Source of the DNA: Verrucomicrobium spinosum DSM 4136 = JCM 18804
GTDB lineage: Bacteria > Verrucomicrobiota > Verrucomicrobiia > Verrucomicrobiales > Verrucomicrobiaceae
DNA: 64,000 bases
Assembly (NCBI RefSeq): GCF_000172155.1
Contig: NZ_ABIZ01000001.1
Location: 2,389,105 to 2,453,104, forward strand
Reading direction: 5' to 3'
The stretch's first letter is position 1. Each line of letters opens with the position of its first letter. Shown here piece by piece: positions 1-64,000 of this stretch. Position numbers and translations under genes: made by a program. The notes below the pieces were generated by a model that saw only the letters and a list, made by a program, of their open reading frames with translations, did no database searches and had not been told where the DNA came from.

Positions 1-250
1 TGTAGGTAAGAACCAGGTCGTCACTGATGGGAGGGTAGAATGCAGCCCCGAGGATGCGGGCTGCCTCCTGGGCCTCTTCGAGGCGCTTGCGGGCGGTGGT
101 GGGGCCGTCCATCTGCACGGAGCCGCCGTGGCCGTTGCAGAGGTTCACATAATGCAGGTCCCAGCCACGGGCCTTGAGCTGGAGCATGGTGCCGGCGGCG
201 ACGAATTCGATGTCATCAGGATGGGCGAAAATGGCGAGGACGGAAGGCAT
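1..250 (-). CDS. PIG-L (LmbE-like) deacetylase, C-terminus cut by window edge
   Basis: The reverse strand opens with MPSVLAIFAHPDDIEFVAAG and stays open to the window edge, giving about 83 residues. The A-H-P-D-D-I-E signature near residues 9-15 is the zinc-binding motif of the PIG-L/LmbE family, which removes N-acetyl groups from amino sugars. No Shine-Dalgarno is visible; the leader is pyrimidine-rich. In related bacteria this family is often found next to Gfo/Idh/MocA oxidoreductases, as here (777-1811). The substrate cannot be told. Only the N-terminal part is visible, but the family call is firm. Confidence 0.85.
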   Translation of the reverse strand, partial: MPSVLAIFAHPDDIEFVAAGTMLQLKARGWDLHYVNLCNGHGGSVQMDGPTTARKRLEEAQEAARILGAAFYPPISDDLVLTY

Positions 251-302
251 GGGGAGAGGGAAAAGGAAAAACGAAAAAGGGAAGAGGGGGAAGGGATAAG
301 GG

Positions 303-749
303 CTACGGCTTCCGTCGCAGATCTGAAATGCAGAGGACGGTGTCCTGTGGATGTTCGCGGGAGGGAACCCACCCGCCAGTTGCCGTGTCCTTGGCGAGGA
401 TCATCAGATCAATGTCATCCAAATCAGCGTCCGCCTGGGCGCGATGGTATGGCACCCCGACCAAGCGCCCATCCTGAAGTGGGTGGTGTTCCAGGGCCTT
501 TGAGCGGAATGGGCCCCGGAAACTGTTATGGGGGACCAGGGTGAGAGGGGGGCTCGAAGGGGGCAGTGTTGCATAGAGCTCCTTGCGAGAGATGTCCGGC
601 CGGATGCTCTTCAGTGCCTCTTTCGTTTGCGAGAGGGAGGGCGCTGCTGCTGTCTCAGGTTTGGAGGCGCAGGACACCGTGGCCCCCGCAAAAACTGCCA
701 CAGCCAGCGCCTTGATGAGGGGCCGCGTGGTCTGTGGCAGTCGGATCAT
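303..749 (-). CDS. Small putative lipoprotein of unknown function
   Basis: A 148-residue protein with a basic N-terminus, a hydrophobic segment (about residues 13-25) and a lipobox-like V-S-C at residues 25-27, so it is probably lipidated and exported. The mature part shows no domain I recognise; residues 35-60 resemble the small conserved motif found in SmpA/BamE-like lipoproteins (Lys-Glu-Leu-Tyr-Ala-Thr-Leu after a Ser-Arg), but this is weak. It lies between the PIG-L deacetylase and the oxidoreductase on the same strand and ends 53 bases before the deacetylase start. Function unknown. Confidence 0.65.
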   Translation of the reverse strand: MIRLPQTTRPLIKALAVAVFAGATVSCASKPETAAAPSLSQTKEALKSIRPDISRKELYATLPPSSPPLTLVPHNSFRGPFRSKALEHHPLQDGRLVGVPYHRAQADADLDDIDLMILAKDTATGGWVPSREHPQDTVLCISDLRRKP

Positions 750-776
750 TGCAGGAGGGTCGGGAAGGGAGCGGGG

Positions 777-1811
777 CTAGGCCAGCTCGCTGATTTTCAC
801 GGGACGGCCGCCTTCCTCGGCGGACTTGTCGGCGGCGAAGAGGACCTCGAAGCTCTTCAGAGACTCGCGCAGGCTGGTGAGGGGCATGGCTTCCCCTTTT
901 TCCAAGGAAGCGAAGAAGGTCTCAAACTGCGTCTGGTACGGGTGATCGCTCACGTCGCCGCTGTCGAGCATCTTCATGTTCAGGTTGCTCCAGCCCGCCT
1001 TGTTGGTGTGGAGCTTCATGGAGTGGAAGCGATTGTCCAGCAGGCTGCCCTCACTGCCGCACAGGTGGGTGTGGAAGTAGTAGGGCTGCAGGCAGTCCAC
1101 GACGGCGGAGCATTTGCCCACCTTGCCGTCCTTGAAATGGACGAGGGTGATGCTGGTGGTGTTGTACTCGTAGGGGGCGAAGATGTCGCTCTTGGATTTG
1201 GTGGAGAGGCTGGTCACGCTTTCCACCTCGCTGCCCATGACCATGAGCAGGGCGTCAAGTGCGTGGCAACCGGCGGTGAGCAGGGCGCTGCCACCATTTT
1301 CCTTGCCGATGTTCCAGCGGAACTGGCCGTACCAGGGCCCGATGCCGTGGTAGTAGTCCACTTCACCGTAGTGGAGCTCGCCCAGCAGACCCTGGTCAAG
1401 AATGGCCTTGGTGGACTGGAACTGGCCGGAGAAACGGCACTCGAAACAGACGCAGCCAAGCACCTTGTTGGCTTCTGCGGCGTTGACGATGTCCCGGCAT
1501 TCCTGGAGAGACATGCCGAGGGGTTTCTCGATGATGAGGTGCTTTCCCGCGCTGGCGGCGGCCACCGCCTGGTCGCGGTGCTGGGCAGGCATGGAGCAAA
1601 TGTCCACCACCTGGATGTTGGAAGCGAGGAACTCGTCGAAGTCCGTGTAAGTCTTGACCGGGCAGCCGTGGCGGGCGCTGACTTCCGCATTGTCGAGCTT
1701 GCGGGAAGAGAAGATGGCGGTGACCTGGGCGTGCGGGGTGGCGTTGATCGCCGCGATGTGGGCACCTGCGGCCCAGCCATATCCGATGATTCCGACGTTG
1801 TATTTCTTCAT
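777..1811 (-). CDS. Gfo/Idh/MocA family NAD(P)-dependent oxidoreductase
   Basis: 344 residues, the normal family length. The N-terminal Rossmann fold shows G-Y-G-W-A-A-G at residues 10-16 and the family motif E-K-P-L-G at 95-99, which contains the catalytic lysine. The C-terminal half is the alpha/beta substrate domain. Members oxidise or reduce sugars, inositols and related polyols; the substrate is not predictable here. No twin-arginine signal is seen, so the enzyme is likely cytoplasmic, unlike many secreted relatives in this phylum. Its start is preceded by an A/C-rich leader without Shine-Dalgarno. Same strand as the lipoprotein and deacetylase downstream, so the three may be co-transcribed. 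Confidence 0.9.
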   Translation of the reverse strand: MKKYNVGIIGYGWAAGAHIAAINATPHAQVTAIFSSRKLDNAEVSARHGCPVKTYTDFDEFLASNIQVVDICSMPAQHRDQAVAAASAGKHLIIEKPLGMSLQECRDIVNAAEANKVLGCVCFECRFSGQFQSTKAILDQGLLGELHYGEVDYYHGIGPWYGQFRWNIGKENGGSALLTAGCHALDALLMVMGSEVESVTSLSTKSKSDIFAPYEYNTTSITLVHFKDGKVGKCSAVVDCLQPYYFHTHLCGSEGSLLDNRFHSMKLHTNKAGWSNLNMKMLDSGDVSDHPYQTQFETFFASLEKGEAMPLTSLRESLKSFEVLFAADKSAEEGGRPVKISELA

Positions 1812-1874
1812 GTTGTTGCGTTAGAAAGGGCCTTGTGAGCGTGTTCTTTGTGACATCAAACTCATGTCCGCCTT

Positions 1875-3968
1875 ATGAAAAATGATACGCTTTTTAAGCC
1901 AACAATTTGTCAAGCGGGCAAGGGCCTGTTGACCCTGGGAATCGTGCTCTATGGGTGGTGTTTGCAAGGGCCGGCGCAGGAGCCCGTGCCGCCCCGCGCG
2001 CTCCGTGATTTAAATACCAGTTACTTTCCTTTCACGCCAGTCAAGGATGCGGCTGCCTGGGCGAAACGTCGGACGGAAGTCGAGCACCGGGTGCGGCTGG
2101 CGTCCGGGCTATGGCCCATGCCGGAACGTCCACCGCTCAATGCCGTCATTCACGGCCGCATTGAACGGGAGGATTACACGGTGGACAAGGTTTACTTTAT
2201 GTCCGTTCCCGGTCATTTTGTGACTGGAAACTTGTACCTTCCCAAGAACCCGCCGGCCAAGATGCCGGTCGTGCTCTGCCCGCATGGACACTGGCCGGAT
2301 GGGCGGTTCATGCGCGCCAATGATGCAACGGTGGCCAGGGAACTGGCAACGGGGGCGGAGCGCTGGGAAAACGGGGCGCGCTCGCCCTTGCAGGCCCGCT
2401 GTGTGCAACTGGCGAGGATGGGGTGCGCCGTTTTCTTTTACGACATGCTCGGGTATGCGGACAGCATTCAATTTCCTGAGCACCGCCATGGACCGCAGGA
2501 GGAGGGGTTTATGAGTGTGGATGCAGAGCAGAACCTGTACGGTTATTTCCCGCTCCAGATCTGGAACGGCGTGCGGGCGCTGGATTTCCTGCTTTCCGTT
2601 CCGGGGGCAGATCCCGCCCGGGTGGGATGCACAGGCGCGAGCGGTGGCGGTACGCAGACGATGGTGCTGGCGGGCATTGATTCCAGGATCACAGCGGCAT
2701 TTCCCTGCGTGATGGTCTCCACTGCCATGCAGGGGGGCTGCACGTGTGAGAACTCGAACCACCTGCGCATCAACCAGGGGAACATTGACATTGCGGCTCT
2801 CACCGCTCCACGCCCGCTGGGGCTGACGGCCGCCAATGACTGGACGAAGGAGCTGGAGACCAAGGGGTTTCCGGACCTGAAAGGGCTCTACCAGATGACG
2901 GGCAGCCCTGGGAATGTGAGTGCGTTGTTTGCCACCCATTTTCCGCACAACTACAACCACGTGGCGCGCACTGCGATGTACGGCTTTTTCAACAAACACT
3001 TCAAGCTGGGCCTCGCAGAACCGGTGCTGGAGCGCGACTTTGTGCTCTGCAGCCAAGACGAGCTGAGCGTGTGGGATGCGCAACATCCCGCACCCGCCGG
3101 AGACCAGGTGGGCAAGCCACACGAGGTGGCGGTGGGCAGGTGGTTCAAGGAGCAAACGGCGAACACCCTGGCTCCGCTGCTGGCGGCCAAAACGGATGAA
3201 GAACGCTCCAAGACGGACGAGGTGGTGGGCGAGGCTTGGCGCATCCTGGTGGGACGCACCCTGCCGGGCAAGGGCGAGACCTCGTTTGACGTCGGGGCCA
3301 AGGAGGAGCGGGGAGATCACTTTCTGATTCGCGGTCAGGTGCATTTCAAGGACACGGATCACGTTGACGTCACTTTCCTCTATCCCAAAAACTGGAACAA
3401 CAAGGCGCTCCTGTGGCTGAGCGGAAAGGGGCCCGAATCCTTGGTGAGTGCGAGCGGGGATCTGACCGGCGCGGGCCGCAAGCTTCTGGCAGAGGGCTAT
3501 GCCGTGGCGTGCCCGGTGCCGTATCTGGCCGGGGCTGCCCGCAACCCCAACGTGTATGGGAAACGGAAGCTGGAGACATATGAAGGGTATGCCGGCTACC
3601 ACTATGGGTATAATCCCAGCCTTTTCGCGGAGCGGGTGCGGGATGCCCTGACTGTGATCGCGATGATCCGCGACCATGACAAATATCACACTGATCAGAT
3701 CCTGGTAGCTGGCTTGGAGGGCAGCGGTCAGGTCGCCGCGGCAGCCGTGGCCCAGGCCAAGTCTGTGGTGGCTCAGGGAGTGATCGCCACGGGCGGATTC
3801 CGCTTTGGGAGTCTCAAAGACGTGTGGGATGTGAATTTCGTGCCCGGCGCGGTGAAGTATGGGGATGTCCCGGCACTGCTTGCGCTCTGTGCTCCGGTGA
3901 GTTTGAAAGTCCTGGATGAGGCGAAACCCGGAGAGGTGGAGTTTGTGCTGGGGTCGTTGGGGCAGTGA
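1875..3968 (+). CDS. Secreted double-domain alpha/beta hydrolase (acetyl xylan esterase-like)
   Basis: 697 residues with a hydrophobic export signal in the first 35. The first domain has an oxyanion-type motif P-H-G-H-W near residue 136 and the nucleophile elbow G-A-S-G-G-G near residue 254, followed by A-N-D-W-T and H-N-Y-N-H that could supply the acid and histidine. This fits the acetyl xylan esterase-like group common in Verrucomicrobia and Planctomycetes. The C-terminal third looks like a second alpha/beta hydrolase unit, but its elbow reads G-L-E-G-S-G, with Glu where Ser is expected, so it is probably inactive. Divergent from the oxidoreductase with 63 bases between. The exact ester substrate is unknown. 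Confidence 0.75.
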   Translation: MKNDTLFKPTICQAGKGLLTLGIVLYGWCLQGPAQEPVPPRALRDLNTSYFPFTPVKDAAAWAKRRTEVEHRVRLASGLWPMPERPPLNAVIHGRIEREDYTVDKVYFMSVPGHFVTGNLYLPKNPPAKMPVVLCPHGHWPDGRFMRANDATVARELATGAERWENGARSPLQARCVQLARMGCAVFFYDMLGYADSIQFPEHRHGPQEEGFMSVDAEQNLYGYFPLQIWNGVRALDFLLSVPGADPARVGCTGASGGGTQTMVLAGIDSRITAAFPCVMVSTAMQGGCTCENSNHLRINQGNIDIAALTAPRPLGLTAANDWTKELETKGFPDLKGLYQMTGSPGNVSALFATHFPHNYNHVARTAMYGFFNKHFKLGLAEPVLERDFVLCSQDELSVWDAQHPAPAGDQVGKPHEVAVGRWFKEQTANTLAPLLAAKTDEERSKTDEVVGEAWRILVGRTLPGKGETSFDVGAKEERGDHFLIRGQVHFKDTDHVDVTFLYPKNWNNKALLWLSGKGPESLVSASGDLTGAGRKLLAEGYAVACPVPYLAGAARNPNVYGKRKLETYEGYAGYHYGYNPSLFAERVRDALTVIAMIRDHDKYHTDQILVAGLEGSGQVAAAAVAQAKSVVAQGVIATGGFRFGSLKDVWDVNFVPGAVKYGDVPALLALCAPVSLKVLDEAKPGEVEFVLGSLGQ

Positions 3969-4020
3969 GCCGGGCGTCCCGACTGTGAGTGCCACCCGCA
4001 TCCTGCCGGTGGTTCGAGGT
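3966..4020 (+). repeat. Stop-codon-anchored hairpin repeat (GCATC-TGCCGGT family), copy 1
   Basis: Directly after the hydrolase stop codon lies a GTCCCGACTGTGAGTG block followed by CGCATCCTGCCGGTGG. The same two-part layout recurs at 14437-14490 and, reversed, at 44928-44975. Two of the three copies begin at a stop codon. Confidence 0.7.
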
Positions 4021-4057
4021 ATGCGCGGAGGTGTTGGGTGGTTGATCGTCAAACTCC

Positions 4058-4464
4058 GCCGACTGCAGTCCAATGCCATCAGGGAAATAAGTCGCTTCAT
4101 CGTGGCACCTCCCAGGGGGTGCAAGTTGAGGACTGAAAGCCCGGAATAATTCCAGCCTTGGGCAACGCCCAAGGTCATTGGGGAATAGTGATGCTCAGGG
4201 CTGTAGGCCCGGTTCATTCAGGGATGTTTGTCGTGGGCAGGTTTGATGAGGTCGGGCCTTCAGCCCTCAATGAGTCTTTGATCTGCAAACTTTGGGCGAT
4301 GCCCAAGGCTGCAATGAGGCCGGACCTTCGGTCCATTTGAACCTGTGATCTCACCAACTGGAACCTCAATGCGCCAGCCTGACGCCGATCCCATTCTGAA
4401 ACCCATTGGCAGTCAAAACAGCGGTGCCATCACTTTTCCCTGATGGCATTGGACTTCAGTCGGC
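4058..4464. mobile_element. Candidate MITE: hairpin-rich gene-free block with 30-bp inverted ends
   Basis: Bases 4058-4087 and 4435-4464 are inverted copies of each other with one mismatch in 30. Between them there is no plausible gene but a run of small palindromes, among them CCTTGGGCAACGCCCAAGG at 4156-4174, a similar TTGGGCGATGCCCAA near 4290, and GGGC-TGTAG-GCCC near 4198. Inverted ends around a non-coding hairpin core suggest a non-autonomous transposable element. No flanking target duplication could be recognised. The rest of the 3969-4707 interval holds no other gene. Confidence 0.5.
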
Positions 4465-4707
4465 TCAGTGGTGAAGCGTGTGCGTGTTCGACTCGCAACT
4501 TGCAAGATGTCTTGCGAGGTGCCATGCAGGTTGCCCACGGCGATGGCCGGTTTAGGGGAGGGGTGTCTTTGCGTAAGTGGTTGATTGAGAGTGAGGTGAG
4601 GGGTGTCCAAGGCGGGTGGCCTGAGTTATGCGCAAGGAAGGGGCACCCCGGCGCTTTTGCGTCGGGTCGCGCGGCAAAGACCCCTTTCACTCCCAAACCA
4701 AATCCAG

Positions 4708-4941
4708 ATGAACCACATGAAAACGTACCTTTTCTCAGCCTTGGCCGCCGCAATGATCCTCCCCAGCTGCGCTTCTTCAGATGTGGCCAGAAACAGCACG
4801 CCGGGTCAGCCTATGGCGATTGACCGGGCGGAACGGAAGATCTACGCAACGCCGACGCCGGTATCGGAGGACCCCACCTCACCGCTTTATCATGTGGAGG
4901 CCAATGGAAGCTCCGCCAGTGTGGCGTTGGCCAGCTTTTAG
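4708..4941 (+). CDS. Very small lipoprotein, first of a tandem pair
   Basis: 77 residues from the ATG at 4708 (a second in-frame ATG lies at 4717). It has a basic-hydrophobic signal ending in the lipobox L-P-S-C-A-S-S. The mature part of about 55 residues ends in S-V-A-L-A-S-F and contains Y-A-T-P-T-P-V-S-E-D-P-T-S-P-L. The next small gene (5024-5248) has the same architecture and the matching segment Y-G-T-P-T-R-L-S-S-D-P-S-S-P-L, so the two are paralogues from a tandem duplication. No known domain. Likely an outer- or inner-membrane-anchored surface peptide; function unknown. Confidence 0.7.
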   Translation: MNHMKTYLFSALAAAMILPSCASSDVARNSTPGQPMAIDRAERKIYATPTPVSEDPTSPLYHVEANGSSASVALASF

Positions 4942-5023
4942 CATCTCGCGGCCCGGCCGGTGTCCGTCGGTTTGGGCTCGTGTTTTTGGTGCCGTCTTGC
5001 TAAACTGGTCAAACAATTCACTC

Positions 5024-5248
5024 ATGAAAACGACACTTGTCAGCTCCGCATTGGTTATTTTTGCCTCGACCCTGCTCCCGGGTTGTGCCTCCAGCGACCC
5101 CACCTCCTCCGGTCAGCCGGTGGCTGCGCAACGGGAGGAGGCGAGGAAATATGGCACCCCAACGCGGCTGTCATCCGACCCCTCCTCGCCGTTGCATGGT
5201 CTGGAATCCAACAAGGGACAGGTCAGCACGAAGATTGCGGAGTTTTAG
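5024..5248 (+). CDS. Very small lipoprotein, second of a tandem pair
   Basis: 74 residues: a signal peptide with lipobox L-L-P-G-C-A-S-S at about residues 17-24, then a short polar mature part ending T-K-I-A-E-F. It shares with the gene just upstream the order lipobox, G-Q-P-(V/M)-A, K-Y/I-Y-(G/A)-T-P-T, D-P-(T/S)-S-P-L and a C-terminal phenylalanine. The conserved terminal Phe is typical of some outer-membrane-associated proteins, but that is only suggestive. 82 bases separate the pair. Function unknown. Confidence 0.7.
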   Translation: MKTTLVSSALVIFASTLLPGCASSDPTSSGQPVAAQREEARKYGTPTRLSSDPSSPLHGLESNKGQVSTKIAEF

Positions 5249-5334
5249 GCTGAATGAAGCCCGTCTGCATACTGGAGTAACAAGATGGCGTCTCGGGTTG
5301 GAATGGCCAACCCGAGGGGGCAATGCTGGATGGG

Positions 5335-6681
5335 CTATTTGGTTTCCTTCAACCGCGACTGCCAGCCTATGGGCTGGGTCCACGCCATTTCGGTCTGGCC
5401 ATCGTAGCTGGGGCGGGGGTGCGGGCGGTTCGAGGTGACGATGGCGCGCACGTACAGTTCGTCCCCTTTCAACCGGTATTCTGCCACGGGACCTTCTACG
5501 GTTGCGAAGGTCTTGCCCACATCGGTGGAGTAGATAATGCGCTCGGGGCGGAAGTCGTCCGCAGGCGTCTTGACGGTGGTGGTGGTTTTATCGAACCCGG
5601 TCGGGGTGCCGACGAACTTGATGGTGTAGGCGACGCCATTTTGGGGTTGGACTTGAACCTTGAGGATGCCGTCCTTGAAGCTGACGTCTTCCAGCGTGAC
5701 ACCGCTGGAGGCATAGAAGTCGCCCGCCCGCATGGCCGCGATGAGTTTATCCGGAGCGAGCGCTTCGCTGCGCACCATGACCCACCCTCGCCCGGGAGCG
5801 CTGTCTTCCCCGTGGTAGTGGTGGGCGTCATCTGTGCCCACTCCGTAGAGAGGGGGGGCGTTGAATTGGGTGATACGCAAGGTGTTGGCCACATCCCAGA
5901 TGGTTTCATGACCGGGACGGGTGGCGTCGCCCAGGTAGTTGATCATGGGGTGGCCGTTGTAGATCTCGAAGAAGTTCTCCTCCAGCACGGCAGCGAGGTC
6001 TTCCGGGGTGAGTGCCCAGCGGAAGTTGGGGTGGTTTACATGAGCCAGCACGGGGCGGCCGGTAGCGCGGCCTTGTTCGTGGATGGCTTGCAGACTCTTG
6101 CGCATCACGTCTTGGATGCTGGTCCCATCAGGCGGCAGGATGGCTTCCTGGATGTTGAGCGCGTTTATGTGGATGGGGACCCGTTTCTTGAGCTCCATCG
6201 CGTAGTTGGCGCTCAGTTCTTCCGCCTGGATCAGAAGGAATTCTTCCGGGCGCTCAAACTTCGGTCGGTATTCCTCCAGCTTCTTGAGTCGAACCTCTTT
6301 AGCGCCGTCTTTCTCACGGGTCTCGACCCAAGGGGTGCCAAAGCGGGCCAGATATTTATCCAGGGCAGGGGGGGCACCAGGGGCCGTCTGGCGCGTTTTC
6401 ACCAGCTCCTCGGTGACCCAGACTTCCTTGGCCTGGAGGACGTTGTGATCAGAGATGGCGAGGAACTGGTACCCGTTCTTCTGGTACCAGTCGGTGATCA
6501 TCTCTGGAAAGTCATTGCCATCGCTCCAGAGGCTGTGGGAGTGAGTGTTGCCCTTGTACCACTTTTTCGCAGGAGCGGGTGAATCGGCGGCGGCCAAAGA
6601 GAGGGAAAGGGCCAGGCTGGCGGCTCCAAGGGTGGCGTTGAGGGCGAATGTGCGACGGGTCAAGTGGCGGGTGGGAGTCAT
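5335..6681 (-). CDS. Secreted PHP-domain metallohydrolase
   Basis: 448 residues. The N-terminus T-R-R-T-F-A-L-N followed by a long hydrophobic stretch looks like a twin-arginine signal. The PHP metal-binding motifs are all visible: N-T-H-S-H-S-L-W-S-D-G at 45-55, I-S-D-H-N at 76-80, H-V-N-H-P in the middle and G-T-D-D-A-H-H-Y-H towards the C-terminus. PHP domains bind two or three metals and cleave phosphoesters or related bonds; the secreted CehA/McbA-like branch includes carbamate and phosphodiester hydrolases. The substrate here is unknown. It converges with the small lipoprotein genes. Confidence 0.85.
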   Translation of the reverse strand: MTPTRHLTRRTFALNATLGAASLALSLSLAAADSPAPAKKWYKGNTHSHSLWSDGNDFPEMITDWYQKNGYQFLAISDHNVLQAKEVWVTEELVKTRQTAPGAPPALDKYLARFGTPWVETREKDGAKEVRLKKLEEYRPKFERPEEFLLIQAEELSANYAMELKKRVPIHINALNIQEAILPPDGTSIQDVMRKSLQAIHEQGRATGRPVLAHVNHPNFRWALTPEDLAAVLEENFFEIYNGHPMINYLGDATRPGHETIWDVANTLRITQFNAPPLYGVGTDDAHHYHGEDSAPGRGWVMVRSEALAPDKLIAAMRAGDFYASSGVTLEDVSFKDGILKVQVQPQNGVAYTIKFVGTPTGFDKTTTTVKTPADDFRPERIIYSTDVGKTFATVEGPVAEYRLKGDELYVRAIVTSNRPHPRPSYDGQTEMAWTQPIGWQSRLKETK

Positions 6682-6834
6682 GTGGGACGCGCGGTTGAGT
6701 ATCTGGAATACTGGAGGGCGAGCGCGTTTCTTCTTGGGAAATGGTGGTGGGCGGGGAGAGGGGTGTTCGTAGAGGTAAATGGCTTACTGGACATCGGAGG
6801 CCAAGGCGAGGTACACGAGCCCAATAGCGTCCCG

Positions 6835-7014
6835 CACCTGGATGCGAAGCATCTTTAGGAGTGTGGTGAGAATCGCCGCTTTTGGGAGTCCTGTGTCGGT
6901 CAAACTAACGATGCGTCTTGGGCGGAGCGTGTGATGTCATTCGACTTCTGCGGCCGACATCAGGTTCAAGGTTGTCTCAAGGCTTAGCCAAAGCGGTGAT
7001 GCTCACCGCAGTCC
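6835..7014. repeat. Dispersed intergenic repeat (ACCTGGATG-GAAGCATCTT), copy 1
   Basis: Two blocks, ACCTGGATGCGAAGCATCTT (6836-6855) and AAGCGGTGATGCTCACCGCA (near 6990-7010), recur in the same order and spacing class at 43330-43510, in another gene-free interval. The sequence between the blocks is less conserved. No reading frame is shared. Confidence 0.65.
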
Positions 7015-7105
7015 TAAAATCCTGCTGCGCAGGATCAGGTGTTGGGTGTCTGGGGTGGGATGGCGATTTTGGGCAGCTTGCCAGATCGAAGACGTGAAAA
7101 GTAAA

Positions 7106-7140
7106 AGGCCTGCGATGCGCCGGGGCGGCATCGCAGGCCT
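7106..7140 (-). terminator. Rho-independent terminator of the 7194-7583 hsp20 gene
   Basis: A perfect 13-bp stem (AGGCCTGCGATGC, 7106-7118, pairing with 7128-7140) with a 9-base loop. Read on the minus strand it is followed by a T-rich run, 54 bases after the chaperone stop codon. Confidence 0.85.
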
Positions 7141-7193
7141 GGGGTTTGTTTTTCTATGGTGGCCCTCTCACAGGCCGGTTGGTCGCACAGGGG

Positions 7194-7583
7194 TTATTGC
7201 ACCGCGATGACGCGCGGTTTGGCGGCTTCCTTGACGGGAAGGTTCAAGGTTAGGACGCCGTCCTCCAGCTTGGCGGAGAGTGCAGCCTCATCCACCTTGG
7301 CGGTGACCTTGAGCTGGAGCTTGTAGCCATAGCTGCCAAGTTCACGATGAAGGGACTTCCAGGCTTCCTGGGCGACAGGTTTGCGCTGCGCGCTGAGGGT
7401 GAGGATCCCTTGGTCAAGTTTGACATGGACGCTGTCTTTGGCGGCACCGGGAAGGTCCACCCGGACCTGGTAGGCATCTTTGGCGCTGTTGACGGAGTAG
7501 CGGGGTTTCACGAAGTTCTGCGCCTGAGTGGTCGTGTTGGTGGAGGCGGTGGCGCAGGCGCTATCAGGAGTGCAAGTGGTCAT
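7194..7583 (-). CDS. Small heat-shock protein, Hsp20 family (distal copy)
   Basis: 129 residues. The alpha-crystallin domain fills most of the protein: a beta-strand pattern V-D-L-P-G-(A)-A-K-D-S-V-H-V near 45-58 and the closing L-E-D-G-V-L-T-L-N-L-P near 106-116, followed by the short tail K-P-R-V-I-A-V-Q that carries the I-x-V motif used for oligomer assembly. The N-terminal arm is short and Thr/Ala-rich with two cysteines. ATP-independent holdase that binds unfolding proteins in the cytoplasm. 120 bases downstream of a second hsp20 on the same strand and closed by its own terminator. Confidence 0.93.
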   Translation of the reverse strand: MTTCTPDSACATASTNTTTQAQNFVKPRYSVNSAKDAYQVRVDLPGAAKDSVHVKLDQGILTLSAQRKPVAQEAWKSLHRELGSYGYKLQLKVTAKVDEAALSAKLEDGVLTLNLPVKEAAKPRVIAVQ

Positions 7584-7703
7584 GGTCGTATGGGGTTGGA
7601 AGGAAGGTGGATATGATATGTGCTATGGGTGACTTGCCGCGGCCGGGGCTCAGGGGCAGCGCCTGGCCAGCGGATGGGGATCTTTTTTAGCGAACAAGCG
7701 AGA

Positions 7704-8126
7704 TCACTGCACCTCGATGGTTCGCGGTTTGTGCGCTTCAGCTTTTGGCAGAGTGACGGTCAGAATACCGTCTTCCACCTTGGCCGCGATGGCGTCGGAC
7801 TTGACACTGTCTGGCACGGAGACGGAGCGGGTGGAGGTGAAGCTGGATTCGCTTTCGCCGTTCTTCTCTTTGCGCACGACGGTGACGGTAAGAAGGCGGT
7901 CGTTGAACTCGACCTTCACATCTTCTTTCTTCACGCCGGGGATTTCGAAGGTAGCGTAGTAGTTGTCCTTGTCCTCGTGGATGTCCGTGGCAAGGCGGCC
8001 GGTCACGGCCCCACCGAAAGCGGTGTCCCAATCGAACGCTCGAGCCAGGGCTGGCAGGTTGCCAAATGGATGGCTGAACCAAGTTTCGAGATTGGAGACA
8101 GGATGATTATAACGTGTAAGTTTCAT
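7704..8126 (-). CDS. Small heat-shock protein, Hsp20 family (proximal copy)
   Basis: 140 residues. N-terminal arm with Trp and Phe residues (1-40), then an alpha-crystallin domain with F-E-I-P-G-V-K-K-E-D-V-K-V-E and V-E-D-G-I-L-T-V-T-L-P-K, and a C-terminal K-P-R-T-I-E-V-Q with the I-x-V anchor. This is the standard class A-like layout. The two copies share the P-G-x-K/A-x-D-V and ED-G-(V/I)-L-T motifs but differ enough to suggest an old duplication or mixed oligomers. The region upstream carries two palindromes that could be operators. Confidence 0.95.
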   Translation of the reverse strand: MKLTRYNHPVSNLETWFSHPFGNLPALARAFDWDTAFGGAVTGRLATDIHEDKDNYYATFEIPGVKKEDVKVEFNDRLLTVTVVRKEKNGESESSFTSTRSVSVPDSVKSDAIAAKVEDGILTVTLPKAEAHKPRTIEVQ

Positions 8127-8304
8127 GGTGTTTGTTTTGTGGGAACCAAGAGTTGTCTTGGACGCGTGATGATTACCGGTCCTAGTGTTGCAAGCCTTGT
8201 GCCACCTTCATTGATTTGATTGCAGCGTGTTGAAAATGAACATGTAATGCGTAGCTTGCGTTTTGATCGGATTCGATCATCCCCCCCAAGTGAGAGACAA
8301 TGTG

Positions 8305-8316
8305 ACTCTTAAGAGT
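8305..8316. promoter_or_regulatory. Palindrome ACTCTTAAGAGT upstream of hsp20 pair
   Basis: A perfect 12-bp palindrome about 180 bases upstream of the proximal hsp20 start. Together with the TGACTCT half-site just downstream it may form a regulator-binding region. No CIRCE element or sigma-32 promoter could be recognised. Confidence 0.4.
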
Positions 8317-8337
8317 TATTTTGGAGCGCGGTCGAGA

Positions 8338-8354
8338 AGAGTCATAATGACTCT
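8338..8354. promoter_or_regulatory. Inverted repeat AGAGTCA-TAA-TGACTCT
   Basis: Perfect 7-bp arms with a 3-bp spacer. The arm TGACTCT also occurs at 8303-8309, where it overlaps the other palindrome. Lies between the hsp20 pair and the divergent small gene at 8488, so it could control either. Confidence 0.45.
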
Positions 8355-8487
8355 AATGATGAATATTCCACCGGCCAGCGCTCAGGTCAGCGGCCATCAA
8401 CCAAAGTGAAACTACGTCTTTGCGGTTGCAATTACCATAATTACCATTATTTTAGATTGACCTGCCAACACCCCCGTCCAAGGCATC

Positions 8488-8667
8488 ATGAAACTCCTGC
8501 TGAAAATCGCCATCGTTGTGATTGTGGCCCGCTTTATGGTTCACACGCCGAAGGGGGCAAATCACACCCTGGATGCGGTGAACAGCTTCACGCTCCGCGA
8601 CATGGCGATGCGGGTGGATAGCCTTTTCGTCTTCATCGAAGAGACCGTGATGAGCTGGTTCTCCTAG
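8488..8667 (+). CDS. Small membrane-associated hypothetical protein
   Basis: 59 residues starting M-K-L-L-L-K-I-A-I-V-V-I-V-A-R-F-M, a likely membrane anchor or uncleaved signal of about 16 hydrophobic residues. The rest is a short amphipathic segment ending E-T-V-M-S-W-F-S. No known family. The frame is too short for easy statistical support, but the start is well placed after a gene-free region and the IS1380 element begins 9 bases after its stop, as if the insertion sits in the 3' flank. Function unknown. Confidence 0.5.
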   Translation: MKLLLKIAIVVIVARFMVHTPKGANHTLDAVNSFTLRDMAMRVDSLFVFIEETVMSWFS

Positions 8668-8676
8668 CTTCGGAAA

Positions 8677-10485
8677 CTAGCCCGCATTTCTCATACCCCC
8701 TGACTTGACAACCCAAGATCAGCGGGTTTTTGGGTGTGCGCCTTCTGTGGGGGGAGACTTGGTGGGCGAAATGGGTCGGGCCAGGGGACTGAAGGCTCTC
8801 AGGGCGTGTTCAAGAGGCCTGGATGCTCTTTGCCCAGGGTTCGAAGGCATAAGCATCCCTCTGCATGGGCTGCAGATGTCCCTTTGAGTGAAAAGCCCCC
8901 GGTCTCAGGGGCTGCATCCAGCCAGTCTTCGCTGGGCCAGACCATAGACTTCTTTGAGAGTGCAGGCACTTGGCAGCTGCACATAAATGCGCCTCACGCT
9001 CACGGTGATCAGGGCCGCGATTTTGAGCAACTTCAGCCGGATCGTGCCCACCGTGGCTGTAGCCAGAGGCGTGCCGTGCAAGGCCACCGCACGCATCTGG
9101 CTCAACAGCAAATAGGCAAAAGTCGAAAACCACAGACGCAACTGGTTGCTGCTCTTCCAGGCAGTTGAAGTGCGGTCGGCAAACAGGTCCAGCTGCTGTT
9201 CCTTGATGCGGTTCTCCATGTTGCCCCGGGCGCAATAGAAGCGTTCATACAACCCGCTGCCCGTGGCAAACTGCTCCTCCCCCTGCGCCCATGGCTCCCT
9301 GGAACTGATGTTGGTGACAATGAAACGGGGGTTGGTCTTGCCCTGGGTTATTTCGGCCTTGCCGATGACACGCCGTTCCCGGCTCCAGGTCTTGAGCGTG
9401 CGGTAGCTCAACTCCTCAAACTCCCGTGCGGTTCCTTCCAGTTCGGGCGGAGCCTTGGCTCCGGCAGCTTTTGCAAGGCGCACCGCCTCGGCATCGAGCT
9501 TCGCGGCCGTCCGCCAGAAGGTGGGGGCGAGCATCTCCTGCAAGCGGACGTTGCGGGCCAGTCCAAAAACATAGTACAGCTGCGGCTGGGTCTCGATCCA
9601 GCTCATGAGCTCATCGCGGCAGAACCCGCTGTCGGCACGCACAATGATGACCACCTGCCTGCCAAACCGGCCGCGGATGGCCTTCACGATCTTCTGGAGG
9701 GCCTCCAGGGTGCCGCCTGCCGCATCCCCGTCGGCGGTGCGCAACTGTGACCACAGAGGCACATCCCCACAAAAGCAATAAAGGGGCAGGTAACAGTAGC
9801 CTTTGTAGTAACCGTGATAGAAGCGGCCTTCCTGGTGGCCGTGAAGCAGGTCGTCGGTGGCATCAAAGTCCAGGACAATGACCCCGCTTTTGCGTGGGAT
9901 GGCCGCCACCGCCATCTGCAAAAGCAGGTCTTGGATCCTGTCGGCATCAGCGTGGATCTTTTTGGTGAGCGCGTGTTCCTGGGCACCCAGCTCCATGCGG
10001 TTGAGGGTGCTCTTGCCCGCCAGGGGGCAGCCTGCATCCTGCGCATGATGCCGCTCCTGCCCCAAGACATCGGCCCGCCCGCAAGCGGCAGCCAGGAGGG
10101 GATCTCGGCGCAGACAGTCGTGGTCATTGAGGTCTTCGTAGCCCAGGGCCAGACCAAAAATACGCTGACGCAGCATGCCCGCCAGATCGTGTTCGACGAA
10201 GCGCTGGTCGCGTCGGTCCGTGAAACAACCCGCCAGCTTCTCACACAGGCCCAGCTTCTGGTCGATCTGGCGCAACAGGAGGCTGCCCCCTTCACTGGAG
10301 AGGTAACCTCCTGAGAAATCCGCCTCCACGCGCCTGCCACCCAGCGCTTGAAACTCCAACTTGGCCTGTGTACACTGTGTCGCTGCTTGAGTCTGGTGCA
10401 TGCCTTGGTTTTTGCCTTGGTAATCAAAGACTAATGCGCCGCTGCACCCGGCTCAAGCTTCTCGCGTATGAGAAATGCGGGCTAG
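8677..10485 (-). mobile_element. Complete IS1380-family insertion sequence
   Basis: The ends are a perfect inverted pair, CTAGCCCGCATTTCTCATAC at 8677-8696 matched in reverse at 10466-10485, enclosing one intact transposase. Length about 1.81 kb. No target-site duplication is obvious next to these ends. The element inserted just after the small gene at 8488-8667. Confidence 0.85.
8905..10401 (-). CDS. IS1380-family DDE transposase
   Basis: 498 residues, full family length. The N-terminal third has the characteristic L-S-S-E-G-G-S-L-L-L-R and F-G-L-A-L-G-Y-E-D-L-N-D-H-D segments of IS1380 transposases. The DDE catalytic core follows, with V-L-D-F-D-A-T-D-D (first Asp), V-I-I-V-R-A-D-S-G-F (second Asp) and the later E in N-M-E-N-R-I-K-E. 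It cuts and moves its own element. Open throughout, so the element may still be active. Residues after the core form the usual leucine-rich C-terminus. Confidence 0.95.
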   Translation of the reverse strand: MHQTQAATQCTQAKLEFQALGGRRVEADFSGGYLSSEGGSLLLRQIDQKLGLCEKLAGCFTDRRDQRFVEHDLAGMLRQRIFGLALGYEDLNDHDCLRRDPLLAAACGRADVLGQERHHAQDAGCPLAGKSTLNRMELGAQEHALTKKIHADADRIQDLLLQMAVAAIPRKSGVIVLDFDATDDLLHGHQEGRFYHGYYKGYCYLPLYCFCGDVPLWSQLRTADGDAAGGTLEALQKIVKAIRGRFGRQVVIIVRADSGFCRDELMSWIETQPQLYYVFGLARNVRLQEMLAPTFWRTAAKLDAEAVRLAKAAGAKAPPELEGTAREFEELSYRTLKTWSRERRVIGKAEITQGKTNPRFIVTNISSREPWAQGEEQFATGSGLYERFYCARGNMENRIKEQQLDLFADRTSTAWKSSNQLRLWFSTFAYLLLSQMRAVALHGTPLATATVGTIRLKLLKIAALITVSVRRIYVQLPSACTLKEVYGLAQRRLAGCSP

Positions 10486-10649
10486 GAATGATGAATTCGG
10501 AATTAGAAATGAAGCTTCCTCTTCAAAGCTGGTCTGGGAAATGCGGAAGGACCTTTGCCGATGGATTGACAATACCACTAATTCAGCATCCCTAGTTCCC
10601 AATTCCTGCTTTCCCCGGTGCCTCCGTAGTTATTTCCAGTGTCCCTCTC

Positions 10650-11696
10650 TCACGCTTTCTCGAGGAACAGCCGTCCTGCCTTGCGGCGGAGGCGGAGTTG
10701 GCTGGGGAGATTCACTCGGGACACGCGGGGAGAGCTGAGGAGTTCGAGGGCGCTCTCGATCTCGGCATTGCCGATATTCGGCACGGCATGAACTTCGCGC
10801 AGCCACCACCGGAGAATGCGGCTCTGGAGCGCGGGGTGGGCGGTTTTCAGCGCGGAGTTGACCGTGAGGCTGCGGTCTGCCTGAAGGAGTTGGTGATCTG
10901 TGAGAAACGCGCTGGTGGCGGATTGCAGGAAGTCTTCATCGCGACCGGCCAGCCGGGCAAAGCGCTGGAGCGTGCCAGCGACTTCGCGTTGGAACATCTC
11001 CTTTAGAAAGGGGAGCACGCGGTGGCGGATGCGGTTGCGGGTGGGGGCTCCCAGACTTGATCCCGCGTTGGTGGAGTCCTCTCTGAAAGCGAGGCCGTGC
11101 GTGGTGATGTAGGTGTCGATCTCCTCGCGCGTGATTTCCAAGAACGGTCGCGTGATCAGAAGTCCACCAGGAGAGTTGGAGATGGGATCCATCCCTCGGA
11201 TGCCTCGAAGGCCACTGCCGCGAAAGAGGTGATGCAGGATGGTTTCCACATCGTCGTCCGCATGGTGCGCCAGGAAGACGTTACGGCAATCGTGACGGGC
11301 GGCGGCTTGCTCAAAGAAGGCTCGTCGGGCGTCCCGACCGGCCGTTTCGAGGGAGGTCTTCGTGCGGGCCGCCTCTGCAGTGATGTCCACGGTGATCTCC
11401 TCATGCCCCAATCCGTGGGCGATGGCGAGATCCCGCACGAACTGGGCGTCAGTATTCGACTCGGCGTCGCGCAACTGGTGATTCAGATGGCAGACGATGA
11501 GTTTCCTGTAACCCAGGAGCAGGAGGAAGTGCAGCAACGCTACCGAATCCCGTCCGCCGGAGACGCCCACCAGTTGCGGGGCATCGAGCGATAGCTCCGA
11601 CCGCTGCCCCTGCAGGTTGCGCAGAGTGGTGCGAGCCTTGCGTTCCAAACGGGTGAGGGCCGCCGACGCGTGTGTGCGCGCCGACGGGGAAATCAC
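10650..11696 (-). CDS. tilS: tRNA(Ile)-lysidine synthase
   Basis: TilS attaches lysine to C34 of the CAU-anticodon tRNA-Ile so that it reads AUA. The PP-loop S-G-G-R-D-S lies at residues 46-51 of the chosen start, followed by H-L-N-H-Q-L-R and the family signature A-H-H-A-D-D-D-V-E-T. The frame is open further upstream to 11873, but that extension is Ser/Thr/Lys-rich and would overlap the conserved C-terminus of serS by about 160 bases. I therefore prefer the GTG at 11694-11696, which has GAGG eight bases upstream. This gives 348 residues and places the gene 16 bases after serS, in one operon. Confidence 0.9.
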   Translation of the reverse strand: MISPSARTHASAALTRLERKARTTLRNLQGQRSELSLDAPQLVGVSGGRDSVALLHFLLLLGYRKLIVCHLNHQLRDAESNTDAQFVRDLAIAHGLGHEEITVDITAEAARTKTSLETAGRDARRAFFEQAAARHDCRNVFLAHHADDDVETILHHLFRGSGLRGIRGMDPISNSPGGLLITRPFLEITREEIDTYITTHGLAFREDSTNAGSSLGAPTRNRIRHRVLPFLKEMFQREVAGTLQRFARLAGRDEDFLQSATSAFLTDHQLLQADRSLTVNSALKTAHPALQSRILRWWLREVHAVPNIGNAEIESALELLSSPRVSRVNLPSQLRLRRKAGRLFLEKA

Positions 11697-11712
11697 GGGG
11701 GATGCCTCGGGA

Positions 11713-12984
11713 TCAGCCGATTTTTTCTGTGCCGAAGTAGCGCTGGAGCGGGGCAGGGATGGTGATGCTGCCGTCTGCTTGCTGGTACGTTTCGACGAGG
11801 GCGACGAAGAGACGCGCGAGCGCGGTGCCGGATCCGTTGAGCGTGTGGCAGAATCGGTTTTTGCCATTCTCATCTTTGTAGCGCAGATTCATGCGGCGCG
11901 CTTGGAATTCGCCGAAATTGCTGCAGCTGGACACTTCCAGATAGGTGCCCTGGCCGGGGGCCCAGACTTCGATGTCGTAGGTCTTGGTCGAGCCAAAACC
12001 CACGTCCCCGGTGCAAAGCTCAATGATGCGGTAGTGCAGCCCCAGGGTCTGGAGGACGGCTTCGGCGTTGGCGGTGAGCTTCTCCAGTTCGTCCATGGAG
12101 GTCTCCGGGGTGGTGATCTTTACGAGCTCCACCTTGTCGAACTGGTGCATGCGGATGAGGCCGCGAGTCCCCAGGCCGGCGCTGCCTGCCTCACGACGGA
12201 AGCAGGGGGTGTAAGCGGCGTACTGAATGGGCAGAGATTCCGCCTTCACGATCTCCTCACGATGGAGGTTTGTCACCGGCACCTCGGCGGTGGGGACGAG
12301 GTAGAGGTCGTCCTCCTGGCAGTGGTACACCTGATCGGCGAACTTCGGGAGTTGGGTGGTGCCGACAAGAGCGTCGGCCTTGACCACGAACGGGGTGTTC
12401 ACCTCGGTGTAACCGTGGCTGGTGGTGTGGAGGTCGAGCAGAAAGTTGATGAGGGCGCGTTCCAGTCGGGCACCTGCACCACGGTACACGACAAAAGCGC
12501 TGCCGGTGATCTTGGCACCAGCCTCGAAATCGAGCATGCCGTGCTGGGCTCCGAGGGCGACGTGGTCCTTCGGGGCGAAGTCGTAGGTGGGCTTCTCGCC
12601 CCAGACTTTCACCTCGGGATTCTGCTCGGCGCTTTCACCGATGGGGCAGGCATCGTGCGGAAGGTTGGGGATGCCCAGCATGAGGTCGCGCTGTTTGACA
12701 TCCAGAGCGTCGGCGTCACGACCGATCTGCTCGATGCGGTCGCCGATGCCCCGGACCTGGGCCTCGATGGCGCTGGTGTCTTCGCCCTTTTTCTTGGCGA
12801 TGCCGATCTCTTTGCTGATCCGGTTGCGGTCGCCCTGCAGCTTCTGGCGTTCCGTTTCCGCTTCGCGGCGCTGCTCGTCCAGAGAGGTCACCTCATCCAC
12901 CATCGAGGAAAGGCCGGCACCACGGGTGCTGAGGCGTTCTTTGACGTAGTCGGGTTTCTCACGGAAGAGGCGGATGTCTAACAT
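11713..12984 (-). CDS. serS: Seryl-tRNA synthetase
   Basis: 423 residues, the standard length. The N-terminal coiled-coil arm (about residues 30-105, rich in E, R, K and Q) grips the tRNA. The class II catalytic core shows motif 2 in T-P-C-F-R-R-E-A-G-S-A-G-L-G-T-R-G-L and motif 3 in L-N-G-S-G-T-A-L-A-R-L near the C-terminus. It charges tRNA-Ser with serine. Starts 31 bases from an open frame on the other strand and 145 from the start I prefer for the methyltransferase. Followed closely by tilS. Confidence 0.97.
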   Translation of the reverse strand: MLDIRLFREKPDYVKERLSTRGAGLSSMVDEVTSLDEQRREAETERQKLQGDRNRISKEIGIAKKKGEDTSAIEAQVRGIGDRIEQIGRDADALDVKQRDLMLGIPNLPHDACPIGESAEQNPEVKVWGEKPTYDFAPKDHVALGAQHGMLDFEAGAKITGSAFVVYRGAGARLERALINFLLDLHTTSHGYTEVNTPFVVKADALVGTTQLPKFADQVYHCQEDDLYLVPTAEVPVTNLHREEIVKAESLPIQYAAYTPCFRREAGSAGLGTRGLIRMHQFDKVELVKITTPETSMDELEKLTANAEAVLQTLGLHYRIIELCTGDVGFGSTKTYDIEVWAPGQGTYLEVSSCSNFGEFQARRMNLRYKDENGKNRFCHTLNGSGTALARLFVALVETYQQADGSITIPAPLQRYFGTEKIG

Positions 12985-13128
12985 AGGGCGCGCAGACTAG
13001 CGTGGAATGGGAAAATGTCGAGCCGGAGGGCGGCGGAGGTCGGCTGGGACAAGAAGAAAGTGGCGCGCAGGGGAAAATTGCGCTTTGGTAGGCGGTTCGT
13101 GGCCACGTCTGGTCGCGGTTCCAGTCCT

Positions 13129-14355
13129 GTGAAACTCCATCGTCACCTCATCGAACAAATCATCGCCACCCTGGCGGAAATCTTTGCGCGGGGGGTGCAT
13201 GCGGACAAGGCCATCGAGCGGATGATGAAGGCGTATCCGAAGTGGGGTGCGCGGGATCGACGCTTCTTTGCGGAGACGTCCTACGAGCTGGTGCGCTGGT
13301 GGCGCTGGTACTGGTACCTTGCCGGGTTGCCGGATTCAGAGTACAACAAGGTGGAACTGCTCAACGACGGCAAGGTTTGGCGGGTGTGGGCCGCTTACTG
13401 GATGGTGCAGCATGGTGAGGCACCACCCTTTGCCGAATGTCGAGGCTCATGGAATGCCACCGTCAAGTCCAGGTATGACGCGGACGTTCTGCCTGCGATC
13501 CGCCTTTCGATCCCTGACTGGCTCCAGGAGCGCGGCTCCAAGGAGTTTGGCAGAGAGTGGCCGGAGCTGATGAAAGCGCTCAATGAGCCCGCCGACGTCT
13601 TTCTCCGTGCCAATACGCTGCGAATTACCCCGGTGGAGCTGCAAGCCCGGCTCGAAGGCGAGGGGGTGGAATCCCATCGGGTGAAAGGGCTGCCCGATGC
13701 GCTGCGATTGAGCGTGCGCAAGAACGTGTTCACCACCCAGGCGTTCAAGGACGGCCTGTTTGAGGTGCAGGACGCCGCTTCCCAAAAAATCGCGCCATTT
13801 CTAGAGGTGGCACCGGGTCAACGGGTGGTGGATGCCTGTGCCGGGGCTGGAGGCAAGACGCTGCACCTGGCCGCGCTCATGCAGAACAAGGGTTCCTTGG
13901 TGGCCATGGATGTGCACCAGTGGAAGCTGGACGAAATGCGCCGTCGCGCCCGCCGCAATGGCGTGAGCAATGTGGAGCCGCGGCTCATTGAAGATTCCAA
14001 GTCCATCAAGCGTCTCGCCGACAAAGCGGATCGCGTGTTGCTGGATGTGCCGTGCAGTGGCCTGGGGGTGATCCGTCGCAACCCCGATGCGAAGTGGAAG
14101 CTGAGCGAGGAGGAACTCGACCGACTGGAGAAACTCCAGCAGGAGATCCTGGTAAGCCACTCCCGCATGGTGAAGCCCGGCGGGAAACTGGTGTATGCGA
14201 CGTGCAGTCTTTTCCCCAGCGAGAATGACCGGCAGGTGCAGACCTTCCTCGCCTCCCATGGTGATGAATGGAAGCTGGAGGAGGAGCTGAGCCTCCGGCC
14301 GGATCGCGAAGGGTATGATGGGTTTTATGCCGCGAGATTGGTGCGGAAGAGTTGA
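13129..14355 (+). CDS. RsmB/NOP-family rRNA (cytosine-C5) methyltransferase
   Basis: About 408 residues from the GTG at 13129; the frame stays open to an ATG at 13015, but that extension is short and highly basic. An N-terminal NusB-like helical domain (about 1-140) precedes the SAM-dependent catalytic domain. SAM-binding is seen in V-V-D-A-C-A-G-A-G-G-K-T, the two catalytic cysteines in D-V-P-C-S-G-L-G and Y-A-T-C-S-L-F. Members methylate C967 or a similar cytosine of 16S rRNA. The stop codon falls inside a GTTGAG hairpin repeat. Confidence 0.88.
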   Translation: MKLHRHLIEQIIATLAEIFARGVHADKAIERMMKAYPKWGARDRRFFAETSYELVRWWRWYWYLAGLPDSEYNKVELLNDGKVWRVWAAYWMVQHGEAPPFAECRGSWNATVKSRYDADVLPAIRLSIPDWLQERGSKEFGREWPELMKALNEPADVFLRANTLRITPVELQARLEGEGVESHRVKGLPDALRLSVRKNVFTTQAFKDGLFEVQDAASQKIAPFLEVAPGQRVVDACAGAGGKTLHLAALMQNKGSLVAMDVHQWKLDEMRRRARRNGVSNVEPRLIEDSKSIKRLADKADRVLLDVPCSGLGVIRRNPDAKWKLSEEELDRLEKLQQEILVSHSRMVKPGGKLVYATCSLFPSENDRQVQTFLASHGDEWKLEEELSLRPDREGYDGFYAARLVRKS

Positions 14356-14432
14356 GGGCCGCTTCGCGGCGGTTGAGGCGCTACGCTGGTTTAGGGGCCG
14401 CTTCGCGGCCGGTTGGGCGCGTTGCTGGTTGA
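14351..14432. repeat. GTTGAG hairpin repeat cluster, copy 1
   Basis: Alternates GTTGAGGCGCTACGCTGGTT units with short hairpins GGGCCGCTTCGCGGC and GGCCGCTTCGCGGCC. The same unit recurs at 38347-38417 and twice at 43139-43218. The TGA at 14353-14355 of the methyltransferase gene lies in the first GTTGAG. Confidence 0.75.
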
Positions 14433-15030
14433 GGTGCACAGCCGTCCGGGCTGTGAGTGGGACCGGCATCTTGCCGGTAGATCGCTCGCGGAGGGCGCTG
14501 ACTTTATTCTCACACAAAGGCACAAAGGCACAAAGGCGCGAAGATCTCAGAAGTAGCGCAGACTGGCAGTCTGCTGTGCCGCCGATTGGCAATCGGCATC
14601 TGGCGCGAGTCGGGTGAGGCTCCAGCTCGACTATGAGCCCGGTGCAGTGACCGTCACAATCTGTGTCACGGAGTTGTTTCCACGATTAGCGGTTCCTCCA
14701 GCCAGCGTTTGCCATGGATGTAGAGGCGGATGGTGGTTTCACGATGTCTGGCGGTGTTTGAGCCCGCAATTCGCAACTCCCGCTGTGGCACCACCACCTG
14801 GCCTGTGTTTGCCGAGGGCAGGAGAGGCGAATTCCCACCGCAAAGTCCACAGGCGTGGTATCGGGCCGCTTCAGGAATGCGATAATACTGATCGCTCAAA
14901 CAAGGAGGTGAGGGGGATGCGCCAGCGGAGCATGGGGTGTGGTGAGGCAGGGAGACTGAGCGCAATGGGGCGCGAAATCCCTCGGGATCCGGGCGTGACA
15001 AGCTGAATCGCCTTCGATTAGCATGCTGCC
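14433..15030. repeat. Repeat-rich, gene-free interval
   Basis: Bases 14437-14490 are copy 2 of the GCATC-TGCCGGT repeat. Bases 14515-14600 hold an ACAAAGGC direct repeat and two further hairpins, GCAGACTGGCAGTCTGC and CCGATTGGCAATCGG. From 14620 to 15030 I see no supportable gene. The minus strand has short open stretches in all three frames that look like decayed coding sequence, but none could be joined to a known family. Confidence 0.55.
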
Positions 15031-16935
15031 ATGAAGTTCGTCGATGCAACCGCCTTCTTCTGCATGGCCATGACTGCGCTTCCGGTGGCGGCGAAGGAGA
15101 TTCACGAGGCCGCACGGATCGGGGATCTCACCCAGTTGGAACGGTTGCTCACGGAAGGCCACGCGGCCGATGAACCGGAGGATAGCTTGGGCGTGACCGC
15201 CTGGCAAATCGCGTCCTACCATGGCAGGAAGGAGGCTCTGGACTTGCTGGCGAAGGCAGGAGCGGATGTGCAGCGCCCTTTCCCCGATCCCCAGGAAATT
15301 GTGGATCGGGTTCTCTCGCCTGCAGTGAAGAAGAACGGTCCCGGATTTGCGCTGCTGGCAGCGCGAGATGGAAAGGTGCTCTACGCCAAGGGCTACGGAT
15401 TGGCGGACCTGGAAAAAGGCGTGCCCATCACTCCGGACACCGTTTTTCGCATTGGGTCGGTGACCAAGCAATTCACGGCCGCGGCGGTCTTGCTTTGTCT
15501 GGAAGACGGACTGCTCAGGCTCTCGGATCCTCTGACCAAGTATTTTTCCGGCTATTTGGATGGGGACAAGATCACTCTGGCCCATCTCTTGTCGCATCGG
15601 TCCGGCATCCGCAACTTCACTTCGTTTCCCGCTTTTTCTGAACAGGTCACCGGCCCGCGGACCCCGGGGCAGGTCATCGCCACCTTTCGCGATATGAGCC
15701 TGGAGTCGGAGCCGGGCACACGCTATGCCTACTGCAATTCGAGTTATTTCCTGTTGGCTGAAATCGTGAAGCGAGCATCGGGGGAAAAGTACGATGACCT
15801 GCTGGAGCGGCGGGTGTTTCGCTCTGCGCACATGTTCTCCACTGGTGTGCACCGGCCCGAACTGGCCCTGCAAGGGGAGGCTCTGGGGTATGCCAGAGGC
15901 GAGGACGGAAAGGGTGGCTGGCGACGGGCTTTGGACTGGCACATGTCTCAAGCGGGCGGTGCAGGGGAGTTCTACTCTACGGTAGGAGATCTCTACCGAT
16001 GGAATGAGGCCGTCTTTAACGGAAAAGTTCTGTCGCCTGAGTCTCTAAGTATGGCGCATCGTCCCGCGGCACCCCATGCTGAGGTCAGTGCGGAAATGAC
16101 CGGACTGGCGGCAAAGTACGGTTATGGGTGGGTGGCGGACGAGGAGCGGGGGCTGCCCAAGATCTGGCACACGGGTGGGTTGCCTGGCTTTTCTTCGATC
16201 CTGGTCAGGTATCCAGCTCAGAATTTCACGGTGGTGGTGTTGTCCAACACGCTGGAATCCATCGATGGCCAGACTGCCTCTGCCCTTGCCGCGGTGGTGG
16301 CCCGGCAGCACCTCTGGCGGGAGATGGGTGGGCAGCCCTGTTTCCGCGAACTGCCTGTGCCGGAGGGGGTGCGTCTCGCCGACTATGCGGCCCCGTTTGA
16401 TTTCGGTGGCCTGGGGGTGTTGAGGTTTCGCGTGAAAGATGGCCGGCTGGAAAGCAAGCTCGCCGCCCAATCGTGGGGAGCCGTGCGTTACCACGGAGAA
16501 GATGAATTCCGCAATGATGGCGTGGATGCGACGTTCACCTTCCGGCGTGATGAAAAGGGCATGGTGAATTACGTGAAGCTTCTTCAACGTGGCTCAACTT
16601 TGGAAGGCGAGCGCTTTGACGAACCCGAGACCGGCAAGCTCTCCCGTGAAGCACTGGACGCGGTGGCTGGCCATTATGAGTTGCCGTTCGGCCAGATTCA
16701 CTTCCGGGTGGACAACAAGAGCGGCGAATTGAGAGGACGGGTCAAAGGGCAGCAGGAATTTTCCTACTACCCGGTGAAGGGTGACGATGGGCGGTTTATG
16801 TGCAAAGCCGTGCGCGTCCAAGTGATGTTCCTTCGCCCTGATGGTGCGAAGGATGGGCCGGCTACGGGGCTGATCATCCAGCAAGGCGGTGGGATGGTGC
16901 CAGGACGGAAGGTTTCGGTAAGTGGTGAAAGGTAA
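15031..16935 (+). CDS. Secreted serine hydrolase (beta-lactamase-like) with N-terminal ankyrin repeats
   Basis: 634 residues. Signal peptide 1-21 ending A-A-K, then about two ankyrin repeats (residues 23-82, with T-A-W-Q-I-A-S-Y-H-G-R-K-E-A-L-D-L-L). The class C beta-lactamase/DD-peptidase domain follows with all three active-site motifs: S-V-T-K at 143-146, Y-C-N at 234-236 and H-T-G at 380-382. The C-terminal 170 residues form a beta-rich tail seen in several such esterases. It probably acts on peptidoglycan peptides or esters outside the cytoplasm. Ankyrin repeats directly fused to this hydrolase are uncommon and may bind a partner protein. Confidence 0.88.
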   Translation: MKFVDATAFFCMAMTALPVAAKEIHEAARIGDLTQLERLLTEGHAADEPEDSLGVTAWQIASYHGRKEALDLLAKAGADVQRPFPDPQEIVDRVLSPAVKKNGPGFALLAARDGKVLYAKGYGLADLEKGVPITPDTVFRIGSVTKQFTAAAVLLCLEDGLLRLSDPLTKYFSGYLDGDKITLAHLLSHRSGIRNFTSFPAFSEQVTGPRTPGQVIATFRDMSLESEPGTRYAYCNSSYFLLAEIVKRASGEKYDDLLERRVFRSAHMFSTGVHRPELALQGEALGYARGEDGKGGWRRALDWHMSQAGGAGEFYSTVGDLYRWNEAVFNGKVLSPESLSMAHRPAAPHAEVSAEMTGLAAKYGYGWVADEERGLPKIWHTGGLPGFSSILVRYPAQNFTVVVLSNTLESIDGQTASALAAVVARQHLWREMGGQPCFRELPVPEGVRLADYAAPFDFGGLGVLRFRVKDGRLESKLAAQSWGAVRYHGEDEFRNDGVDATFTFRRDEKGMVNYVKLLQRGSTLEGERFDEPETGKLSREALDAVAGHYELPFGQIHFRVDNKSGELRGRVKGQQEFSYYPVKGDDGRFMCKAVRVQVMFLRPDGAKDGPATGLIIQQGGGMVPGRKVSVSGER

Positions 16936-16994
16936 GTGGTAAGCAGACCTGACAGCATCCTTTGTGAAGAAGGGTGTATTCGAAGGCGTCAGCT

Positions 16995-17048
16995 CAGGTC
17001 TTTTGTCTTGAGTCTTGAAGTCTGGTGTCTCCCGCGAAGCGGGCCTCA
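16995..17048. repeat. AGAC-tract hairpin repeat, copy abutting the sulfatase stop
   Basis: Read on the minus strand: sulfatase stop, GG, hairpin CCCGCTTCGCGGG, then repeated AGAC/CAAGA purine units. The same arrangement follows the Fur-family gene (43589-43624) and two prophage genes (58367-58415, 59028-59080), and sits at the 3' end of the gene at 21517. Confidence 0.8.
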
Positions 17049-18569
17049 CTCATATTCCCATTTTTGCGCCCAGGGGTCGCCCATGGTTTCCTGAAACTTT
17101 TTCAGGCGGGCTTTGTATTCTTCGAGCGTCTCGGCGAAGGCGGGGTCGGTGGCGAGGTTCTTGGTTTCGTCCGCGTCGTACTGCATGTCATACAGTTCGA
17201 ACGCTGGGCGATGGATGTACTGTCCCACGGTCTTCTGACCGTAGGGGGCGTTTTCGCCTTTCTTGAGCTGGGCCTGCCAGGTGGAGGCGGCCCAGAGATC
17301 GGTGGAAAAGGGGAAGGGCAGGGGGTGGGCGATGTTCCAGATGAGCTTGTACTTCTGGTCCCGTACCACTCGCATGGGGTAGTACATCTGCACCTCATGG
17401 AAGGTGTGGGAGGCAAAGATCTCTGTGCGGGTGGGGTCATTCTCCTGCTCCAGGATGTTGAGCCAGGACCTGCCGTGGTAGGAGGAGTAGCGCCTGCCGC
17501 GGTTCTCGTACTTGGAGATGCCGCGTTCCTTCCAGAAGGCGTCGGCATCAACAGGCTTGATGGGGGCGTTTTTCTCCCGGTCCAGGCCACCGGCGAAGTC
17601 GAGCATGGTTGGGGTGAGATCGGTATGGCTGACGAGTGCGTCGTTCTTGATCCCGCGCCGTTGCACGTAGGGATTCCGGACAATGAGAGGAACCTTCAGG
17701 CCAGGCTCGTAGACGGTGGTTTTGCCCCCGGGGAAAGCCATGCCGTGGTCAGACGTAATGATGATCAACGTCTTGTCATACAATCCCGCCTCTTTGAGGA
17801 GCTTCACCAGGTGGCCGATGCCGAAATCCACCCGGGAGACGCTTTGGTAGTACTGGGTGAGTTCAGCGCGGCTCTCGATGGTGTCAGGCAGGAAGTGCGG
17901 AACGATCACGTCTTTGGGATCATAAAACACTTCGGTGATCCCCGGGATGCTGCCGCGGTTGGGCTTGTTGCCAAAGGCATTGGGTCTTCCTTCGATGTCC
18001 AGCTCGGGGCCTCCACGATGTGGGTCGGCGCTGGCGATGTAGGCGATGAAGGGTTTGTCGTTCTTGGCTGTGATGAACTCGCGGGCGTTCTCCATCAGTT
18101 CGCGGGTATTGCGCCCCTTCTCCGCCACCATCACGTCATAGGTGAAGATCTCAGTGGGGGCGACGTGGTGCTTGCCAAAGATGCCTGTGCGGTAGCCGGC
18201 AGCTTTCATGACCTGCGGCAGGGCCAGGGAGACGACATTGGGGTAGCAGGAGAAGTGGCCGGTGTCGTGCTGGTGGCCATACTGGCCGTTGGCATGGTTG
18301 TGCAGACCCGTCATCACCACGGAGCGGCTGGCGCTGCAACTGGCCGTGGTGGCATAGGCATTGGTGAAGATCGTGCCGTCTGCCGCAAGTGCGTCGATGT
18401 TGGGCGTCTTGATGGCCTTGTTCCCATAGCAGCCCAGCTCCGGGCTCATATCGTCGGCGATGAAGAAGACGATGTTCTTCTCGGCAGCGGATGAAGGCGT
18501 TGCCAGAAGCAGCATGGCAAACATGGAAGCCAGTTTCAGGCAGGACGATATGAGAGGGCGTGAAGGCAT
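17046..18569 (-). CDS. Secreted sulfatase, N-sulfoglucosamine sulfohydrolase-like
   Basis: 507 residues with a signal peptide of about 29 residues. The sulfatase signature C-S-A-S-R lies at 78-82; its cysteine becomes the formylglycine nucleophile, which needs a maturase encoded elsewhere. Metal-binding residues are seen in F-I-A-D-D-M (37-41) and I-I-T-S-D-H-G further on. The stretch around the signature (T-G-L-H-N-H-A-N-G-Q-Y-G-H) closely resembles sulfamidases (SGSH group), which remove N-linked sulfate from glucosamine of heparan-like glycans. That substrate is inferred. Neighbouring esterases support a role in polysaccharide breakdown in the periplasm or outside the cell. Confidence 0.9.
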   Translation of the reverse strand: MPSRPLISSCLKLASMFAMLLLATPSSAAEKNIVFFIADDMSPELGCYGNKAIKTPNIDALAADGTIFTNAYATTASCSASRSVVMTGLHNHANGQYGHQHDTGHFSCYPNVVSLALPQVMKAAGYRTGIFGKHHVAPTEIFTYDVMVAEKGRNTRELMENAREFITAKNDKPFIAYIASADPHRGGPELDIEGRPNAFGNKPNRGSIPGITEVFYDPKDVIVPHFLPDTIESRAELTQYYQSVSRVDFGIGHLVKLLKEAGLYDKTLIIITSDHGMAFPGGKTTVYEPGLKVPLIVRNPYVQRRGIKNDALVSHTDLTPTMLDFAGGLDREKNAPIKPVDADAFWKERGISKYENRGRRYSSYHGRSWLNILEQENDPTRTEIFASHTFHEVQMYYPMRVVRDQKYKLIWNIAHPLPFPFSTDLWAASTWQAQLKKGENAPYGQKTVGQYIHRPAFELYDMQYDADETKNLATDPAFAETLEEYKARLKKFQETMGDPWAQKWEYE

Positions 18570-18594
18570 GGGCGATTAACGGAAGGAGAGTCTG

Positions 18595-18639
18595 GGTATT
18601 TCACTCCAGCCACGCTTTCGTGATGCTTGGAGTGATACC
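18595..18639 (-). promoter_or_regulatory. Stem-loop just upstream of the sulfatase start
   Basis: GGTATTTCACTCCA pairs with TGGAGTGATACC (12 bp with a 2-base bulge) around an inner CACG/CGTG stem. It lies 26 bases before the sulfatase start. There is no T-run after it on the minus strand, so a leader structure is as likely as a terminator. Confidence 0.4.
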
Positions 18640-18694
18640 CTTCGATGATCACCCCAGGCAGACTGGGACGATCCCGGTGCAGCAGGCTGAAAGG

Positions 18695-19018
18695 CTACCG
18701 CCGTTCAAACCGCAGTCCCGGGTTCTCTATGCGAATTCCCGGTACAGCATGAGGGGGGCGAGGCCCTGCCGGGATGGTTGGCATTTTGCTGAATGAGGGG
18801 TGACCGGAGGATGCGATGATGCCTGACAGCCTTGCCCCTTGGGCGGTGACTGCGTGATGGGTGCCTGCGGGCAGGGGCGGGGCGATGACGCGAAATTCAC
18901 TGCCCCGACCCTCTCCAATGGTGGGAAGGAGCGGAGAGGGGCGCGGAGGTTCGGCAGCGGGAATGAGGGGCACCATCGCTACAGCCACTACCATCGCATC
19001 GATCAGGGCCGCTTTCAT
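18695..19018 (-). CDS. Possible small secreted protein, unknown
   Basis: 107 residues starting M-K-A-A-L-I-D-A-M-V-V-A-V-A-M-V-P-L-I-P-A-A-E, which looks like a signal peptide. The rest is Pro/Gly/Arg-rich with no recognisable domain, and its composition could also come from non-coding GC-rich DNA. The start lies 11 bases after the terminator hairpin of the upstream esterase, leaving little space for a promoter. It may be a remnant. Low confidence. Confidence 0.3.
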   Translation of the reverse strand: MKAALIDAMVVAVAMVPLIPAAEPPRPSPLLPTIGEGRGSEFRVIAPPLPAGTHHAVTAQGARLSGIIASSGHPSFSKMPTIPAGPRPPHAVPGIRIENPGLRFERR

Positions 19019-19028
19019 GATACGAAAA

Positions 19029-19065
19029 GGGGTGATCTGGGAAGGATACCATGCCAGATCACCCC
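19029..19065 (-). terminator. Rho-independent terminator of the 19128-20027 esterase
   Basis: A perfect 12-bp stem (GGGGTGATCTGG, 19029-19040, pairing with 19054-19065) with a 13-base loop, followed on the minus strand by TTTTCG. It begins 63 bases after the esterase stop. Confidence 0.8.
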
Positions 19066-19127
19066 CTGTCACGAGTCAACTCTGTGGATGACCCGTCAAT
19101 CAGGCCAACCGTTTGGGCGGGATCAGA

Positions 19128-20027
19128 TCAATTCGCCCAGCCGTTGGCTTTGAGCCATTCACCTACCCGCTGCGGCCAGTCGTTCACGGGATTGCCAGAT
19201 TTTTTCATGCCGTAGCCGTGGCCGCCTTTGCTGAAGATGTGGAGCTCGGCGCTGAGATTGGCCTTTTTGTACTCCAGATAGACGAGGGCGCTGCCTGCCG
19301 GGGTGATGCGGTCATCATGGGCATGGACGAGGCAGATGGGCGGGGCTTGCGGGCCGACTTTGATCTCGGGCTTGAGCTGGAAGTCGTTTCCTTTCTCCGT
19401 GAGGTAGGCGGGATAGACCGGGATGGAAAACGCCGGGGTGGCATCAGCGATGTCGAGCTCCGGATCCTGTGCGTAGGTGCGCTCGTTGGGGTGCAGGGTG
19501 GACATGACGCAGAGATGGCCGCCGGCGGAAAAGCCGAGGATGCCGATCTTGTCAGGCTTGATGCCCCACTCTGCGGCGTGTTTCTTGACGAGGCCCATGG
19601 CGCGCTGAGCGTCCTGAATGGGTTCCTTGCTGGGGTCGGTCTCGCTGCGCTTGGGGACGCGGTACTTGAGCAGGATGCCGGTGACGCCCAGGGTGTTGAG
19701 CCATTCACACACCTGAGAGCCCTCGTGCTCGATGGCGAGGATGCCGTAACCGCCGCCGGGGCAGACGATGACTGCGGTGCCGTTGGGTTTTTCCGGGCTA
19801 TAGACCGTGATGGTGGGCTCCGTGACGTTGGTCACGCGTTTGACGTCGCTTTCATTCTTCGGCGGGATTTCCTTTTCCGCATCCATCTTGAAGCCCTCTT
19901 TCTCAGGTGCCCCTTGGGGCCAGAGCTTAAGGGTGGGACGATCCGCTGCCATGGCAGCAGTGGAGAAGCCTGCGGCGATGGCCGTGGCCAGGGCGAGGGG
20001 GAGAAGTCGGTGAGGGATGATGCTCAT
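19128..20027 (-). CDS. Secreted alpha/beta hydrolase esterase (acetyl esterase type)
   Basis: 299 residues from the ATG at 20027. The frame is open another 83 codons upstream, but that part is composed of non-coding-like sequence and the signal peptide M-S-I-I-P-H-R-L-L-P-L-A-L...A-M-A-A-D begins at the chosen start. The oxyanion motif C-P-G-G-G-Y is at 89-94, the nucleophile elbow G-F-S-A-G-G at 165-170, the acid in H-A-H-D-D and the histidine in G-G-H-G-Y-G. This matches the esterase/lipase family often found in polysaccharide-degrading loci, where it removes acetyl groups. Divergent from the next gene. Confidence 0.88.
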   Translation of the reverse strand: MSIIPHRLLPLALATAIAAGFSTAAMAADRPTLKLWPQGAPEKEGFKMDAEKEIPPKNESDVKRVTNVTEPTITVYSPEKPNGTAVIVCPGGGYGILAIEHEGSQVCEWLNTLGVTGILLKYRVPKRSETDPSKEPIQDAQRAMGLVKKHAAEWGIKPDKIGILGFSAGGHLCVMSTLHPNERTYAQDPELDIADATPAFSIPVYPAYLTEKGNDFQLKPEIKVGPQAPPICLVHAHDDRITPAGSALVYLEYKKANLSAELHIFSKGGHGYGMKKSGNPVNDWPQRVGEWLKANGWAN

Positions 20028-20155
20028 GCGGGGAGGGTACGGTGGGAGGAGGGAAGTTTTCAGGTTCAAGTTTTCAGTTTTCAGTGATGCGTGTGAAAAG
20101 CAAGGGGGGGCGAATGGGCTGCGAGTTGCGCACGTCTCGTGTCGTAGGGGTTGGA

Positions 20156-21478
20156 ATGTCGATTTTTCATCTTTCCTCAATGGTGATCCCTCTTCTCGGG
20201 GCGGGGGTGTTTCTGGGTGCCGCCGTTCACGCGGCCGATGCGACTGATCCGGTGGCTGTGAACGTGGAAAAAGCACACGGCGAGATCTGGCGTCGTTTCA
20301 TGGATCCGTACCACCTGCTGCTGGACTCCACGGAACTGGACGGGAAGTACGACCGGCCGACGCCAGAGGAGTGTCGGGAGGGCAAGCCCAATGCGCTGGC
20401 CTGGTGGACACCGATCGAGAACGGCGCGATGTTCAATGGCTCCTACATGGAGGCGGCATGCCTCCGCTGGCAGCAGACCAAAGCGGAGGAAGACCGGGTG
20501 AAGGCGCAAAAGGTCTCCCAGGGGCTGCTGCTGCTGGCCTCCGTCAGCAAGGTCCCGGGTTTCATCGGCAGAGGGGTGGCGACGGATGGCAAGACGCCCT
20601 ATCCCATGGGGTCCAATGATCAGACTTCGCCCTGGTTCTACGGCTTGTGGCGGTACGTGGATAGCGGTATCCCGGAGACGGCAGAGCGCCGGCAGATCGT
20701 GGCGAAGATGGAGGAAGTGGCAACGGCTCTGGAGGCAACCGGCTGGCGCATGCCGTGCAATCCTCCTGCGCCGTCACCTTTCCGTGGTGACTATTCACCC
20801 TTCACTTGGGAGGGGGCACCCCGTCTGCTGTTCCTCTGCAAGGTGATGCATCACCTCACTGGCAAGGAGAAATGGGGCGCGCTGTACCAGAAGCTGCTGA
20901 GGGAGAGTGGTGGCAACCCCGCGCGGACTCGTCTGCAGATCTGCGAGGCCGGCATGCACTTTGACAATGAAAAGCACCGCCAAAGCTGGACCGGTGCCAG
21001 TGGCGTGACGGTCTTGCGCGGGCTGTGGGAACTGGAGCAGGATCCCGAAGTGAAGGCGGCTTATGGTCGTGGACTGGCGGCCAGCGCCGCCCTGGCTGCT
21101 GGGGGACTGGAGATGCATGCGAAGTTCAAAGTGGACGCGCCGCAGAAGTTTCACCATGACTGGCGGGTGCTGAACCAGTGGTGGAGGCCTCAGCATTCTG
21201 AACAGGATGCGGTGGATGTGGCGATTTTTCAGGTGAAGGAACTGGGCAAGCTCTCTCCGCAGCGCTATCAGGAGCATTCGTTTGTCCGCGAACCGTGTTA
21301 TGCCGCCTGGGTGGTGACTCTGTGCCCAGACCCGGCGGTGGTCGCCGCCCATCGTGATGCCATCCGTGCCGTGCTGGGACACTACAAGTATGACCGCCTT
21401 TACTACTCCCAGTTCTTCCCAGTGGAGGCGGCCTGGTATCGGCTGCGGCAGATTCCTACGGCTGAGCCAAAGTCGTAG
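20156..21478 (+). CDS. Secreted protein of unknown function, helical-barrel-like
   Basis: About 440 residues from the ATG at 20156, which has AGGGG six bases upstream; the open frame further upstream is repeat-derived (TTCAAGTTTTCAG units). Signal peptide about 1-25. The body is rich in Trp, Tyr and helices, with W-W-T-P-I-E-N-G-A-M-F-N-G near 85 and regularly spaced helical segments such as G-L-W-E-L-E-Q-D-P-E. This pattern resembles (alpha/alpha)6-barrel proteins such as glycoside hydrolases and lyases, but I cannot assign a family. It sits beside the esterase and sulfatase, so a role in the same polysaccharide pathway is plausible. Confidence 0.7.
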   Translation: MSIFHLSSMVIPLLGAGVFLGAAVHAADATDPVAVNVEKAHGEIWRRFMDPYHLLLDSTELDGKYDRPTPEECREGKPNALAWWTPIENGAMFNGSYMEAACLRWQQTKAEEDRVKAQKVSQGLLLLASVSKVPGFIGRGVATDGKTPYPMGSNDQTSPWFYGLWRYVDSGIPETAERRQIVAKMEEVATALEATGWRMPCNPPAPSPFRGDYSPFTWEGAPRLLFLCKVMHHLTGKEKWGALYQKLLRESGGNPARTRLQICEAGMHFDNEKHRQSWTGASGVTVLRGLWELEQDPEVKAAYGRGLAASAALAAGGLEMHAKFKVDAPQKFHHDWRVLNQWWRPQHSEQDAVDVAIFQVKELGKLSPQRYQEHSFVREPCYAAWVVTLCPDPAVVAAHRDAIRAVLGHYKYDRLYYSQFFPVEAAWYRLRQIPTAEPKS

Positions 21479-21516
21479 GCGCGTTGCGCTTTTGGTTTGT
21501 TGCGCAAGAATGGCGC

Positions 21517-22824
21517 ATGGCGAGCCCCCGCACTAAAACGAGCAATTGGATCTGGCCGGCGGTCATCATGGTCGTCTGTCTGGCCGTTTACGTTGCCCGC
21601 GCGGTGGCTTTCCATCCGGACATTCTGACCCTGGATGAGGAGCGTTATCTGGCCTGTGCCAAGCGGATCTGCGCGGGCTATTTGGTGACGGATGACAACC
21701 CGGACTTTGTGAATGGACCCGGGTACCCTCTTGTGCTGGCTCCCTTTGTGAAGGCGGGCTTGCCCCTCTACTGGGCGCGGGCCATGAATGCGGTGTGGAT
21801 CGGGTTGTGCGGGACGTTGTTGTTTGCCACCATCCGCCACTATGCCAACACTCCCTGGGCGGTGGCAGGGTCTCTGTGGACCGTGTTGCAACCCAGTCTG
21901 ATGAGGTTGGGGCCCTTTCTCATGTCCGAGGCATTCATGATGTTCTGCGTGGCGGCTTTTGTCTGGACGTTCTGCCGGGCGCAGCGGGCGGAGACGAGGG
22001 TGTTCTGGCATTGCCTGCTGGCAGCGGTGGCACTGCTGGCCATGGTGATGACCCGGGTGATGTTTGGCCACGTCACCACGGCCATGTTGATCCTCACTCT
22101 GCTGGCGTTGCCCTTTGTGAAGAAACTGCGCCGCCCTGTGGGTCGTACCGCCCTGATCATGGGACTGGGGCTGACTCTGTGCCTGCCCTATCTTGCCTAT
22201 ACGAAGGCCAAGACCGGCAAGACATGGTGCTGGTCCACCAATAGTGGAGAGCTGCTGTACTGGGTGACGAGCTCGCACCCCGGGGAAAACGGCTTTTGGT
22301 ACTGTGAGTACGATGCGCTGAATCATCCAGACCTGGCCCCTAATCACCGGGCATTCTATGAGCGGGTGATGAAGCTCCCCGTATTGGAGCGCGAAGCTGC
22401 CTTTGCGGAGAAAGCCAAAGAAAACCTGCGCACGGTGCCTCCTCAGCGTCTCGCATACAACTGGCTCTGCAATGTGTGCCGCATGGCCTTCGGATTCCCG
22501 CGGGCCTTCATGACAGAGGAGGTCTCTCGCGGCGTCATGGTGGCGTTTAACGCCCCACTCCTGCTTCTGTTGCTGGCGGCCAGTGTGGTCTGGCTGATGA
22601 GGCCCGGGTCGTTGCCTGCGGAGATCCCTCTGCTGGGGCTGGTGGCACTGGTGTATCTGGGGGGGAGCACGTTGCCGCCGGCGTTGATCCGTTATGCCAT
22701 GGTGGTAACGCCGCTTGAATGGGTGGTGGTGAGCGCGGTGCTGTGGCGGAATGTGGAGGTGAGGCTCAGGCCGGCCGGCTTCGCCGGAGACAAAAGACTG
22801 GAAGACGAAAGACAGAAGCCCTGA
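21517..22824 (+). CDS. Multi-pass membrane glycosyltransferase-like protein (GT-C fold)
   Basis: 435 residues with about nine to ten hydrophobic segments. The acidic motif L-D-E-E-R-Y-L just after the first membrane segment (near residues 34-40) fits the lipid-linked-sugar transferases of the ArnT/PMT type, which use a polyprenyl-phosphate sugar donor on the outer face of the inner membrane. The last 16 or so residues (G-F-A-G-D-K-R-L-E-D-E-R-Q-K-P) are encoded by the AGAC-tract repeat, which also supplies the stop codon. Lies just before the glycan cluster, but 425 bases upstream of it. Confidence 0.75.
   Translation: MASPRTKTSNWIWPAVIMVVCLAVYVARAVAFHPDILTLDEERYLACAKRICAGYLVTDDNPDFVNGPGYPLVLAPFVKAGLPLYWARAMNAVWIGLCGTLLFATIRHYANTPWAVAGSLWTVLQPSLMRLGPFLMSEAFMMFCVAAFVWTFCRAQRAETRVFWHCLLAAVALLAMVMTRVMFGHVTTAMLILTLLALPFVKKLRRPVGRTALIMGLGLTLCLPYLAYTKAKTGKTWCWSTNSGELLYWVTSSHPGENGFWYCEYDALNHPDLAPNHRAFYERVMKLPVLEREAAFAEKAKENLRTVPPQRLAYNWLCNVCRMAFGFPRAFMTEEVSRGVMVAFNAPLLLLLLAASVVWLMRPGSLPAEIPLLGLVALVYLGGSTLPPALIRYAMVVTPLEWVVVSAVLWRNVEVRLRPAGFAGDKRLEDERQKP
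22764..22824 (+). repeat. AGAC-tract hairpin repeat inside the 3' end of a gene
   Basis: Hairpin CCGGCTTCGCCGG followed by AGACAAAAGACTGGAAGACG and further AGAC units up to the TGA stop at 22822-22824. It encodes the C-terminal tail of the membrane protein. Confidence 0.8.
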
Positions 22825-23249
22825 GATCGCGAAGACCCTGTATGCGATACAGCATGACAGGCGGGCGATAGCGGGCGGCTCTGGGCGTGATTCACCGGGG
22901 ATGCTCAGGCACTACGAGGGGGTGGGGCAAGACGTCGCTAAAGCTGTGAAATTATGGTAATTATCTATTTTGGGGTGTGTGTTGTCGGCGTGCACGAATG
23001 TTTCGGGCGGCATTTCAGGCGAGAGACCATGATGTTCAATGATCAGAAGGAGAGTGATAAGCTGAATTTATAGATATTTCATGTGATTGTGAGTAGATCT
23101 ATCATGCTCACGATGAGGTGGTAAACGGTCGAGAGCAGGTGATTGGGTTAAGCTTTGTTGTTTAAGGCCTTCAAATATTCCCTATAAATTAAAAGCTTTT
23201 TTACGAAAGTTATTGATTTTGCGTTTCATGATTGCCATATATTGCTCTT
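22825..23249. promoter_or_regulatory. AT-rich region upstream of the glycan cluster
   Basis: No gene found. From about 22950 the sequence is far richer in A/T than its surroundings, ending in CCCTATAAATTAAAAGC and TTGATT...CATATAT close to the wecB start. It most likely carries the promoter and control region of the glycan genes. A small hairpin CTGTAT-GCG-ATACAG lies at 22838-22852. Confidence 0.5.
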
Positions 23250-24398
23250 GTGAGAACGCTCGCAAAAGTGGCTATCGTATTTGGAACGAGACCGGAGCTT
23301 ATTAAGCTGGGTCCTGTGGTCCGTGAAGTGGAGCGCGTGGGGATGGAGGCTTGTGTGGTGAACACCGGGCAGCATTCTGATCTGCTGACCCCTCTGCTGG
23401 GGCACTTTCAGGTGAGGCCCAAGTATGACTTGGCCACGATGGAGCCCGGGCAGTCCCTCAATCGCCTGGGCGCACGCATTCTCGCGGGAGTGGATGAGGT
23501 GCTGACGAAGGAGCGTCCCGATGTGGTGCTGGTCCAAGGAGATACCGCCACGGCGCTGATGGGGGCGATGGCGGCATTCAACCATCGTATTCCGATCGGT
23601 CACGTGGAAGCGGGGCTGCGCTCAGGCAATCCCATGAACCCTTTCCCAGAGGAGATGAACCGCCAGATGATCTCCCGCATGGCGAGTTTCCACTTTGCCG
23701 CCACGGACAACAATGCGCGCACGCTCTTGCGTGAAGGGGTGCCTGCAGAACAGATTTACATCACGGGCAATCCGGTCGTGGACTCCCTTCGCCAGACGCT
23801 GGTGACCTCCCGGCCCAAGGGCGAGTTGTTGGACATCCTGAATCGGGTGGGACAGCGCAAGATGGTGCTGGTCACCACCCATCGCCGGGAGAATTTTGGC
23901 AGCACCATGCGCGGGCACCTGAGGGCGATCCGCCGTTTTGCCACGGCGCATCCGGAGGTGTGCGTGGTCTTTCCAGTGCACCCGAACCCCAATGTGCGTG
24001 AGGCGGCAATGGCGGAGCTCGCCGGGCATGATGGCATCGTGCTCACCCAGCCGGTGGGCTATGCGGATTTTGTGCACCTGCTTTCCCATGCCTGGCTCAT
24101 TGTTTCTGACTCGGGCGGGATTCAGGAAGAAGTCACCGCGCTGGGCAAGCCCATGCTGGTGCTGCGCAACAATACCGAGCGGCCGGAGGCGGTCGAAGCC
24201 GGGGCTGCCCGTCTGGCGGGCGAGTGTCCGGCGAATCTTCACCAGATGTTGGAGGCCGCAGTGACGGACATGGAGTGGTTCGTGCGTGCCAGCCATTGCC
24301 ACAGCGTCTTTGGCGATGGGCACAGTTCCCGTCACATTGTGGACATCTTGAACCAGCGGATGGTGGGCGCGGTGCAGGAGTTGCGTCTCGCTGCCTGA
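23250..24398 (+). CDS. wecB: UDP-N-acetylglucosamine 2-epimerase (non-hydrolysing)
   Basis: About 382 residues from the GTG at 23250; a TTG six codons earlier is also possible. The GT-B-like fold shows the N-terminal V-F-G-T-R-P-E, V-Q-G-D-T-A-T, H-V-E-A-G-L-R, the T-H-R-R-E-N-F and the C-terminal S-D-S-G-G-I-Q-E-E, all diagnostic of WecB/MnaA. It interconverts UDP-GlcNAc and UDP-ManNAc, supplying ManNAc units for surface polysaccharide. First gene of a run of four on the same strand (polysaccharide deacetylase, GT2, FAD oxidoreductase). Confidence 0.95.
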   Translation: MRTLAKVAIVFGTRPELIKLGPVVREVERVGMEACVVNTGQHSDLLTPLLGHFQVRPKYDLATMEPGQSLNRLGARILAGVDEVLTKERPDVVLVQGDTATALMGAMAAFNHRIPIGHVEAGLRSGNPMNPFPEEMNRQMISRMASFHFAATDNNARTLLREGVPAEQIYITGNPVVDSLRQTLVTSRPKGELLDILNRVGQRKMVLVTTHRRENFGSTMRGHLRAIRRFATAHPEVCVVFPVHPNPNVREAAMAELAGHDGIVLTQPVGYADFVHLLSHAWLIVSDSGGIQEEVTALGKPMLVLRNNTERPEAVEAGAARLAGECPANLHQMLEAAVTDMEWFVRASHCHSVFGDGHSSRHIVDILNQRMVGAVQELRLAA

Positions 24399-24441
24399 TC
24401 GGTCTCTGCCAACCCTTTCCTCAACTCAACCTGCCTGCGCC

Positions 24442-25413
24442 ATGCCTTTGCAGCCTGCGAGCGTCTCGATCGATCTGGACAACCTGTGGTGCTACTTGAA
24501 GACACAGGGAGAGCCGGGGTGGGAGACGTTTCCTTCTTACCTGGACCAGGTCACGCCGCGCATTTTGCAGAGGCTGGAACGGGCGGGGATCAAGGCGACG
24601 TTTTTCATCGTGGGGCGGGATGCCTCCCGGGCGGAGAACTGGTCGGCGCTCCGCTCCATCGCGGACGCCGGACATGAGATCGCCAACCATTCCTTTGATC
24701 ATGATGTGTCACTGTCCGGATTCTCCCGGCATGAACTGCACCGGGACTTCGCGCGCAGTGAAGCGGCCATCCTGGATGCGACGGGGCAGATGCCGAGTGG
24801 CTTCCGGAGTCCGGGCTTTTGCATGTCGGCGCTGATGAAGGAGGTGCTTTTCCACCGTGGCTACAAGTACGATGCCTCGTCTCTGCCCACCTTTCTAGGG
24901 CCGGTGGCGAGGTGGTACTTTTACTTTTTCGCAAAGCTGCCTGCGGAGGAAAAGAAAAAGCGCTCCAGTCTCTATGGCGGCGTGGCAGGGGCTTTCCGCC
25001 AGTTGGGTCCCCATGCCATTCAGGCGGACTTTATGGAAGTGCCTGTGACGACCATGCCGCTTGTGAGGGTGCCCATGCATTTGAGCTATTTGCTGTTCCT
25101 TGCACAGCGATCAGAGGCTTTGGCCCGACTGTACTGGCAGACGGCAGTAGGGCTCTGCCGGGTGGCCGGGGTGGGGCCCTCCCTGCTCCTGCACCCTACG
25201 GATTTTCTGGATGCGAACGATGTCCCTGAGATGGGCTTCTTCCCCGCCATGCGGATGCCTGCCGACAGAAAGATGGCCATGGTGGATCTCACACTGCAAT
25301 CCCTGACGCGCTACTGGCAGACGGGGACGGTGGCGGATCACGCTCAGGCCCACGTGCCCGCGGAGGCGCTGCTTCCGCTCTTTGTCGCGGAGGGGGCCCG
25401 CTTGGGGGTCTGA
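24442..25413 (+). CDS. Polysaccharide deacetylase (NodB domain, CE4)
   Basis: 323 residues, no signal peptide. The CE4 motifs are in order: S-I-D-L-D at 9-13 (catalytic base and metal Asp), N-H-S-F-D-H at 82-87 (metal His pair) and F-R-S-P-G-F at 121-126. The C-terminal H-P-T-D-F supplies the last motif. The enzyme removes N-acetyl groups from amino sugars. As it lacks an export signal, it more likely acts on a lipid-linked intermediate in the cytoplasm, as in exopolysaccharide loci. It begins 43 bases after wecB. Confidence 0.92.
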   Translation: MPLQPASVSIDLDNLWCYLKTQGEPGWETFPSYLDQVTPRILQRLERAGIKATFFIVGRDASRAENWSALRSIADAGHEIANHSFDHDVSLSGFSRHELHRDFARSEAAILDATGQMPSGFRSPGFCMSALMKEVLFHRGYKYDASSLPTFLGPVARWYFYFFAKLPAEEKKKRSSLYGGVAGAFRQLGPHAIQADFMEVPVTTMPLVRVPMHLSYLLFLAQRSEALARLYWQTAVGLCRVAGVGPSLLLHPTDFLDANDVPEMGFFPAMRMPADRKMAMVDLTLQSLTRYWQTGTVADHAQAHVPAEALLPLFVAEGARLGV

Positions 25414-25499
25414 TCCCTGGGGCTATGCACCGCTTTCCTTTTTCCGTTCGTCCACCTTCGCATTCGGGCATCTGTGTTATTTGATCTCTCTCGCACACC

Positions 25500-26324
25500 T
25501 TGAATCCTAACTCCCACACGGTGAATCCCTCGCTCCAATCTTCTGCTCCCATCCGGGTAGTCCTGCCTGCCTACAATGAGGAGAAAGATCTGCCACGTTT
25601 GCTTGATCGATTGCAGGCGTCGCTGAATGCAATGGGCCGGCAGTATGAGATTATCGTCGTGGATGATGGCTCCAGGGACCGCACGGCAGAGATCGCGGAG
25701 GCGGCAGCCGGGCGCATGCCCGTGCGGCTCGTGCAGCACACGGTAAACCAAGGGTTGGGGCGGGCCATGCAGACGGGACTCTCCGTCGCGGCTGATCTGG
25801 GTGGCGTGGTGGTGACCATGGACGCGGACAATTCTCACGACCCCTGCTACATTTCGGAGATGGTGGCAGTGCTGGAGCGGGAGTCGATGGGGGTGGTGAT
25901 TGCCTCGCGATTCCGGCCTGGCAGCCTGGTTCAGGGGGTGCCGTGGCACCGGCGGATGTTGAGCTGGGGTTGCTTCCTGGCCATGAAGCTGGTGCTGCCG
26001 TACAAGGGGGTGCGGGATTATTCGACAGGATTTCGAGCATACAGCCCGGAAGCCATTAAGGCGCTTGTGGAAAAATACGGCGACCGCCTGGTGGAGGTCA
26101 GTGGCTTTGCCTGCATGGTGGAGATACTGGCGAAGCTGCGCACGGTAGGAACGCCTGCTAAAGAGATCCCCTACATCCTGCGCTATGACGAGAAGCAGGG
26201 GGTGAGCAAGCTGCGCATCATCCGGACACTCCGGCAGTATGGTTCTGTTGTCGGGCGCTTCTGGATGCAGGTGCCCGCCGGTGCCTGGCAACGTTCTTTA
26301 TTGTTGATGGTGGCGGATGTTTGA
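25500..26324 (+). CDS. Glycosyltransferase family 2 (dolichol/polyprenyl-phosphate sugar synthase-like)
   Basis: 274 residues from a TTG at 25500; a GTG seven codons later is an alternative. The GT-A fold shows V-L-P-A-Y-N-E-E at 21-28, D-D-G-S-R-D at 55-60 and D-A-D at 108-110 (metal binding). Close to enzymes that move a sugar from a nucleotide donor to polyprenyl phosphate; no C-terminal membrane anchor is clear. Its product could be the donor for the GT-C membrane protein at 21517. Ends 12 bases before the next gene. Confidence 0.9.
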   Translation: MNPNSHTVNPSLQSSAPIRVVLPAYNEEKDLPRLLDRLQASLNAMGRQYEIIVVDDGSRDRTAEIAEAAAGRMPVRLVQHTVNQGLGRAMQTGLSVAADLGGVVVTMDADNSHDPCYISEMVAVLERESMGVVIASRFRPGSLVQGVPWHRRMLSWGCFLAMKLVLPYKGVRDYSTGFRAYSPEAIKALVEKYGDRLVEVSGFACMVEILAKLRTVGTPAKEIPYILRYDEKQGVSKLRIIRTLRQYGSVVGRFWMQVPAGAWQRSLLLMVADV

Positions 26325-26336
26325 GTTTGTGCTTCA

Positions 26337-27752
26337 GTGCCTCCACTACTAACGAGGCACACTGTGACGCAATTTTCTTTCCCTGAACCCGTGGCGAATG
26401 CAACAGCTGCGTCGGCAGCTGACAGTTCAAGCCCACAACTCGACAACAAAGGTGTACAGTCCCGGACTGTGGCCGTCATCGGAGGCGGCATCGCAGGGCT
26501 GACCTGTGCGCTGCGACTGGCGGAGGCTGGGCGGCAAGTCACTCTGATTGAGGCGACTGAGCAGCTTGGTGGCCTTGGCGGCACCTGCGACTACGACGGG
26601 CGCACCTTCGAAAAATTTTACCACTGCATGCTGCCAACGGATTGGCCGCTGCTGGACCTTCTTACGGATCTTGGATTGCACGACGAGGTGTACTGGAAGC
26701 CCACCACCTTTGGTTATGCCAGTGGGACGAAAATTTTCCCCCTCAACAAGGCACTGGATCTGCTTAAATTCTCCCCTTTGGGGATTTCGGATCGCATCCG
26801 GGTCGGTCTGACGGGGTTGCAGGGGCGACGCGTCTCCAGTGAGGGGTTGGATGACATCACGGCCGCGGAATGGCTCACCAAGCTCTCGGGCCGCAAAGCT
26901 TTTGAAGTCTTCTGGAAGCCGATGTTGCAGGCCAAGTTTGGCGATCGCTATGACGCAGTGCCTGCGCTGTGGTTTTGGTCGCGGTTTAATCGCGAGAAGG
27001 CTGACAAAATGGGGGAGGTGAAGGGGTATATTCGCGGAGGCTACCGGAGGATCGCGGAAATAATCGGGAAACGCATCACTTCTCTGGGGGGGGTGGTGCG
27101 TCTCCGTGAGCGAATGGTGATGCTGGATCTGGACCGGTCTGACCGGCCGCTGGTAGTGACCTCCCGTGGTGAAGCGGTGTACGACCAGGTGGTGATCACC
27201 ACCCCGTGGCAGGGGATTGACCGCACGCTGGGCGCGAACCTCCGCCGGGCGCTGCCGCCGCTGGACATGAATATTGACTATCAGGGAGTGACGAATTGTC
27301 TGCTCTTCCTGCGACGTCCCCTGAGCCCCCACTACTGGGTGGCCACCCCGGAGCCCACCTATCCCTTTGATGGTGTGATTGAGACCTCCAATCTCACAGA
27401 AGAGGTTGAGCGCGGAGCCCGCCATGTGGTGTACCTCACGAAGTATATGCACCGGGAGGATCCTCGTTTTCGCGAAGATGAAGACCTGCTTTCGATCGAA
27501 TGGTGGGTGGCTTTGAAGAAGCTCTTTCCGGACCTGCGTGATCAGGATCTGGAGCGCCGTCAGGTGTTTCGCGCCCCCTTTGTGGAGCCCGTGTACACCA
27601 CCGGATACAGCGCCCGTCGTCCTCCAGAAGAGTTGGTGCCAGGCCGGGTGTTTCTCTCCAACACCGCTCAAGTGTATCCCATTGTGACCTCATGGAACGG
27701 GAGTGTGGCGCAGGCGAACAAGACGCTTGAGCACGTGCTGGTTGATTGTTAG
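26337..27752 (+). CDS. FAD-dependent amine-oxidase/protoporphyrinogen-oxidase-like protein of the glycan cluster
   Basis: 471 residues from a GTG. A 40-residue polar leader precedes the dinucleotide-binding motif V-I-G-G-G-I-A-G-L at 48-56 and the L-G-G-L-G-G-T-C that follows. The C-terminus has the flavin-binding S-N-T-A-Q-V-Y-P-I-V-T-S-W-N-G. Proteins of this type recur next to GT2 and deacetylase genes in surface-glycan loci, where they may act on a sugar as UDP-galactopyranose mutase does. The true reaction is unknown. Last gene of the cluster. Confidence 0.85.
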   Translation: MPPLLTRHTVTQFSFPEPVANATAASAADSSSPQLDNKGVQSRTVAVIGGGIAGLTCALRLAEAGRQVTLIEATEQLGGLGGTCDYDGRTFEKFYHCMLPTDWPLLDLLTDLGLHDEVYWKPTTFGYASGTKIFPLNKALDLLKFSPLGISDRIRVGLTGLQGRRVSSEGLDDITAAEWLTKLSGRKAFEVFWKPMLQAKFGDRYDAVPALWFWSRFNREKADKMGEVKGYIRGGYRRIAEIIGKRITSLGGVVRLRERMVMLDLDRSDRPLVVTSRGEAVYDQVVITTPWQGIDRTLGANLRRALPPLDMNIDYQGVTNCLLFLRRPLSPHYWVATPEPTYPFDGVIETSNLTEEVERGARHVVYLTKYMHREDPRFREDEDLLSIEWWVALKKLFPDLRDQDLERRQVFRAPFVEPVYTTGYSARRPPEELVPGRVFLSNTAQVYPIVTSWNGSVAQANKTLEHVLVDC

Positions 27753-27948
27753 CGAATGGAAATAATGTCGATCGTGTAGGGTTGACGCCAGAAGTATCGT
27801 GGACATGCTCGGGCGATGGGCCGCGCATCCCCTTCGGCGACTGAGCCCCTGGGGACCATTGGACTACACTGACTTGGTAGGGGCTGTGATCCCGCTGAGG
27901 GCGAAGCCTAACGCCGGTGGCGCACGCTGGAAGGCGGTGTCACTCGGC

Positions 27949-29037
27949 TCACTCTGCCCAGTTGGAGGCGGGGTAGCTGCCCAGGATCTTGATGGCATCG
28001 CCATCACTGACTACTTCGTCGAGGGCGGTCTTCAGATTGTCGTCGTTGCAGTGCCCGGTCACCTCCAGAAAGAAGCGCACATGGCTTTGGGCTGCTGACT
28101 CATCGGAAGGGACGGGACGGTTTTCGATCTGGCGGACGTTGATGCCTTGCTTGACGAAGGCTTCGAGGATCTCCAGAAGGGTGCCGACGCGATCACGGGC
28201 CGTGACCATGAGAAGGGTGTGATCGTTGCCGGTGGGAGGGGCTGGACGGCGTCCTAGAATGATGAAGCGGGCTTGGGAGGCGCTGTCATCGATCGAGGTG
28301 GCAATGATCTTGAGCCCTTGCAGCTCAGCTCCGAGGGCGGTGCCCAGAGCGGCGGAGTGGGGGTGCTCACAGGCAAAGGCCGCCGCCTGGCTGGTGGAGG
28401 GCGCTTCGCGAAGTTCGGCGTCGGGGAAGTTCACGGCAAGCCACTTGCGGCACTGGGAAATCACCTGCGGGTGGCCGTAGATGTAGTCCACCGTATCGCG
28501 GGGGCCGTTTGACATGAGGACGGTCTCCGTACGCCAAAGGAACTGGGCGTAGATCTGCAACGGAGATTCCACCAGGTGGTCCAGCGTGTGATACACGGCA
28601 CCTTCCGTGGAGTGTTCGATGGGAAGCACCCCGTAGTCGGCCTCCTGGGTGGCCACGCGCTCAAAGACATCCTCAGTGCTGGCCTCTGGAAGATAGAGCA
28701 CGCTGTTCCCAAATCGGCTGATCGCGGCCTGATGGGTCCAGGAGCCCGCAGGGCCGAGAAAGGGGATGCGCAGATCTTGCTCCAGTGCCAGGGCGGCAGA
28801 GATAATCTCCCGATAAATCGCACGGATGGACTTCTCCGGCAGGCGGCCTTTGTGTTCCTTGTTGGACTCCACCAGCTTGCGTAGCAGGCGTTCTTCACGG
28901 TCCGGTGCGTAGATTTCCAGGCCTTCCTTGCGTTTGATCTCGCCCACATGGTGCACGAGATCGGCCCGTTCATTCAACAGCCTCAGTAGCTGTTGATCTA
29001 CGTGGTCAATGTGTGTGCGTACCTCTTCGAGTGTCAT
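27949..29037 (-). CDS. pheA: Bifunctional chorismate mutase / prephenate dehydratase
   Basis: 362 residues from the ATG at 29037, which begins M-T-L-E-E-V-R-T-H-I-D; the frame is open 11 codons more. Residues 1-85 are an AroQ-type chorismate mutase. The prephenate dehydratase domain starts at F-L-G-P-A-G-S-W-T-H-Q-A-A and includes E-H-S-T-E-G-A-V. A C-terminal ACT domain (from T-L-L-M-V-T-A-R-D) carries I-E-N-R-P, a variant of the phenylalanine-binding E-S-R-P. It makes phenylpyruvate from chorismate and is likely feedback-inhibited by phenylalanine. Stands alone, no operon partners. Confidence 0.95.
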   Translation of the reverse strand: MTLEEVRTHIDHVDQQLLRLLNERADLVHHVGEIKRKEGLEIYAPDREERLLRKLVESNKEHKGRLPEKSIRAIYREIISAALALEQDLRIPFLGPAGSWTHQAAISRFGNSVLYLPEASTEDVFERVATQEADYGVLPIEHSTEGAVYHTLDHLVESPLQIYAQFLWRTETVLMSNGPRDTVDYIYGHPQVISQCRKWLAVNFPDAELREAPSTSQAAAFACEHPHSAALGTALGAELQGLKIIATSIDDSASQARFIILGRRPAPPTGNDHTLLMVTARDRVGTLLEILEAFVKQGINVRQIENRPVPSDESAAQSHVRFFLEVTGHCNDDNLKTALDEVVSDGDAIKILGSYPASNWAE

Positions 29038-29356
29038 CGTGTGCGGAAAATCCGCCACGATTAAGAGCAAGGCTTTGCGGGGAGGAAAGCAGAAAATGCA
29101 TGAAGCTGAAACAAGTGTGAGTCAGCGGGGTCATTTGGGGTGACAGGATGGTTGGGTGGATTGCTCCTGTGGGGTTCTTCTCAGGGCTGAGAGGGCTTTG
29201 TCAGTGCTTCAGTGGGCAGTGCGTGAGTGGTCCAGGTGTTGGAACGGACACCGTGGGGAGGGCATGGCTGGGCCTCTGAGGCATTTGTGCCCGGTGGCTT
29301 GCGATTGCTCCAGCTGAAAACTTGAAACTGAGAAGTTCTGCGAAGCAGACCTATTA
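29038..29356. other. Gene-free interval; repeat at its left end next to scpB stop
   Basis: No gene is supported. Bases 29318-29356 carry a CTTGAAACTGAGAAG tract and the hairpin TCTGCGAAGCAGA directly beside the scpB stop codon (29354-29356), a further case of a hairpin at a stop. Confidence 0.55.
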
Positions 29357-30046
29357 CAGCCCAAGCTCCATCGCGTTCTCGGCTTTTTTCTCTTTTTCCT
29401 TCGCCTCGGCCTGTTCTGGGCTTGGGCTTTCGACGGTCTCCTCGGGGGTGGGGAGCTTGACGCGGCGCAGTTCCGCAGCGTTGGGGAGGTCGTCCAAATG
29501 GCGGATGCCGAAGTGATCGAGGAACAGATCGGTGGTGGAAAAAAGCAAGGGTCGGCCTGGGAGATCGGCGCGGCCGTCAACTTTGAGCAAGTTGCGATCA
29601 AGCAGCTGCTGCACCATGGCGTCCACCGAGACACCGCGGACAGCTTCGATGGCGGACTTGGTGATGGGCTGTCGGTAGGCGATGATGGCCAGGGTCTCCA
29701 AAGCGGGGGCGCTGAGCCGGGCTGGTTTCTTGCTAGGGTAGAGAGCGCGGCACCATTCCCCGAACTCCCCCCGTGCACACAAGCGCCAGCCGGCAGTGCG
29801 TTCGATGACCGTGAAGGAGCGGCCGTCCTGCTCGTAGTGAGAGACCAGCTGGTCCAAGGCTTCGCGCACCTGGTCGTCCGTAACCGCTTCCATAGCGGCT
29901 TTTGCCTCGTCCACCTCGACGTTGTTCTCCTGAGCGAACTCCTTGGCTTCGCGCGCGGTTTCCCGGATGGCGCGCCCCATCTCCACAACAGAGAGAGGCT
30001 CTTGTGTGGCGAAAAGCAGGGCTTCAACGATCCGGGTAAGGTCCAT
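29354..30046 (-). CDS. scpB: Segregation and condensation protein B
   Basis: 230 residues from the ATG at 30046 (M-D-L-T-R-I-V-E-A-L-L-F-A), the usual ScpB start; the frame is open 16 codons more. Two winged-helix domains are visible, the second around P-A-R-L-S-A-P-A-L-E-T-L-A-I-I-A-Y-R-Q-P-I-T, the hallmark motif. The C-terminal 35 residues are a charged Glu/Lys tail. With SMC and ScpA it forms the bacterial condensin that compacts and separates chromosomes. Unlike in many bacteria scpA is not adjacent; it lies 6 kb away on the same strand (35894-36700). Confidence 0.95.
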   Translation of the reverse strand: MDLTRIVEALLFATQEPLSVVEMGRAIRETAREAKEFAQENNVEVDEAKAAMEAVTDDQVREALDQLVSHYEQDGRSFTVIERTAGWRLCARGEFGEWCRALYPSKKPARLSAPALETLAIIAYRQPITKSAIEAVRGVSVDAMVQQLLDRNLLKVDGRADLPGRPLLFSTTDLFLDHFGIRHLDDLPNAAELRRVKLPTPEETVESPSPEQAEAKEKEKKAENAMELGL

Positions 30047-30137
30047 GCGATGCGCGAGGTGAGGGGAACGGTGAATGTGGGGAGCGAAGGACAAAGTTCA
30101 AGTTTTGATTTCGCTGGGTGGTGCGGTGACGTTCGGG

Positions 30138-30302
30138 GACAGGATTAACAAGATGGGGTCATGGGGCTGATTGGAAGATGGGAGGGGCTTTTAGACGGAA
30201 TTAACAGAATTTACGGAAGTGGTGAGGTGCCTGGCTGGGTGGGGAGCGTCGAGGGGGCAGTTTCAGGTCTTCTGTCTTTCGTCTTCCAATCTGTGGTCTC
30301 GA
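30138..30302. repeat. GATTAACA-type and AGAC-type short repeats
   Basis: ACAGGATTAACAAGATG (30139-30155) and GACGGAATTAACAGAATTTA (30194-30213) resemble the unit at 33244-33280 in the PEP-CTERM gene. TCAGGTCTTCTGTCTTTCG at 30264 onward is a partial AGAC-tract copy without its hairpin. Confidence 0.6.
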
Positions 30303-30311
30303 AAAACAAAA

Positions 30312-30335
30312 AACCCCTTCCGGGTGGAAGGGGTT
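30312..30335 (-). terminator. Rho-independent terminator of the L,D-transpeptidase operon
   Basis: Stem AACCCCTTCC with GGAAGGGGTT around a 4-base loop; on the minus strand it is followed by TTTTTTGTTTTTC. It begins 30 bases after the stop codon. Confidence 0.9.
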
Positions 30336-30365
30336 GGTGAGGGGCTCAGGCTGGGCTGTAAACGC

Positions 30366-31622
30366 TTAGTTGGCGGTGGCCACCATCGGGGTGGCGGTTC
30401 CAGCGGCCGGGGGCGACCAGGAATCGACGATTTGGACCGTGGTCCCTACGGGAGCGCGGTCGAAGATGAAGTGGGCGCTTTCCAGGGGCATGCGGATGCA
30501 GCCGTGGGAGGCCGGGTAGCCGGGGAGTTCGCCTTCATGCATGCCGATGGGCATTTCGCCCACGCGCATCCAGCCGGGAAGGGGGCACTTGTAGATGGTG
30601 GAGATCTTTCCTGTGCGGATTTTCTCGGTGATCTTGAAGGTGCCGCGTGGGGTCATGCGGGGGCCGCGACCGGTGGAGATGGGGGTTTCGAAGGCGATCT
30701 GTCCGTCCTTCACAAGGAAGGCGCGCTGGGCTCCGATGTTGACGATGACGCGCAGGTCGGTGTGTTCGCGGTCCAGCACATCGCGGTAGTAACGGGGGCC
30801 GTCCTGGACCAGCTTTTGTGTTTTGATCTCAAGCTTTTCGCCAGCACGGGTGTCGCGCTGGAAGAAGGACGTGAATTTGCCGCCGGTGGGGCGGCCGACA
30901 CTGACGCCGTCATCAGCCTTGGCCGAGGCTCCGCCGAAGACAAGGGCGAGCATGGCGGCGCTTAGCAGGGCTTCCTTCAGGCCGCGACCTTCCACCTCGG
31001 CAGCGTCGAGCAGGATGTAGTGATTCTGACCGGCCGCGGCACCATCATGCCAGGACTGTCCGGGCAGGGTGGAGCGCATTTCTGCCATGGTGCGGCTGTC
31101 AGCGAGCCAGATGCCCAGGAAGGTGACGCCGACGCCCTTGGTCTCAGGATGCGGGCGCAAGGTGAGCAGGGGGACGGCCTCACCCGCAAATCCGAGGGCA
31201 GCAATGCCCGCCATCTCGCGGACTGCTTCGGTGAAGACGCGGGCGAGTTCCTCAGGCGTGCCGAGGAAGTGCTCGTCCAGCAGAGCGTCGGACACTTCCT
31301 GCATCACGCCTGCCCAGTCGAAGTGGCTCATGGCGGGCCGTACGTTGATGTGAGGCTCGCCCGATTCTTCGTCGCTGGAGACTTGAATCAATTGCAGGCT
31401 GCTTTCTTCATGCAGTTCGCCGTCGAACTGGACATCCCCGTTGTCGAGCAGGAATTCGCCGGCGCGGGGCGAGGCGAAGTGCTGGAAAACCTTGAACAGT
31501 TGGGCCGCCGCAGGAGCGGTCGTGTCAAAGGCATTAAACGACAGATCCTCCCCTTCACCCGGCAGGAGCGCGGCCGGAACGAGGATCGAAAGGGAGGTGG
31601 CGGTGGTGGCAACAGCGGGCAT
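30366..31622 (-). CDS. L,D-transpeptidase (YkuD) with an extra N-terminal domain and internal membrane segment
   Basis: 418 residues from the ATG at 31622; the open frame upstream covers the end of the subtilase gene and is not credible. Residues 1 to about 200 form a domain I do not recognise, acidic, with no signal peptide. A hydrophobic stretch L-L-S-A-A-M-L-A-L-V-F-G-G-A-S-A-K-A follows and looks exactly like a signal peptide, then the YkuD catalytic domain with S-H-G-C-I-R-M (Cys near residue 372). YkuD enzymes make 3-3 crosslinks in peptidoglycan or attach proteins to it. Topology is probably N-inside, C-outside. Either a true fusion or two genes read in one frame. Operon with the subtilase and GAF genes. 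Confidence 0.85.
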   Translation of the reverse strand: MPAVATTATSLSILVPAALLPGEGEDLSFNAFDTTAPAAAQLFKVFQHFASPRAGEFLLDNGDVQFDGELHEESSLQLIQVSSDEESGEPHINVRPAMSHFDWAGVMQEVSDALLDEHFLGTPEELARVFTEAVREMAGIAALGFAGEAVPLLTLRPHPETKGVGVTFLGIWLADSRTMAEMRSTLPGQSWHDGAAAGQNHYILLDAAEVEGRGLKEALLSAAMLALVFGGASAKADDGVSVGRPTGGKFTSFFQRDTRAGEKLEIKTQKLVQDGPRYYRDVLDREHTDLRVIVNIGAQRAFLVKDGQIAFETPISTGRGPRMTPRGTFKITEKIRTGKISTIYKCPLPGWMRVGEMPIGMHEGELPGYPASHGCIRMPLESAHFIFDRAPVGTTVQIVDSWSPPAAGTATPMVATAN

Positions 31623-31699
31623 GGCGGTGGAGGTGAGAATGGCAGAAGTACGCAGGTGAGAGCAGGAACTTTGCCCTACGCACTGTTGTAGAGTGTATG

Positions 31700-32518
31700 T
31701 CAACCGGAAATTGTCTGTGACAGGGCAGTTGGAAGTTGAAGACGTTTGCGTGGGGGCAGGCCGCTGGCGATCTGGTGAAGCAGTCCCTTCGCCTGGAGGG
31801 GAGACAGGTGAGGGAAGATGGAAAGCATGCGCGCAAGCAGGGCGGCGGCGCGTGGCGCGGCGAAGCTGCTGCCGGTGGCATCCCGCCGGATGCGGCCCTT
31901 CCACGGGACGTTCACATTCACTCCCAACGCAGCGAATTCCACCAGCGTGCCTGGCTGGTTGCGAAAGAGGCACTCACGCTCCGGCGTAGCGAGCATGTTG
32001 ACGGTGATGACTGAGGTGAAATCTCCGGGCCACTCTGCGCGCCGGAAATCTTCATTGTTGCAGGCGGCCACGACGTGATGACCACTGAGGTAAGCCCGGT
32101 CCACCCACGACTTGAACATGAGGACCTGCGCCTTGAGCCGGGCACCGAAGCTGCAGTTCAGGATATGGTAACCACGCTCAATGGCGAGTTGGGCACCGAA
32201 GCAGATCATCTCACTCTGGGACTGATTACGGAGATCTAGGACACGGAAACTGCCAATCTCCGCCTCGGGGGCGATCTCGTGCAGAATCCCAGTGACGGCG
32301 GTGCCGTGGCCGAAGACATCCTCACCTCCCGCGGGGGCTGGGACGGCCTCCAGGCGGCCACCTTCTTCTACGATGACGAGGTCATCAGCGCGGCGCACAT
32401 TGGCAAGATCCGGGTGGCTCCACTCCACTCCGGAGTCCAGCACGGCGATGCGAATGCCATGGCCGCGTCCACGGCTCATGGCGGCGACAGCTTGTTCTGG
32501 CGTGATCCACGAACCCAC
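31700..32518 (-). CDS. Small subtilisin-family (S8) serine peptidase without signal peptide
   Basis: 272 residues. The catalytic triad is complete: Asp28 in I-A-V-L-D-S-G, His71 in F-G-H-G-T-A-V and Ser218 in T-G-S-S-F-A-A-P; the oxyanion Asn lies in A-A-C-N-N-E-D near 154. There is no export signal and no propeptide, so a cytoplasmic role is likely, unlike ordinary secreted subtilases. It lies 24 bases after the GAF gene and 77 before the transpeptidase gene, in one operon. Targets unknown; regulated cleavage of a partner protein is a reasonable guess. Confidence 0.9.
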   Translation of the reverse strand: MGSWITPEQAVAAMSRGRGHGIRIAVLDSGVEWSHPDLANVRRADDLVIVEEGGRLEAVPAPAGGEDVFGHGTAVTGILHEIAPEAEIGSFRVLDLRNQSQSEMICFGAQLAIERGYHILNCSFGARLKAQVLMFKSWVDRAYLSGHHVVAACNNEDFRRAEWPGDFTSVITVNMLATPERECLFRNQPGTLVEFAALGVNVNVPWKGRIRRDATGSSFAAPRAAALLARMLSIFPHLSPLQAKGLLHQIASGLPPRKRLQLPTALSQTISG

Positions 32519-32542
32519 GATGAATAATCGACGCGGGAGGGA

Positions 32543-33166
32543 TTAGCTTTCGTCCACGCCGATCGCGGCGCAGAGGAGTTTGTGATCCAGCAGGCGGCCG
32601 AGCAGCCGGGTGAGCAGGGTGACCTCCTCCATGGCCTCGGGTTCGAATGCGGGTGGTTCCGGGGCATCGTGATTGGCCTTGGTACGGTAGCAGGCGATGA
32701 GCCCGCGCATCTGGCCGGAGATGAAGAATGGGGCGAGGATGCGGCTACAGACGATAACGCCCAGGGCCTCGTCCAGCTTGCTTGCGCCGGAAGGGTTGGA
32801 ACTGAGGTTGTTTTCACAAAACGCCTGCTGGGTGGCGAGGACCATGCCAGCGACGCCGCTGTCGATTGGCATTCTGAAGCTGAGCAGGCGACTCGAGGTG
32901 GGCCCCTCCTGATGGGCGCAGAGGAGGTTGCGGCCGGATGTGTCCATGAGCCAGATCACGCCCTCGTGAGCCCCGGCGTCGCTAAAGCAGTCGTGGATGA
33001 GCCGCGTCATGAGGGGGTCCAAAAACTCCTGGAGATTGGCCGCACGGATGAGCCCCGCAAACTGGGTGACGCGCTCCTCAATGGCCGGGACAAGCGGCAC
33101 CACCCGAGGCTCCGGCAGCCAGCGCATGGTAGTGGTGGTGGAGAAATCGCCGTAGGCGGAGGACAT
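32543..33166 (-). CDS. GAF-domain protein, first gene of the subtilase/transpeptidase operon
   Basis: 207 residues. A GAF-type sensor fold spans about residues 35-175, with the typical core strands (V-I-W-L-M-D-T-S-G-R-N-L-L-C-A), the S-G-V-A-G-M-V-L-A-T-Q-Q-A turn and the I-L-A-P-F-F-I-S-G-Q-M-R-G-L-I-A-C strand. No output domain is attached. GAF domains bind small ligands or chromophores or serve in dimerisation. It may be the sensor partner of the peptidase that follows 24 bases later. Ligand unknown. Confidence 0.8.
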   Translation of the reverse strand: MSSAYGDFSTTTTMRWLPEPRVVPLVPAIEERVTQFAGLIRAANLQEFLDPLMTRLIHDCFSDAGAHEGVIWLMDTSGRNLLCAHQEGPTSSRLLSFRMPIDSGVAGMVLATQQAFCENNLSSNPSGASKLDEALGVIVCSRILAPFFISGQMRGLIACYRTKANHDAPEPPAFEPEAMEEVTLLTRLLGRLLDHKLLCAAIGVDES

Positions 33167-33243
33167 GAACCAATTCTAGGCGGGAACGGCGTGGGCGTAA
33201 ATCAGGAATTGTGGGTCAGGGTGTGGGAGGGCGATGGGGGGCG

Positions 33244-33280
33244 GGATTAACAAGGTTTGGAAAGATTAACAGGATGGAAA
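33244..33280 (-). repeat. GATTAACA repeat forming the end of the PEP-CTERM gene
   Basis: Two units, GGGATTAACAAGG and AAGATTAACAGGATGG, occur in the last ten codons. The TTA of the first unit is the stop codon read on the minus strand. Confidence 0.7.
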
Positions 33281-34050
33281 GCAAGGGGGCGGCGATGACG
33301 GCGGAGGGAAATGAGGGTGAAGGCGAGTGTGACCAGCACGGCCCGCGAGGGCTCGGGCACGGTCTCGACGGAGAAGCCGACGAAGGCGTAGTTGGCTCCT
33401 CGTCCCGAGGTGGCGGAAGTGGTGGTGTTGTCTCCCCAATACACGCGTGAGACGGCGGTGTTGTCGATCTCTGTGCCTTCATAGCCGGTGGCGGTGAGGG
33501 TGCCGTCGATGTAGAAGGAAGCATTGCCGAGCACGGGATCGTAGATGATACGGTAGTCGTGAAAGCCGGAGGATACGGTGTAGGTGGAGCCGGCGGAGTA
33601 GAGGCGCACCAGGGTGTTGCCGGAGGCGTCATTGCCAAAGTACAGGCCATAGAGGGTGCGCTTCTGGGTGCCACTCACCACGACTCCCTCATTGATGAGG
33701 AGCGTGCACCATGCGTTGTTGGACAGTGCTGTCGCTCCAAGTGGATCGGGGGGTACATACTGGATAGTGGCAGAGAGTTCCCAGCCCGTGGTGAGAGCCT
33801 GGGTGAGCTGCGGGGTGGTGAGGTTCTGATTGTAGGTCAAAGCATTGCTTCCACCGGGCTCCATGACCTGCCAGGCGCTGGTGGTGCCGGAGGTGACGGC
33901 CTGTCCCGCGCCGGAGCCTGTGAGGGCTGACGACCAGCCTTCGGTGGTGGGATTCGTGCTGCCTTGATGGCTGAACAACAGGGTGGCCCCCTTCAAGGCG
34001 GGACTGAGGAGCCCAATCCAAAAAAGAACGAGGGTCAAAGGGGCTTTCAT
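33247..34050 (-). CDS. PEP-CTERM surface protein with LamG-like fold
   Basis: 267 residues with an N-terminal signal peptide (1-21). The body is beta-rich with F-H-D-Y-R-I-I-Y-D-P and S-F-Y-I-D-G, the pattern of concanavalin-like (LamG) domains. Near the C-terminus is the sorting signal V-P-E-P-S, a hydrophobic helix and R-R-H-R-R, which exosortase would recognise and cleave; no exosortase is in the window. The final residues F-H-P-V-N-L-S-K-P-C are encoded by a GATTAACA repeat that also gives the stop, so the tail beyond the arginines is probably recent. Function: extracellular matrix or surface, exact role unknown. Confidence 0.85.
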   Translation of the reverse strand: MKAPLTLVLFWIGLLSPALKGATLLFSHQGSTNPTTEGWSSALTGSGAGQAVTSGTTSAWQVMEPGGSNALTYNQNLTTPQLTQALTTGWELSATIQYVPPDPLGATALSNNAWCTLLINEGVVVSGTQKRTLYGLYFGNDASGNTLVRLYSAGSTYTVSSGFHDYRIIYDPVLGNASFYIDGTLTATGYEGTEIDNTAVSRVYWGDNTTTSATSGRGANYAFVGFSVETVPEPSRAVLVTLAFTLISLRRHRRPLAFHPVNLSKPC

Positions 34051-34222
34051 GGACTCATCGCGTCAGCATCAGCCGTGCCCGGGGAACCCTGAGGTCAGCG
34101 GAGTATCGGAAGAGGTGACAAGCGACGGTGTGGGCGCGGCCCACCAGTTTTGAGGACGACTGCCGGTTATTGGAGAATCCCGATGCTTCGATGCGGCGGG
34201 GCCCCAAAGCTGCCAGAATGCA

Positions 34223-34248
34223 AAAGGCGGCACGCTGGTGCCGCCTTT
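34223..34248 (-). terminator. Terminator hairpin, probably the original one of scpA
   Basis: Stem AAAGGCGGCA (34223-34232) with TGCCGCCTTT (34239-34248), followed on the minus strand by TTTTGC-like sequence. It touches the left end of the IS1182-type element. Without the element it would lie about 60 bases after the scpA stop. Confidence 0.7.
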
Positions 34249-35835
34249 CTAGCAGCCTGTCGGATTTGCTGGATGCTGCAGGAGTGCGATCGGGGAACCG
34301 GAGTCGTCGTGTCAGATGGATGAGGCGCGGTTGGAGCCAGCCGTGTCGTTGCATTTCCCGCCGCTGAGCTCGCTTGAGCCGCTTTCTTCAGGCTGGGAGC
34401 CTTGTCCCAAGGTGATACAGACGCTTGAGATTGTAACTGAGCGTGACCAGCGTCCACTCCAGCCCCACTTTCGTGAGCCCGCGCAGGCTGAACCGACGAA
34501 AGCCCATCGCAGATTTGATGATGCCAAACACAGGTTCCACCGTCTGCTTGCGCAACCCGTAGAGGGCTTTGCCCTCCTGGGTTTCCAACCGCTGCTCCAT
34601 GATCGCTTTGACCGGCGCTCCGGGCGGTGGTGGCGGCGGATCGTCATGCTGCTCAATGTCCTTGACACTACGCCCGTGCTTGTGCCGTCGCGTCGCCGCA
34701 TACACCTGCGGACTCACCCCGGTGTCTGCATCAGGCACCTCCACCTGTCGGATCGCCGCCTCACTGTAGTAACCGCTGTCCACCAGCACCACGCTGAGGC
34801 TCTGCACAACGGGGCTTTTGTTTTCCAGCACCGGCACCAGCTGCTCCTTGTCGTTGGGCGCATCGCTGACCAGCTGGCTCACCACAAGGCGGCTTTGCAC
34901 CTCAACGGCCGCCTGCGCATTGTAACTTTGCTCAAAGTGCTCCCCACCGCCGTGTTTCATGATCCGGCTCTGTGGATCGGTAAAGTTGTACTGGTCTTTG
35001 GCTTGAGGCCCTTCCTTGGGTGGTTGAGGGGCCTTGCCTCCGGTCTTTTTGCCCCGCGCTTGTTCCCGGTCCTGGCGCTCCTGAAGCTTGCGTTCATAGG
35101 CCGCCTGCTCCTGCTGATGCCGCTCACGAGCTCTTTGCTCGATGACCTGCACTGCCTCCCGCAGCTTTTCCTGCCGCTTCTGACGCCGCCGGATCTCCTC
35201 AGGGCAGACTCAGCCCCTCGCGCAACGGCGTGCTGTCCGCGGCCTCGGCTTTGGCCGTGAGCTCTTTGATCTGCTCCTCCAGCAGCAGCAACTGCTGCTG
35301 GGCGTGCCCATGGCTCACGGCGCTGTGCTTGCTGGCGCTGGCCAAAATCTTGGTGCCATCCACCGACAACACCACCTGCCCCACTTGCAGCACGTTGAGC
35401 CGTGCGGCACACTCCAGCACCTGATGAAAACTGCTTTCCAGCAGCTCCTTGTTCTCACGCCGGAACTTGCAGATGCTGTCGTGATCGGGGTGGGTGTCCG
35501 CACACAGATAACGCACCGCCACGCTCTCATAAGTGAGCGTCTCGATCTTGCGGCTGCTGAAGGTGCCCGTGGCATAGCAATAGATCAGCAGCCCCAGCAT
35601 CATGCCAGGAGGGTACTGGGCGTAACCTGTGCCCCGGGTGTTGACCCTGGCCTGGCACAGATCCAGCAGTTTGACCGCATCCATGATAAAATGCACCAGA
35701 TGGTCCTCGGGAAGCCAGTCCCTCAGGTCAGGAGGCAGCAACAGAGGGGTGTCGTGATCAATGACTACAAACCGGCTCGCCATCGCTCTACCTAACACAG
35801 CCCAATCGCATTTTCAAAGTCCGACAGGCTGCTAG
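34249..35835 (-). mobile_element. IS1182-type insertion sequence with CTAG target duplication
   Basis: CAGCCTGTCGGA at 34253 onward is matched in reverse at 35820-35831, and both are flanked by CTAG (34249-34252 and 35832-35835), the apparent duplicated target. The element of about 1.58 kb holds one transposase gene interrupted by a frameshift. It lies between scpA and a terminator hairpin. Confidence 0.85.
34388..35783 (-). pseudogene. IS1182-family transposase, interrupted by a +1 frameshift
   Basis: The first part (35199-35783, starting M-A-S-R-F-V-V-I-D-H-D-T) has the DUF772-like N-terminal domain with C-K-F-R-R-E-N and the first catalytic Asp in V-L-S-V-D-G-T-K-I. It stops at L-R-E-G-L-S-L-P. 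Shifting by one base at the CCC-TGA there restores E-E-I-R-R-R-Q-K-R and continues to 34388, with V-D-S-G-Y-Y-S as second Asp region and the C-terminal E-P-V-F-G-I-I-K. One extra C or a +1 ribosomal shift would explain this. Members of the family normally have one continuous frame, so I take it as broken unless frameshifting is shown. Confidence 0.8.
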
Positions 35836-35893
35836 TGGAAATGATGGGGAGGCGTCGGAGGTGCTGACGTCGCCTATGTGATAAACCCTGGCG

Positions 35894-36700
35894 CTACTCC
35901 GACAATGCGGGCTGACTGGTGTAGTCCGTGCCGTCGAAGGTGTCCATGGGCACCTGGGTGAAGACTTTGTCGGAGGGGCGCAGCACGAGGATCTCACCCA
36001 GCACGCGCTCCTGCTCGATCTTCAGGAAGTTGAGCTTCATGAGCTCCAGCATGGCGAGGAAGGTGATGATGACTTCACTGCGGCTGGTGGCCTCGGTGAA
36101 GAGGCTCATGAAGGGGACCTTGCCGCCCACAGGGAGGACGGAGAGGAGATAGTCGATCTTGTCACTGACCGTCCACCGGTCGTCCACGATCTCGCGGAGC
36201 GTGTGCACGTCCTCGAACTTCTTGAGCACCTTCTGGAAGGCGCGAATGAGGTCGAAAATGCCGATTTGCGGGAGACCTTCCACCGGAGCGTTGAGGTCGG
36301 GTAGTTCGGGGTTGGCCGCAAAGAACTCCGCGCCCGAGCTGTCACGGATATGGAGGAACTGGGCGGCGTCTTTGAACTTCTTGTACTCCACGAGCTGGCG
36401 GATGAGTTCCCACCGGGGATCCTCCTCATCTGCCTCTTCATCGGGAGGCTGCACGTCCTTGGGCAGGAGAGTGCGGCTCTTGAGGTACATGAGATTGGCC
36501 GCCATGACAATGAACTCGCCGGAGAGCTCAATGTTGAGAGCCTTGAACGTCTCGATATAGCCGAGGTACTGGCTGGTGATGCGCTCGATGCTGACATCAT
36601 AGATGTCTATCTCATCTTTCTTGATGAGATAGAGAAGGAGGTCGAGGGGGCCTTCGAAGATTTCGAGCTTAACCTTGTAGTCGCTGTCCGTGTTTTCCAC
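35894..36700 (-). CDS. scpA: Segregation and condensation protein A
   Basis: 268 residues from a GTG. The kleisin N-terminal motif L-E-I-F-E-G-P-L-D-L-L-L-Y-L-I is at 12-26, followed by I-D-I-Y-D-V-S-I-E-R-I-T and M-Y-L-K-S-R-T-L-L-P. The C-terminal winged helix (F-L-A-M-L-E-L-M-K-L) binds the SMC head. Bridges SMC and ScpB in the condensin complex. Separated from scpB by 6 kb, with the transpeptidase operon, a surface protein and an IS between. Confidence 0.95.
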   Translation of the reverse strand: MENTDSDYKVKLEIFEGPLDLLLYLIKKDEIDIYDVSIERITSQYLGYIETFKALNIELSGEFIVMAANLMYLKSRTLLPKDVQPPDEEADEEDPRWELIRQLVEYKKFKDAAQFLHIRDSSGAEFFAANPELPDLNAPVEGLPQIGIFDLIRAFQKVLKKFEDVHTLREIVDDRWTVSDKIDYLLSVLPVGGKVPFMSLFTEATSRSEVIITFLAMLELMKLNFLKIEQERVLGEILVLRPSDKVFTQVPMDTFDGTDYTSQPALSE

Positions 36701-36744
36701 CGCTCCACATAGAGCGTTGTTGGCGGTGGTGCAAGTGTTGTGCG

Positions 36745-38328
36745 TCAGGCAGAGGTGGGGGGCTCCGTGGAGACCAGGTAGCCGCGGGCGACTAATTCAA
36801 AGTCAGCGATTTGTGACTTTTCCCAAGCGGCATCGTGACCCAATTCCCGGGCGAGCAGGGTGGCCACCTTGGGTGCCATGTGAAAGGCAGCACGGGCATT
36901 GAGCAGGAGGGCTCGGGTGCGGCGGGAGAGGATGTCCTCCACGGTGCGGGCCATCTCCCGACGCGCGGCCCAGATGACCTCTGCGGCGGTGTAGGGGAGG
37001 GCGGGATCGAGTGGCTCGCCCAAGGACGGATCTTCTGTGATGAGGGCCTGAATCTCGTGGGCATCTGTGCCGTACACCCCCAGGGATCCCAGATCGGCAG
37101 TGTGGGTGTGGTAGCCGTGGATGTTGAGGGTCTTGGTGACGCAGGGCTTGTCGGGCAGGTTGCCCAAGGTGGCGGCCTGGTCCACGCAGTCCTGGGCCAT
37201 GTTGCGGTAGGTGGTCCATTTCCCGCCGGCGATGCTGAGCAGGCCGCTCTGGTCGATGTGAATGGTGTGGTCCCGGGAGAGGGAGGCGGTGTTTTTGCCG
37301 TCGCCCACCTTGGCCAGAGGGCGGATCCCGGCGAAGGCGCTCAGGATGTCGGCCCGGGTGGGCTTCTTGTCCAGATAGAGGGCGGCGGTGGCCAGCATGA
37401 ACTCGATCTCCTGATCCATGGGTACCGGCTCCAGTGGAGCGTGGTCGATGGCCGTGTCAGTGGTGCCCACCAGAGTGTGACCATGCCAGGGGATGGCAAA
37501 CATGACGCGCCCGTCGCTGGTGTGTGGCACCATGATGGCGGTGTCGCCGGGGAGGAAGGACCGGTCCAGCACGATGTGGGCGCCCTGGCTGGGGGCGATC
37601 ATGGGCGTGATGTGGGTGTCTGCGAGCTTTCGCACGGCATCGGTGAAAGGGCCGGTGGCGTTGATGACCACATGGGCATCGGCCTCAAAGGTCTGCCCGG
37701 ACTCCAGATCCTGCCAGGTGACACCGTGAACCAGGTTGTCGGGTCCTTTCCTCAAACCAGTCACCGGGGCATAGTTCAGCAATACGGCACCTTGGGTGGC
37801 GGCAGTGGCCGCCATGTTGATGAGCAGGCGTGAGTCATCGAACTGTCCGTCGTAGTACACCACCCCGCCCACGAGTCCCTCGGTGTTCACATTGGGCAGA
37901 CGGCGCAGCGTTTCCTCCTTGGAAATAAACTGGGAGGGGCCAAAGCCGTATTTGCCGGAGAGCATCTGGTAGAGCTTCAGTCCGATGCCGTAGAAGGGGC
38001 CCTCCCACCAGGAGTAACTGGGAACGACAAAGGGCATCTCCGTGACCAGGTGCGGGGCGTTTTGCCGGAGCATGCCACGCTCCTTGAGCGCCTCCATCAC
38101 AAGCGCGACATTGCCCTGCTCCAGGTAACGCACGCCGCCATGCACCAGCTTGGTGCTGCGGCTGGATGTTCCCTTGCCAAAGTCGTGCTGCTCCAGCAGG
38201 AGCACGCTGTAGCCCCGGGTGGCGGCGTCCACCGCCACGCCCACGCCGGTGGCTCCGCCGCCGATGACGACAATATCCCAGATGCCTTGATGATCCTGGG
38301 CCGACTTGAGCATTTCGGAGCGATTCAT
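36745..38328 (-). CDS. glpD: Aerobic glycerol-3-phosphate dehydrogenase
   Basis: 527 residues from the ATG at 38328 (M-N-R-S-E-M-L-K); 43 more open codons upstream are repeat-derived. The FAD-binding V-I-G-G-G-A-T-G-V-G-V-A-V-D-A-A is at about 22-37, with S-S-R-S-T-K-L-V-H-G-G-V-R-Y-L-E and G-G-K-W-T-T-Y-R-N-M-A, both diagnostic of GlpD. A membrane-associated flavoenzyme that oxidises glycerol 3-phosphate to dihydroxyacetone phosphate and feeds electrons to quinone. glpK and glpF lie 2.3 kb upstream on the same strand with three small genes in between, so the glycerol genes form a split set. Confidence 0.95.
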   Translation of the reverse strand: MNRSEMLKSAQDHQGIWDIVVIGGGATGVGVAVDAATRGYSVLLLEQHDFGKGTSSRSTKLVHGGVRYLEQGNVALVMEALKERGMLRQNAPHLVTEMPFVVPSYSWWEGPFYGIGLKLYQMLSGKYGFGPSQFISKEETLRRLPNVNTEGLVGGVVYYDGQFDDSRLLINMAATAATQGAVLLNYAPVTGLRKGPDNLVHGVTWQDLESGQTFEADAHVVINATGPFTDAVRKLADTHITPMIAPSQGAHIVLDRSFLPGDTAIMVPHTSDGRVMFAIPWHGHTLVGTTDTAIDHAPLEPVPMDQEIEFMLATAALYLDKKPTRADILSAFAGIRPLAKVGDGKNTASLSRDHTIHIDQSGLLSIAGGKWTTYRNMAQDCVDQAATLGNLPDKPCVTKTLNIHGYHTHTADLGSLGVYGTDAHEIQALITEDPSLGEPLDPALPYTAAEVIWAARREMARTVEDILSRRTRALLLNARAAFHMAPKVATLLARELGHDAAWEKSQIADFELVARGYLVSTEPPTSA

Positions 38329-38346
38329 AGGAGGAGGGGGAAGGGG

Positions 38347-38417
38347 AGTTGAGATGCCGCTGCGCAGCTGTTGAGACGCTACGCTGGTTGAGACGGCGCA
38401 AGCGCCTGATTGAGAAG
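38347..38417. repeat. GTTGAG hairpin repeat, copy 2
   Basis: GTTGAGACGCTACGCTGGTT followed by GAGACGGCGCAAGCGCC, as in the copies at 14351 and 43139. Lies immediately upstream of the glpD start and downstream of the 38436 gene. Confidence 0.75.
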
Positions 38418-38435
38418 TTTCGACGGAGTGGAAAG

Positions 38436-38930
38436 TCAGGGGGCTGGAAGGGACCAATAGGCGAGGGCTTGGACCGCTTCTTTCTGTTTGATCCGGCAGT
38501 CAGGGCTGTTGGTGAGGTGGTTAATGTAACAGCGGACTGATTCCCGTTGGGCGAGGTCAAGCAGCTTGAACTTTTCCAGGTTATGTGATGAGAGGTCGGT
38601 AAGTCTGTAGATAGTGCCGTAGTCTTCGTCCTGAAGAAGGGAGGCGATCAGAAATGCGGGTAGATGGAACCGCATGCCTTCCGCGTCAAAGAAGCTGAGG
38701 CTGCTGTGGCAGGCGTTCAGCGTGCTGCGGTCAATCCGATGCCAGTCGGCTTTTTCATCCTTGGCACGCAATGCAGCGCAGGTCCTTTCGTCTGCATAGT
38801 CATCCAGACCTTGGGCTTGGTGCAATCCAATACCATTCCCGAGTGTCACCCGTGAAAAGGCGGCATCGATCATTTCGATGATCTGCTGGGCTCTTTGCTC
38901 GCCGGGCGCAGGTATTTCCGCGTCCCCCAT
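38436..38930 (-). CDS. DUF6714-like cytoplasmic protein of unknown function
   Basis: 164 residues from the ATG at 38930 (M-G-D-A-E-I-P-A-P-G-E-Q); 27 further codons upstream are possible. It has a helical first half with I-E-M-I-D-A-A-F and G-L-D-D-Y-A-D-E, then the conserved-looking S-L-S-F-F-D-A-E-G-M-R-F-H-L-P-A-F-L-I, a signature I associate with DUF6714 proteins, which often sit alone or near toxin-immunity-like genes. No catalytic residues can be proposed. It separates glpD from the small genes upstream. Confidence 0.65.
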   Translation of the reverse strand: MGDAEIPAPGEQRAQQIIEMIDAAFSRVTLGNGIGLHQAQGLDDYADERTCAALRAKDEKADWHRIDRSTLNACHSSLSFFDAEGMRFHLPAFLIASLLQDEDYGTIYRLTDLSSHNLEKFKLLDLAQRESVRCYINHLTNSPDCRIKQKEAVQALAYWSLPAP

Positions 38931-39052
38931 GACGACTCCGTCGTTGCTTCGGGCACGGAACTCAGTGATTCGTTCTGGCGAAGGTGAGGACAACTGGGGT
39001 TGAGGCCGCAAGAGCCTGGTTTAGCCGGCCCGGCTGAGCGCGGTTTTAGAGG

Positions 39053-39262
39053 TTACGCGGGATGAGAGGGCGTAGTTGCGTTTTGAATGGGAGGAGCAGG
39101 TTCCGGCTGGGCCTGCATTTTGGTTCTGTCTAAAAGGATACCGGCTGCGATCTTGATGAACAAGGTATAAATGATAAGCCCCAGGGCCCAGATGCCGGCG
39201 GTGACCTTCCATTCGATGTCGCTGGGACGGTACTCGACGATCTCGTGCAAGGTGGAGGGCAC
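39053..39262 (-). pseudogene. Possible C-terminal remnant of a NrfD/HybB-type membrane subunit
   Basis: 69 residues, P-S-T-L-H-E-I-V-E-Y-R-P-S-D-I-E-W-K-V-T-A-G-I-W-A, then one long hydrophobic helix and a polar tail. The V-E-Y-x-P-S-x-x-E-W-x-V-x-x-G-x-W-A pattern with a following helix resembles the last membrane segment of NrfD-family quinone-binding proteins (as in alternative complex III). In-frame sequence T-R-L-I-I-L-G-C-V lies just upstream, then a stop. So this is either a decayed fragment or an independent one-helix protein. Moderate support only. Confidence 0.4.
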
Positions 39263-39371
39263 GCACCCGAGAATGATGAGGCGAGTGGTGGGGCACGATC
39301 ATGGCGCTGCCGGATGGGTTTCGGCTGGTGAGGAGCAGGGGTGTCGTCGTGACCTATGCGGCTGCGGGTCA

Positions 39372-39959
39372 CTAGCCTGTGTGAGATCTCGCGTCGATGA
39401 TGTGTTGTTTCATGGCCGCCAGATGCTCTGTCAGGTGTTCAAAGGGATCACTAGCGGGAATCGATGTGAGCTCGTCGGGATTGGCCTCGGCAAAGCTGAT
39501 CAGGAGATCGGCTAGTTCGAGGACGCTGTCAGCCTGCCGCTCAATGGGTTTGCGCTGTTCGCGGGTCTGCTCCCAATAGGCCTCCTGTTCGTCGGGAGTG
39601 CCAAGCGCCCGTTGTTGGCCGTAGTATTCTCTCAGCGCCTCGGCGGCCTCCAGTGTTTTGAATGCTCCGATGGCGCGGAATGCCTCGGGATGGTTGTAAA
39701 TCATGGAAACGCGGCGGAAGAAGTCGCCGTCGTTGGAAAGAGTTTCATAGAAGTAGCGAAGCATTCTCCAGTCCTGCTGGCATGGGCTGAGAATTTCATG
39801 TATCTGCTCCTCGGATGCGAAGTGCCACTGCAGACCAAGGGCATCCTTCAGTTTTGCATCGATTCCGGCATCATAGTCGCTTATCCGGTTGTTTTTTTCC
39901 TGGAGGGCTTGATGCGCCGCGACCATGGTAGCCATGTGCTCGGGAGTGAAGGATTGCAT
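39372..39959 (-). CDS. Hypothetical cytoplasmic helical protein
   Basis: 195 residues from the ATG at 39959 (M-Q-S-F-T-P-E-H-M-A-T-M-V-A). Almost entirely alpha-helical in character, rich in Glu, Ala, Arg and Tyr, without signal peptide or membrane segment. It contains D-W-R-M-L-R-Y-F-Y-E-T-L-S-N-D-G-D-F-F-R-R and E-A-L-R-E-Y-Y-G-Q-Q-R. No family recognised. Like the DUF6714-like gene it lies in the glpD-glpK gap and could be part of an unrecognised small-gene set. Confidence 0.6.
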   Translation of the reverse strand: MQSFTPEHMATMVAAHQALQEKNNRISDYDAGIDAKLKDALGLQWHFASEEQIHEILSPCQQDWRMLRYFYETLSNDGDFFRRVSMIYNHPEAFRAIGAFKTLEAAEALREYYGQQRALGTPDEQEAYWEQTREQRKPIERQADSVLELADLLISFAEANPDELTSIPASDPFEHLTEHLAAMKQHIIDARSHTG

Positions 39960-40137
39960 GGGGTGGATGGGTGGTGCCACCATTGTAGGGCTGGATTGCG
40001 GGAACGCGAATGGTGGGGTGATTGGAGATCTGTCGCGAGAGCGGGCCTTCTGCAGGATACAGTAGGTGGCATGCAAGATGCGCGCTCCAATGCGTCGTGG
40101 ATTGGGGGCTGCGTAGAGCAGACAAGGTGCCGATCAG

Positions 40138-40488
40138 TCACTCAAATCCCCAGACGGCCCGGGTGCGCCAGCGGCTCTTACAATCGGGACATGCGAAGAC
40201 GCCGTCCGATTGATTCTTCTTCGCATCCCAACCTTGGGACATGGGAGTTGAGCAACTCGGGCAGGGCGCCGAGTTGGCGCGGGCGAAGGTTCGGAACATC
40301 CACAGGAACGCAACGAAGGCGATGACGCCGCCGATGATCTGGACGATGATGGAGTTCCATTTGAGGCCGAGGCCGAAGACACCGATGCCTGCGGCCATGC
40401 CGAGCCAGCATCGTAGGAAGTACCCAAAGGTGCGCCGGTAGTGTCCAGGGAGGACAGGGATGTCGGCAGGCGGTGGTGAGGGATTCAT
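40138..40488 (-). CDS. Small two-helix membrane protein with C-terminal zinc ribbon
   Basis: 116 residues. Two hydrophobic helices (about 20-42 and 46-66) are followed by a cytoplasmic zinc ribbon with C-P-S-C near 76 and C-P-D-C near 99. A loose basic stretch (K-S-R-W-R-T-R) ends the protein. Zinc ribbons of this kind may bind nucleic acid or protein partners; no function can be assigned. The downstream flank carries a GC-rich hairpin repeat. Confidence 0.7.
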   Translation of the reverse strand: MNPSPPPADIPVLPGHYRRTFGYFLRCWLGMAAGIGVFGLGLKWNSIIVQIIGGVIAFVAFLWMFRTFARANSAPCPSCSTPMSQGWDAKKNQSDGVFACPDCKSRWRTRAVWGFE

Positions 40489-40519
40489 GAGAGGAGCGTG
40501 GAGTTCACGAAAGGTGTGT

Positions 40520-40585
40520 TGGCTGACCCGGCGGGCTGCCGGGAAAAGCAGGCCAGCGGCCTGCGCTCCCCCAGCTGCTATTAGG
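40520..40585. repeat. GC-rich hairpin repeat downstream of glpK
   Basis: Two hairpins in a row: CCGGCGGGCTGCCGG (near 40528) and GCAGGCCAGCGGCCTGC (40548-40564), the second with perfect 7-bp arms. They lie between the glpK stop and the small membrane gene and may act as a transcription end, though no T-run is seen. Confidence 0.5.
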
Positions 40586-40640
40586 ATGACGGCGGTGTAT
40601 TACTACCTTGCACTTGCGTCCACTGCTTACCTCTAGCCAT

Positions 40641-42194
40641 TCACTTCTTACCAACCTTCCGCGCCGCTCGCTTTTTTCCTGCTGCTCCCTTCGCTTCATG
40701 CGGTTCCCATTCCTTGGCGCGACCGAGGGCTTGGTTCCAGCGGCTGCGGAGTTCTTGGACGCGGGCTTTGGGCATTTTAGGTTCGAAGGTCCTCTCCACC
40801 TGCCATTGGGTGGAGATCTCCGCGGTGTTTTTCCAATAACCGACCGCAAGGCCGGCGAGGTAAGCCGCTCCGAGGGCAGTGGTCTCGACGACGGCGGGCC
40901 GAATGACGGGCACGCCGAGGATGTCGGCCTGGAACTGCATGAGAGGCTCGCTGCGGGAAGCTCCGCCGTCCACGCGGAGCTCGGGGAGCTTTTTGCCGGT
41001 GTCCGCGTGCATGGCATCGAGAAGGTCGGCCACCTGGAAGGCGACACCTTCAAGCGCGGCACGGGCGATGTGAGCCGCGGAGGTGTCACGGGTGAGGCCG
41101 ACAATGGTGCCGCGGGCGTAGGCATCCCAGTGCGGGGCGCCGAGACCGGCAAAGGCGGGTACGAGGAAAACACCGCCGCTGTCCGGGACTGAGGCGGCCA
41201 GGAGATCGACCTCCTGGGCAGAGCGCACCAGCTGGAGGCCGTCGCGGAGCCATTGCACGACCGCGCCACCGATGAAGACGCTGCCTTCCAGGGCGTACTC
41301 GAGCCTGCCCTTGCTGCCGAGTTGCCAGGCCACGGTGGTGAGCAGGCGTTGCTTGGAAGCGACCGGCCTGGTGCCGATGTTCTGGAGCATGAAACATCCC
41401 GTGCCGTAAGTGTTCTTGGCCAGACCGGGCTTCACGCACATCTGTCCGAAGAGGGCGGCCTGCTGGTCGCCGGCAATGCCCGCGACGGGCACGTGAGCAA
41501 GCCCGAGGGAGGTGCTGACCTCCCCATACACCTCGCTGGAGCTGCGGACCTCAGGCAGCATGCTGGCGGGGATCTTGAAGAGCTTGAGCAGGTCCTTGTC
41601 CCAGTCACCGGTATGGATGTTGTAGAGCATGGTGCGTGAAGCATTGCTCGGATCGGTGATGTGGATGTTTTTGCCGCTGGTGAGCTTCCAGATGAGCCAC
41701 GAGTCCACGGTGCCGAAGGCGAGCTTGCCCGCCTCCGCCTTGGCTCGAGCACCGGGGACGTTCTCAAGGATCCAGGCGACTTTGGTGGCGGAGAAGTAGG
41801 CGTCGAGGATGAGGCCGGTTTTCTTCTGGATCACCTTGTCATGCCCTGCAGCTCGTAGCTTGTCACACATGGGGGCGGTGCGGCGATCCTGCCAGACAAT
41901 GGCGTTGTAGATATTCTCGCCGGTTTCCTTGTCCCACACCACCGTGGTTTCGCGTTGATTGGTGATGCCGATGCCTGCGACGTCACTGGGGCGAATGCGG
42001 GCCCGGCCCAGAGCCTCAACTGCGACTGCCATCTGGGAGAACCAGATCTCCTGGGGATCGTGCTCCACCCAGCCGGGCTGGGGGAAAATCTGCCGGATCT
42101 CCTTCTGGGCGACGGAACAGATGCGGCCGTCATGGTCGAAAAGAATGGACCGCACACTGGTGGTGCCGGCATCGAAGGACATGATGTAGGACAT
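40641..42194 (-). CDS. glpK: Glycerol kinase
   Basis: 517 residues, slightly longer than typical because of a Lys/Arg-rich tail. FGGY-family motifs: [10 protein letters not shown] near the N-terminus for phosphate binding, W-Q-D-R-R-T, the glycerol-contacting region and [10 protein letters not shown]. The second FGGY signature is seen around [15 protein letters not shown]. Phosphorylates glycerol with ATP, trapping it in the cell. Directly follows glpF with 56 bases between, in one operon. Confidence 0.97.
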
Positions 42195-42250
42195 ACAAAA
42201 GATGAATTAGGAATTAGGAATGATAAATGGTGAAAGCGGTGGGCAGCCTC

Positions 42251-42976
42251 TCAGACGTAGAGGGTGCGCTGGAGGAAGGCGCCAGCGAGGCCGCCGATGA
42301 TGGGGCCAACGATGGGTACGATGGCATAACCCCAGTCGGAGGAGCCTTTGCCTGCGATAGGCAGGAGGGCGTGGGCCAGGCGGGGGCCAAGGTCACGGGC
42401 GGGGTTGATGGCATAGCCTGTGGGGCCACCGAGAGAAAGGCCAATGGCGAAGACGAGCAGGCCGACGAGCATGGGGCCGAAGCCAGTGGCCCAGCCGTTG
42501 TCAATGAGGTTCGTGCTGCTGGGGATGGCGAGGGCACCAAAGACGAGGACGGCGGTGCCGATGATTTCGCAGATCAGATTGGAGAGCCGGTTTCGGATGG
42601 CGGGAATGGTGCAGAAGACTCCCAGCTTGGTGGGGGCGTCTTTGGTGGCACCCCAGTGGGGCAGATAGGCCAGCCAGGTAAGCGTGGCTCCAAGGAAGGC
42701 GCCGAGGACCTGGGCGATAATGTACCCGGGGACTAAAGTCGCATCAAACTTGCCAATCGCGGCGAGAGCAATGGTGACAGCCGGATTCAGATGGGCTCCA
42801 CTGATCTTTCCCACGGCATAGACGGCAAGCATGACCCCCATGCCCCATCCTGCTGTGATGACAATCCAGCCGCCGCCATTGCCCTTGGACTTGGTCAGGA
42901 CCACGTTGGCCACGACGCCGTTTCCAAACAGGATGAGGAGGGCAGTTCCGACAAGTTCAGCCAGGTAGGGAGACAT
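42251..42976 (-). CDS. glpF: Glycerol facilitator (aquaglyceroporin)
   Basis: 241 residues with six membrane segments and two half-helices. Both channel motifs are intact: H-L-N-P-A-V-T in the first half and Y-A-I-N-P-A-R-D in the second. The Asp after the second N-P-A-R is the mark of glycerol-conducting members rather than pure water channels. Lets glycerol diffuse into the cell, where GlpK phosphorylates it. First gene of the glpFK operon; upstream lies a 640-base repeat-filled interval. Confidence 0.95.
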   Translation of the reverse strand: MSPYLAELVGTALLILFGNGVVANVVLTKSKGNGGGWIVITAGWGMGVMLAVYAVGKISGAHLNPAVTIALAAIGKFDATLVPGYIIAQVLGAFLGATLTWLAYLPHWGATKDAPTKLGVFCTIPAIRNRLSNLICEIIGTAVLVFGALAIPSSTNLIDNGWATGFGPMLVGLLVFAIGLSLGGPTGYAINPARDLGPRLAHALLPIAGKGSSDWGYAIVPIVGPIIGGLAGAFLQRTLYV

Positions 42977-43557
42977 GATGGATGGGTGTTGGATGTTGGA
43001 ATGGGCAGTGCGGCAATGATTGGGATGCTCGGAGGAAGGAGCGTGCTGCTGATGCGTTTATTTTGAAGAATTAGCGCTGATTGTACCGGGAGCATTGGAG
43101 CGAGACAATGGTGAAAAGAGGAGGGGGAGAAGGAGGGAGTTGAGACGCTGCGCTGGTTGAGGGGCCCGCAAGCGGGCTGTTGAGGCGCTGCGCTGGTTGA
43201 GACGGCGCAAGCGCCGGGAGAGCTGCTTGTGGTGAGCGCCAGGTGCCGGCGAGGGATTGAAGGAAATCACGGAGGTGGCCAGGCGGTTCGCAGGCTCTTT
43301 GTTTCTACAAAGTCCTTCCACACGTCCAACACCTGGATGTGAAGCATCTTTGGAGTGCGCGCGGGAACCGCCGCTTTCGCACCCCTTGTGAAGGTCTTGA
43401 ACCCTTCGCCTCCAGCAACGTCCAGTGCAAGCGTCGCAGGACTTCGTTGCTGGTCTGCAGACCGTTGTCTGACACAGGACTCCCCAAGCGGTGATGCTCG
43501 CCACAGCCCCCGACAACCCATCCTGGCCCTCAGCGTAAGGCACGCGGGCACAAAAAA
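42977..43557. repeat. Repeat-filled interval upstream of glpF
   Basis: No gene is supported. Bases 43139-43218 hold two GTTGAG-type units (GACGCTGCGCTGGTTGAG and GGCGCTGCGCTGGTTGAG) separated by GGCCCGCAAGCGGGC. Bases 43330-43510 are copy 2 of the dispersed ACCTGGATG repeat seen at 6835-7014. The promoter of glpF should lie between 42977 and about 43100, which includes an A/T-rich GCGTTTATTTTGAAGAATTA. Confidence 0.65.
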
Positions 43558-43580
43558 GGCGAACTGGCTGGCAGTTCGCC
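43558..43580 (-). terminator. Rho-independent terminator of the Fur-family gene
   Basis: Stem GGCGAACTG with CAGTTCGCC around a 5-base loop, followed on the minus strand by TTTTTTG. It comes 42 bases after the stop, beyond the AGAC-tract repeat. Confidence 0.9.
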
Positions 43581-43588
43581 CGAAATCT

Positions 43589-43624
43589 CAAGTCTTCTGT
43601 CTCCCGCGAAACGGGTTCGCCTCA
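43589..43624 (-). repeat. AGAC-tract hairpin repeat abutting the Fur-family stop
   Basis: CAAGTCTTCTGTCTCCCGCG then AAACGGGTTCGCCTCA, where the last TCA is the reverse of the stop codon. Same layout as after the sulfatase gene. Confidence 0.8.
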
Positions 43625-44131
43625 GTGCGCGTGAGCGTGACTCAGGCCATGGGAACCGTGCCCGGCCCTCTCCTGATCCCGGTAGGCGCATTGACCAGTC
43701 CGGCCAAGTTGATCGCACTTGGCGACGATGCGGATGGTCTTGGATGCCGGTGTGAAACCGAGACGACGGGTGATGCAGTCTTCCATCACCGCGATGTGGT
43801 CATCCTCAAATTCAACGACCCTGTCACAGTCCACGCAGATAAGGTGATTGTGTTCCGGTTTGTCCAGGAAGTTGGGGTCGTAGTAGGTCTGATCGCGGCC
43901 CAGATCCACCTCGCGCAACAGGCCGCAATCCACCAGCAGGCTGAGCGTGCGGTAAACGGTGGCCCGTGAGATGGTGCGGTCAATGCGACGCGACATGGCG
44001 TGCAGATCTTCCGCGTTGAAGTGTTCCTGCGTGCCAAAGGCAGCCTCAATGATGACATCGCGTTGTTTCGTGCGGCGAAGTCCCTTGCTGGCAAGGAAGG
44101 ATTCCAGGGTCTGTCGGATGGCCTCGGTCAT
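43622..44131 (-). CDS. Fur-family metal- or peroxide-responsive transcription repressor
   Basis: 169 residues, with a winged-helix DNA-binding domain (about 1-85, T-K-Q-R-D-V-I-I-E-A-A and R-A-T-V-Y-R-T-L-S-L-L) and the metal-binding hinge H-N-H-L-I-C-V-D-C. The C-terminus has C-D-Q-L-G-R-T-G-Q-C and a histidine-rich end, H-G-S-H-G-L-S-H-A-H-A-H. Whether it senses iron, zinc or peroxide cannot be told; the His tail would favour extra metal binding. Divergent from the M23 peptidase gene with 88 bases between. Confidence 0.9.
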   Translation of the reverse strand: MTEAIRQTLESFLASKGLRRTKQRDVIIEAAFGTQEHFNAEDLHAMSRRIDRTISRATVYRTLSLLVDCGLLREVDLGRDQTYYDPNFLDKPEHNHLICVDCDRVVEFEDDHIAVMEDCITRRLGFTPASKTIRIVAKCDQLGRTGQCAYRDQERAGHGSHGLSHAHAH

Positions 44132-44219
44132 TTCTTATCCATTGTTCTCACGCGGAATGGAATCGTCAACCCTAGATGCATCCGGGTTTGACGGCGGTTT
44201 GCTCAAGATCGAGCGTTGA

Positions 44220-44927
44220 ATGATGTTGATACTGGATCTCTATAAGCCTGTTGCTCGAAAAGGCAAGCCACAGAGATGGCCCCGTTGGGGGGCATGGGTG
44301 GCGGTTGCCCTGGCTGTAACAGCCTGTCATCCGGAAAATACGGCACCTAACAAACCTTTGGACGCGGCATTTATCCGGTTGTCACCTGCGGAGGTGGCGG
44401 CGTTGCCGACGGCGGTTCGCTTTGATGCGCCGATGGGCACGGAAAGCGGTGCATTCACTTACAATGCCCAGCGGTTTCGCGTGAACCGGCATCTGGGGGA
44501 TGATCTCAATGGCATCGGTGGATGGAACTCGGATCTGGGAGATCCTGTCTATGCCAGTGGGGTGGGGAAGGTGATCTATGCGGGCTGGGTGGGGCCAGGA
44601 TGGGGGAATATGGTGATCCTTGCACATCAAGTGCCAGATGCCTCTGCGCCAATGGGTTATCGTGTGTGCCAAACCATCTATGCCCATCTGGATGAGGTCC
44701 TCACTCAGTGCGATGCGGTGCTAGCCCGGGGGGCACAACTTGGCACGGTGGGCACGGCCAACGGCCGGTATCTGGCTCATCTTCACTTCGAAGTGAGGGA
44801 GAGCCTCTCGGTGTATCCCGGCATCGGCTATGCGGATGCGCCTCTGGATCGTGTGCCGCCTGAGGAGTTTCTGAAGCGGTACCGTGGGAAGGGTGGGGAT
44901 TTGCTTTTGCCTGGGATGAGGGAATGA
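44220..44927 (+). CDS. Lipoprotein M23 (LytM) zinc metallopeptidase
   Basis: 235 residues. The N-terminal 36 residues form a signal with lipobox A-V-T-A-C. The M23 domain shows R-H-L-G-D-D (HxxxD, first zinc ligands), A-S-G-V-G-K-V-I-Y-A-G-W and the closing H-L-H-F-E-V-R, so all ligands are present and the enzyme should be active. It would cut peptide bridges of peptidoglycan from the membrane surface. The stop codon is followed at once by a GCATC-TGCCGGT-type repeat. Confidence 0.88.
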   Translation: MMLILDLYKPVARKGKPQRWPRWGAWVAVALAVTACHPENTAPNKPLDAAFIRLSPAEVAALPTAVRFDAPMGTESGAFTYNAQRFRVNRHLGDDLNGIGGWNSDLGDPVYASGVGKVIYAGWVGPGWGNMVILAHQVPDASAPMGYRVCQTIYAHLDEVLTQCDAVLARGAQLGTVGTANGRYLAHLHFEVRESLSVYPGIGYADAPLDRVPPEEFLKRYRGKGGDLLLPGMRE

Positions 44928-44975
44928 GGCCATCGGCAGAATGCTGGTCCCACGTCCAGTCGGGACGTCTGTGTC
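44928..44975 (-). repeat. GCATC-TGCCGGT repeat, copy 3 (reversed)
   Basis: Read on the minus strand it gives GACGTCCCGACTGGACGTGG then GACCAGCATTCTGCCGATGG, matching the copies at 3966 and 14437. It lies between the converging M23 and dinB genes. Confidence 0.7.
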
Positions 44976-44980
44976 ATGAA

Positions 44981-46066
44981 TCAAAGCGGCAGGCGCAGCT
45001 GGGTGCGAACGGGAGGGACGAGGGTGGAAACACCGATGCCGATGAGACGAAGGGGGGACTTGACCAGCTGATGGCGAGCGAGGAGGTGACAGGCGAGACG
45101 ATAGATCTCGTCGGTCTGCGTGAGCGGATCATCCACGCGAAGCTGGCGCGTCAGAGTGGTGAAATCACTGTAGCGGACTTTGACCTGGATGGTAAGGGCT
45201 CCGACGCCTTCCTTTCCCAACGTCTGGGCTACATCGAGCGCAAGCTCCTTGAGGGCAGCACGAAGCGTGGGACGGTCGTCCGTGTCATTGAGGAAGGTGT
45301 TCTCGGAACTGATGCTCTTGCGCTCGTCGGTGGGGTCAACCGGCCGCTCATCGGTGCCTAGGGCGCGCTGTTTCAAGGTGGCGGACCACGAGCCGAGGAT
45401 GTCAGTCAGTGGAATCGTCGTCTCCTGGAGGTCGCCCACCGTCATGAAGCCGCGCTCGTTCAACTCCTTGGCGGTGACGGGACCGACGCCATGAATGGCC
45501 CCGACTGGCAAGGGGCGGAGGAAGGCTATCTTGTCCCTTTCCCGGATGAGGGTGAGACCATCTGGCTTTTGAAAGCCGCTGCCCAGTTTGGCAAGGAACT
45601 TGTTGGACCCGAGTCCCACCGTGGCGGTGAGTTGCACCTCCTGTTTGATGCGGGCTTTGATCTCACGGGCCATGGTCTCCGCAGCCTCCAGAGCGGTGTC
45701 CTGATCGTCGTAGTTTTGATAGGAGGGGCTGACGTCAAGGTAGGCTTCGTCCACTGATACCTGCTCGATGCAAGCGCTGAAGTTCTGGAGAACCTGCATG
45801 ATCTTGGCCGACTCTGCGCGGTACACGCTCATTCGAGGGCGAACAAAGATGCCCTGGGGGCAGAGTTTTCCGGCGGTGCGGGAGGGCATGGCCGAGTGCA
45901 CCTTGAAGGCGCGGGCTTCATAGCTGGCCGCGCAGACCACCCCACGTTGATCGGGCGGGGAACCGACAATGACGGGCTTGCCCTGGAACTCTGGATGATC
46001 ACGCTGCTCGATGGACGCGAAGAACGCGTCCATATCCACGTGCATGACGATCCGGGGCTGAGGCAT
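44981..46066 (-). CDS. dinB: DNA polymerase IV (Y family)
   Basis: 361 residues from the ATG at 46066 (M-P-Q-P-R-I-V-M-H-V-D-M-D-A-F-F-A-S-I-E). Catalytic acids lie in D-M-D and in S-V-D-E-A-Y-L-D; the helix-hairpin-helix G-A-I-H-G-V-G-P-V-T-A-K-E-L and the little-finger domain (from about 240) follow. Translesion polymerase that copies past damaged bases with low fidelity. No SOS-box-like operator could be recognised upstream. It borders the prophage module. Confidence 0.95.
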   Translation of the reverse strand: MPQPRIVMHVDMDAFFASIEQRDHPEFQGKPVIVGSPPDQRGVVCAASYEARAFKVHSAMPSRTAGKLCPQGIFVRPRMSVYRAESAKIMQVLQNFSACIEQVSVDEAYLDVSPSYQNYDDQDTALEAAETMAREIKARIKQEVQLTATVGLGSNKFLAKLGSGFQKPDGLTLIRERDKIAFLRPLPVGAIHGVGPVTAKELNERGFMTVGDLQETTIPLTDILGSWSATLKQRALGTDERPVDPTDERKSISSENTFLNDTDDRPTLRAALKELALDVAQTLGKEGVGALTIQVKVRYSDFTTLTRQLRVDDPLTQTDEIYRLACHLLARHQLVKSPLRLIGIGVSTLVPPVRTQLRLPL

Positions 46067-46239
46067 GGATGAGAGAGTACGGCGGGCAACCGATCTTTGA
46101 CGGTGCCAAGTCGTCTCCCCTTTAGCCCATGGCACAAAGGTGAGCCAGTGCCGGGAGAGGATCTGACTTGGTGTCCCTGTGGAAATCCAAGGGAGCGGCA
46201 GAAGCTGGCGAACGTAGCAAGCGCCCGGTTTGAGATGGA

Positions 46240-46261
46240 TTTATCAAAGGTTTGATAAATG
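46240..46261. promoter_or_regulatory. Perfect palindrome at the host-prophage border
   Basis: ATTTATCAAA and TTTGATAAAT, 10-bp perfect arms with a 2-base centre. It lies between dinB and the last phage gene. It could be an operator, a transcription end or part of an attachment or end sequence; no T-run follows. Confidence 0.5.
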
Positions 46262-46292
46262 GCCTGCCTCCACGCCTCCCATTTTCAAGTCC

Positions 46293-46313
46293 CTTGAAAG
46301 CCCCTTTCAAGGC
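46293..46313 (-). terminator. Hairpin overlapping the last phage stop codon
   Basis: CCTTGAAA (46293-46300) pairs with TTTCAAGG (46306-46313). The TGA of the last phage gene lies in the stem. No clear T-run, so it may be a stability hairpin rather than a strict terminator. Confidence 0.45.
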
Positions 46314-47074
46314 AGGGGCATCGGTGGACGCCCGTAGAACACCCCATTGCTCTTGGGCCTCCCGTACTCATGCGCGGCCCCGTAGGCTCCCGGAATGAAG
46401 CCTGGGGCAAACTGCGACTCCACCCCATCAAAGGGATAGGCCGGATACAGCGCCAGCACGTCACGGTGGGGCCACAGCCAGTCTGTGAACGTCTGCCCCT
46501 CATGGGTATTGTTGATGCCCGCCGCTGGATCTGGGGGCTCTGGGACCGTAGGCAAAGGGGTCTCCACAATCTCCGTGCCCGGCCATGTGGTCCAGTCCCC
46601 CACATCGTACCCCTCAGGCTCCTCACCCTGCCACCAGTGCTCTTCGGGGTCGCCCCAGCTTATGCTGGGCGTCCCGTTGACCGTCAAACGCTCCTCCAGC
46701 CTCCAGCGGATGTGCACCATGCGCCATGCCATCGGGGAGGAGTCCACCTCCCAGATCCAGCGCCACCGCACCTGCTCCCTCCGGATCTCCGTCACAATCG
46801 AAGCCTCCTCCGTGCTCTTGGACTTCCGCCATAGCAACCTCGCCAGCCGGAAGGCGGTCAGTGGAAAGATGTCCGTCACGATCACATCCTCATCCTCCCA
46901 CGCCGGTGGCGTCTCATCATCGGACCACGAGCGCAGCTGGTAGGCAAACGTCATCCTCGTGTACCGGCCGCGCCACTCCTCAGTGGCCAGCGGCACGCAC
47001 AAGGGCGGCGGCGGGGCAAATGCCTGCATCAGCTGCACGCCCGTCATCTGCTCAATCTGCGGCTCCGGAAGCAT
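46307..47074 (-). CDS. Prophage tail/baseplate-region protein, unknown
   Basis: 255 residues, unusually rich in Trp (about 15) and Pro, with no signal peptide. The middle alternates W-R-W-I-W-E-V and similar beta-like strands, the C-terminus is low-complexity with P-E-P-P-D-P-A-A. It is the last gene of the structural run, one base from the stop of the hub protein upstream, so it is co-translated with it. By position it may be a tail-tip or receptor-contact protein. I do not recognise a family. Confidence 0.65.
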   Translation of the reverse strand: MLPEPQIEQMTGVQLMQAFAPPPPLCVPLATEEWRGRYTRMTFAYQLRSWSDDETPPAWEDEDVIVTDIFPLTAFRLARLLWRKSKSTEEASIVTEIRREQVRWRWIWEVDSSPMAWRMVHIRWRLEERLTVNGTPSISWGDPEEHWWQGEEPEGYDVGDWTTWPGTEIVETPLPTVPEPPDPAAGINNTHEGQTFTDWLWPHRDVLALYPAYPFDGVESQFAPGFIPGAYGAAHEYGRPKSNGVFYGRPPMPLP

Positions 47075-47075
47075 A

Positions 47076-48758
47076 TCACGCCATCACTTGGACGAACCCA
47101 CCGGGCGGGAAGAGCACCAGCACGATGTTGCTCGTGTTCTCCGGGCTCACAGTCGGGGCCTCAGCGCCCCCGGGCCAGTTGGCACTGCCGATCCTCAAGC
47201 CCAGCTTCATCGGCTCATTCACCTCTCCCGTCATAAAGTTGAGGTCCCACACCTGCCGTGTTGGCTCCACGGAGACAATCTCAGTTTGCGCCCCAAAGAT
47301 AAACGGCCCAGTAGGCCGCCATTCCACCACCTCCGTGCCCATGGCATCCGTGAAGGTGTGCTCAGTCATCGTAGGCGTCAGTTCCAGCTTCAACCACACA
47401 TCCACTGAGCCACCCACCCCCAGCGTGATGTAGGGCGCAGGCACCGCATCCAGCTCCGTGTCATCCAGGGTCGGCGGGATCTGGTCTTCCTCACCCCCAA
47501 ACAGAGACGTACTCACAAAACCAGGCGTCACCCGCAGTTTCGCCACTCCACCAGTCACCTCCGTCGCATACAGTGTGAGCGCCGTGGATGGCGCTTGGTC
47601 CACCGCAGCAGCCTCCAGCCGCTCCTCACCAGCAGCATCTGCATCCTTATCCTGGTCGTTATGGCGGCGGCGCGTGAGGTGAAACAAGCGAGGCCTGGCC
47701 CCGCAGAATTGTGGCAGGCCAAACTCCACCGTGGTCTGCCCAGACATCAGATCCTCAGACACACTCTGGATAAACGCCTGCATCGTCTCCCAGGCCACTT
47801 GTCCACCCGTCACATTCACACTCATGCCGGGGCGCAATCCCGTGTTGCAATCCTCCTGCACCAGCGCCATTCCCCCCTCCCAGATCAACCCGGAGTACGA
47901 TTCAAACAGGCGCTCCGCCAGCCCTGGCACCGCCACATCATTGCGCCCCACTGTGATGGTCTGCACAATGGCATCCATCGCCGTTGCGTCCGCCCCATCA
48001 GGATAGTCATCCACCAGTTGAGCCGGGCGCATGCCACCCGCGCTCACTTGCAGCCCTCCGCGTTCGTAGCGGATCACCACGCCAGAGGTCACCAGATCCG
48101 GGCGCGGCATGGGTGAGCACTGCTCGATATCCCCCCAAGTGAGGACTTGCACAGTCCCCGTATCACCCCGCTTGGTGAGGTGGAAGGTGGGAGGGTCCGT
48201 CTCATAGTCGAACCATGCAATCACATCAGGATGCCACTCCAGAGCAGAGGTCACCAGCTCATCACACCGGCGGTCCAGCTTCACCGCCTTTGGCGGCTTC
48301 GCATCATCCAGCACCAGCGTCCCCACCTGCATCACTGCTCCTTTGGCAATGGCGTAGTCCAGCACCTGGCTGATGATCTCCAGTGTGGTCTGCCGCTCTC
48401 CGCTTGTGGTCGCTCCGTAGGTGTATCGCGGGGTTGTTTCCCCCCCCACCGGCAGGGTGAGCTGGGTGTATGTGAGCCGCATGAGCTGCCACCACGGCCC
48501 GCCAATCTCAATGCTCATGCCCTCCATACCTGACTGGCCAGCCACGATGGGAGACATCACCCAGCCACGGAACCACGTCACCCCGTCCCGCGTGATCACC
48601 ACCTCATCATCATAGGCAAAGGGAAGCACCCCCGTGATGCCCTCCTCCGTCGTCACTTGCAGCGTCACCGTGTCAATCGCCTGATTGCGCCGCACACGTC
48701 TGCACAGCTCCACCCCCAGTGATGCCGGGCTCTGTCCGTTGATCAGATAGGTTGCCAT
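47076..48758 (-). CDS. Prophage tail hub / baseplate protein (gpP/gp27-like by position and fold pattern)
   Basis: 560 residues. The first 350 have the strand-rich layout of tail-hub proteins: I-N-G-Q-S-P-A-S-L-G-V-E-L, V-T-W-F-R-G-W-V, L-E-I-I-S-Q-V-L-D-Y-A-I and a later W-F-D-Y-E-T-D-P-P-T-F-H-L, where a ring of beta-barrels would cap the tail tube. The C-terminal 200 residues are another beta-rich domain. It lies just after the tape measure, the usual position. Family call is by order and pattern, not by a diagnostic motif. Confidence 0.65.
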   Translation of the reverse strand: MATYLINGQSPASLGVELCRRVRRNQAIDTVTLQVTTEEGITGVLPFAYDDEVVITRDGVTWFRGWVMSPIVAGQSGMEGMSIEIGGPWWQLMRLTYTQLTLPVGGETTPRYTYGATTSGERQTTLEIISQVLDYAIAKGAVMQVGTLVLDDAKPPKAVKLDRRCDELVTSALEWHPDVIAWFDYETDPPTFHLTKRGDTGTVQVLTWGDIEQCSPMPRPDLVTSGVVIRYERGGLQVSAGGMRPAQLVDDYPDGADATAMDAIVQTITVGRNDVAVPGLAERLFESYSGLIWEGGMALVQEDCNTGLRPGMSVNVTGGQVAWETMQAFIQSVSEDLMSGQTTVEFGLPQFCGARPRLFHLTRRRHNDQDKDADAAGEERLEAAAVDQAPSTALTLYATEVTGGVAKLRVTPGFVSTSLFGGEEDQIPPTLDDTELDAVPAPYITLGVGGSVDVWLKLELTPTMTEHTFTDAMGTEVVEWRPTGPFIFGAQTEIVSVEPTRQVWDLNFMTGEVNEPMKLGLRIGSANWPGGAEAPTVSPENTSNIVLVLFPPGGFVQVMA

Positions 48759-48764
48759 CGCGTG

Positions 48765-50507
48765 TTACTCCTGACTCGTCACCTTCGCCTCCAGTGCCTT
48801 GATCCGGGCCTCTGTTTGCTTCGCTCTGTCCAGTGCTGACTGTGCCACCTTGATCAGCCGCTGCGCATTCTGGTCCTGCGTCTGGCTCGCATCCGTGAGC
48901 AGCTTGCCCACAGCGTCCAGCTCCTTGCTGTCCGCTCCATCTCGCAGCGCTTTGGCCGCAGCTTCCAGCTGCTCCTTGGCCGCCTTGCCTGCCTCGGTAT
49001 TGTCATTCGCCGCCTTGGCCAGATCGCCCACCTTCTCCGTCAGATCCCGGTCTGCCGCCTTGTCCTGCCCTTGAGCTTCGCGCCGCGTCTTGTTGCGCTC
49101 CCGCTCCGCCACCGACTCCGCTTTCTGCTTCTCTTGATCCTGCTGCTGCTTGGCTCGCTCTTGCGCTTCGGTCACAGCCTTGCCGTCCCGGATGTCCTGG
49201 GTGCCCTCAGTGATGTCGAATTTCTTCTCGGCCGTCTCCCGGTCGCGCCGGATGGCGTCCACTTCATCGAGTTGTTTCTTAAACTCCTCTTCCAGCTGCT
49301 TGATGCGCGTGGTGGCGTCTTGAATCGCCTGCTGCCCCTTCGCCGCTTCCTCAGCCCACCCCTCCAGCTTTGGGTAAGCTTTGTCGAATTCATCCAGCCT
49401 CTGCTTTGCCTCGCGGAATTTCTCAGTGGCCGCATCCAGCGCGTCTAGCGCCTCTTGAGAGTTGGGATTGTCCCGATACGCCTCCGCCGCGGCGAGCCGC
49501 TCCCGCCCAGCTTCTCCCACCTCATTGGCCAGTGCCGGGCGCTGCCTCGCTGCCTCCTCACGGCGTTTGGCATTAGCGATCGTCTCCTCCTGCTCCCGGA
49601 TCTCCGCCTGGGTAGCACGCCCTTTGCGTATTTGCTCGCTCTCATCGCGGGCGTAGTTGTCCAGCGCCTCCTGTTGTTTCCTTGCCCGCTCTCGCTTCTC
49701 CAACTCCTGGGTCTTGCGGAGTTTCTCCTCTTCAGTCCCGCCACCCGCTTCGATCTCCGCTCGTTGCCGGTCCGCCGCAGCATCCGCCAGCTCATTACGC
49801 CTGGCTGCCTCCTGATCGCGTAGTTGACCGACTCGCTCCAGCTTCTTCGTGATGCGATCATACAGCGCATCCTGCTGCCGCAGAGCCTCATTGTGCTCCT
49901 CAGTCTGCTTGTGCAGTGCACTCACTGCATCACGCACTTTGGCAAACGACGCCGCCGCCGCGTCAGTGTCCTTCTGGAGCTGCTCCCAGTCCGGCGTGTT
50001 GAACAAGGTCTTCCCCAGCAGCGTGCCCACATCCCACGCCGCCTGGAAGACAGTGAGCAGATCCAGGTTCATGGTCCCCAGGATCTCATTGGCATCGGTG
50101 CCGCCTTTCGTGATGCCCTTCAGTGACTCCACCGCCTCACTGCCCCCATTCACGATTGAGCCCAGCGCACCGGCCATCGTGTCCCCCAGTCCGCCCGCAG
50201 CTTCTTCGACGGACTCTGTAGCCTCCGCCAGTGCGGGCATCTCACTGCTCAGGGGTCCCACGAACTCCGCCAGCGAGTCCCCCATGCTGGTCCCCACCGC
50301 CTCCACCGCGGTACTGACTTCTTTGGCGGCCTCTTCCGCCTCCTTCATTCGGGCCAGGAACTCCGGCCCGAAGAACTGCTTTTCCTCCTCGCTCAGCGCA
50401 TCGGCAGACGCTGCCACCTCCTCCACCGCCTTTGCCGCCTCCTGGATGGGGGCAGTGTCAGCGGTGGAGGTGATCCTGATGTTGATCTCTTTGTCAGCGT
50501 CTGCCAT
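48765..50507 (-). CDS. Prophage coiled-coil tape measure protein
   Basis: 580 residues, nearly all helical. Hydrophobic patches G-S-M-G... and the A-W-D-V-G-T-L-L-G region near 165-175 lie within otherwise charged heptad repeats (Glu, Lys, Arg, Gln, Ala), and much of 190-560 is a long coiled coil. Tape measures set tail length and help genome entry; with 580 residues the tail would be short. It lies between the fibre-like gene and the hub gene, as expected. An alternative is a structural scaffold, but position favours tape measure. Confidence 0.75.
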   Translation of the reverse strand: MADADKEINIRITSTADTAPIQEAAKAVEEVAASADALSEEEKQFFGPEFLARMKEAEEAAKEVSTAVEAVGTSMGDSLAEFVGPLSSEMPALAEATESVEEAAGGLGDTMAGALGSIVNGGSEAVESLKGITKGGTDANEILGTMNLDLLTVFQAAWDVGTLLGKTLFNTPDWEQLQKDTDAAAASFAKVRDAVSALHKQTEEHNEALRQQDALYDRITKKLERVGQLRDQEAARRNELADAAADRQRAEIEAGGGTEEEKLRKTQELEKRERARKQQEALDNYARDESEQIRKGRATQAEIREQEETIANAKRREEAARQRPALANEVGEAGRERLAAAEAYRDNPNSQEALDALDAATEKFREAKQRLDEFDKAYPKLEGWAEEAAKGQQAIQDATTRIKQLEEEFKKQLDEVDAIRRDRETAEKKFDITEGTQDIRDGKAVTEAQERAKQQQDQEKQKAESVAERERNKTRREAQGQDKAADRDLTEKVGDLAKAANDNTEAGKAAKEQLEAAAKALRDGADSKELDAVGKLLTDASQTQDQNAQRLIKVAQSALDRAKQTEARIKALEAKVTSQE

Positions 50508-50514
50508 GGCCGTA

Positions 50515-52122
50515 TTAAGAAGCCTTGAATGAAGTGATGCTCAGCCCCACCACATCGGCAGAGCCAGCACTGGGCACCACAGACACATCGCCAAAGATGG
50601 CGATGCGATCACCCGAGCGGGGCGTGACGTAGATGCCCAGCGGCATCATGCAGGAGCCGAGTGATCGGGTCTGCGAGCTCGTGATCTGTGTGGGCAGCGT
50701 CAGAGACGGGCCGCCCACATCTGCCGCCGTGTTGTTGATGCGGCGGAATCTGAACGTCATTGTCCGCGAGCTGGAGAATGTGGCAGCGGCGAACTGGAGA
50801 TTGACGTTTCCGAACAACAGATAGACGCCCGGCATCGGCAGCTCGACATAGCCACCGAGTTGGGTGGATGTGGCAGTGAGAGTGTCGGTACTGGTGCGGT
50901 TGTATTGCACGATGCCTGTCTTCGCGACTGTGTTCCAGTTGAGGTTGTTTACAGCGAATTGGCCATTCTGTGGCCCCACTTGGGCATTGCCACTGATGGT
51001 GAGATCACCAGCATTCCCAGCCCCCGCACCACCGTTCCCACCGCCAGCCAGGTTGATGTTGGAGCTACCGATGAACATGCTCCCATTGTTAAAGCTCACG
51101 GCCTTGCCATTGGTGCCAGCATTGGACATATCTCCAACTGCTCCCATGCCATTGATACCACTGTTAAAAGTTACTGGCCCTTCCACGCTTAGGCCTGCTC
51201 CAGGGTTGGATTCAGTCAAGCTGTTGTCTGACACATCCACCGCGCCCACAGTGGCCGCACCCACCCCCTTGAGGGACACATAATGTCCCTTGGCAATGAT
51301 GTCTCCCATCTCGCCTCGTACCGACAGTTGCAAGGTATGGAGTCCTACAGGGTCCCAGTTGACTGTGAGTGATGAGAAGGTGCCCATGTTGTTGTATCCG
51401 GGCAGCAAGTCGAAGAATAGATACCTGAAGTCTTCATCCATGGTCACCGCCTCTGATGCCGCCAGCGTACGCACACGGACGGTCCGCTGCTCATAGGTGG
51501 ACGGCGCTGCAAGCAGGTCATCCAGTGCCGCTTGGATTGTCAGGTACGGCTTGCTCGGGTCACCCACGGTCCCGGTGCTGTCGTTGCCACTGGCATCCAC
51601 GACGGCCGTCAGGCTCTCCTGGGGGCTGGTGATGCCCAGCGTGGCCCGGGCCGTGGCGGCATCAGCATCATCCATGAGGGTCCGCGCAAAGGCGCTGAAG
51701 TCGGTGACAGCAGCCGCATCGGAGCCCGTGAAGTAGGGCAGCTTGTCCGCCGCCGTCGTCAGCCCGGCCAGAGCCGCCAGCGTGTTGTCCGCCGCCTGTT
51801 TCCCCGCGAGGTCGCTCACCAGATTGGACACACCACTTTGCGGCACACCCGTGATGGTATTGCTGCTGCCGCTGATCGTCTTGTTGGTCAGCGTGAGCGT
51901 GGTGCTGCCCAGCAGATCAATGATCTTCTGCACCGTTGCAGATTTCGTCACCGGCGTACCGCTCGGGTCCGTCACCGTCAGCACCAGATCCGTGGCGCTC
52001 AGGCTGCTGGCCGCTGGCAGTTCCGTGATTTTCGCGGAGGTCTGGCCCATCAGGGGAGCCGCCGCCAGCAGCATCAGCGCTGCCGTTGCAAAGGGGTTGA
52101 AACGTCCTTTCATGGATATCAT
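50515..52122 (-). CDS. Prophage fibre-like protein carrying an N-terminal signal peptide
   Basis: 535 residues from the ATG at 52122 (a GTG 13 codons upstream and an ATG three codons downstream are also possible). Residues 1-28, M-I-S-M-K-G-R-F-N-P-F-A-T-A-A-L-M-L-L-A-A-A-P-L-M-G, read as a signal peptide. Then I-T-E-L-P-A-A-S-S-L-S-A-T-D-L-V-L-T-V, the start pattern of many tail-fibre proteins, T-L-T-N-K-T-I-S-G-S-S-N-T-I-T, and A-T-A-R-A-T-L-G-I. The remainder is Ser/Thr/Gly-rich beta-structure with a G-G-G-N-G-G-A-G-A-G-N-A-G stretch. An export signal on a virion protein is odd. Confidence 0.7.
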   Translation of the reverse strand: MISMKGRFNPFATAALMLLAAAPLMGQTSAKITELPAASSLSATDLVLTVTDPSGTPVTKSATVQKIIDLLGSTTLTLTNKTISGSSNTITGVPQSGVSNLVSDLAGKQAADNTLAALAGLTTAADKLPYFTGSDAAAVTDFSAFARTLMDDADAATARATLGITSPQESLTAVVDASGNDSTGTVGDPSKPYLTIQAALDDLLAAPSTYEQRTVRVRTLAASEAVTMDEDFRYLFFDLLPGYNNMGTFSSLTVNWDPVGLHTLQLSVRGEMGDIIAKGHYVSLKGVGAATVGAVDVSDNSLTESNPGAGLSVEGPVTFNSGINGMGAVGDMSNAGTNGKAVSFNNGSMFIGSSNINLAGGGNGGAGAGNAGDLTISGNAQVGPQNGQFAVNNLNWNTVAKTGIVQYNRTSTDTLTATSTQLGGYVELPMPGVYLLFGNVNLQFAAATFSSSRTMTFRFRRINNTAADVGGPSLTLPTQITSSQTRSLGSCMMPLGIYVTPRSGDRIAIFGDVSVVPSAGSADVVGLSITSFKAS

Positions 52123-52187
52123 TTTGTTGGGTTGGGTTTGCTCGTTGCTTGCCTGCGTCACTCCGCGTCCCCCCGACCAAATTGCTC

Positions 52188-52595
52188 CTACAGTTGCGGC
52201 TCCTGCCTCACCACGCTGCCGCCCTCCGTGCTCAGCGGCACGCCGCCCTCCGTCGTCACCGCATGGATGTTGCCCACCCGTGTGCCCGTCAGCAGCCCGC
52301 GGATCTCATAAGTCAGATGCAGCGCCAGGCCATCCAGCTCTCCCGTGGTCAGGGTACTGATGGCGTGCAGCTCCAGTTCATCGTAGTCACCGTTGGGAGC
52401 CTCCCTCCGGAGCGTCACCATATCGGTGGACGGATACAGCTCCCGCGCCTCCTCCAGCCATGCCGCCAGCCCTTGGAAGGTGGTGAATGCTTTCACCGCT
52501 GGCACGATCAGGTGCCACGGTTGCCCAGAGGCTGGCAGGGCCAGCGCCTGACTCCAGTCATCATGGATGATTGTTCCGCCTATTGAGATGATCAT
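52188..52595 (-). CDS. Small prophage tail-region protein with TEGG tail
   Basis: 135 residues. N-terminal M-I-I-S-I-G-G-T-I-I-H-D-D-W and a strand-rich body with E-L-E-L-H-A-I-S-T-L-T. The C-terminus V-T-T-E-G-G-V-P-L-S-T-E-G-G-S-V-V repeats a T-E-G-G unit, much like the E-E-G-D-G-L-L-T-E-D-G-S of the next gene. The two probably share a domain and a virion role. No known family recognised. Confidence 0.65.
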   Translation of the reverse strand: MIISIGGTIIHDDWSQALALPASGQPWHLIVPAVKAFTTFQGLAAWLEEARELYPSTDMVTLRREAPNGDYDELELHAISTLTTGELDGLALHLTYEIRGLLTGTRVGNIHAVTTEGGVPLSTEGGSVVRQEPQL

Positions 52596-52631
52596 GTTTC
52601 GATCTGGGTTGTGTGTTGTTGTTTCCTTGCC

Positions 52632-53126
52632 TCACTCTATCATCAGCGTGCTGCCATCTTCCGTCAGCAGCCCGTCCCCCTCCTCAGTCAGCACCCTTCC
52701 CATCAGTGCCAGCGGGGCACCTGTGATCGCACCGCCTTTCAACGCATACGTGATGCGTGAGCACTGCTCATAAGTCCCCGTCTGCACATCCGTGATGGTG
52801 GCAGAGGCGATCACCATTTCCCCCTCGTGCCCCATCACCTCTATGATCAGATCCACGCCACCCGTGGGCAGGCTGGCCAGTGTGTGCAGCCGGAATGCCT
52901 CAGCCGCCTGGGGAGACTCGTGCAGCCGCATCACGGTCCAGCTGATGGAGTGCATGCGGTTGCCACGGTCAAAGGTCTTGCCTCCCGCAGCCCTCACATA
53001 CTTCACCTCCTGCACTTCACCTGTCTGATCGATCTTGGGAAGCCCACCTTCAAACCAAGCATCATAGTCCACCAGCACGGTGGCACCCAGCGTGATCTTC
53101 AGGGGGCTTTCCCGGACCTCAATCAT
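52632..53126 (-). CDS. Small prophage tail-region protein with TEDG tail
   Basis: 164 residues. Beta-rich body with V-R-E-S-P-L-K-I-T-L-G-A-T-V-L-V and a conserved-looking I-S-W-T-V-M-R-L-H-E-S. The last 22 residues hold the repeated unit L-T-E-E-G-D-G-L-L-T-E-D-G-S-T-L-M-I-E, similar to the tail of the next gene downstream. Lies between tail tube and the 135-residue relative, so a tail or neck role is likely, exact role unknown. Confidence 0.65.
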   Translation of the reverse strand: MIEVRESPLKITLGATVLVDYDAWFEGGLPKIDQTGEVQEVKYVRAAGGKTFDRGNRMHSISWTVMRLHESPQAAEAFRLHTLASLPTGGVDLIIEVMGHEGEMVIASATITDVQTGTYEQCSRITYALKGGAITGAPLALMGRVLTEEGDGLLTEDGSTLMIE

Positions 53127-53221
53127 ATCAGTGTTTTAGGGCAAGCGCTCCGCCTGCTGTCTCAGTGTTGGAGTACCGCCTTTAGGCGGAATCAGTCAGA
53201 TGCTCTGCCAGGACTGCCGCC
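53127..53221. repeat. Two hairpin repeat types between phage genes
   Basis: TAGGGCAAGCGCTCCGCCTG (53137-53156) and GGAGTACCGCCTTTAGGCGG (53170-53189) lie next to each other. The second is part of a 30-base stretch (53162-53191) identical to 60858-60887. Confidence 0.85.
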
Positions 53222-53785
53222 TTAGTTGGCAGTGAGGGCATTGAGGTTGTAGGTGTTCAACTCGCTGTCCAGCACCTCCCAGGTGACGTCATACGCGTAC
53301 TCCTTCTCCGCGCTCTTGCCTTCCGTCACCATCATCTCCACCCAGAGGAACATGGTGTTGATCAGCGTGTCCGTCTGATCACGTTGCTCAATCTTCAGCC
53401 ATCCCGTGATGGGCTTGCTCTGCTTCAGCGGCTGTTGAGCCGTGCCAATGGTGATCGCACCCGCCAGTAGGAAGATGGACTCCATCACCAGTTGGTTGGC
53501 ATCTTGCAGCTTGGCCTTGAGCGTCAGCTCCTGACTCAGCGGAATGCTCTTACGGCGGCGGTAGGTACCACGGCCAACCGGTGGAGCCTTCAACACGAGA
53601 GCGTCCGCCTTGTTGGTGACACCAAAGGTTTCCACAGCTCCCATGGCCTCATACAGCTCAGAGTCAGTGGCAGGTTTGTAATCCACACCCACGGTGTGCT
53701 CCACCATGGTGATTTCTTCCGTTTCCCCTTCACGGGCGAACCATACATGGCTCCCCAGAATGACAGTACGATTTACAAGTGACAT
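53222..53785 (-). CDS. Prophage tail tube protein (probable)
   Basis: 187 residues with no signal. A beta-sandwich pattern with V-N-R-T-V-I-L-G-S-H-V-W-F, repeated Thr/Lys strands and Y-D-V-T-W-E-V-L near the end, which fits a tail tube monomer. A conserved-looking K-A-P-P-V-G-R-G-T-Y-R-R-R-K-S-I-P lies in the middle. Position between tail terminator and the small tail genes agrees. Its leader carries the GCCTGCCACCCCGC motif shared with the capsid and decoration genes. Confidence 0.6.
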   Translation of the reverse strand: MSLVNRTVILGSHVWFAREGETEEITMVEHTVGVDYKPATDSELYEAMGAVETFGVTNKADALVLKAPPVGRGTYRRRKSIPLSQELTLKAKLQDANQLVMESIFLLAGAITIGTAQQPLKQSKPITGWLKIEQRDQTDTLINTMFLWVEMMVTEGKSAEKEYAYDVTWEVLDSELNTYNLNALTAN

Positions 53786-53810
53786 AGCTTCTAAGTGGGT
53801 TGTTGGGTGA

Positions 53811-53827
53811 ATTGCCTGCCACCCCGC
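53811..53827 (-). promoter_or_regulatory. Shared leader motif upstream of the tail tube gene
   Basis: ATTGCCTGCCACCCCGC on the plus strand, 26 bases before the start codon. The same block stands before the capsid (60239-60255) and decoration (60831-60845) genes. Its role is unknown; it could be a promoter part, an RNA structure or a start-region enhancer. Confidence 0.6.
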
Positions 53828-53863
53828 GGTCCCGCCAAAAAGCTGTTCTGTCTATACTCCTGT

Positions 53864-53892
53864 TTACCTGTAGGGCAAGCGCTCCGCTTGCC
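53864..53892. repeat. TAGGGCAAGCG hairpin repeat abutting the tail terminator stop
   Basis: TTACCTGTAGGGCAAGCGCT then CCGCTTGCC; the next base starts the reversed stop codon of the 53893-54603 gene. Matches at 53134-53157 and 55511-55539. Confidence 0.8.
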
Positions 53893-54603
53893 TCAGCTCA
53901 AGATCCTTTCAAGCACATCACTCGGCGCATTGCCTCCCTTATACGCCGCCGCCCGCAGCACTGCCCCGGGCACACTTGCAAAGGCCGCCTCATACTCCAC
54001 GGCCTCCGCATTGGATGGCCCGGGAAAGCTGCCATCGAGCGTGTACCAGATCTCCGCGCTGGCCGCGGCACAAGTCAGCGTGATGTCGCCACCGCCCACC
54101 GTCATCACCGGCACCGCAACCTGCTGCGCATTGTCTGCACCATGGTAGCAATAGACCGTGACATCATACGCCACCTTGCCCACGATATTGGCCGCCCTCA
54201 CCGCGTTGCTCTCATCACCGCGGAACTCATGCTTCCGGCCCGCATCCCATCCATGCAGATACATCAGAGTATCTAGCGCGAGCTGCTCAGCGGGCACATG
54301 CGTTCCCTCGGCCCCCTCATTGACCAGCGGGTTCTCAATGATCCGCACCGTCAACTCAATCCTAAGAAAGCCCTTCACCTTGTCCACTGGCACCCCGGCT
54401 GAGGGCATCAGCACCATGGCCGCAATGCCTCCCTTGCCGTTCTTCTTGAGCATCCCCGCCAGGGCATTGTTGATGTTTGTCTGTATCAGTGTGGCCGCCC
54501 CGGCATCACGCGGGCGGACCACCGTGATGGGCACATACTGGTATTGCCCCAGCGTCCCCAGGTACCCACCCACATCCAGTTGCAGTTGTTGCAGAATGTT
54601 CAT
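53893..54603 (-). CDS. Prophage tail terminator-like protein with chitobiase-like C-terminal domain
   Basis: 236 residues. The first 160 resemble tail terminators (Mu gp37/DUF1834-like): M-N-I-L-Q-Q-L-Q, a V-P-I-T-V-V-R-P strand, F-L-R-I-E-L-T-V-R and Y-L-H-G-W. The last 75 are the short beta-domain seen at the end of chitobiases and many surface proteins: I-W-Y-T-L-D-G-S-F-P-G-P, V-P-G-A-V-L-R-A-A-A-Y-K. The extra domain probably sticks out of the virion and could bind cell-surface sugar. Overlaps the previous small gene by four bases. Confidence 0.7.
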   Translation of the reverse strand: MNILQQLQLDVGGYLGTLGQYQYVPITVVRPRDAGAATLIQTNINNALAGMLKKNGKGGIAAMVLMPSAGVPVDKVKGFLRIELTVRIIENPLVNEGAEGTHVPAEQLALDTLMYLHGWDAGRKHEFRGDESNAVRAANIVGKVAYDVTVYCYHGADNAQQVAVPVMTVGGGDITLTCAAASAEIWYTLDGSFPGPSNAEAVEYEAAFASVPGAVLRAAAYKGGNAPSDVLERILS

Positions 54604-54791
54604 CGTTTCGTGTGCTCGTAAATGTGCGGTTGCCCAAAGTCTAGGCGTGCGTCTGCAATAGGGTGCCGTGGATTGAGTGATCCGTTCTTGATCGCTTCAT
54701 CTATGGCCTTCATCACCGCATCAGCGGCCCGCAGCCTCAGTTCATACCGCTTCAATTTCTGTGCATCTGTTAGCGTTTCGTTAGTGTCCAT
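54600..54791 (-). CDS. Small helical prophage protein
   Basis: 63 residues, M-D-T-N-E-T-L-T-D-A-Q-K-L-K-R-Y-E-L-R-L-R, mostly helical and charged, ending in Y-E-H-T-K-R. It overlaps the start of the next gene by four bases and starts 13 after the gpG-like gene, so it fits the packed operon. The first codons fall in a repeated TTAGTG block (54770-54800) also found at 62374-62404, so the start may be recent. No family recognised. Confidence 0.55.
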   Translation of the reverse strand: MDTNETLTDAQKLKRYELRLRAADAVMKAIDEAIKNGSLNPRHPIADARLDFGQPHIYEHTKR

Positions 54792-54800
54792 TAGCGGTTC
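54770..54800. repeat. TTAGTG dispersed repeat overlapping a gene start, copy 1
   Basis: Identical in 26 of 31 positions to 62374-62404. Both lie at the start or leader of a phage gene. Confidence 0.65.
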
Positions 54801-54804
54801 CTCC

Positions 54805-55458
54805 TCATTCCGCCGCTGTTGTCTCCATCATCTCACTCATGAAGCTCTCCGCCCCACGTTCCGCCGCCGCTGCATAATCATCATCCGTCGGCAGAATGGT
54901 CTTGTCCTCCTTGAGGTTCACCTCTTCCCTCAGCCAGTAATAGACCTCGGTCTTACGCTCTTTGCCCTTCCCCGTCACCATCGCCAGGGCCTTGGCTCCA
55001 GAGGCAAAGGGGATGAACTGGAGCAGGGGGAACTCACCCGCCCGCCGACCATAAGCCACCGCCGCCGCGGGGATCGTCAGATACCGTGAGTTGATCGCCA
55101 CGATGTTCACTGCCCCAAAGGCTGGCGCGAACGCCTCCCGGCTCCCCACCGCAGACCCGCCCACCGACTTGGAGAGGTTGCTGATCGCACCCTCCCCGGT
55201 CGGGATCACCACCTCCGCACACGTCTCATCATACCAGCTCTCCACCGCTCTCGACTTGTTCTGGAAGTAGTAGGTGGGAGTGGCACCCAAACGGCTCGCC
55301 GTCTTGTGCTCACTCTTCACATTGATCAAGTGGTTGGCGGTCAGAACCTCCGCCTCACCGGCTATGTGCTTGTTCAGCTGGGTGGGATCCTCCAGCTTTG
55401 GCAGCAGCGCCGCCAGCAGTGGCGTCGCTTCATTGGTGTACGTCGCGACGATCTTCAT
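54805..55458 (-). CDS. Prophage virion morphogenesis protein (Mu gpG / tail completion-like)
   Basis: 217 residues. The early segment A-L-L-P-K-L-E-D-P-T-Q-L-N-K-H-I-A-G and K-T-A-S-R-L-G-A-T-P-T-Y-Y-F match the general pattern of gpG-type neck proteins, in which this A-S-R-L-G part often appears. V-E-S-W-Y-D and T-I-P-A-A-A-V-A-Y-G-R-R form the later body. Such proteins complete the head or join head and tail. Starts within the last four bases of the gpF-like gene. Confidence 0.65.
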   Translation of the reverse strand: MKIVATYTNEATPLLAALLPKLEDPTQLNKHIAGEAEVLTANHLINVKSEHKTASRLGATPTYYFQNKSRAVESWYDETCAEVVIPTGEGAISNLSKSVGGSAVGSREAFAPAFGAVNIVAINSRYLTIPAAAVAYGRRAGEFPLLQFIPFASGAKALAMVTGKGKERKTEVYYWLREEVNLKEDKTILPTDDDYAAAAERGAESFMSEMMETTAAE

Positions 55459-56615
55459 GCTGCATCCTCCATCCCATCCAGCACCGCCAGCAGATCCACC
55501 CGCCTTGCATTCACCTGTAGGGCGACCGCTCCGGTTGCCACCTCATCCAGCACCGCCAGCAGGCCGCGCCTCATCGTTGGAGTTCCGCCTTCAGGCGGGT
55601 CAACGGCATTGATCACGGACAGCATCATCTCCCGCGCATTGCTCGCGATCTCGCGCTTCACCTGGTTGCCCAGTTCACCCGCCTCCCGGTCCGTCAGCTT
55701 GCCCGGCGTCGCCTTCAGCTTGGCAATCAACGCCGCCTTGAAGTCAGCGGGCATCCCCCGGGTGCTGAACACCGGCTCGGGGATCTCCACCTTTGGCGGG
55801 CTCTTCTGCGTTTTCGTTGACTCCTCTTCCTCACCCGTCTCAGTCTCACCACTTTTTACTTTTGACTCTTCGCTTTTTACTCCGCCGCTTGCCGCCAGCC
55901 ACTCCGCCCGGGGCACCTCCCGCCAGCCCATCCCGCTGGTGAATGCAAACGGTGGATGATCCACATCCAAGGCATCGGGGAAGAGATCCCCATCACCCAG
56001 GGCCTTCCACACGGGATCACTCTTCGCCGCCATCATCAGCGTCTTGGCGCCCACGCTCACCGGCTGACCGCCCGCCTTGGTCCAGCGTTCCGCCCATCCC
56101 ATGGAGCCGCTGTCAGGCGATCCACGCTCTTTCTTGCGGGGGCTGACCCTCACCAATTCCCAGGCTGGAAACTGATACACACGATCCATGCCGCGGGCCT
56201 TCTGCCCGGCTCCACGCATCAGCCCCACTTGCGTATCAAGGATCAGGTTCAGCCGCTTGTCACTGCTCAGGTCCTGCAGGCTCCCCGGCTCCGCTGGGGG
56301 AATGCCAAGCGCCTCATCACCGGCGAATCCCGTCTCAGGGTCATACAGCAGCCGCGTCAGCAGCCCCTTGAGGAAGATCCTCAGCGCTCCACGATCACTC
56401 TCATACCCACCTTTCAACTCCCTTTCCGCCGCCTCACGGATGCCGTTGAGATACACGGCATTCGCGGTCCGGGCGGAGAACACCGACCGATCCCGCAGCG
56501 CCTTGGCAAACTCCCGGCGCTGCGCCGCTGATCCCAGGGCACTGGGCAGCAGCCCACGGCTCCGCGAGCGGCGGTAAGCCTCGGGCGGGTCAGAGGGTGG
56601 AAAGAGTGCGGCCAT
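55455..56615 (-). CDS. Prophage head morphogenesis protein (Mu gpF-like) with in-frame repeat insertions
   Basis: 386 residues from the ATG at 56615 (M-A-A-L-F-P-P-S-D-P-P-E-A-Y); the frame upstream is open but overlaps the zinc-ribbon gene. The core has L-K-G-L-L-T-R-L-L and D-K-R-L-N-L-I-L-D-T-Q-V-G and P-A-W-E-L-V-R, typical of minor head proteins. The C-terminus contains D-P-P-E-G-G-T-P-T and T-G-A-V-A-L-Q-V-N-A, encoded by two hairpin repeats that elsewhere lie outside genes, and L-L-A-V-L-D occurs twice around them. It therefore seems lengthened by insertion. Confidence 0.7.
   Translation of the reverse strand: MAALFPPSDPPEAYRRSRSRGLLPSALGSAAQRREFAKALRDRSVFSARTANAVYLNGIREAAERELKGGYESDRGALRIFLKGLLTRLLYDPETGFAGDEALGIPPAEPGSLQDLSSDKRLNLILDTQVGLMRGAGQKARGMDRVYQFPAWELVRVSPRKKERGSPDSGSMGWAERWTKAGGQPVSVGAKTLMMAAKSDPVWKALGDGDLFPDALDVDHPPFAFTSGMGWREVPRAEWLAASGGVKSEESKVKSGETETGEEEESTKTQKSPPKVEIPEPVFSTRGMPADFKAALIAKLKATPGKLTDREAGELGNQVKREIASNAREMMLSVINAVDPPEGGTPTMRRGLLAVLDEVATGAVALQVNARRVDLLAVLDGMEDAA
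55511..55600. repeat. Two hairpin repeats inside the gpF-like gene
   Basis: TCACCTGTAGGGCGACCGCT at 55511-55530 (TAGGGCAAGCG family) and GTTGGAGTTCCGCCTTCAGG at 55576-55595 (GGAGTACCGCC family). Both keep the reading frame open. Confidence 0.8.
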
Positions 56616-56620
56616 CGTTG

Positions 56621-56845
56621 CTACCTCTTTTTCAGTGGCACCACCCTTGCCGCGCATTGGTCGGAGTTGGTCTCCAGCTCCTCTATCTTGCAGCCGTAGG
56701 GTTGCAGCAAAAGGTTCAAGGCCGTGAAGCTTGGGGAGGCTTTCCAGTCCCACCCAACGTATTGGCCTGGTCCTGGGGCACCACACTCCCGGCAGAAGTT
56801 GTCCTCCACCGACACATCACATTGGCATTTATAGCAAGACTCCAT
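56621..56845 (-). CDS. Small prophage zinc-ribbon protein
   Basis: 74 residues from the ATG at 56845, which overlaps the TGA of the hydrolase gene in T-G-A-T-G, so the two are translationally coupled. C-Y-K-C and C-R-E-C form a zinc ribbon in the first 26 residues. The rest (G-W-D-W-K-A-S-P-S-F-T-A-L-N-L-L-L) looks like a small folded domain for which I have no name. The protein could regulate or bind nucleic acid. Confidence 0.65.
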   Translation of the reverse strand: MESCYKCQCDVSVEDNFCRECGAPGPGQYVGWDWKASPSFTALNLLLQPYGCKIEELETNSDQCAARVVPLKKR

Positions 56846-57483
56846 CACTCCATTCCTCCATTCTTTTGTTGTAGCAACGAACTCTTCACCAGCATGCCGT
56901 CCACGAACCGCCACATGCTCCCATTAAGCGCCGCCTTTCCGAACCAGTCGCCATGCCCATACCCCGGCTCAGTGATCACCTCCGGAGCCCGCCGCGCATT
57001 CACCGGCCCCGTCTTCCCCAGGGCACCATAGCCCAGCAGTCTGCCCAGTTGCGTCTTGGCCAGGGCAAGAGCCCAGTCCTTGCCCGCCACATACACACAC
57101 ACCCGGCCAATCGCCGCCGGATATTTGTTGAGCCCATTGGCGTCGAAGTCCGCCTCACAGGCGGCACTCACCAGATGCAGCTCCTCAATCCTCGGCCAGT
57201 CCAGCGAGGCCAGCGCATCAAGGATCACATCGCAACCATTGGAGTGGCCCACCAGCACGATGTGCCAGCCCGCGTAAAACGTCAGCGTCTTGGCCAGCTT
57301 CTCCGCACGTTTCCGCTGCCCCAGCATGCGCCCAATCGGTCCCACAAGATATTCAATCTTCTCCGCCCTGAAAGGGGTGTGCAAGTGCGTCCATGTGACC
57401 GCACGGCCATTCCAATTATCGGAAGCGCCCGGCATCGTGAGGATGCCATTCACAAAGATGAAGACGATGCGAGCAGGGTTCAT
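56845..57483 (-). CDS. Prophage-encoded alpha/beta hydrolase
   Basis: 212 residues. F-I-F-V-N-G-I-L-T near the N-terminus is the oxyanion strand, V-G-H-S-N-G at 78-83 the nucleophile elbow (Ser81), with A-G-K-D-W and G-Y-G-H-G-D-W able to give the acid and histidine. No signal or membrane segment, so it works in the cytoplasm or is packed in the virion. Such a hydrolase is not part of a standard head operon and is probably cargo. It sits between a DNA methyltransferase and a zinc ribbon. Substrate unknown. Confidence 0.75.
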   Translation of the reverse strand: MNPARIVFIFVNGILTMPGASDNWNGRAVTWTHLHTPFRAEKIEYLVGPIGRMLGQRKRAEKLAKTLTFYAGWHIVLVGHSNGCDVILDALASLDWPRIEELHLVSAACEADFDANGLNKYPAAIGRVCVYVAGKDWALALAKTQLGRLLGYGALGKTGPVNARRAPEVITEPGYGHGDWFGKAALNGSMWRFVDGMLVKSSLLQQKNGGME

Positions 57484-57487
57484 GGTG

Positions 57488-58366
57488 TTACCTCATCCTT
57501 TGAATGAGCTTTCTACCGATCCACTCAGCAACTTGCGGAACCACGGCGTTACCCGCCGCGTGAGCCGATGCAAAGTCGGTGTCATCCAGTCCGAGGGGAA
57601 TCCCGCAACGCTCAGACTCTCTGGCCCGCTCAACCATCTTATTCCATCCGTCTTGCTCAGCGACGAGTAGCTGACCACCAAGGGTGATTCGGCAGGCAGT
57701 GTTTGCGGCCAGTAGAGTATAGCCAGGCGCGCTGTGCGCGGCCCGTGCGACTTCGCCCGCAGCGAACGCGCTAGGAATGCCCTCCACTGGGCTGGCGTCA
57801 AATAGCAGCTCAGCGGGGGGGGGCTGTCCAAGGCCGCCGACCATGAAAAGGCGGCGACGTCTCTGGGGAACGCCGAAGCCTGCAGCATCCAGCACCCGGA
57901 AGCATCCCAAGTACCCGCGGTGGGCAAGGTCTTGGATGATCGTCGCAAGGTCCGCATGATCGTTGACCCAGAGCAACGCCTCGACGTTTTCAAGCACAAC
58001 CCATCTGGGCCGAATCGCATCGATGATTCGTAGGGCCTCCCGGTATAGACCGCTTCGCTCACCCTTGAGCCCTGGGCGTCCTTGCTTGCTCGACGTTCCG
58101 GCAGCACTGATGTCTTGACACGGGAACCCGGCGGTAAGGACATCAACCGGTGAAAGGTTGTGCGCGCCGCACTCACGGACGTCTTCAAACTGTCGGGAAT
58201 GGGGAAATCGGTCAGCAAGCACAGCCCGGTTGATGGGGTTGATTTCGACGCTCCAAGAGCATTGGAATCCAGCCCGTTCAAACCCGAGTTCAAAGCCACC
58301 GATCCCCGCGAAAAGGGAGCCGTGCGTTGGCTTCGTTTTGTGGCCTGCATCTTTTTCATAGGTCAT
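57488..58366 (-). CDS. Prophage DNA (cytosine-C5) methyltransferase
   Basis: 292 residues. All main motifs are present: F-A-G-I-G-G at 19-24 (I), G-F-P-C-Q-D at 80-85 (IV, catalytic Cys), E-N-V at 126-128 (VI), Q-R-R-R-R-L-F at 168-174 (VIII) and G-N-A-V-V-P near 270 (X). The variable target-recognition part between VIII and X is short (about 90 residues), so one short target site is likely. No restriction partner is nearby, so it is an orphan enzyme that may protect phage DNA. A nearly equal frame on the same strand one base over is a shadow. Confidence 0.93.
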   Translation of the reverse strand: MTYEKDAGHKTKPTHGSLFAGIGGFELGFERAGFQCSWSVEINPINRAVLADRFPHSRQFEDVRECGAHNLSPVDVLTAGFPCQDISAAGTSSKQGRPGLKGERSGLYREALRIIDAIRPRWVVLENVEALLWVNDHADLATIIQDLAHRGYLGCFRVLDAAGFGVPQRRRRLFMVGGLGQPPPAELLFDASPVEGIPSAFAAGEVARAAHSAPGYTLLAANTACRITLGGQLLVAEQDGWNKMVERARESERCGIPLGLDDTDFASAHAAGNAVVPQVAEWIGRKLIQRMR

Positions 58367-58415
58367 GTCTTGCGTCTTGTGTCTTCACGTCTTCTGTCTC
58401 CCGCGCAGCGGGTCA
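58367..58415 (-). repeat. AGAC-tract hairpin repeat abutting the DUF1320-like stop
   Basis: CTTGTGTCTTCACGTCTTCT then GTCTCCCGCGCAGCGGGTCA; the final TCA is the reversed stop codon at 58413-58415. Same layout as in the host copies. Confidence 0.8.
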
Positions 58416-58871
58416 AAGCCCGCTCAACTTCCTCCGCGTGGCCTGCCTCTTGTTCCCTGACACCTGCTCAAACACGGGCGTGGCAATCACTTCCTCACTG
58501 GGCGTGGCCGGTTGCTCAATCACCGCGTCACACTTCGCGATGCTGTCCAGGTACTTCAGCGCATCATTCTTGCGCTTCTCCCGGGTCTCATAGAGAGACG
58601 GATCATTGCCCGGCAACCGGGTCAACATCTCCCAGGCCAGCATAGCCTTGGCCGCACTCAAGGTCTCATCAGGGATGGTCATCCCCGCGCCCATCGTGTT
58701 GCTCTTGCAGGCCGCCACCCGGCTCCGGATCTGGCGCACCACCGCCTCAATCAATCCCGGCACCGGGTCAGCCTGCCCATCAGCAAGCGCCGCCGTGCGG
58801 AATGCCTCCACCTCCGGACCGGAGAGGGCCTCTTTCAGATGGATCTCTGTCAGTTCAATCCACATGAGCAA
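58413..58871 (-). CDS. Prophage gp36-like (DUF1320) head-completion protein
   Basis: 152 residues. N-terminal I-E-L-T-E-I-H-L-K-E-A-L-S-G-P-E-V-E and helical repeats A-V-V-R-Q-I-R-S-R-V-A follow the DUF1320 pattern; A-A-K-A-M-L-A-W-E-M-L-T-R-L and T-R-E-K-R-K-N-D-A-L-K-Y-L-D are the conserved helices of such adaptors. It probably joins the head vertex and tail. A Lys/Arg-rich tail may be extra. Its start overlaps the stop of the 55-residue gene by 17 bases. Confidence 0.75.
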   Translation of the reverse strand: MLMWIELTEIHLKEALSGPEVEAFRTAALADGQADPVPGLIEAVVRQIRSRVAACKSNTMGAGMTIPDETLSAAKAMLAWEMLTRLPGNDPSLYETREKRKNDALKYLDSIAKCDAVIEQPATPSEEVIATPVFEQVSGNKRQATRRKLSGL

Positions 58872-59022
58872 TCACGGGTTCAAGTTGTTTCAAGCGCTCT
58901 TCAACCAGGGCAGCCAGGGCATCCAGCACGTCACGCTCTTCATCCGCTGGCACACCTGCCAGCCGTGCGCGCACTTGCCCCATCAGCTCCGCTGCCAGTG
59001 TTTCACGTTCCTCTTCATTCAT
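58855..59022 (-). CDS. Very small helical prophage protein
   Basis: 55 residues, M-N-E-E-E-R-E-T-L-A-A-E-L-M-G-Q-V-R-A-R-L, all helical and acidic, with a leucine-zipper-like spacing in its second half (A-L-V-E-E-R-L-K-Q-L). Too short for most automatic calls, but it overlaps the next gene by 17 bases and begins just after an AGAC-tract repeat, as real genes here do. Role unknown; a small assembly factor is possible. Confidence 0.55.
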   Translation of the reverse strand: MNEEERETLAAELMGQVRARLAGVPADEERDVLDALAALVEERLKQLEPVIAHVD

Positions 59023-59027
59023 GGCCT

Positions 59028-59080
59028 CAGGTCTTGAGTCTTGTGTCTTCTAGTCTGGCGTCTCCCGCGTAGCGGGCCGG
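59028..59080 (-). repeat. AGAC-tract hairpin repeat downstream of the capsid gene
   Basis: CAGGTCTTGAGTCTTGTGTC, then TTCTAGTCTGGCG and hairpin CCCGCGTAGCGGG. This copy does not touch a stop codon; it lies 86 bases after the capsid stop. Confidence 0.75.
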
Positions 59081-59085
59081 TGTCG

Positions 59086-59163
59086 CCTGAACCGGGTGTG
59101 GAGGGTTGCCCCTCCACACCACGATTTTTCAGGAACCCACCCACTTCACTCAGCCGGTTCAGG
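59086..59163. terminator. Nested stem-loops just after the major capsid gene
   Basis: Outer stem CCTGAACCGG (59086-59095) with CCGGTTCAGG (59154-59163), inner hairpin GTGTGGAGGG (59096-59105) with CCCTCCACAC (59110-59119). Both stems are perfect. The order suggests RNA protection or a transcription end for the highly expressed capsid message; the T-run lies on the plus-strand side only. Confidence 0.6.
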
Positions 59164-59165
59164 GC

Positions 59166-60209
59166 TTAGCTTTGCGAAGCCGTGAGAGTCCGGATGCCCA
59201 GGGTGGAGGTGATCTTGAGCAGCTCATAGTGCTCCACCACGATCTCCCACAGCTTGGTGGAGATCTGCCGGGAGTACACGCGGAGCGGGCCACCACCCTC
59301 CACCGGAGAGGTGAAGCGCTTGATGTTGCTGGCGTCTTCCGCATCCAGCCCGGCCAGCGCGTTGAAGAGCACCACCTTGTTGCTCACAATCTCGCTCTTG
59401 GCAGCGGCCGCACTCTGGTACCGCTCACGCGACACCTTCACCTGTTCAACGCCGAAGTAGGAGGCGAGACGGTTTTCATCCCGCCCCAGGGCCATCGTTG
59501 AGCCCGCGTTTTCTTGGCTCTCATAGGCCGCAACGCGGTAATCATAGCTCGTGTCGCCATAACCCACGCGATTGGGCCGGATGCCGCTGACGTTCGTCGC
59601 GGCGATCAAGGCAGCCCGCACATCAGCATCAGGCTGGCTTGTGTTGCCCCAGGTCTTGTTGGCGTTGGTGGCAGCAGCCACCAGCAGAGCCAGGGAGCGA
59701 CGCAGGGCGTTGCGGCGGATGCGGCGGATCAGCTTCTCTGTGTACTTGGTTTCCCAGTTCTGCTTGTCCGCCACCTCATCCAGATCCACCACCACGCGGA
59801 GCCCCCGGTTCTGGGTCTTGCCTTCCACTTCGCTGGCGGTGTACTCCACCGTCTTGAAGTCGCCACGCATGGCGCGGAGGTCATCCAGTTCGGAGAGCCA
59901 CTCTTCAGGGTTGCTGAAGGTGCGGTAGCTGAACCGGCGCGGCACCTCACAAGCCGGGGCGAAGAACTCCAACGTCTCTTCAATGTTCGTATTGTCCTTG
60001 AACCCTACCGCGAACGCGGTCAACGGTTCAGAGAGGAACGCCTCATTGAACCTGGAGGCATTCACGGAGGTGATCAGCTCCGGGCGGTCGCTGCCGTCAT
60101 CCGCCGGGTCAAAGGACTTGTTCTCCAGTCCGCCCAGCAGTTGCAGGCGGCCGTTGTACTGCTTTTGCAGGCGGGTGATCTCCGCGCTGTTGATAGTGAT
60201 CTTCTTCAT
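59166..60209 (-). CDS. Prophage major capsid protein (probable)
   Basis: 347 residues, the right size for a capsid monomer of the HK97 fold. It follows the protease/scaffold and decoration genes, the usual place. Strand-rich segments T-V-E-Y-T-A-S-E-V-E-G-K-T and N-R-G-L-R-V-V-V-D-L-D-E-V are followed by a helix-rich middle (Y-T-E-K-L-I-R-R-I-R-R-N-A-L-R-R-S-L-A-L-L-V-A-A-A-T-N-A) as in spine helices. The assignment rests on size, order and pattern. Nested hairpins follow the stop codon. Its leader has the GCCTGCCACCCCGC motif. Confidence 0.78.
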   Translation of the reverse strand: MKKITINSAEITRLQKQYNGRLQLLGGLENKSFDPADDGSDRPELITSVNASRFNEAFLSEPLTAFAVGFKDNTNIEETLEFFAPACEVPRRFSYRTFSNPEEWLSELDDLRAMRGDFKTVEYTASEVEGKTQNRGLRVVVDLDEVADKQNWETKYTEKLIRRIRRNALRRSLALLVAAATNANKTWGNTSQPDADVRAALIAATNVSGIRPNRVGYGDTSYDYRVAAYESQENAGSTMALGRDENRLASYFGVEQVKVSRERYQSAAAAKSEIVSNKVVLFNALAGLDAEDASNIKRFTSPVEGGGPLRVYSRQISTKLWEIVVEHYELLKITSTLGIRTLTASQS

Positions 60210-60238
60210 AGTCGTTGTCTCGATCTTGGGTTTGTGGA

Positions 60239-60255
60239 TTGCCTGCCACCCCGCC
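60239..60255 (-). promoter_or_regulatory. Shared leader motif upstream of the capsid gene
   Basis: TTGCCTGCCACCCCGCC on the plus strand, 30 bases before the capsid start, matching the leaders of the tail tube and decoration genes, each with a GGGTT(T)GT just upstream on the plus strand. Confidence 0.6.
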
Positions 60256-60301
60256 GACCTGTCCCGCGTTACTATGATTGGGTGAGTCCGATGCCCTGGG
60301 C

Positions 60302-60802
60302 TTAGGTCACCACCAGCTTGATGGGCACGCAGCTTTGCACCTCCACCAGATCGCCATCAGCGCCAGAGGTAGATTGCAGGATGCCGACCTGCCAGTAAGT
60401 GCCTGCGCCCGCTGGCGTGTCTTGGATCTTGCCACCCGCCGCCGTGTACACGGGCACGCCCACCGTGGCCAGTGCTTCACTGGCCGTCATGAGCTTGGTG
60501 GGCCCAGTGCCCAGCAGGCCCACGGCAATCAGCTCCTCCGCCGCCGTGGTCTCATCCAGCGTCGTGGCATAGGGCATGTCATTGGCACCGTTGACGGCAA
60601 AGTGATCGTTATCACTGCCCCTCTTGACGAGGAGATAACGCGCAATCGCCGCGTCAGAGTACCGGCTTAGTGCCTTGTCATGGGTGCCCTCCGCGATGTT
60701 CACCGCCATCATCAGGCCCGCCAGGTGGGCCTTGCGGCGGATCAGGGAAAACGCCAGCGCCAGCACGAGGGCCAGCGCAAAGAGAAGAATGAATGTCGTC
60801 AT
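60302..60802 (-). CDS. Prophage capsid decoration protein (DUF2190-like) with odd N-terminus
   Basis: 166 residues. The second half has the DUF2190 pattern: K-R-G-S-D-N-D-H, A-E-E-L-I-A-V-G-L-L-G, V-P-V-Y-T-A-A-G-G-K-I-Q-D and G-T-Y-W-Q-V-G-I-L-Q, ending G-D-L-V-E-V-Q-S-C-V-P-I. DUF2190 proteins coat the outside of capsids. The first 22 residues, M-T-T-F-I-L-L-F-A-L-A-L-V-L-A-L-A, are a membrane-helix sequence, not expected there. A start at Met31 (60712) would avoid it, so the true start is open. Confidence 0.75.
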   Translation of the reverse strand: MTTFILLFALALVLALAFSLIRRKAHLAGLMMAVNIAEGTHDKALSRYSDAAIARYLLVKRGSDNDHFAVNGANDMPYATTLDETTAAEELIAVGLLGTGPTKLMTASEALATVGVPVYTAAGGKIQDTPAGAGTYWQVGILQSTSGADGDLVEVQSCVPIKLVVT

Positions 60803-60830
60803 AAGATTCAGTGGGTTTGTCGTAGTTGGT

Positions 60831-60845
60831 GCCTGCCACCCCGCC
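60831..60845 (-). promoter_or_regulatory. Shared leader motif upstream of the decoration gene
   Basis: GCCTGCCACCCCGCC on the plus strand, 29 bases before the decoration start. Third copy of this leader block. Confidence 0.6.
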
Positions 60846-60857
60846 GCCCCGCCTGAA

Positions 60858-60887
60858 TCAGTGTTGGAGTACCGCCTTTAGGCGGAA
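60858..60887 (-). repeat. GGAGTACCGCC hairpin repeat containing a stop codon
   Basis: Identical over 30 bases to 53162-53191. On the minus strand the hairpin CCGCC-TAAA-GGCGG has the TAA stop of the 60878-61114 gene in its loop. Confidence 0.85.
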
Positions 60888-61114
60888 GGTTCCGCCGTTT
60901 TGGTTTTCTTGCCGCCTTTGGCCTCGCCGCCAGCCTCATCGGTTTTCGGCTCTTTGGCTTTCGGTGCTTTCGCGCCTTCTTCCTCGGCCAGGGCGGCGTC
61001 ATGTTCCGCCTGGGCATTGAGCACGGCAACCGCCTGCTCACGGGAGAGCCCTCCGCCGCTCTCTTTGATCTTCGCGTTGATCGCGGTTTCATCGGGCGGG
61101 GTGATCTTGGGCAT
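60878..61114 (-). CDS. Small prophage protein with Lys/Ala-rich tail
   Basis: 78 residues. M-P-K-I-T-P-P-D-E-T-A-I-N-A-K-I and L-S-R-E-Q-A-V-A-V-L-N-A-Q-A-E-H-D make up the first half, the second half is low-complexity (Lys, Ala, Glu, Pro). Between protease/scaffold and decoration, so it might be a small head-assembly protein. Last residues and the stop come from the GGAGTACCGCC repeat. Confidence 0.6.
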   Translation of the reverse strand: MPKITPPDETAINAKIKESGGGLSREQAVAVLNAQAEHDAALAEEEGAKAPKAKEPKTDEAGGEAKGGKKTKTAEPSA

Positions 61115-61197
61115 GTTCCGGTTCCTCTTGAGGGGTTGGGTTCTTGATCGGGTTCGTTGAAACTTTGCTTGCGTATCTCGTCAGGGGACTCTTGGCC

Positions 61198-62367
61198 TCA
61201 GCCTTTCGGCTTGGAGTTCATGGCGGCGATCAGCCCTTTATACTTCGGATCACGCTTCACCTGGTTGAAGGCTTCAGTGTAGGTGAGCTTCGGGTTCTTG
61301 GCCTGGGCATCAGCCACCGCCGTGTTGAGCGCGATCCGGCGGGATTGCGCATCCGAGACATCCACCTTCGCGCCACCAATCTCCAGCGCCTTGTTGTTGA
61401 AGGCGGTTTCCAGTTTGTCCAGCTTCTCAGCCTCAGCCTTGAAGGCGGCACCACCGTTGGCGATCAGCTTGCCTTCCCACTCGGCGCGTTGTGCCTCCGT
61501 GATCTTGCCGCCGTTCACCGCCATATCCAGCACCACACCGGCGTTGGTCTTGAGCGTCTCCATGGCTTTGGAGTTGGCGGTTGCCAGGGCACCCTCCATC
61601 TCTTTCTTCTTGGCCTCCAGCTCAGCAGTCTTGGCCGCTTCTGCCGTCAGGTCCGTATTCAGTTTGGTGGCTTTGTCGGCCCCTTCTTTCATGGCCGTGA
61701 TCTTCGCAAAGATCTCATCGTCCGTTGCCGTGGCCGGGTCCAGGCCCAGCAGTGCGCACAGTTTCTCTTTCATCGCTTTTTCGTCGGGTTGTTTGGGTTG
61801 TGTGTCAGAGTCCTGGGAGTTGGTCCAGGGCCTCACAGTTTCAATGTTGGGGTCATTCACCATGCCCACATGATCCAGATGCACGGGGAAAATCTTGCAG
61901 GAACCGGGCGCGGGCTTGGGGTGCATCCAGCCAGGGGAGGGGAAGACCATATACCCTTCCCTGAGGTTCTCTTTGCCCAGGCTGTTCCACTCCACCTTGC
62001 CATAGAGACCGTCATCTCTGGCCTCCAGTTTCATCACCTTGCCGATCCGGCGTGGATCTGAGAAGCGCTCCGGCATCTGGGCGGGATGTCCCATGTACAC
62101 CGGCACACCGCGGAACATGCGGCCCAGTTGGTCCACCGTGGAGTTGAACTCCGCCACCATCTTCCCGGCTTCATCCTTGCCGAAGACCTGCACCATCTCA
62201 CCGTTGTTGGTGGGGTACTGGCCGTAAGGTGAGATCTGCATCCAGTCATCACCCTCTGCCACCGCCGCCCCGTTGTAGGCCAGACTCATCTCGCGGCTTG
62301 CCTTGCCTGCATGGTTCACAGTCATAACCAAGCCTCTGAGGGCCTTCTTCTTGGAAATCAGTCTCAT
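61198..62367 (-). CDS. Prophage protease/scaffold protein (Mu gpI-like)
   Basis: 389 residues. The N-terminal half shows W-M-Q-I-S-P-Y-G-Q-Y-P and V-P-V-Y-M-G-H-P-A-Q, R-I-G-K-V-M-K-L-E-A-R-D-D-G-L-Y and M-V-F-P-S-P-G-W, the typical layout of Mu I-type prohead proteases. The second half (from about 200) is a charged coiled coil (L-T-A-E-A-A-K-T-A-E-L-E-A-K-K) that should scaffold the capsid. The protease trims the scaffold during maturation. The upstream flank holds a TTAGTG repeat copy. Confidence 0.85.
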   Translation of the reverse strand: MRLISKKKALRGLVMTVNHAGKASREMSLAYNGAAVAEGDDWMQISPYGQYPTNNGEMVQVFGKDEAGKMVAEFNSTVDQLGRMFRGVPVYMGHPAQMPERFSDPRRIGKVMKLEARDDGLYGKVEWNSLGKENLREGYMVFPSPGWMHPKPAPGSCKIFPVHLDHVGMVNDPNIETVRPWTNSQDSDTQPKQPDEKAMKEKLCALLGLDPATATDDEIFAKITAMKEGADKATKLNTDLTAEAAKTAELEAKKKEMEGALATANSKAMETLKTNAGVVLDMAVNGGKITEAQRAEWEGKLIANGGAAFKAEAEKLDKLETAFNNKALEIGGAKVDVSDAQSRRIALNTAVADAQAKNPKLTYTEAFNQVKRDPKYKGLIAAMNSKPKG

Positions 62368-62373
62368 AAAAAA

Positions 62374-62404
62374 TTAGTGTTCCGTTAGTGTCAATCAGTG
62401 GTTC
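62374..62404. repeat. TTAGTG dispersed repeat in a phage gene leader, copy 2
   Basis: Matches 54770-54800 in 26 of 31 positions; directly upstream of the protease/scaffold start. Confidence 0.65.
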
Positions 62405-62422
62405 AAAATCACTCCCACCCCC

Positions 62423-63970
62423 TCAGGCCGCTTCCTCCAGGCTTGCCGCCCCATCGAAGAAAGCCCCCAGCATGATCTTCTCCCAGGCGCTCTGTTGCGC
62501 GGCATCCTGGCTGATCGCCGTGGGCAAGGTCTTGAGGAACCCTTTCAGCTCATTCTTCATCACACCATCATCCGTGATGGCCATGATGCGTTTCAGATCC
62601 TTCACCAGCATCTCCCTGTCTTCTTTGCCCGCCTCATGAAGGAGACGTGTGGCTTGCGTGATGAAGTCCATGTCAGGAGCTGCTTCACCCTTGGCATTCA
62701 CAGAGGTGCCAGTGCCAGACCCCAGACCCGCCGCCGCCGCATCCGCCAGGGCCTTGCGATCTGCCGCTGACTTGAGCAGCTCCGCCCCCTCCTTGGGTTT
62801 GGCAAACCCGAACCGCTCCAGCACATCCGCGATTTCAATCGGAGCCCCCAGCTCGACAAACGCTTTGATGGCATCCAGCAGCAGCTTCATGTCCTCCTTC
62901 ACCGGCACAAGGATTTTGAAATACGCTTTCGGCTTCACCCCCTTGCCGAAGTACCACTCCAGAACGTGGCGCTCGATCCCGTTCAGAGTCTCGCTCACGG
63001 TCACAGCGTCATCCAGGGCGAGGATGTCCGCCTCTCCGCCTTGCAGGCTGGCTCCGGAGCCCTCACCACTGCCCGCGCTCATCGTGCTCAGATCTGCCCC
63101 ACGATACAGGGCCGCAATCTTCCGGTCGGCCCTTTCAATGAGAGAGGGAAAGGGCAGGGTGCTGTTGTTAGCCTTGGCCTCCACCAGCTCGATCTTGCCG
63201 CTGCCGTCATCACCATAGATCACCGCGCTCCAGTCATTGCCGAAGGACTCCACCGCCTCCTTGAGGGCATTGCCCGCCTCACTGCCTTGAGCCGCCGCCG
63301 TCCGTCCCAGGGTGCCCGGCATGGCAAACTTGTCACTGAAGGCAAGCCAGTCATGATAAGAGAGCCGCTTGAACGTGTAGGCAATGGAACAGGCCATCAT
63401 CAGCCCTTGTCCCGTGTGCACCATCCATTCACCCCGCGGCATCTCCACCCCTTCCATGCTCACCCCATCCGGGATGAACCGCAGCTTGCCCGTCCGGTTC
63501 TCAAAGAAGTGCAAAGGCACAAACTCAAACTCCGCCGTCAGGTCATTGGCCCGTGGGGACCACACCAGATGGTGCGCCGCATACTTGTAGCTCACCGCGC
63601 TCATCATCTGCTTGATCAGACGGCTGATCCCACCCGTCTCATTGCGGTCAAAGGCATTGGTCGCCGTCGCCTGGGCCCAGAACCCATCCAGCACCTCCTT
63701 GTGCCGCTTCGCCTCCCGGCTGTCGTCCTTCGTCAGTACTTGCCAGTCGCGGTGGGCCGTGTCCGCCTCACGCTTGAATTTCACCCCAGGGATGGTGTCG
63801 TCACGTTCCGCGATGAACTCCCACAGCTGGGCCGCCTGACGCAGATCCCCGTAGATGAACGAATCCAACGCCTGGGCCAGCGTCTCCGGCGTGAGCATGC
63901 GCAGCGGATTGAACCGCATGCGCTTCTCGCGCTGGATCATGTCAGGGGTTGAAATCGGCTTCGTCTTCAT
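62423..63970 (-). CDS. Prophage portal protein (DUF935, Mu gp29-like)
   Basis: 515 residues from the ATG at 63970; an earlier start eight codons up is possible. The first 60 residues, F-N-P-L-R-M-L-T-P-E-T-L-A-Q-A-L-D-S-F-I-Y-G-D-L-R-Q-A-A-Q-L-W-E, match the portal of Mu-like phages closely, and R-D-W-Q-V-L-T-K, W-M-V-H-T-G and F-G-K-G-V-K-P follow. The portal is the ring through which DNA enters and leaves the head. The C-terminal tail is Ala/Glu-rich. The large terminase, expected upstream, lies beyond the window. Confidence 0.9.
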   Translation of the reverse strand: MKTKPISTPDMIQREKRMRFNPLRMLTPETLAQALDSFIYGDLRQAAQLWEFIAERDDTIPGVKFKREADTAHRDWQVLTKDDSREAKRHKEVLDGFWAQATATNAFDRNETGGISRLIKQMMSAVSYKYAAHHLVWSPRANDLTAEFEFVPLHFFENRTGKLRFIPDGVSMEGVEMPRGEWMVHTGQGLMMACSIAYTFKRLSYHDWLAFSDKFAMPGTLGRTAAAQGSEAGNALKEAVESFGNDWSAVIYGDDGSGKIELVEAKANNSTLPFPSLIERADRKIAALYRGADLSTMSAGSGEGSGASLQGGEADILALDDAVTVSETLNGIERHVLEWYFGKGVKPKAYFKILVPVKEDMKLLLDAIKAFVELGAPIEIADVLERFGFAKPKEGAELLKSAADRKALADAAAAGLGSGTGTSVNAKGEAAPDMDFITQATRLLHEAGKEDREMLVKDLKRIMAITDDGVMKNELKGFLKTLPTAISQDAAQQSAWEKIMLGAFFDGAASLEEAA

Positions 63971-64000
63971 GCGGGTTTGCTGAAAATGGTGCAAACGGCG

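Follow-up and report, generated by a model that had tools for sequence, protein, structure and literature searches.

Host repeats within the reading frame of a Mu-like prophage gene in Verrucomicrobium spinosum

Intragenic GTAG REPs were published in 2013 and, in the available text of that study, were most numerous in a verrucomicrobium, O. terrae (PMC3733652). They resemble the case presented here in that GTAG palindromes lie inside coding frames, sometimes twice per gene, and in that REP ends supply the stop codons of flanking genes. They differ from it in that our case is a prophage gene with two REP-like families and, in addition, an unrelated repeat; the word 'phage' is absent from the main text of PMC3733652. 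A second described system is that of the REPtrons and their TnpA-REP enzymes, HuH-family proteins with a relationship to IS200/IS605 (PMC8266576). As here, short near-perfect palindromes follow a tetranucleotide and occur as inverted pairs and tandem copies. The Rickettsia palindromic elements, as cited in PMC3733652, are likewise short palindromic repeats that are in frame in protein-coding genes, but they belong to other sequence families in another host, and in our genome repeats inside genes are exceptional.

The window analysed here is a stretch of 64,000 nucleotides, corresponding to positions 2389105-2453104 of the single 8.22-Mb contig of Verrucomicrobium spinosum DSM 4136. Five-digit coordinates below refer to this window and longer ones to the genome. 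The minus-strand gene 55455-56615 contains two hairpin repeats, units A and B, and a further repeat, K. We estimate a probability of roughly three in four that A and B are copies from two REP-like families of the host and K a copy from a third family of host repeats, and that this Mu-like prophage gene became longer by capturing all three in frame within its loosely constrained C-terminal tail. As intragenic REPs have already been published, the gene is a clear new case of a described phenomenon. What is unusual is that one gene holds three repeat families, and that one of the repeat copies, K, is free of the stops found in that frame in the 23 other copies of its family. A literature search for REP together with Verrucomicrobium spinosum found nothing.

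Units A and B as genome-wide repeats

Unit A (TGTAGGGCGACCGCTCCGGTTGCC, plus strand, 55516-55539) is a GTAG-headed hairpin that, read on the minus strand, encodes part of VATGAVALQVNA. Unit B (GTTGGAGTTCCGCCTTCAGGCGG, plus strand, 55576-55598) is a GGAG-headed hairpin and encodes DPPEGGTPT. An earlier note, made from the letters of the window, had placed two hairpin repeats in frame in this gene, and the coordinates and peptides that it gave were correct. Similarity to other parts of the genome extends beyond the hairpins themselves: the 31 bp at unit A (55515-55545) are identical to sequences at 7043716 and 7044023, and the similarity at unit B reaches over 55564-55609, with 87% identity to 1570742-1570786. 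Searches with the exact patterns retrieved 85 genomic copies of A and 65 of B, against 0 for each pattern read backwards. The copies are arranged as singles, inverted pairs and arrays with a period of roughly 142-146 bp, and the variants of the B stem preserve pairing. Judged by these properties of the sequence, both units look like host REP elements. Unit A fits the description of a GTAG-type REP, that is, a palindrome of about 20-40 bp after GTAG with many, mostly intergenic copies: it combines the GTAG head with a stem, and 83 of its 85 copies are intergenic. GGAG is a known variant of the REP head, and unit B works like a REP despite lacking GTAG, as its 65 copies, paired stems and inverted pairs illustrate. 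The features of A and B match those of REPs in the available text of PMC3733652 and PMC8266576, except that the head of B differs from that of the published GTAG family (PMC3733652); the term GGAG is absent from the available text of PMC3733652 and PMC2817692. Rfam had no match within window positions 50000-64000.

The B pattern was also counted in 57 genomes, including our own. Beside the 65 copies in our genome, there were 31 and 42 in two genomes of the same genus, 13 in one other member of the family and 1 in one genome of the order, while the other 52, including a third, incomplete genome of the same genus, contained 0.

The inside and outside counts that follow rest on gene calls by our own simple predictor. 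The stretches around all 150 exact copies of A and B span 639,469 bases and contain 557 genes predicted by a simple hexamer score. Exact copies of A were intergenic in 83 cases, overlapped the 3' end of a predicted gene in one and lay wholly inside a predicted gene in one; for B these counts were 61, three and one. The sole exact A and the sole exact B wholly within predicted genes are both in gene 55455-56615. A relaxed search of the fetched DNA (at most 4 substitutions, plain Hamming counts) found 264 A-like and 105 B-like sites and added one intragenic copy, a B-like sequence with 2 substitutions in gene 2457896-2458489. As this degenerate B sits in another gene of the same prophage, gene 55455-56615 is not strictly alone in holding an intragenic B. 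The degenerate copy is 47 bp from the predicted start and may reflect an error in the start codon. In the two same-genus genomes with B copies (G001 and G003), 68 of the 73 copies were examined; 67 were intergenic, one was at a 3' end and none was wholly inside a gene.

The earlier note had described three further A/B sites in the window as lying outside genes. This holds for an intergenic site of the same prophage where B comes after a degenerate A (plus strand, 53135-53189) and for a copy of A that immediately follows the stop codon of gene 53893-54603 (plus strand, 53869-53892), but not for a copy of B (plus strand, 60863-60885) that overlaps the 3' end of the predicted minus-strand gene 60878-61114 and provides its stop. 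More generally, REPs behave as gene-end elements in three related prophages of this genome, namely the window prophage and two others (2430000-2470000, 6062000-6085000 and 7319000-7343500; limits set by hand). All 12 exact REPs in these prophages are antisense to genes, and ten overlap a stop codon or are at most 58 bp away from it. The remaining two are the pair in gene 55455-56615. Outside the three prophages, REPs between co-directional genes (n = 35) were antisense in 14 cases and sense in 21.

Short internal matches to intergenic DNA occurred in 20 of the 557 predicted genes, with the most (109) in gene 55455-56615; others with such matches include 2752632-2753864, 822776-824437, 4894028-4895467 and 2457896-2458489.

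The gene, its relatives and repeat K

The gene is read from 56615 to 55455 and encodes 386 amino acids, probably a MuF-like minor head protein, although the fold resemblance is weak. Its surroundings are those of a Mu-like prophage, with a Mu-type portal and a head protease. Profile searches matched Portal_Mu (E 1.8e-53) and Mu-like_Pro (E 1.7e-18) near the gene, and a nearby major head protein matched phrog_1005 (E 6.3e-10); as profile-based predictions, these three identities are firm. At E 0.001 the product itself was without a match in Pfam or PHROGs, the Phage Mu gpF / head morphogenesis family included, and at E 5 nothing informative was found. In a fold search with a 45-sequence model, the best viral match had an E of 0.006, and 23 of the 50 viral fold matches listed were annotated as head morphogenesis, minor capsid, MuF-like or capsid morphogenesis, which suggests a weak MuF-like resemblance; a fold search against PDB gave nothing useful (best E 2.1). 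The label 'gpF-like' in the earlier note stands on less firm ground than its coordinates and peptides. A structure predicted from the single sequence had a mean pLDDT of 38.6, and the 45-sequence model has a confident core at about residues 11-240 and a weak tail, in which the unit B peptide is found at a break between two helices and the repeat K peptide in a low-confidence stretch. The query protein for the searches and for both models carried one extra residue ahead of the start methionine.

The stop codon of the gene shares ATGA with the ATG of the next gene (minus strand, 54805-55458), and a similar downstream gene is also present behind the homologue in three other loci (L011, L017 and L018). 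As the frame is free of stop codons from the conserved core to 55457, the repeats are part of any translation of gene 55455-56615, and the predicted translation contains whole REPs within a continuing coding frame. The peptides that span the repeats in the tail are GVKSEESK, DPPEGGTPT and ATGAVALQVNAR.

Relatives were gathered from the same genome (two paralogues), the family, the order and viral contigs. This provided 101 homologue loci, of which 99 had a readable end, including the window gene; the 98 others represent 92 distinct proteins. The coding parts of these 98 loci are all free of A and B, as the earlier note had predicted for homologues in related prophages, and none of the loci contains A at up to 5 or K at up to 8 substitutions. 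The earlier note had also named an observation that would contradict it, namely homologues from unrelated phages in which different codons specify these residues, and this was not seen among these relatives. The only B-like match among the 98 loci, with 4 substitutions, is just before the start codon in a metagenome contig (L167). That hairpin upstream of a homologous phage gene is REP-like, with a GTAG head and a stem that has covaried on both sides. Measured from SGMGW to the end, the tail is 160 amino acids long in the window gene; among the 31 closest others, 28 have tails of 66-141 amino acids and the remaining three, with extra sequence, tails of 285-339. No near-identical prophage with an empty site was found, and the relatives used have at most 53% identity; tblastn of the protein against phage records returned no match, and a scan of genome contigs for relatives confirmed none.

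Repeat K (plus strand, 55851-55883), which is absent from the earlier note, encodes GVKSEESKVKS. A pattern composed so as to include the window copy had 24 matches in the genome at up to 2 mismatches, with 0 in the control. K was also detected without the pattern when the DNA of the gene was compared with the genome by BLAST (86% over 37 bp, E 1.7e-4). The G+C content of K is 33%, versus 64% for the gene. Only the copy in gene 55455-56615 is wholly inside a gene; 16 are intergenic and seven overlap the 3' ends of genes, all seven in antisense orientation. In the frame used by the gene, the seventh codon is a stop in 23 of the 24 copies and 20 copies contain at least two stops; the window copy has none. 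Compared with the consensus of the other copies, 7 of its 33 bases are different, and no other place inside the predicted genes is within 10 mismatches of that consensus. The sequence beyond K in the gene can still be aligned with the paralogues.

A duplication in the tail and the origin of the repeats

The tail also contains an exact 19-bp direct repeat, CATCCAGCACCGCCAGCAG, with a period of 69. Its first copy (plus strand, 55475-55493) encodes LLAVLD and its second copy (plus strand, 55544-55562) is between A and B, so that the duplication of the LLAVLD DNA on both sides of one unit, as the earlier note had it, is exact over 19 bp. It is the only exact direct repeat of at least 19 bp at a spacing of 30-150 bp in the 557 predicted genes (463,581 bp). 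Elsewhere in the prophage the starts of A and B are 29 bp (2456151/2456180) or about 32 bp (53135/53167) apart; in the gene the distance is 60 bp, as if a copied flank came to stand between the two units.

The earlier note had read this duplication as part of the gene copied upon insertion. The copy is real, and insertion of A itself, by a long target-site duplication or a copied flank, could account for a repeat that brackets A and has no equal in the 557 genes; moreover, REP dimers repeated jointly with pieces of flanking DNA have been described (PMC3733652). However, 21 bp of unrelated sequence lie between one 19-bp copy and the 31-bp A match, and the other copy overlaps that match by 2 bp, an arrangement unlike the flanks expected of a target-site duplication. 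Among the REPs examined elsewhere, no isolated one showed such a repeat of unique DNA. Furthermore, the HuH family to which TnpA-REP belongs is related to IS200/IS605, and to our knowledge elements of that type make no target duplication. We therefore consider an origin in the insertion of A unlikely and not established; the 19-bp duplication would instead stem from local copying next to the hairpins, as an event of its own. In a survey of 73 single or paired REPs, the idea that isolated REPs are generally marked by target-site duplications found no support. Ten of the 73 were straddled by a repeat of at least 12 bp, and in the nine other than the one in the gene the repeated string contained REP sequence (seven) or was flanking DNA beside REP arrays (two). 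The random control, in which 91 of 2000 positions showed a repeat of at least 12 bp, is weak and inflated by arrays.

The gene may also have come by its repeats passively, if a REP pair was first located between the two genes, behind an older stop, the usual place of REPs in this genome, and the gene later grew into it through stop loss or a frame change. The position of ten of the 12 exact REPs in the three prophages at or near a stop would fit such a history, as would the varied points at which the homologue tails end. Against it, the ATGA overlap of stop and start, present in the window gene and at the end of the frame in 61 of 99 loci, leaves no intergenic gap for repeats, and for K the downstream sequence still aligns with the paralogues. 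We regard this history as improbable, somewhat more so than a role of A in the 19-bp duplication. Far less credible is that the tail residues are ancestral coding sequence resembling the repeats by chance. It is normal for the helical tails of this family to vary, and the window copy of K has diverged from its consensus, but the 31-bp identity of A at two other places, the control counts of 0 for A, B and K, and the 98 loci without units in their coding parts refute chance resemblance for A and B.

Capture of host repeats is thus the reading that we prefer. That coding sequence grew by repeat capture, as the earlier note had proposed, is well supported by the genome-wide repetition of A and B, the homologues without them and the presence of K in the same tail. 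The genomic copies, their frames in this gene, their rarity inside other predicted genes and the lack of them in the coding parts of homologues are direct observations, and it is from the comparison with relatives at no more than 53% identity that we infer insertion of A, B and K. A and B would have arrived by REP dissemination, probably through single-strand DNA processing by a TnpA-REP (RAYT) enzyme. As the stop of the gene is fused to the start of the next, only insertions that were stop-free and of frame-keeping length would have survived. K may have become fixed as a stop-free variant, or it may have lost its stops by mutation.

Gene 55455-56615 is a small, natural illustration of how scattered repeats can add to the length of a protein. 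One testable rule that it suggests is that a gene whose stop is fused to the following start can retain an insertion only as coding sequence. A tentative and rather doubtful extension is that the C-terminal tail of a virion gene is an open landing zone in which unrelated host repeats become coding material, read-through survivors remaining where the stop is fused to the next start and the stops of K having been purged. Such capture could then repeatedly supply phage proteins of repeat-rich hosts with new tail sequence.

Transposase genes and other repeats

Like the genomes that contain REPtrons, in which a transposase gene is flanked by its cognate REPs (PMC8266576), our genome holds Y1_Tnp genes, with 39 Y1_Tnp matches, some of which are pieces of one frame. 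Unlike in REPtrons, no A or B (at most 4 substitutions) was found within about 1.5 kb of the Y1_Tnp genes at the 30 loci scanned, and neither unit is tied to any transposase among these loci.

Other repeats do accompany such genes. The Y1_Tnp genes 5502059-5502391 and 589881-590117 each have GTAG hairpins of a distinct kind on both sides, in inverted orientation, and the genome therefore probably contains several independent REP systems. A further family, C, consists of GTCTT-rich runs followed by GTCTCCCGCGNAGCGGG and is present in the window at 17031-17043, 58363-58412 and 59027-59076. As two inverted copies of C flank the Y1_Tnp gene 1373783-1374121, C may be the REP of that gene. The fetched 639 kb contain 29 hairpin-type matches to C, most of which are not wholly inside predicted genes, and the last 40-47 bp of window gene 21568-22824 (genome 2410672-2411928) match intergenic repeats of the C type.
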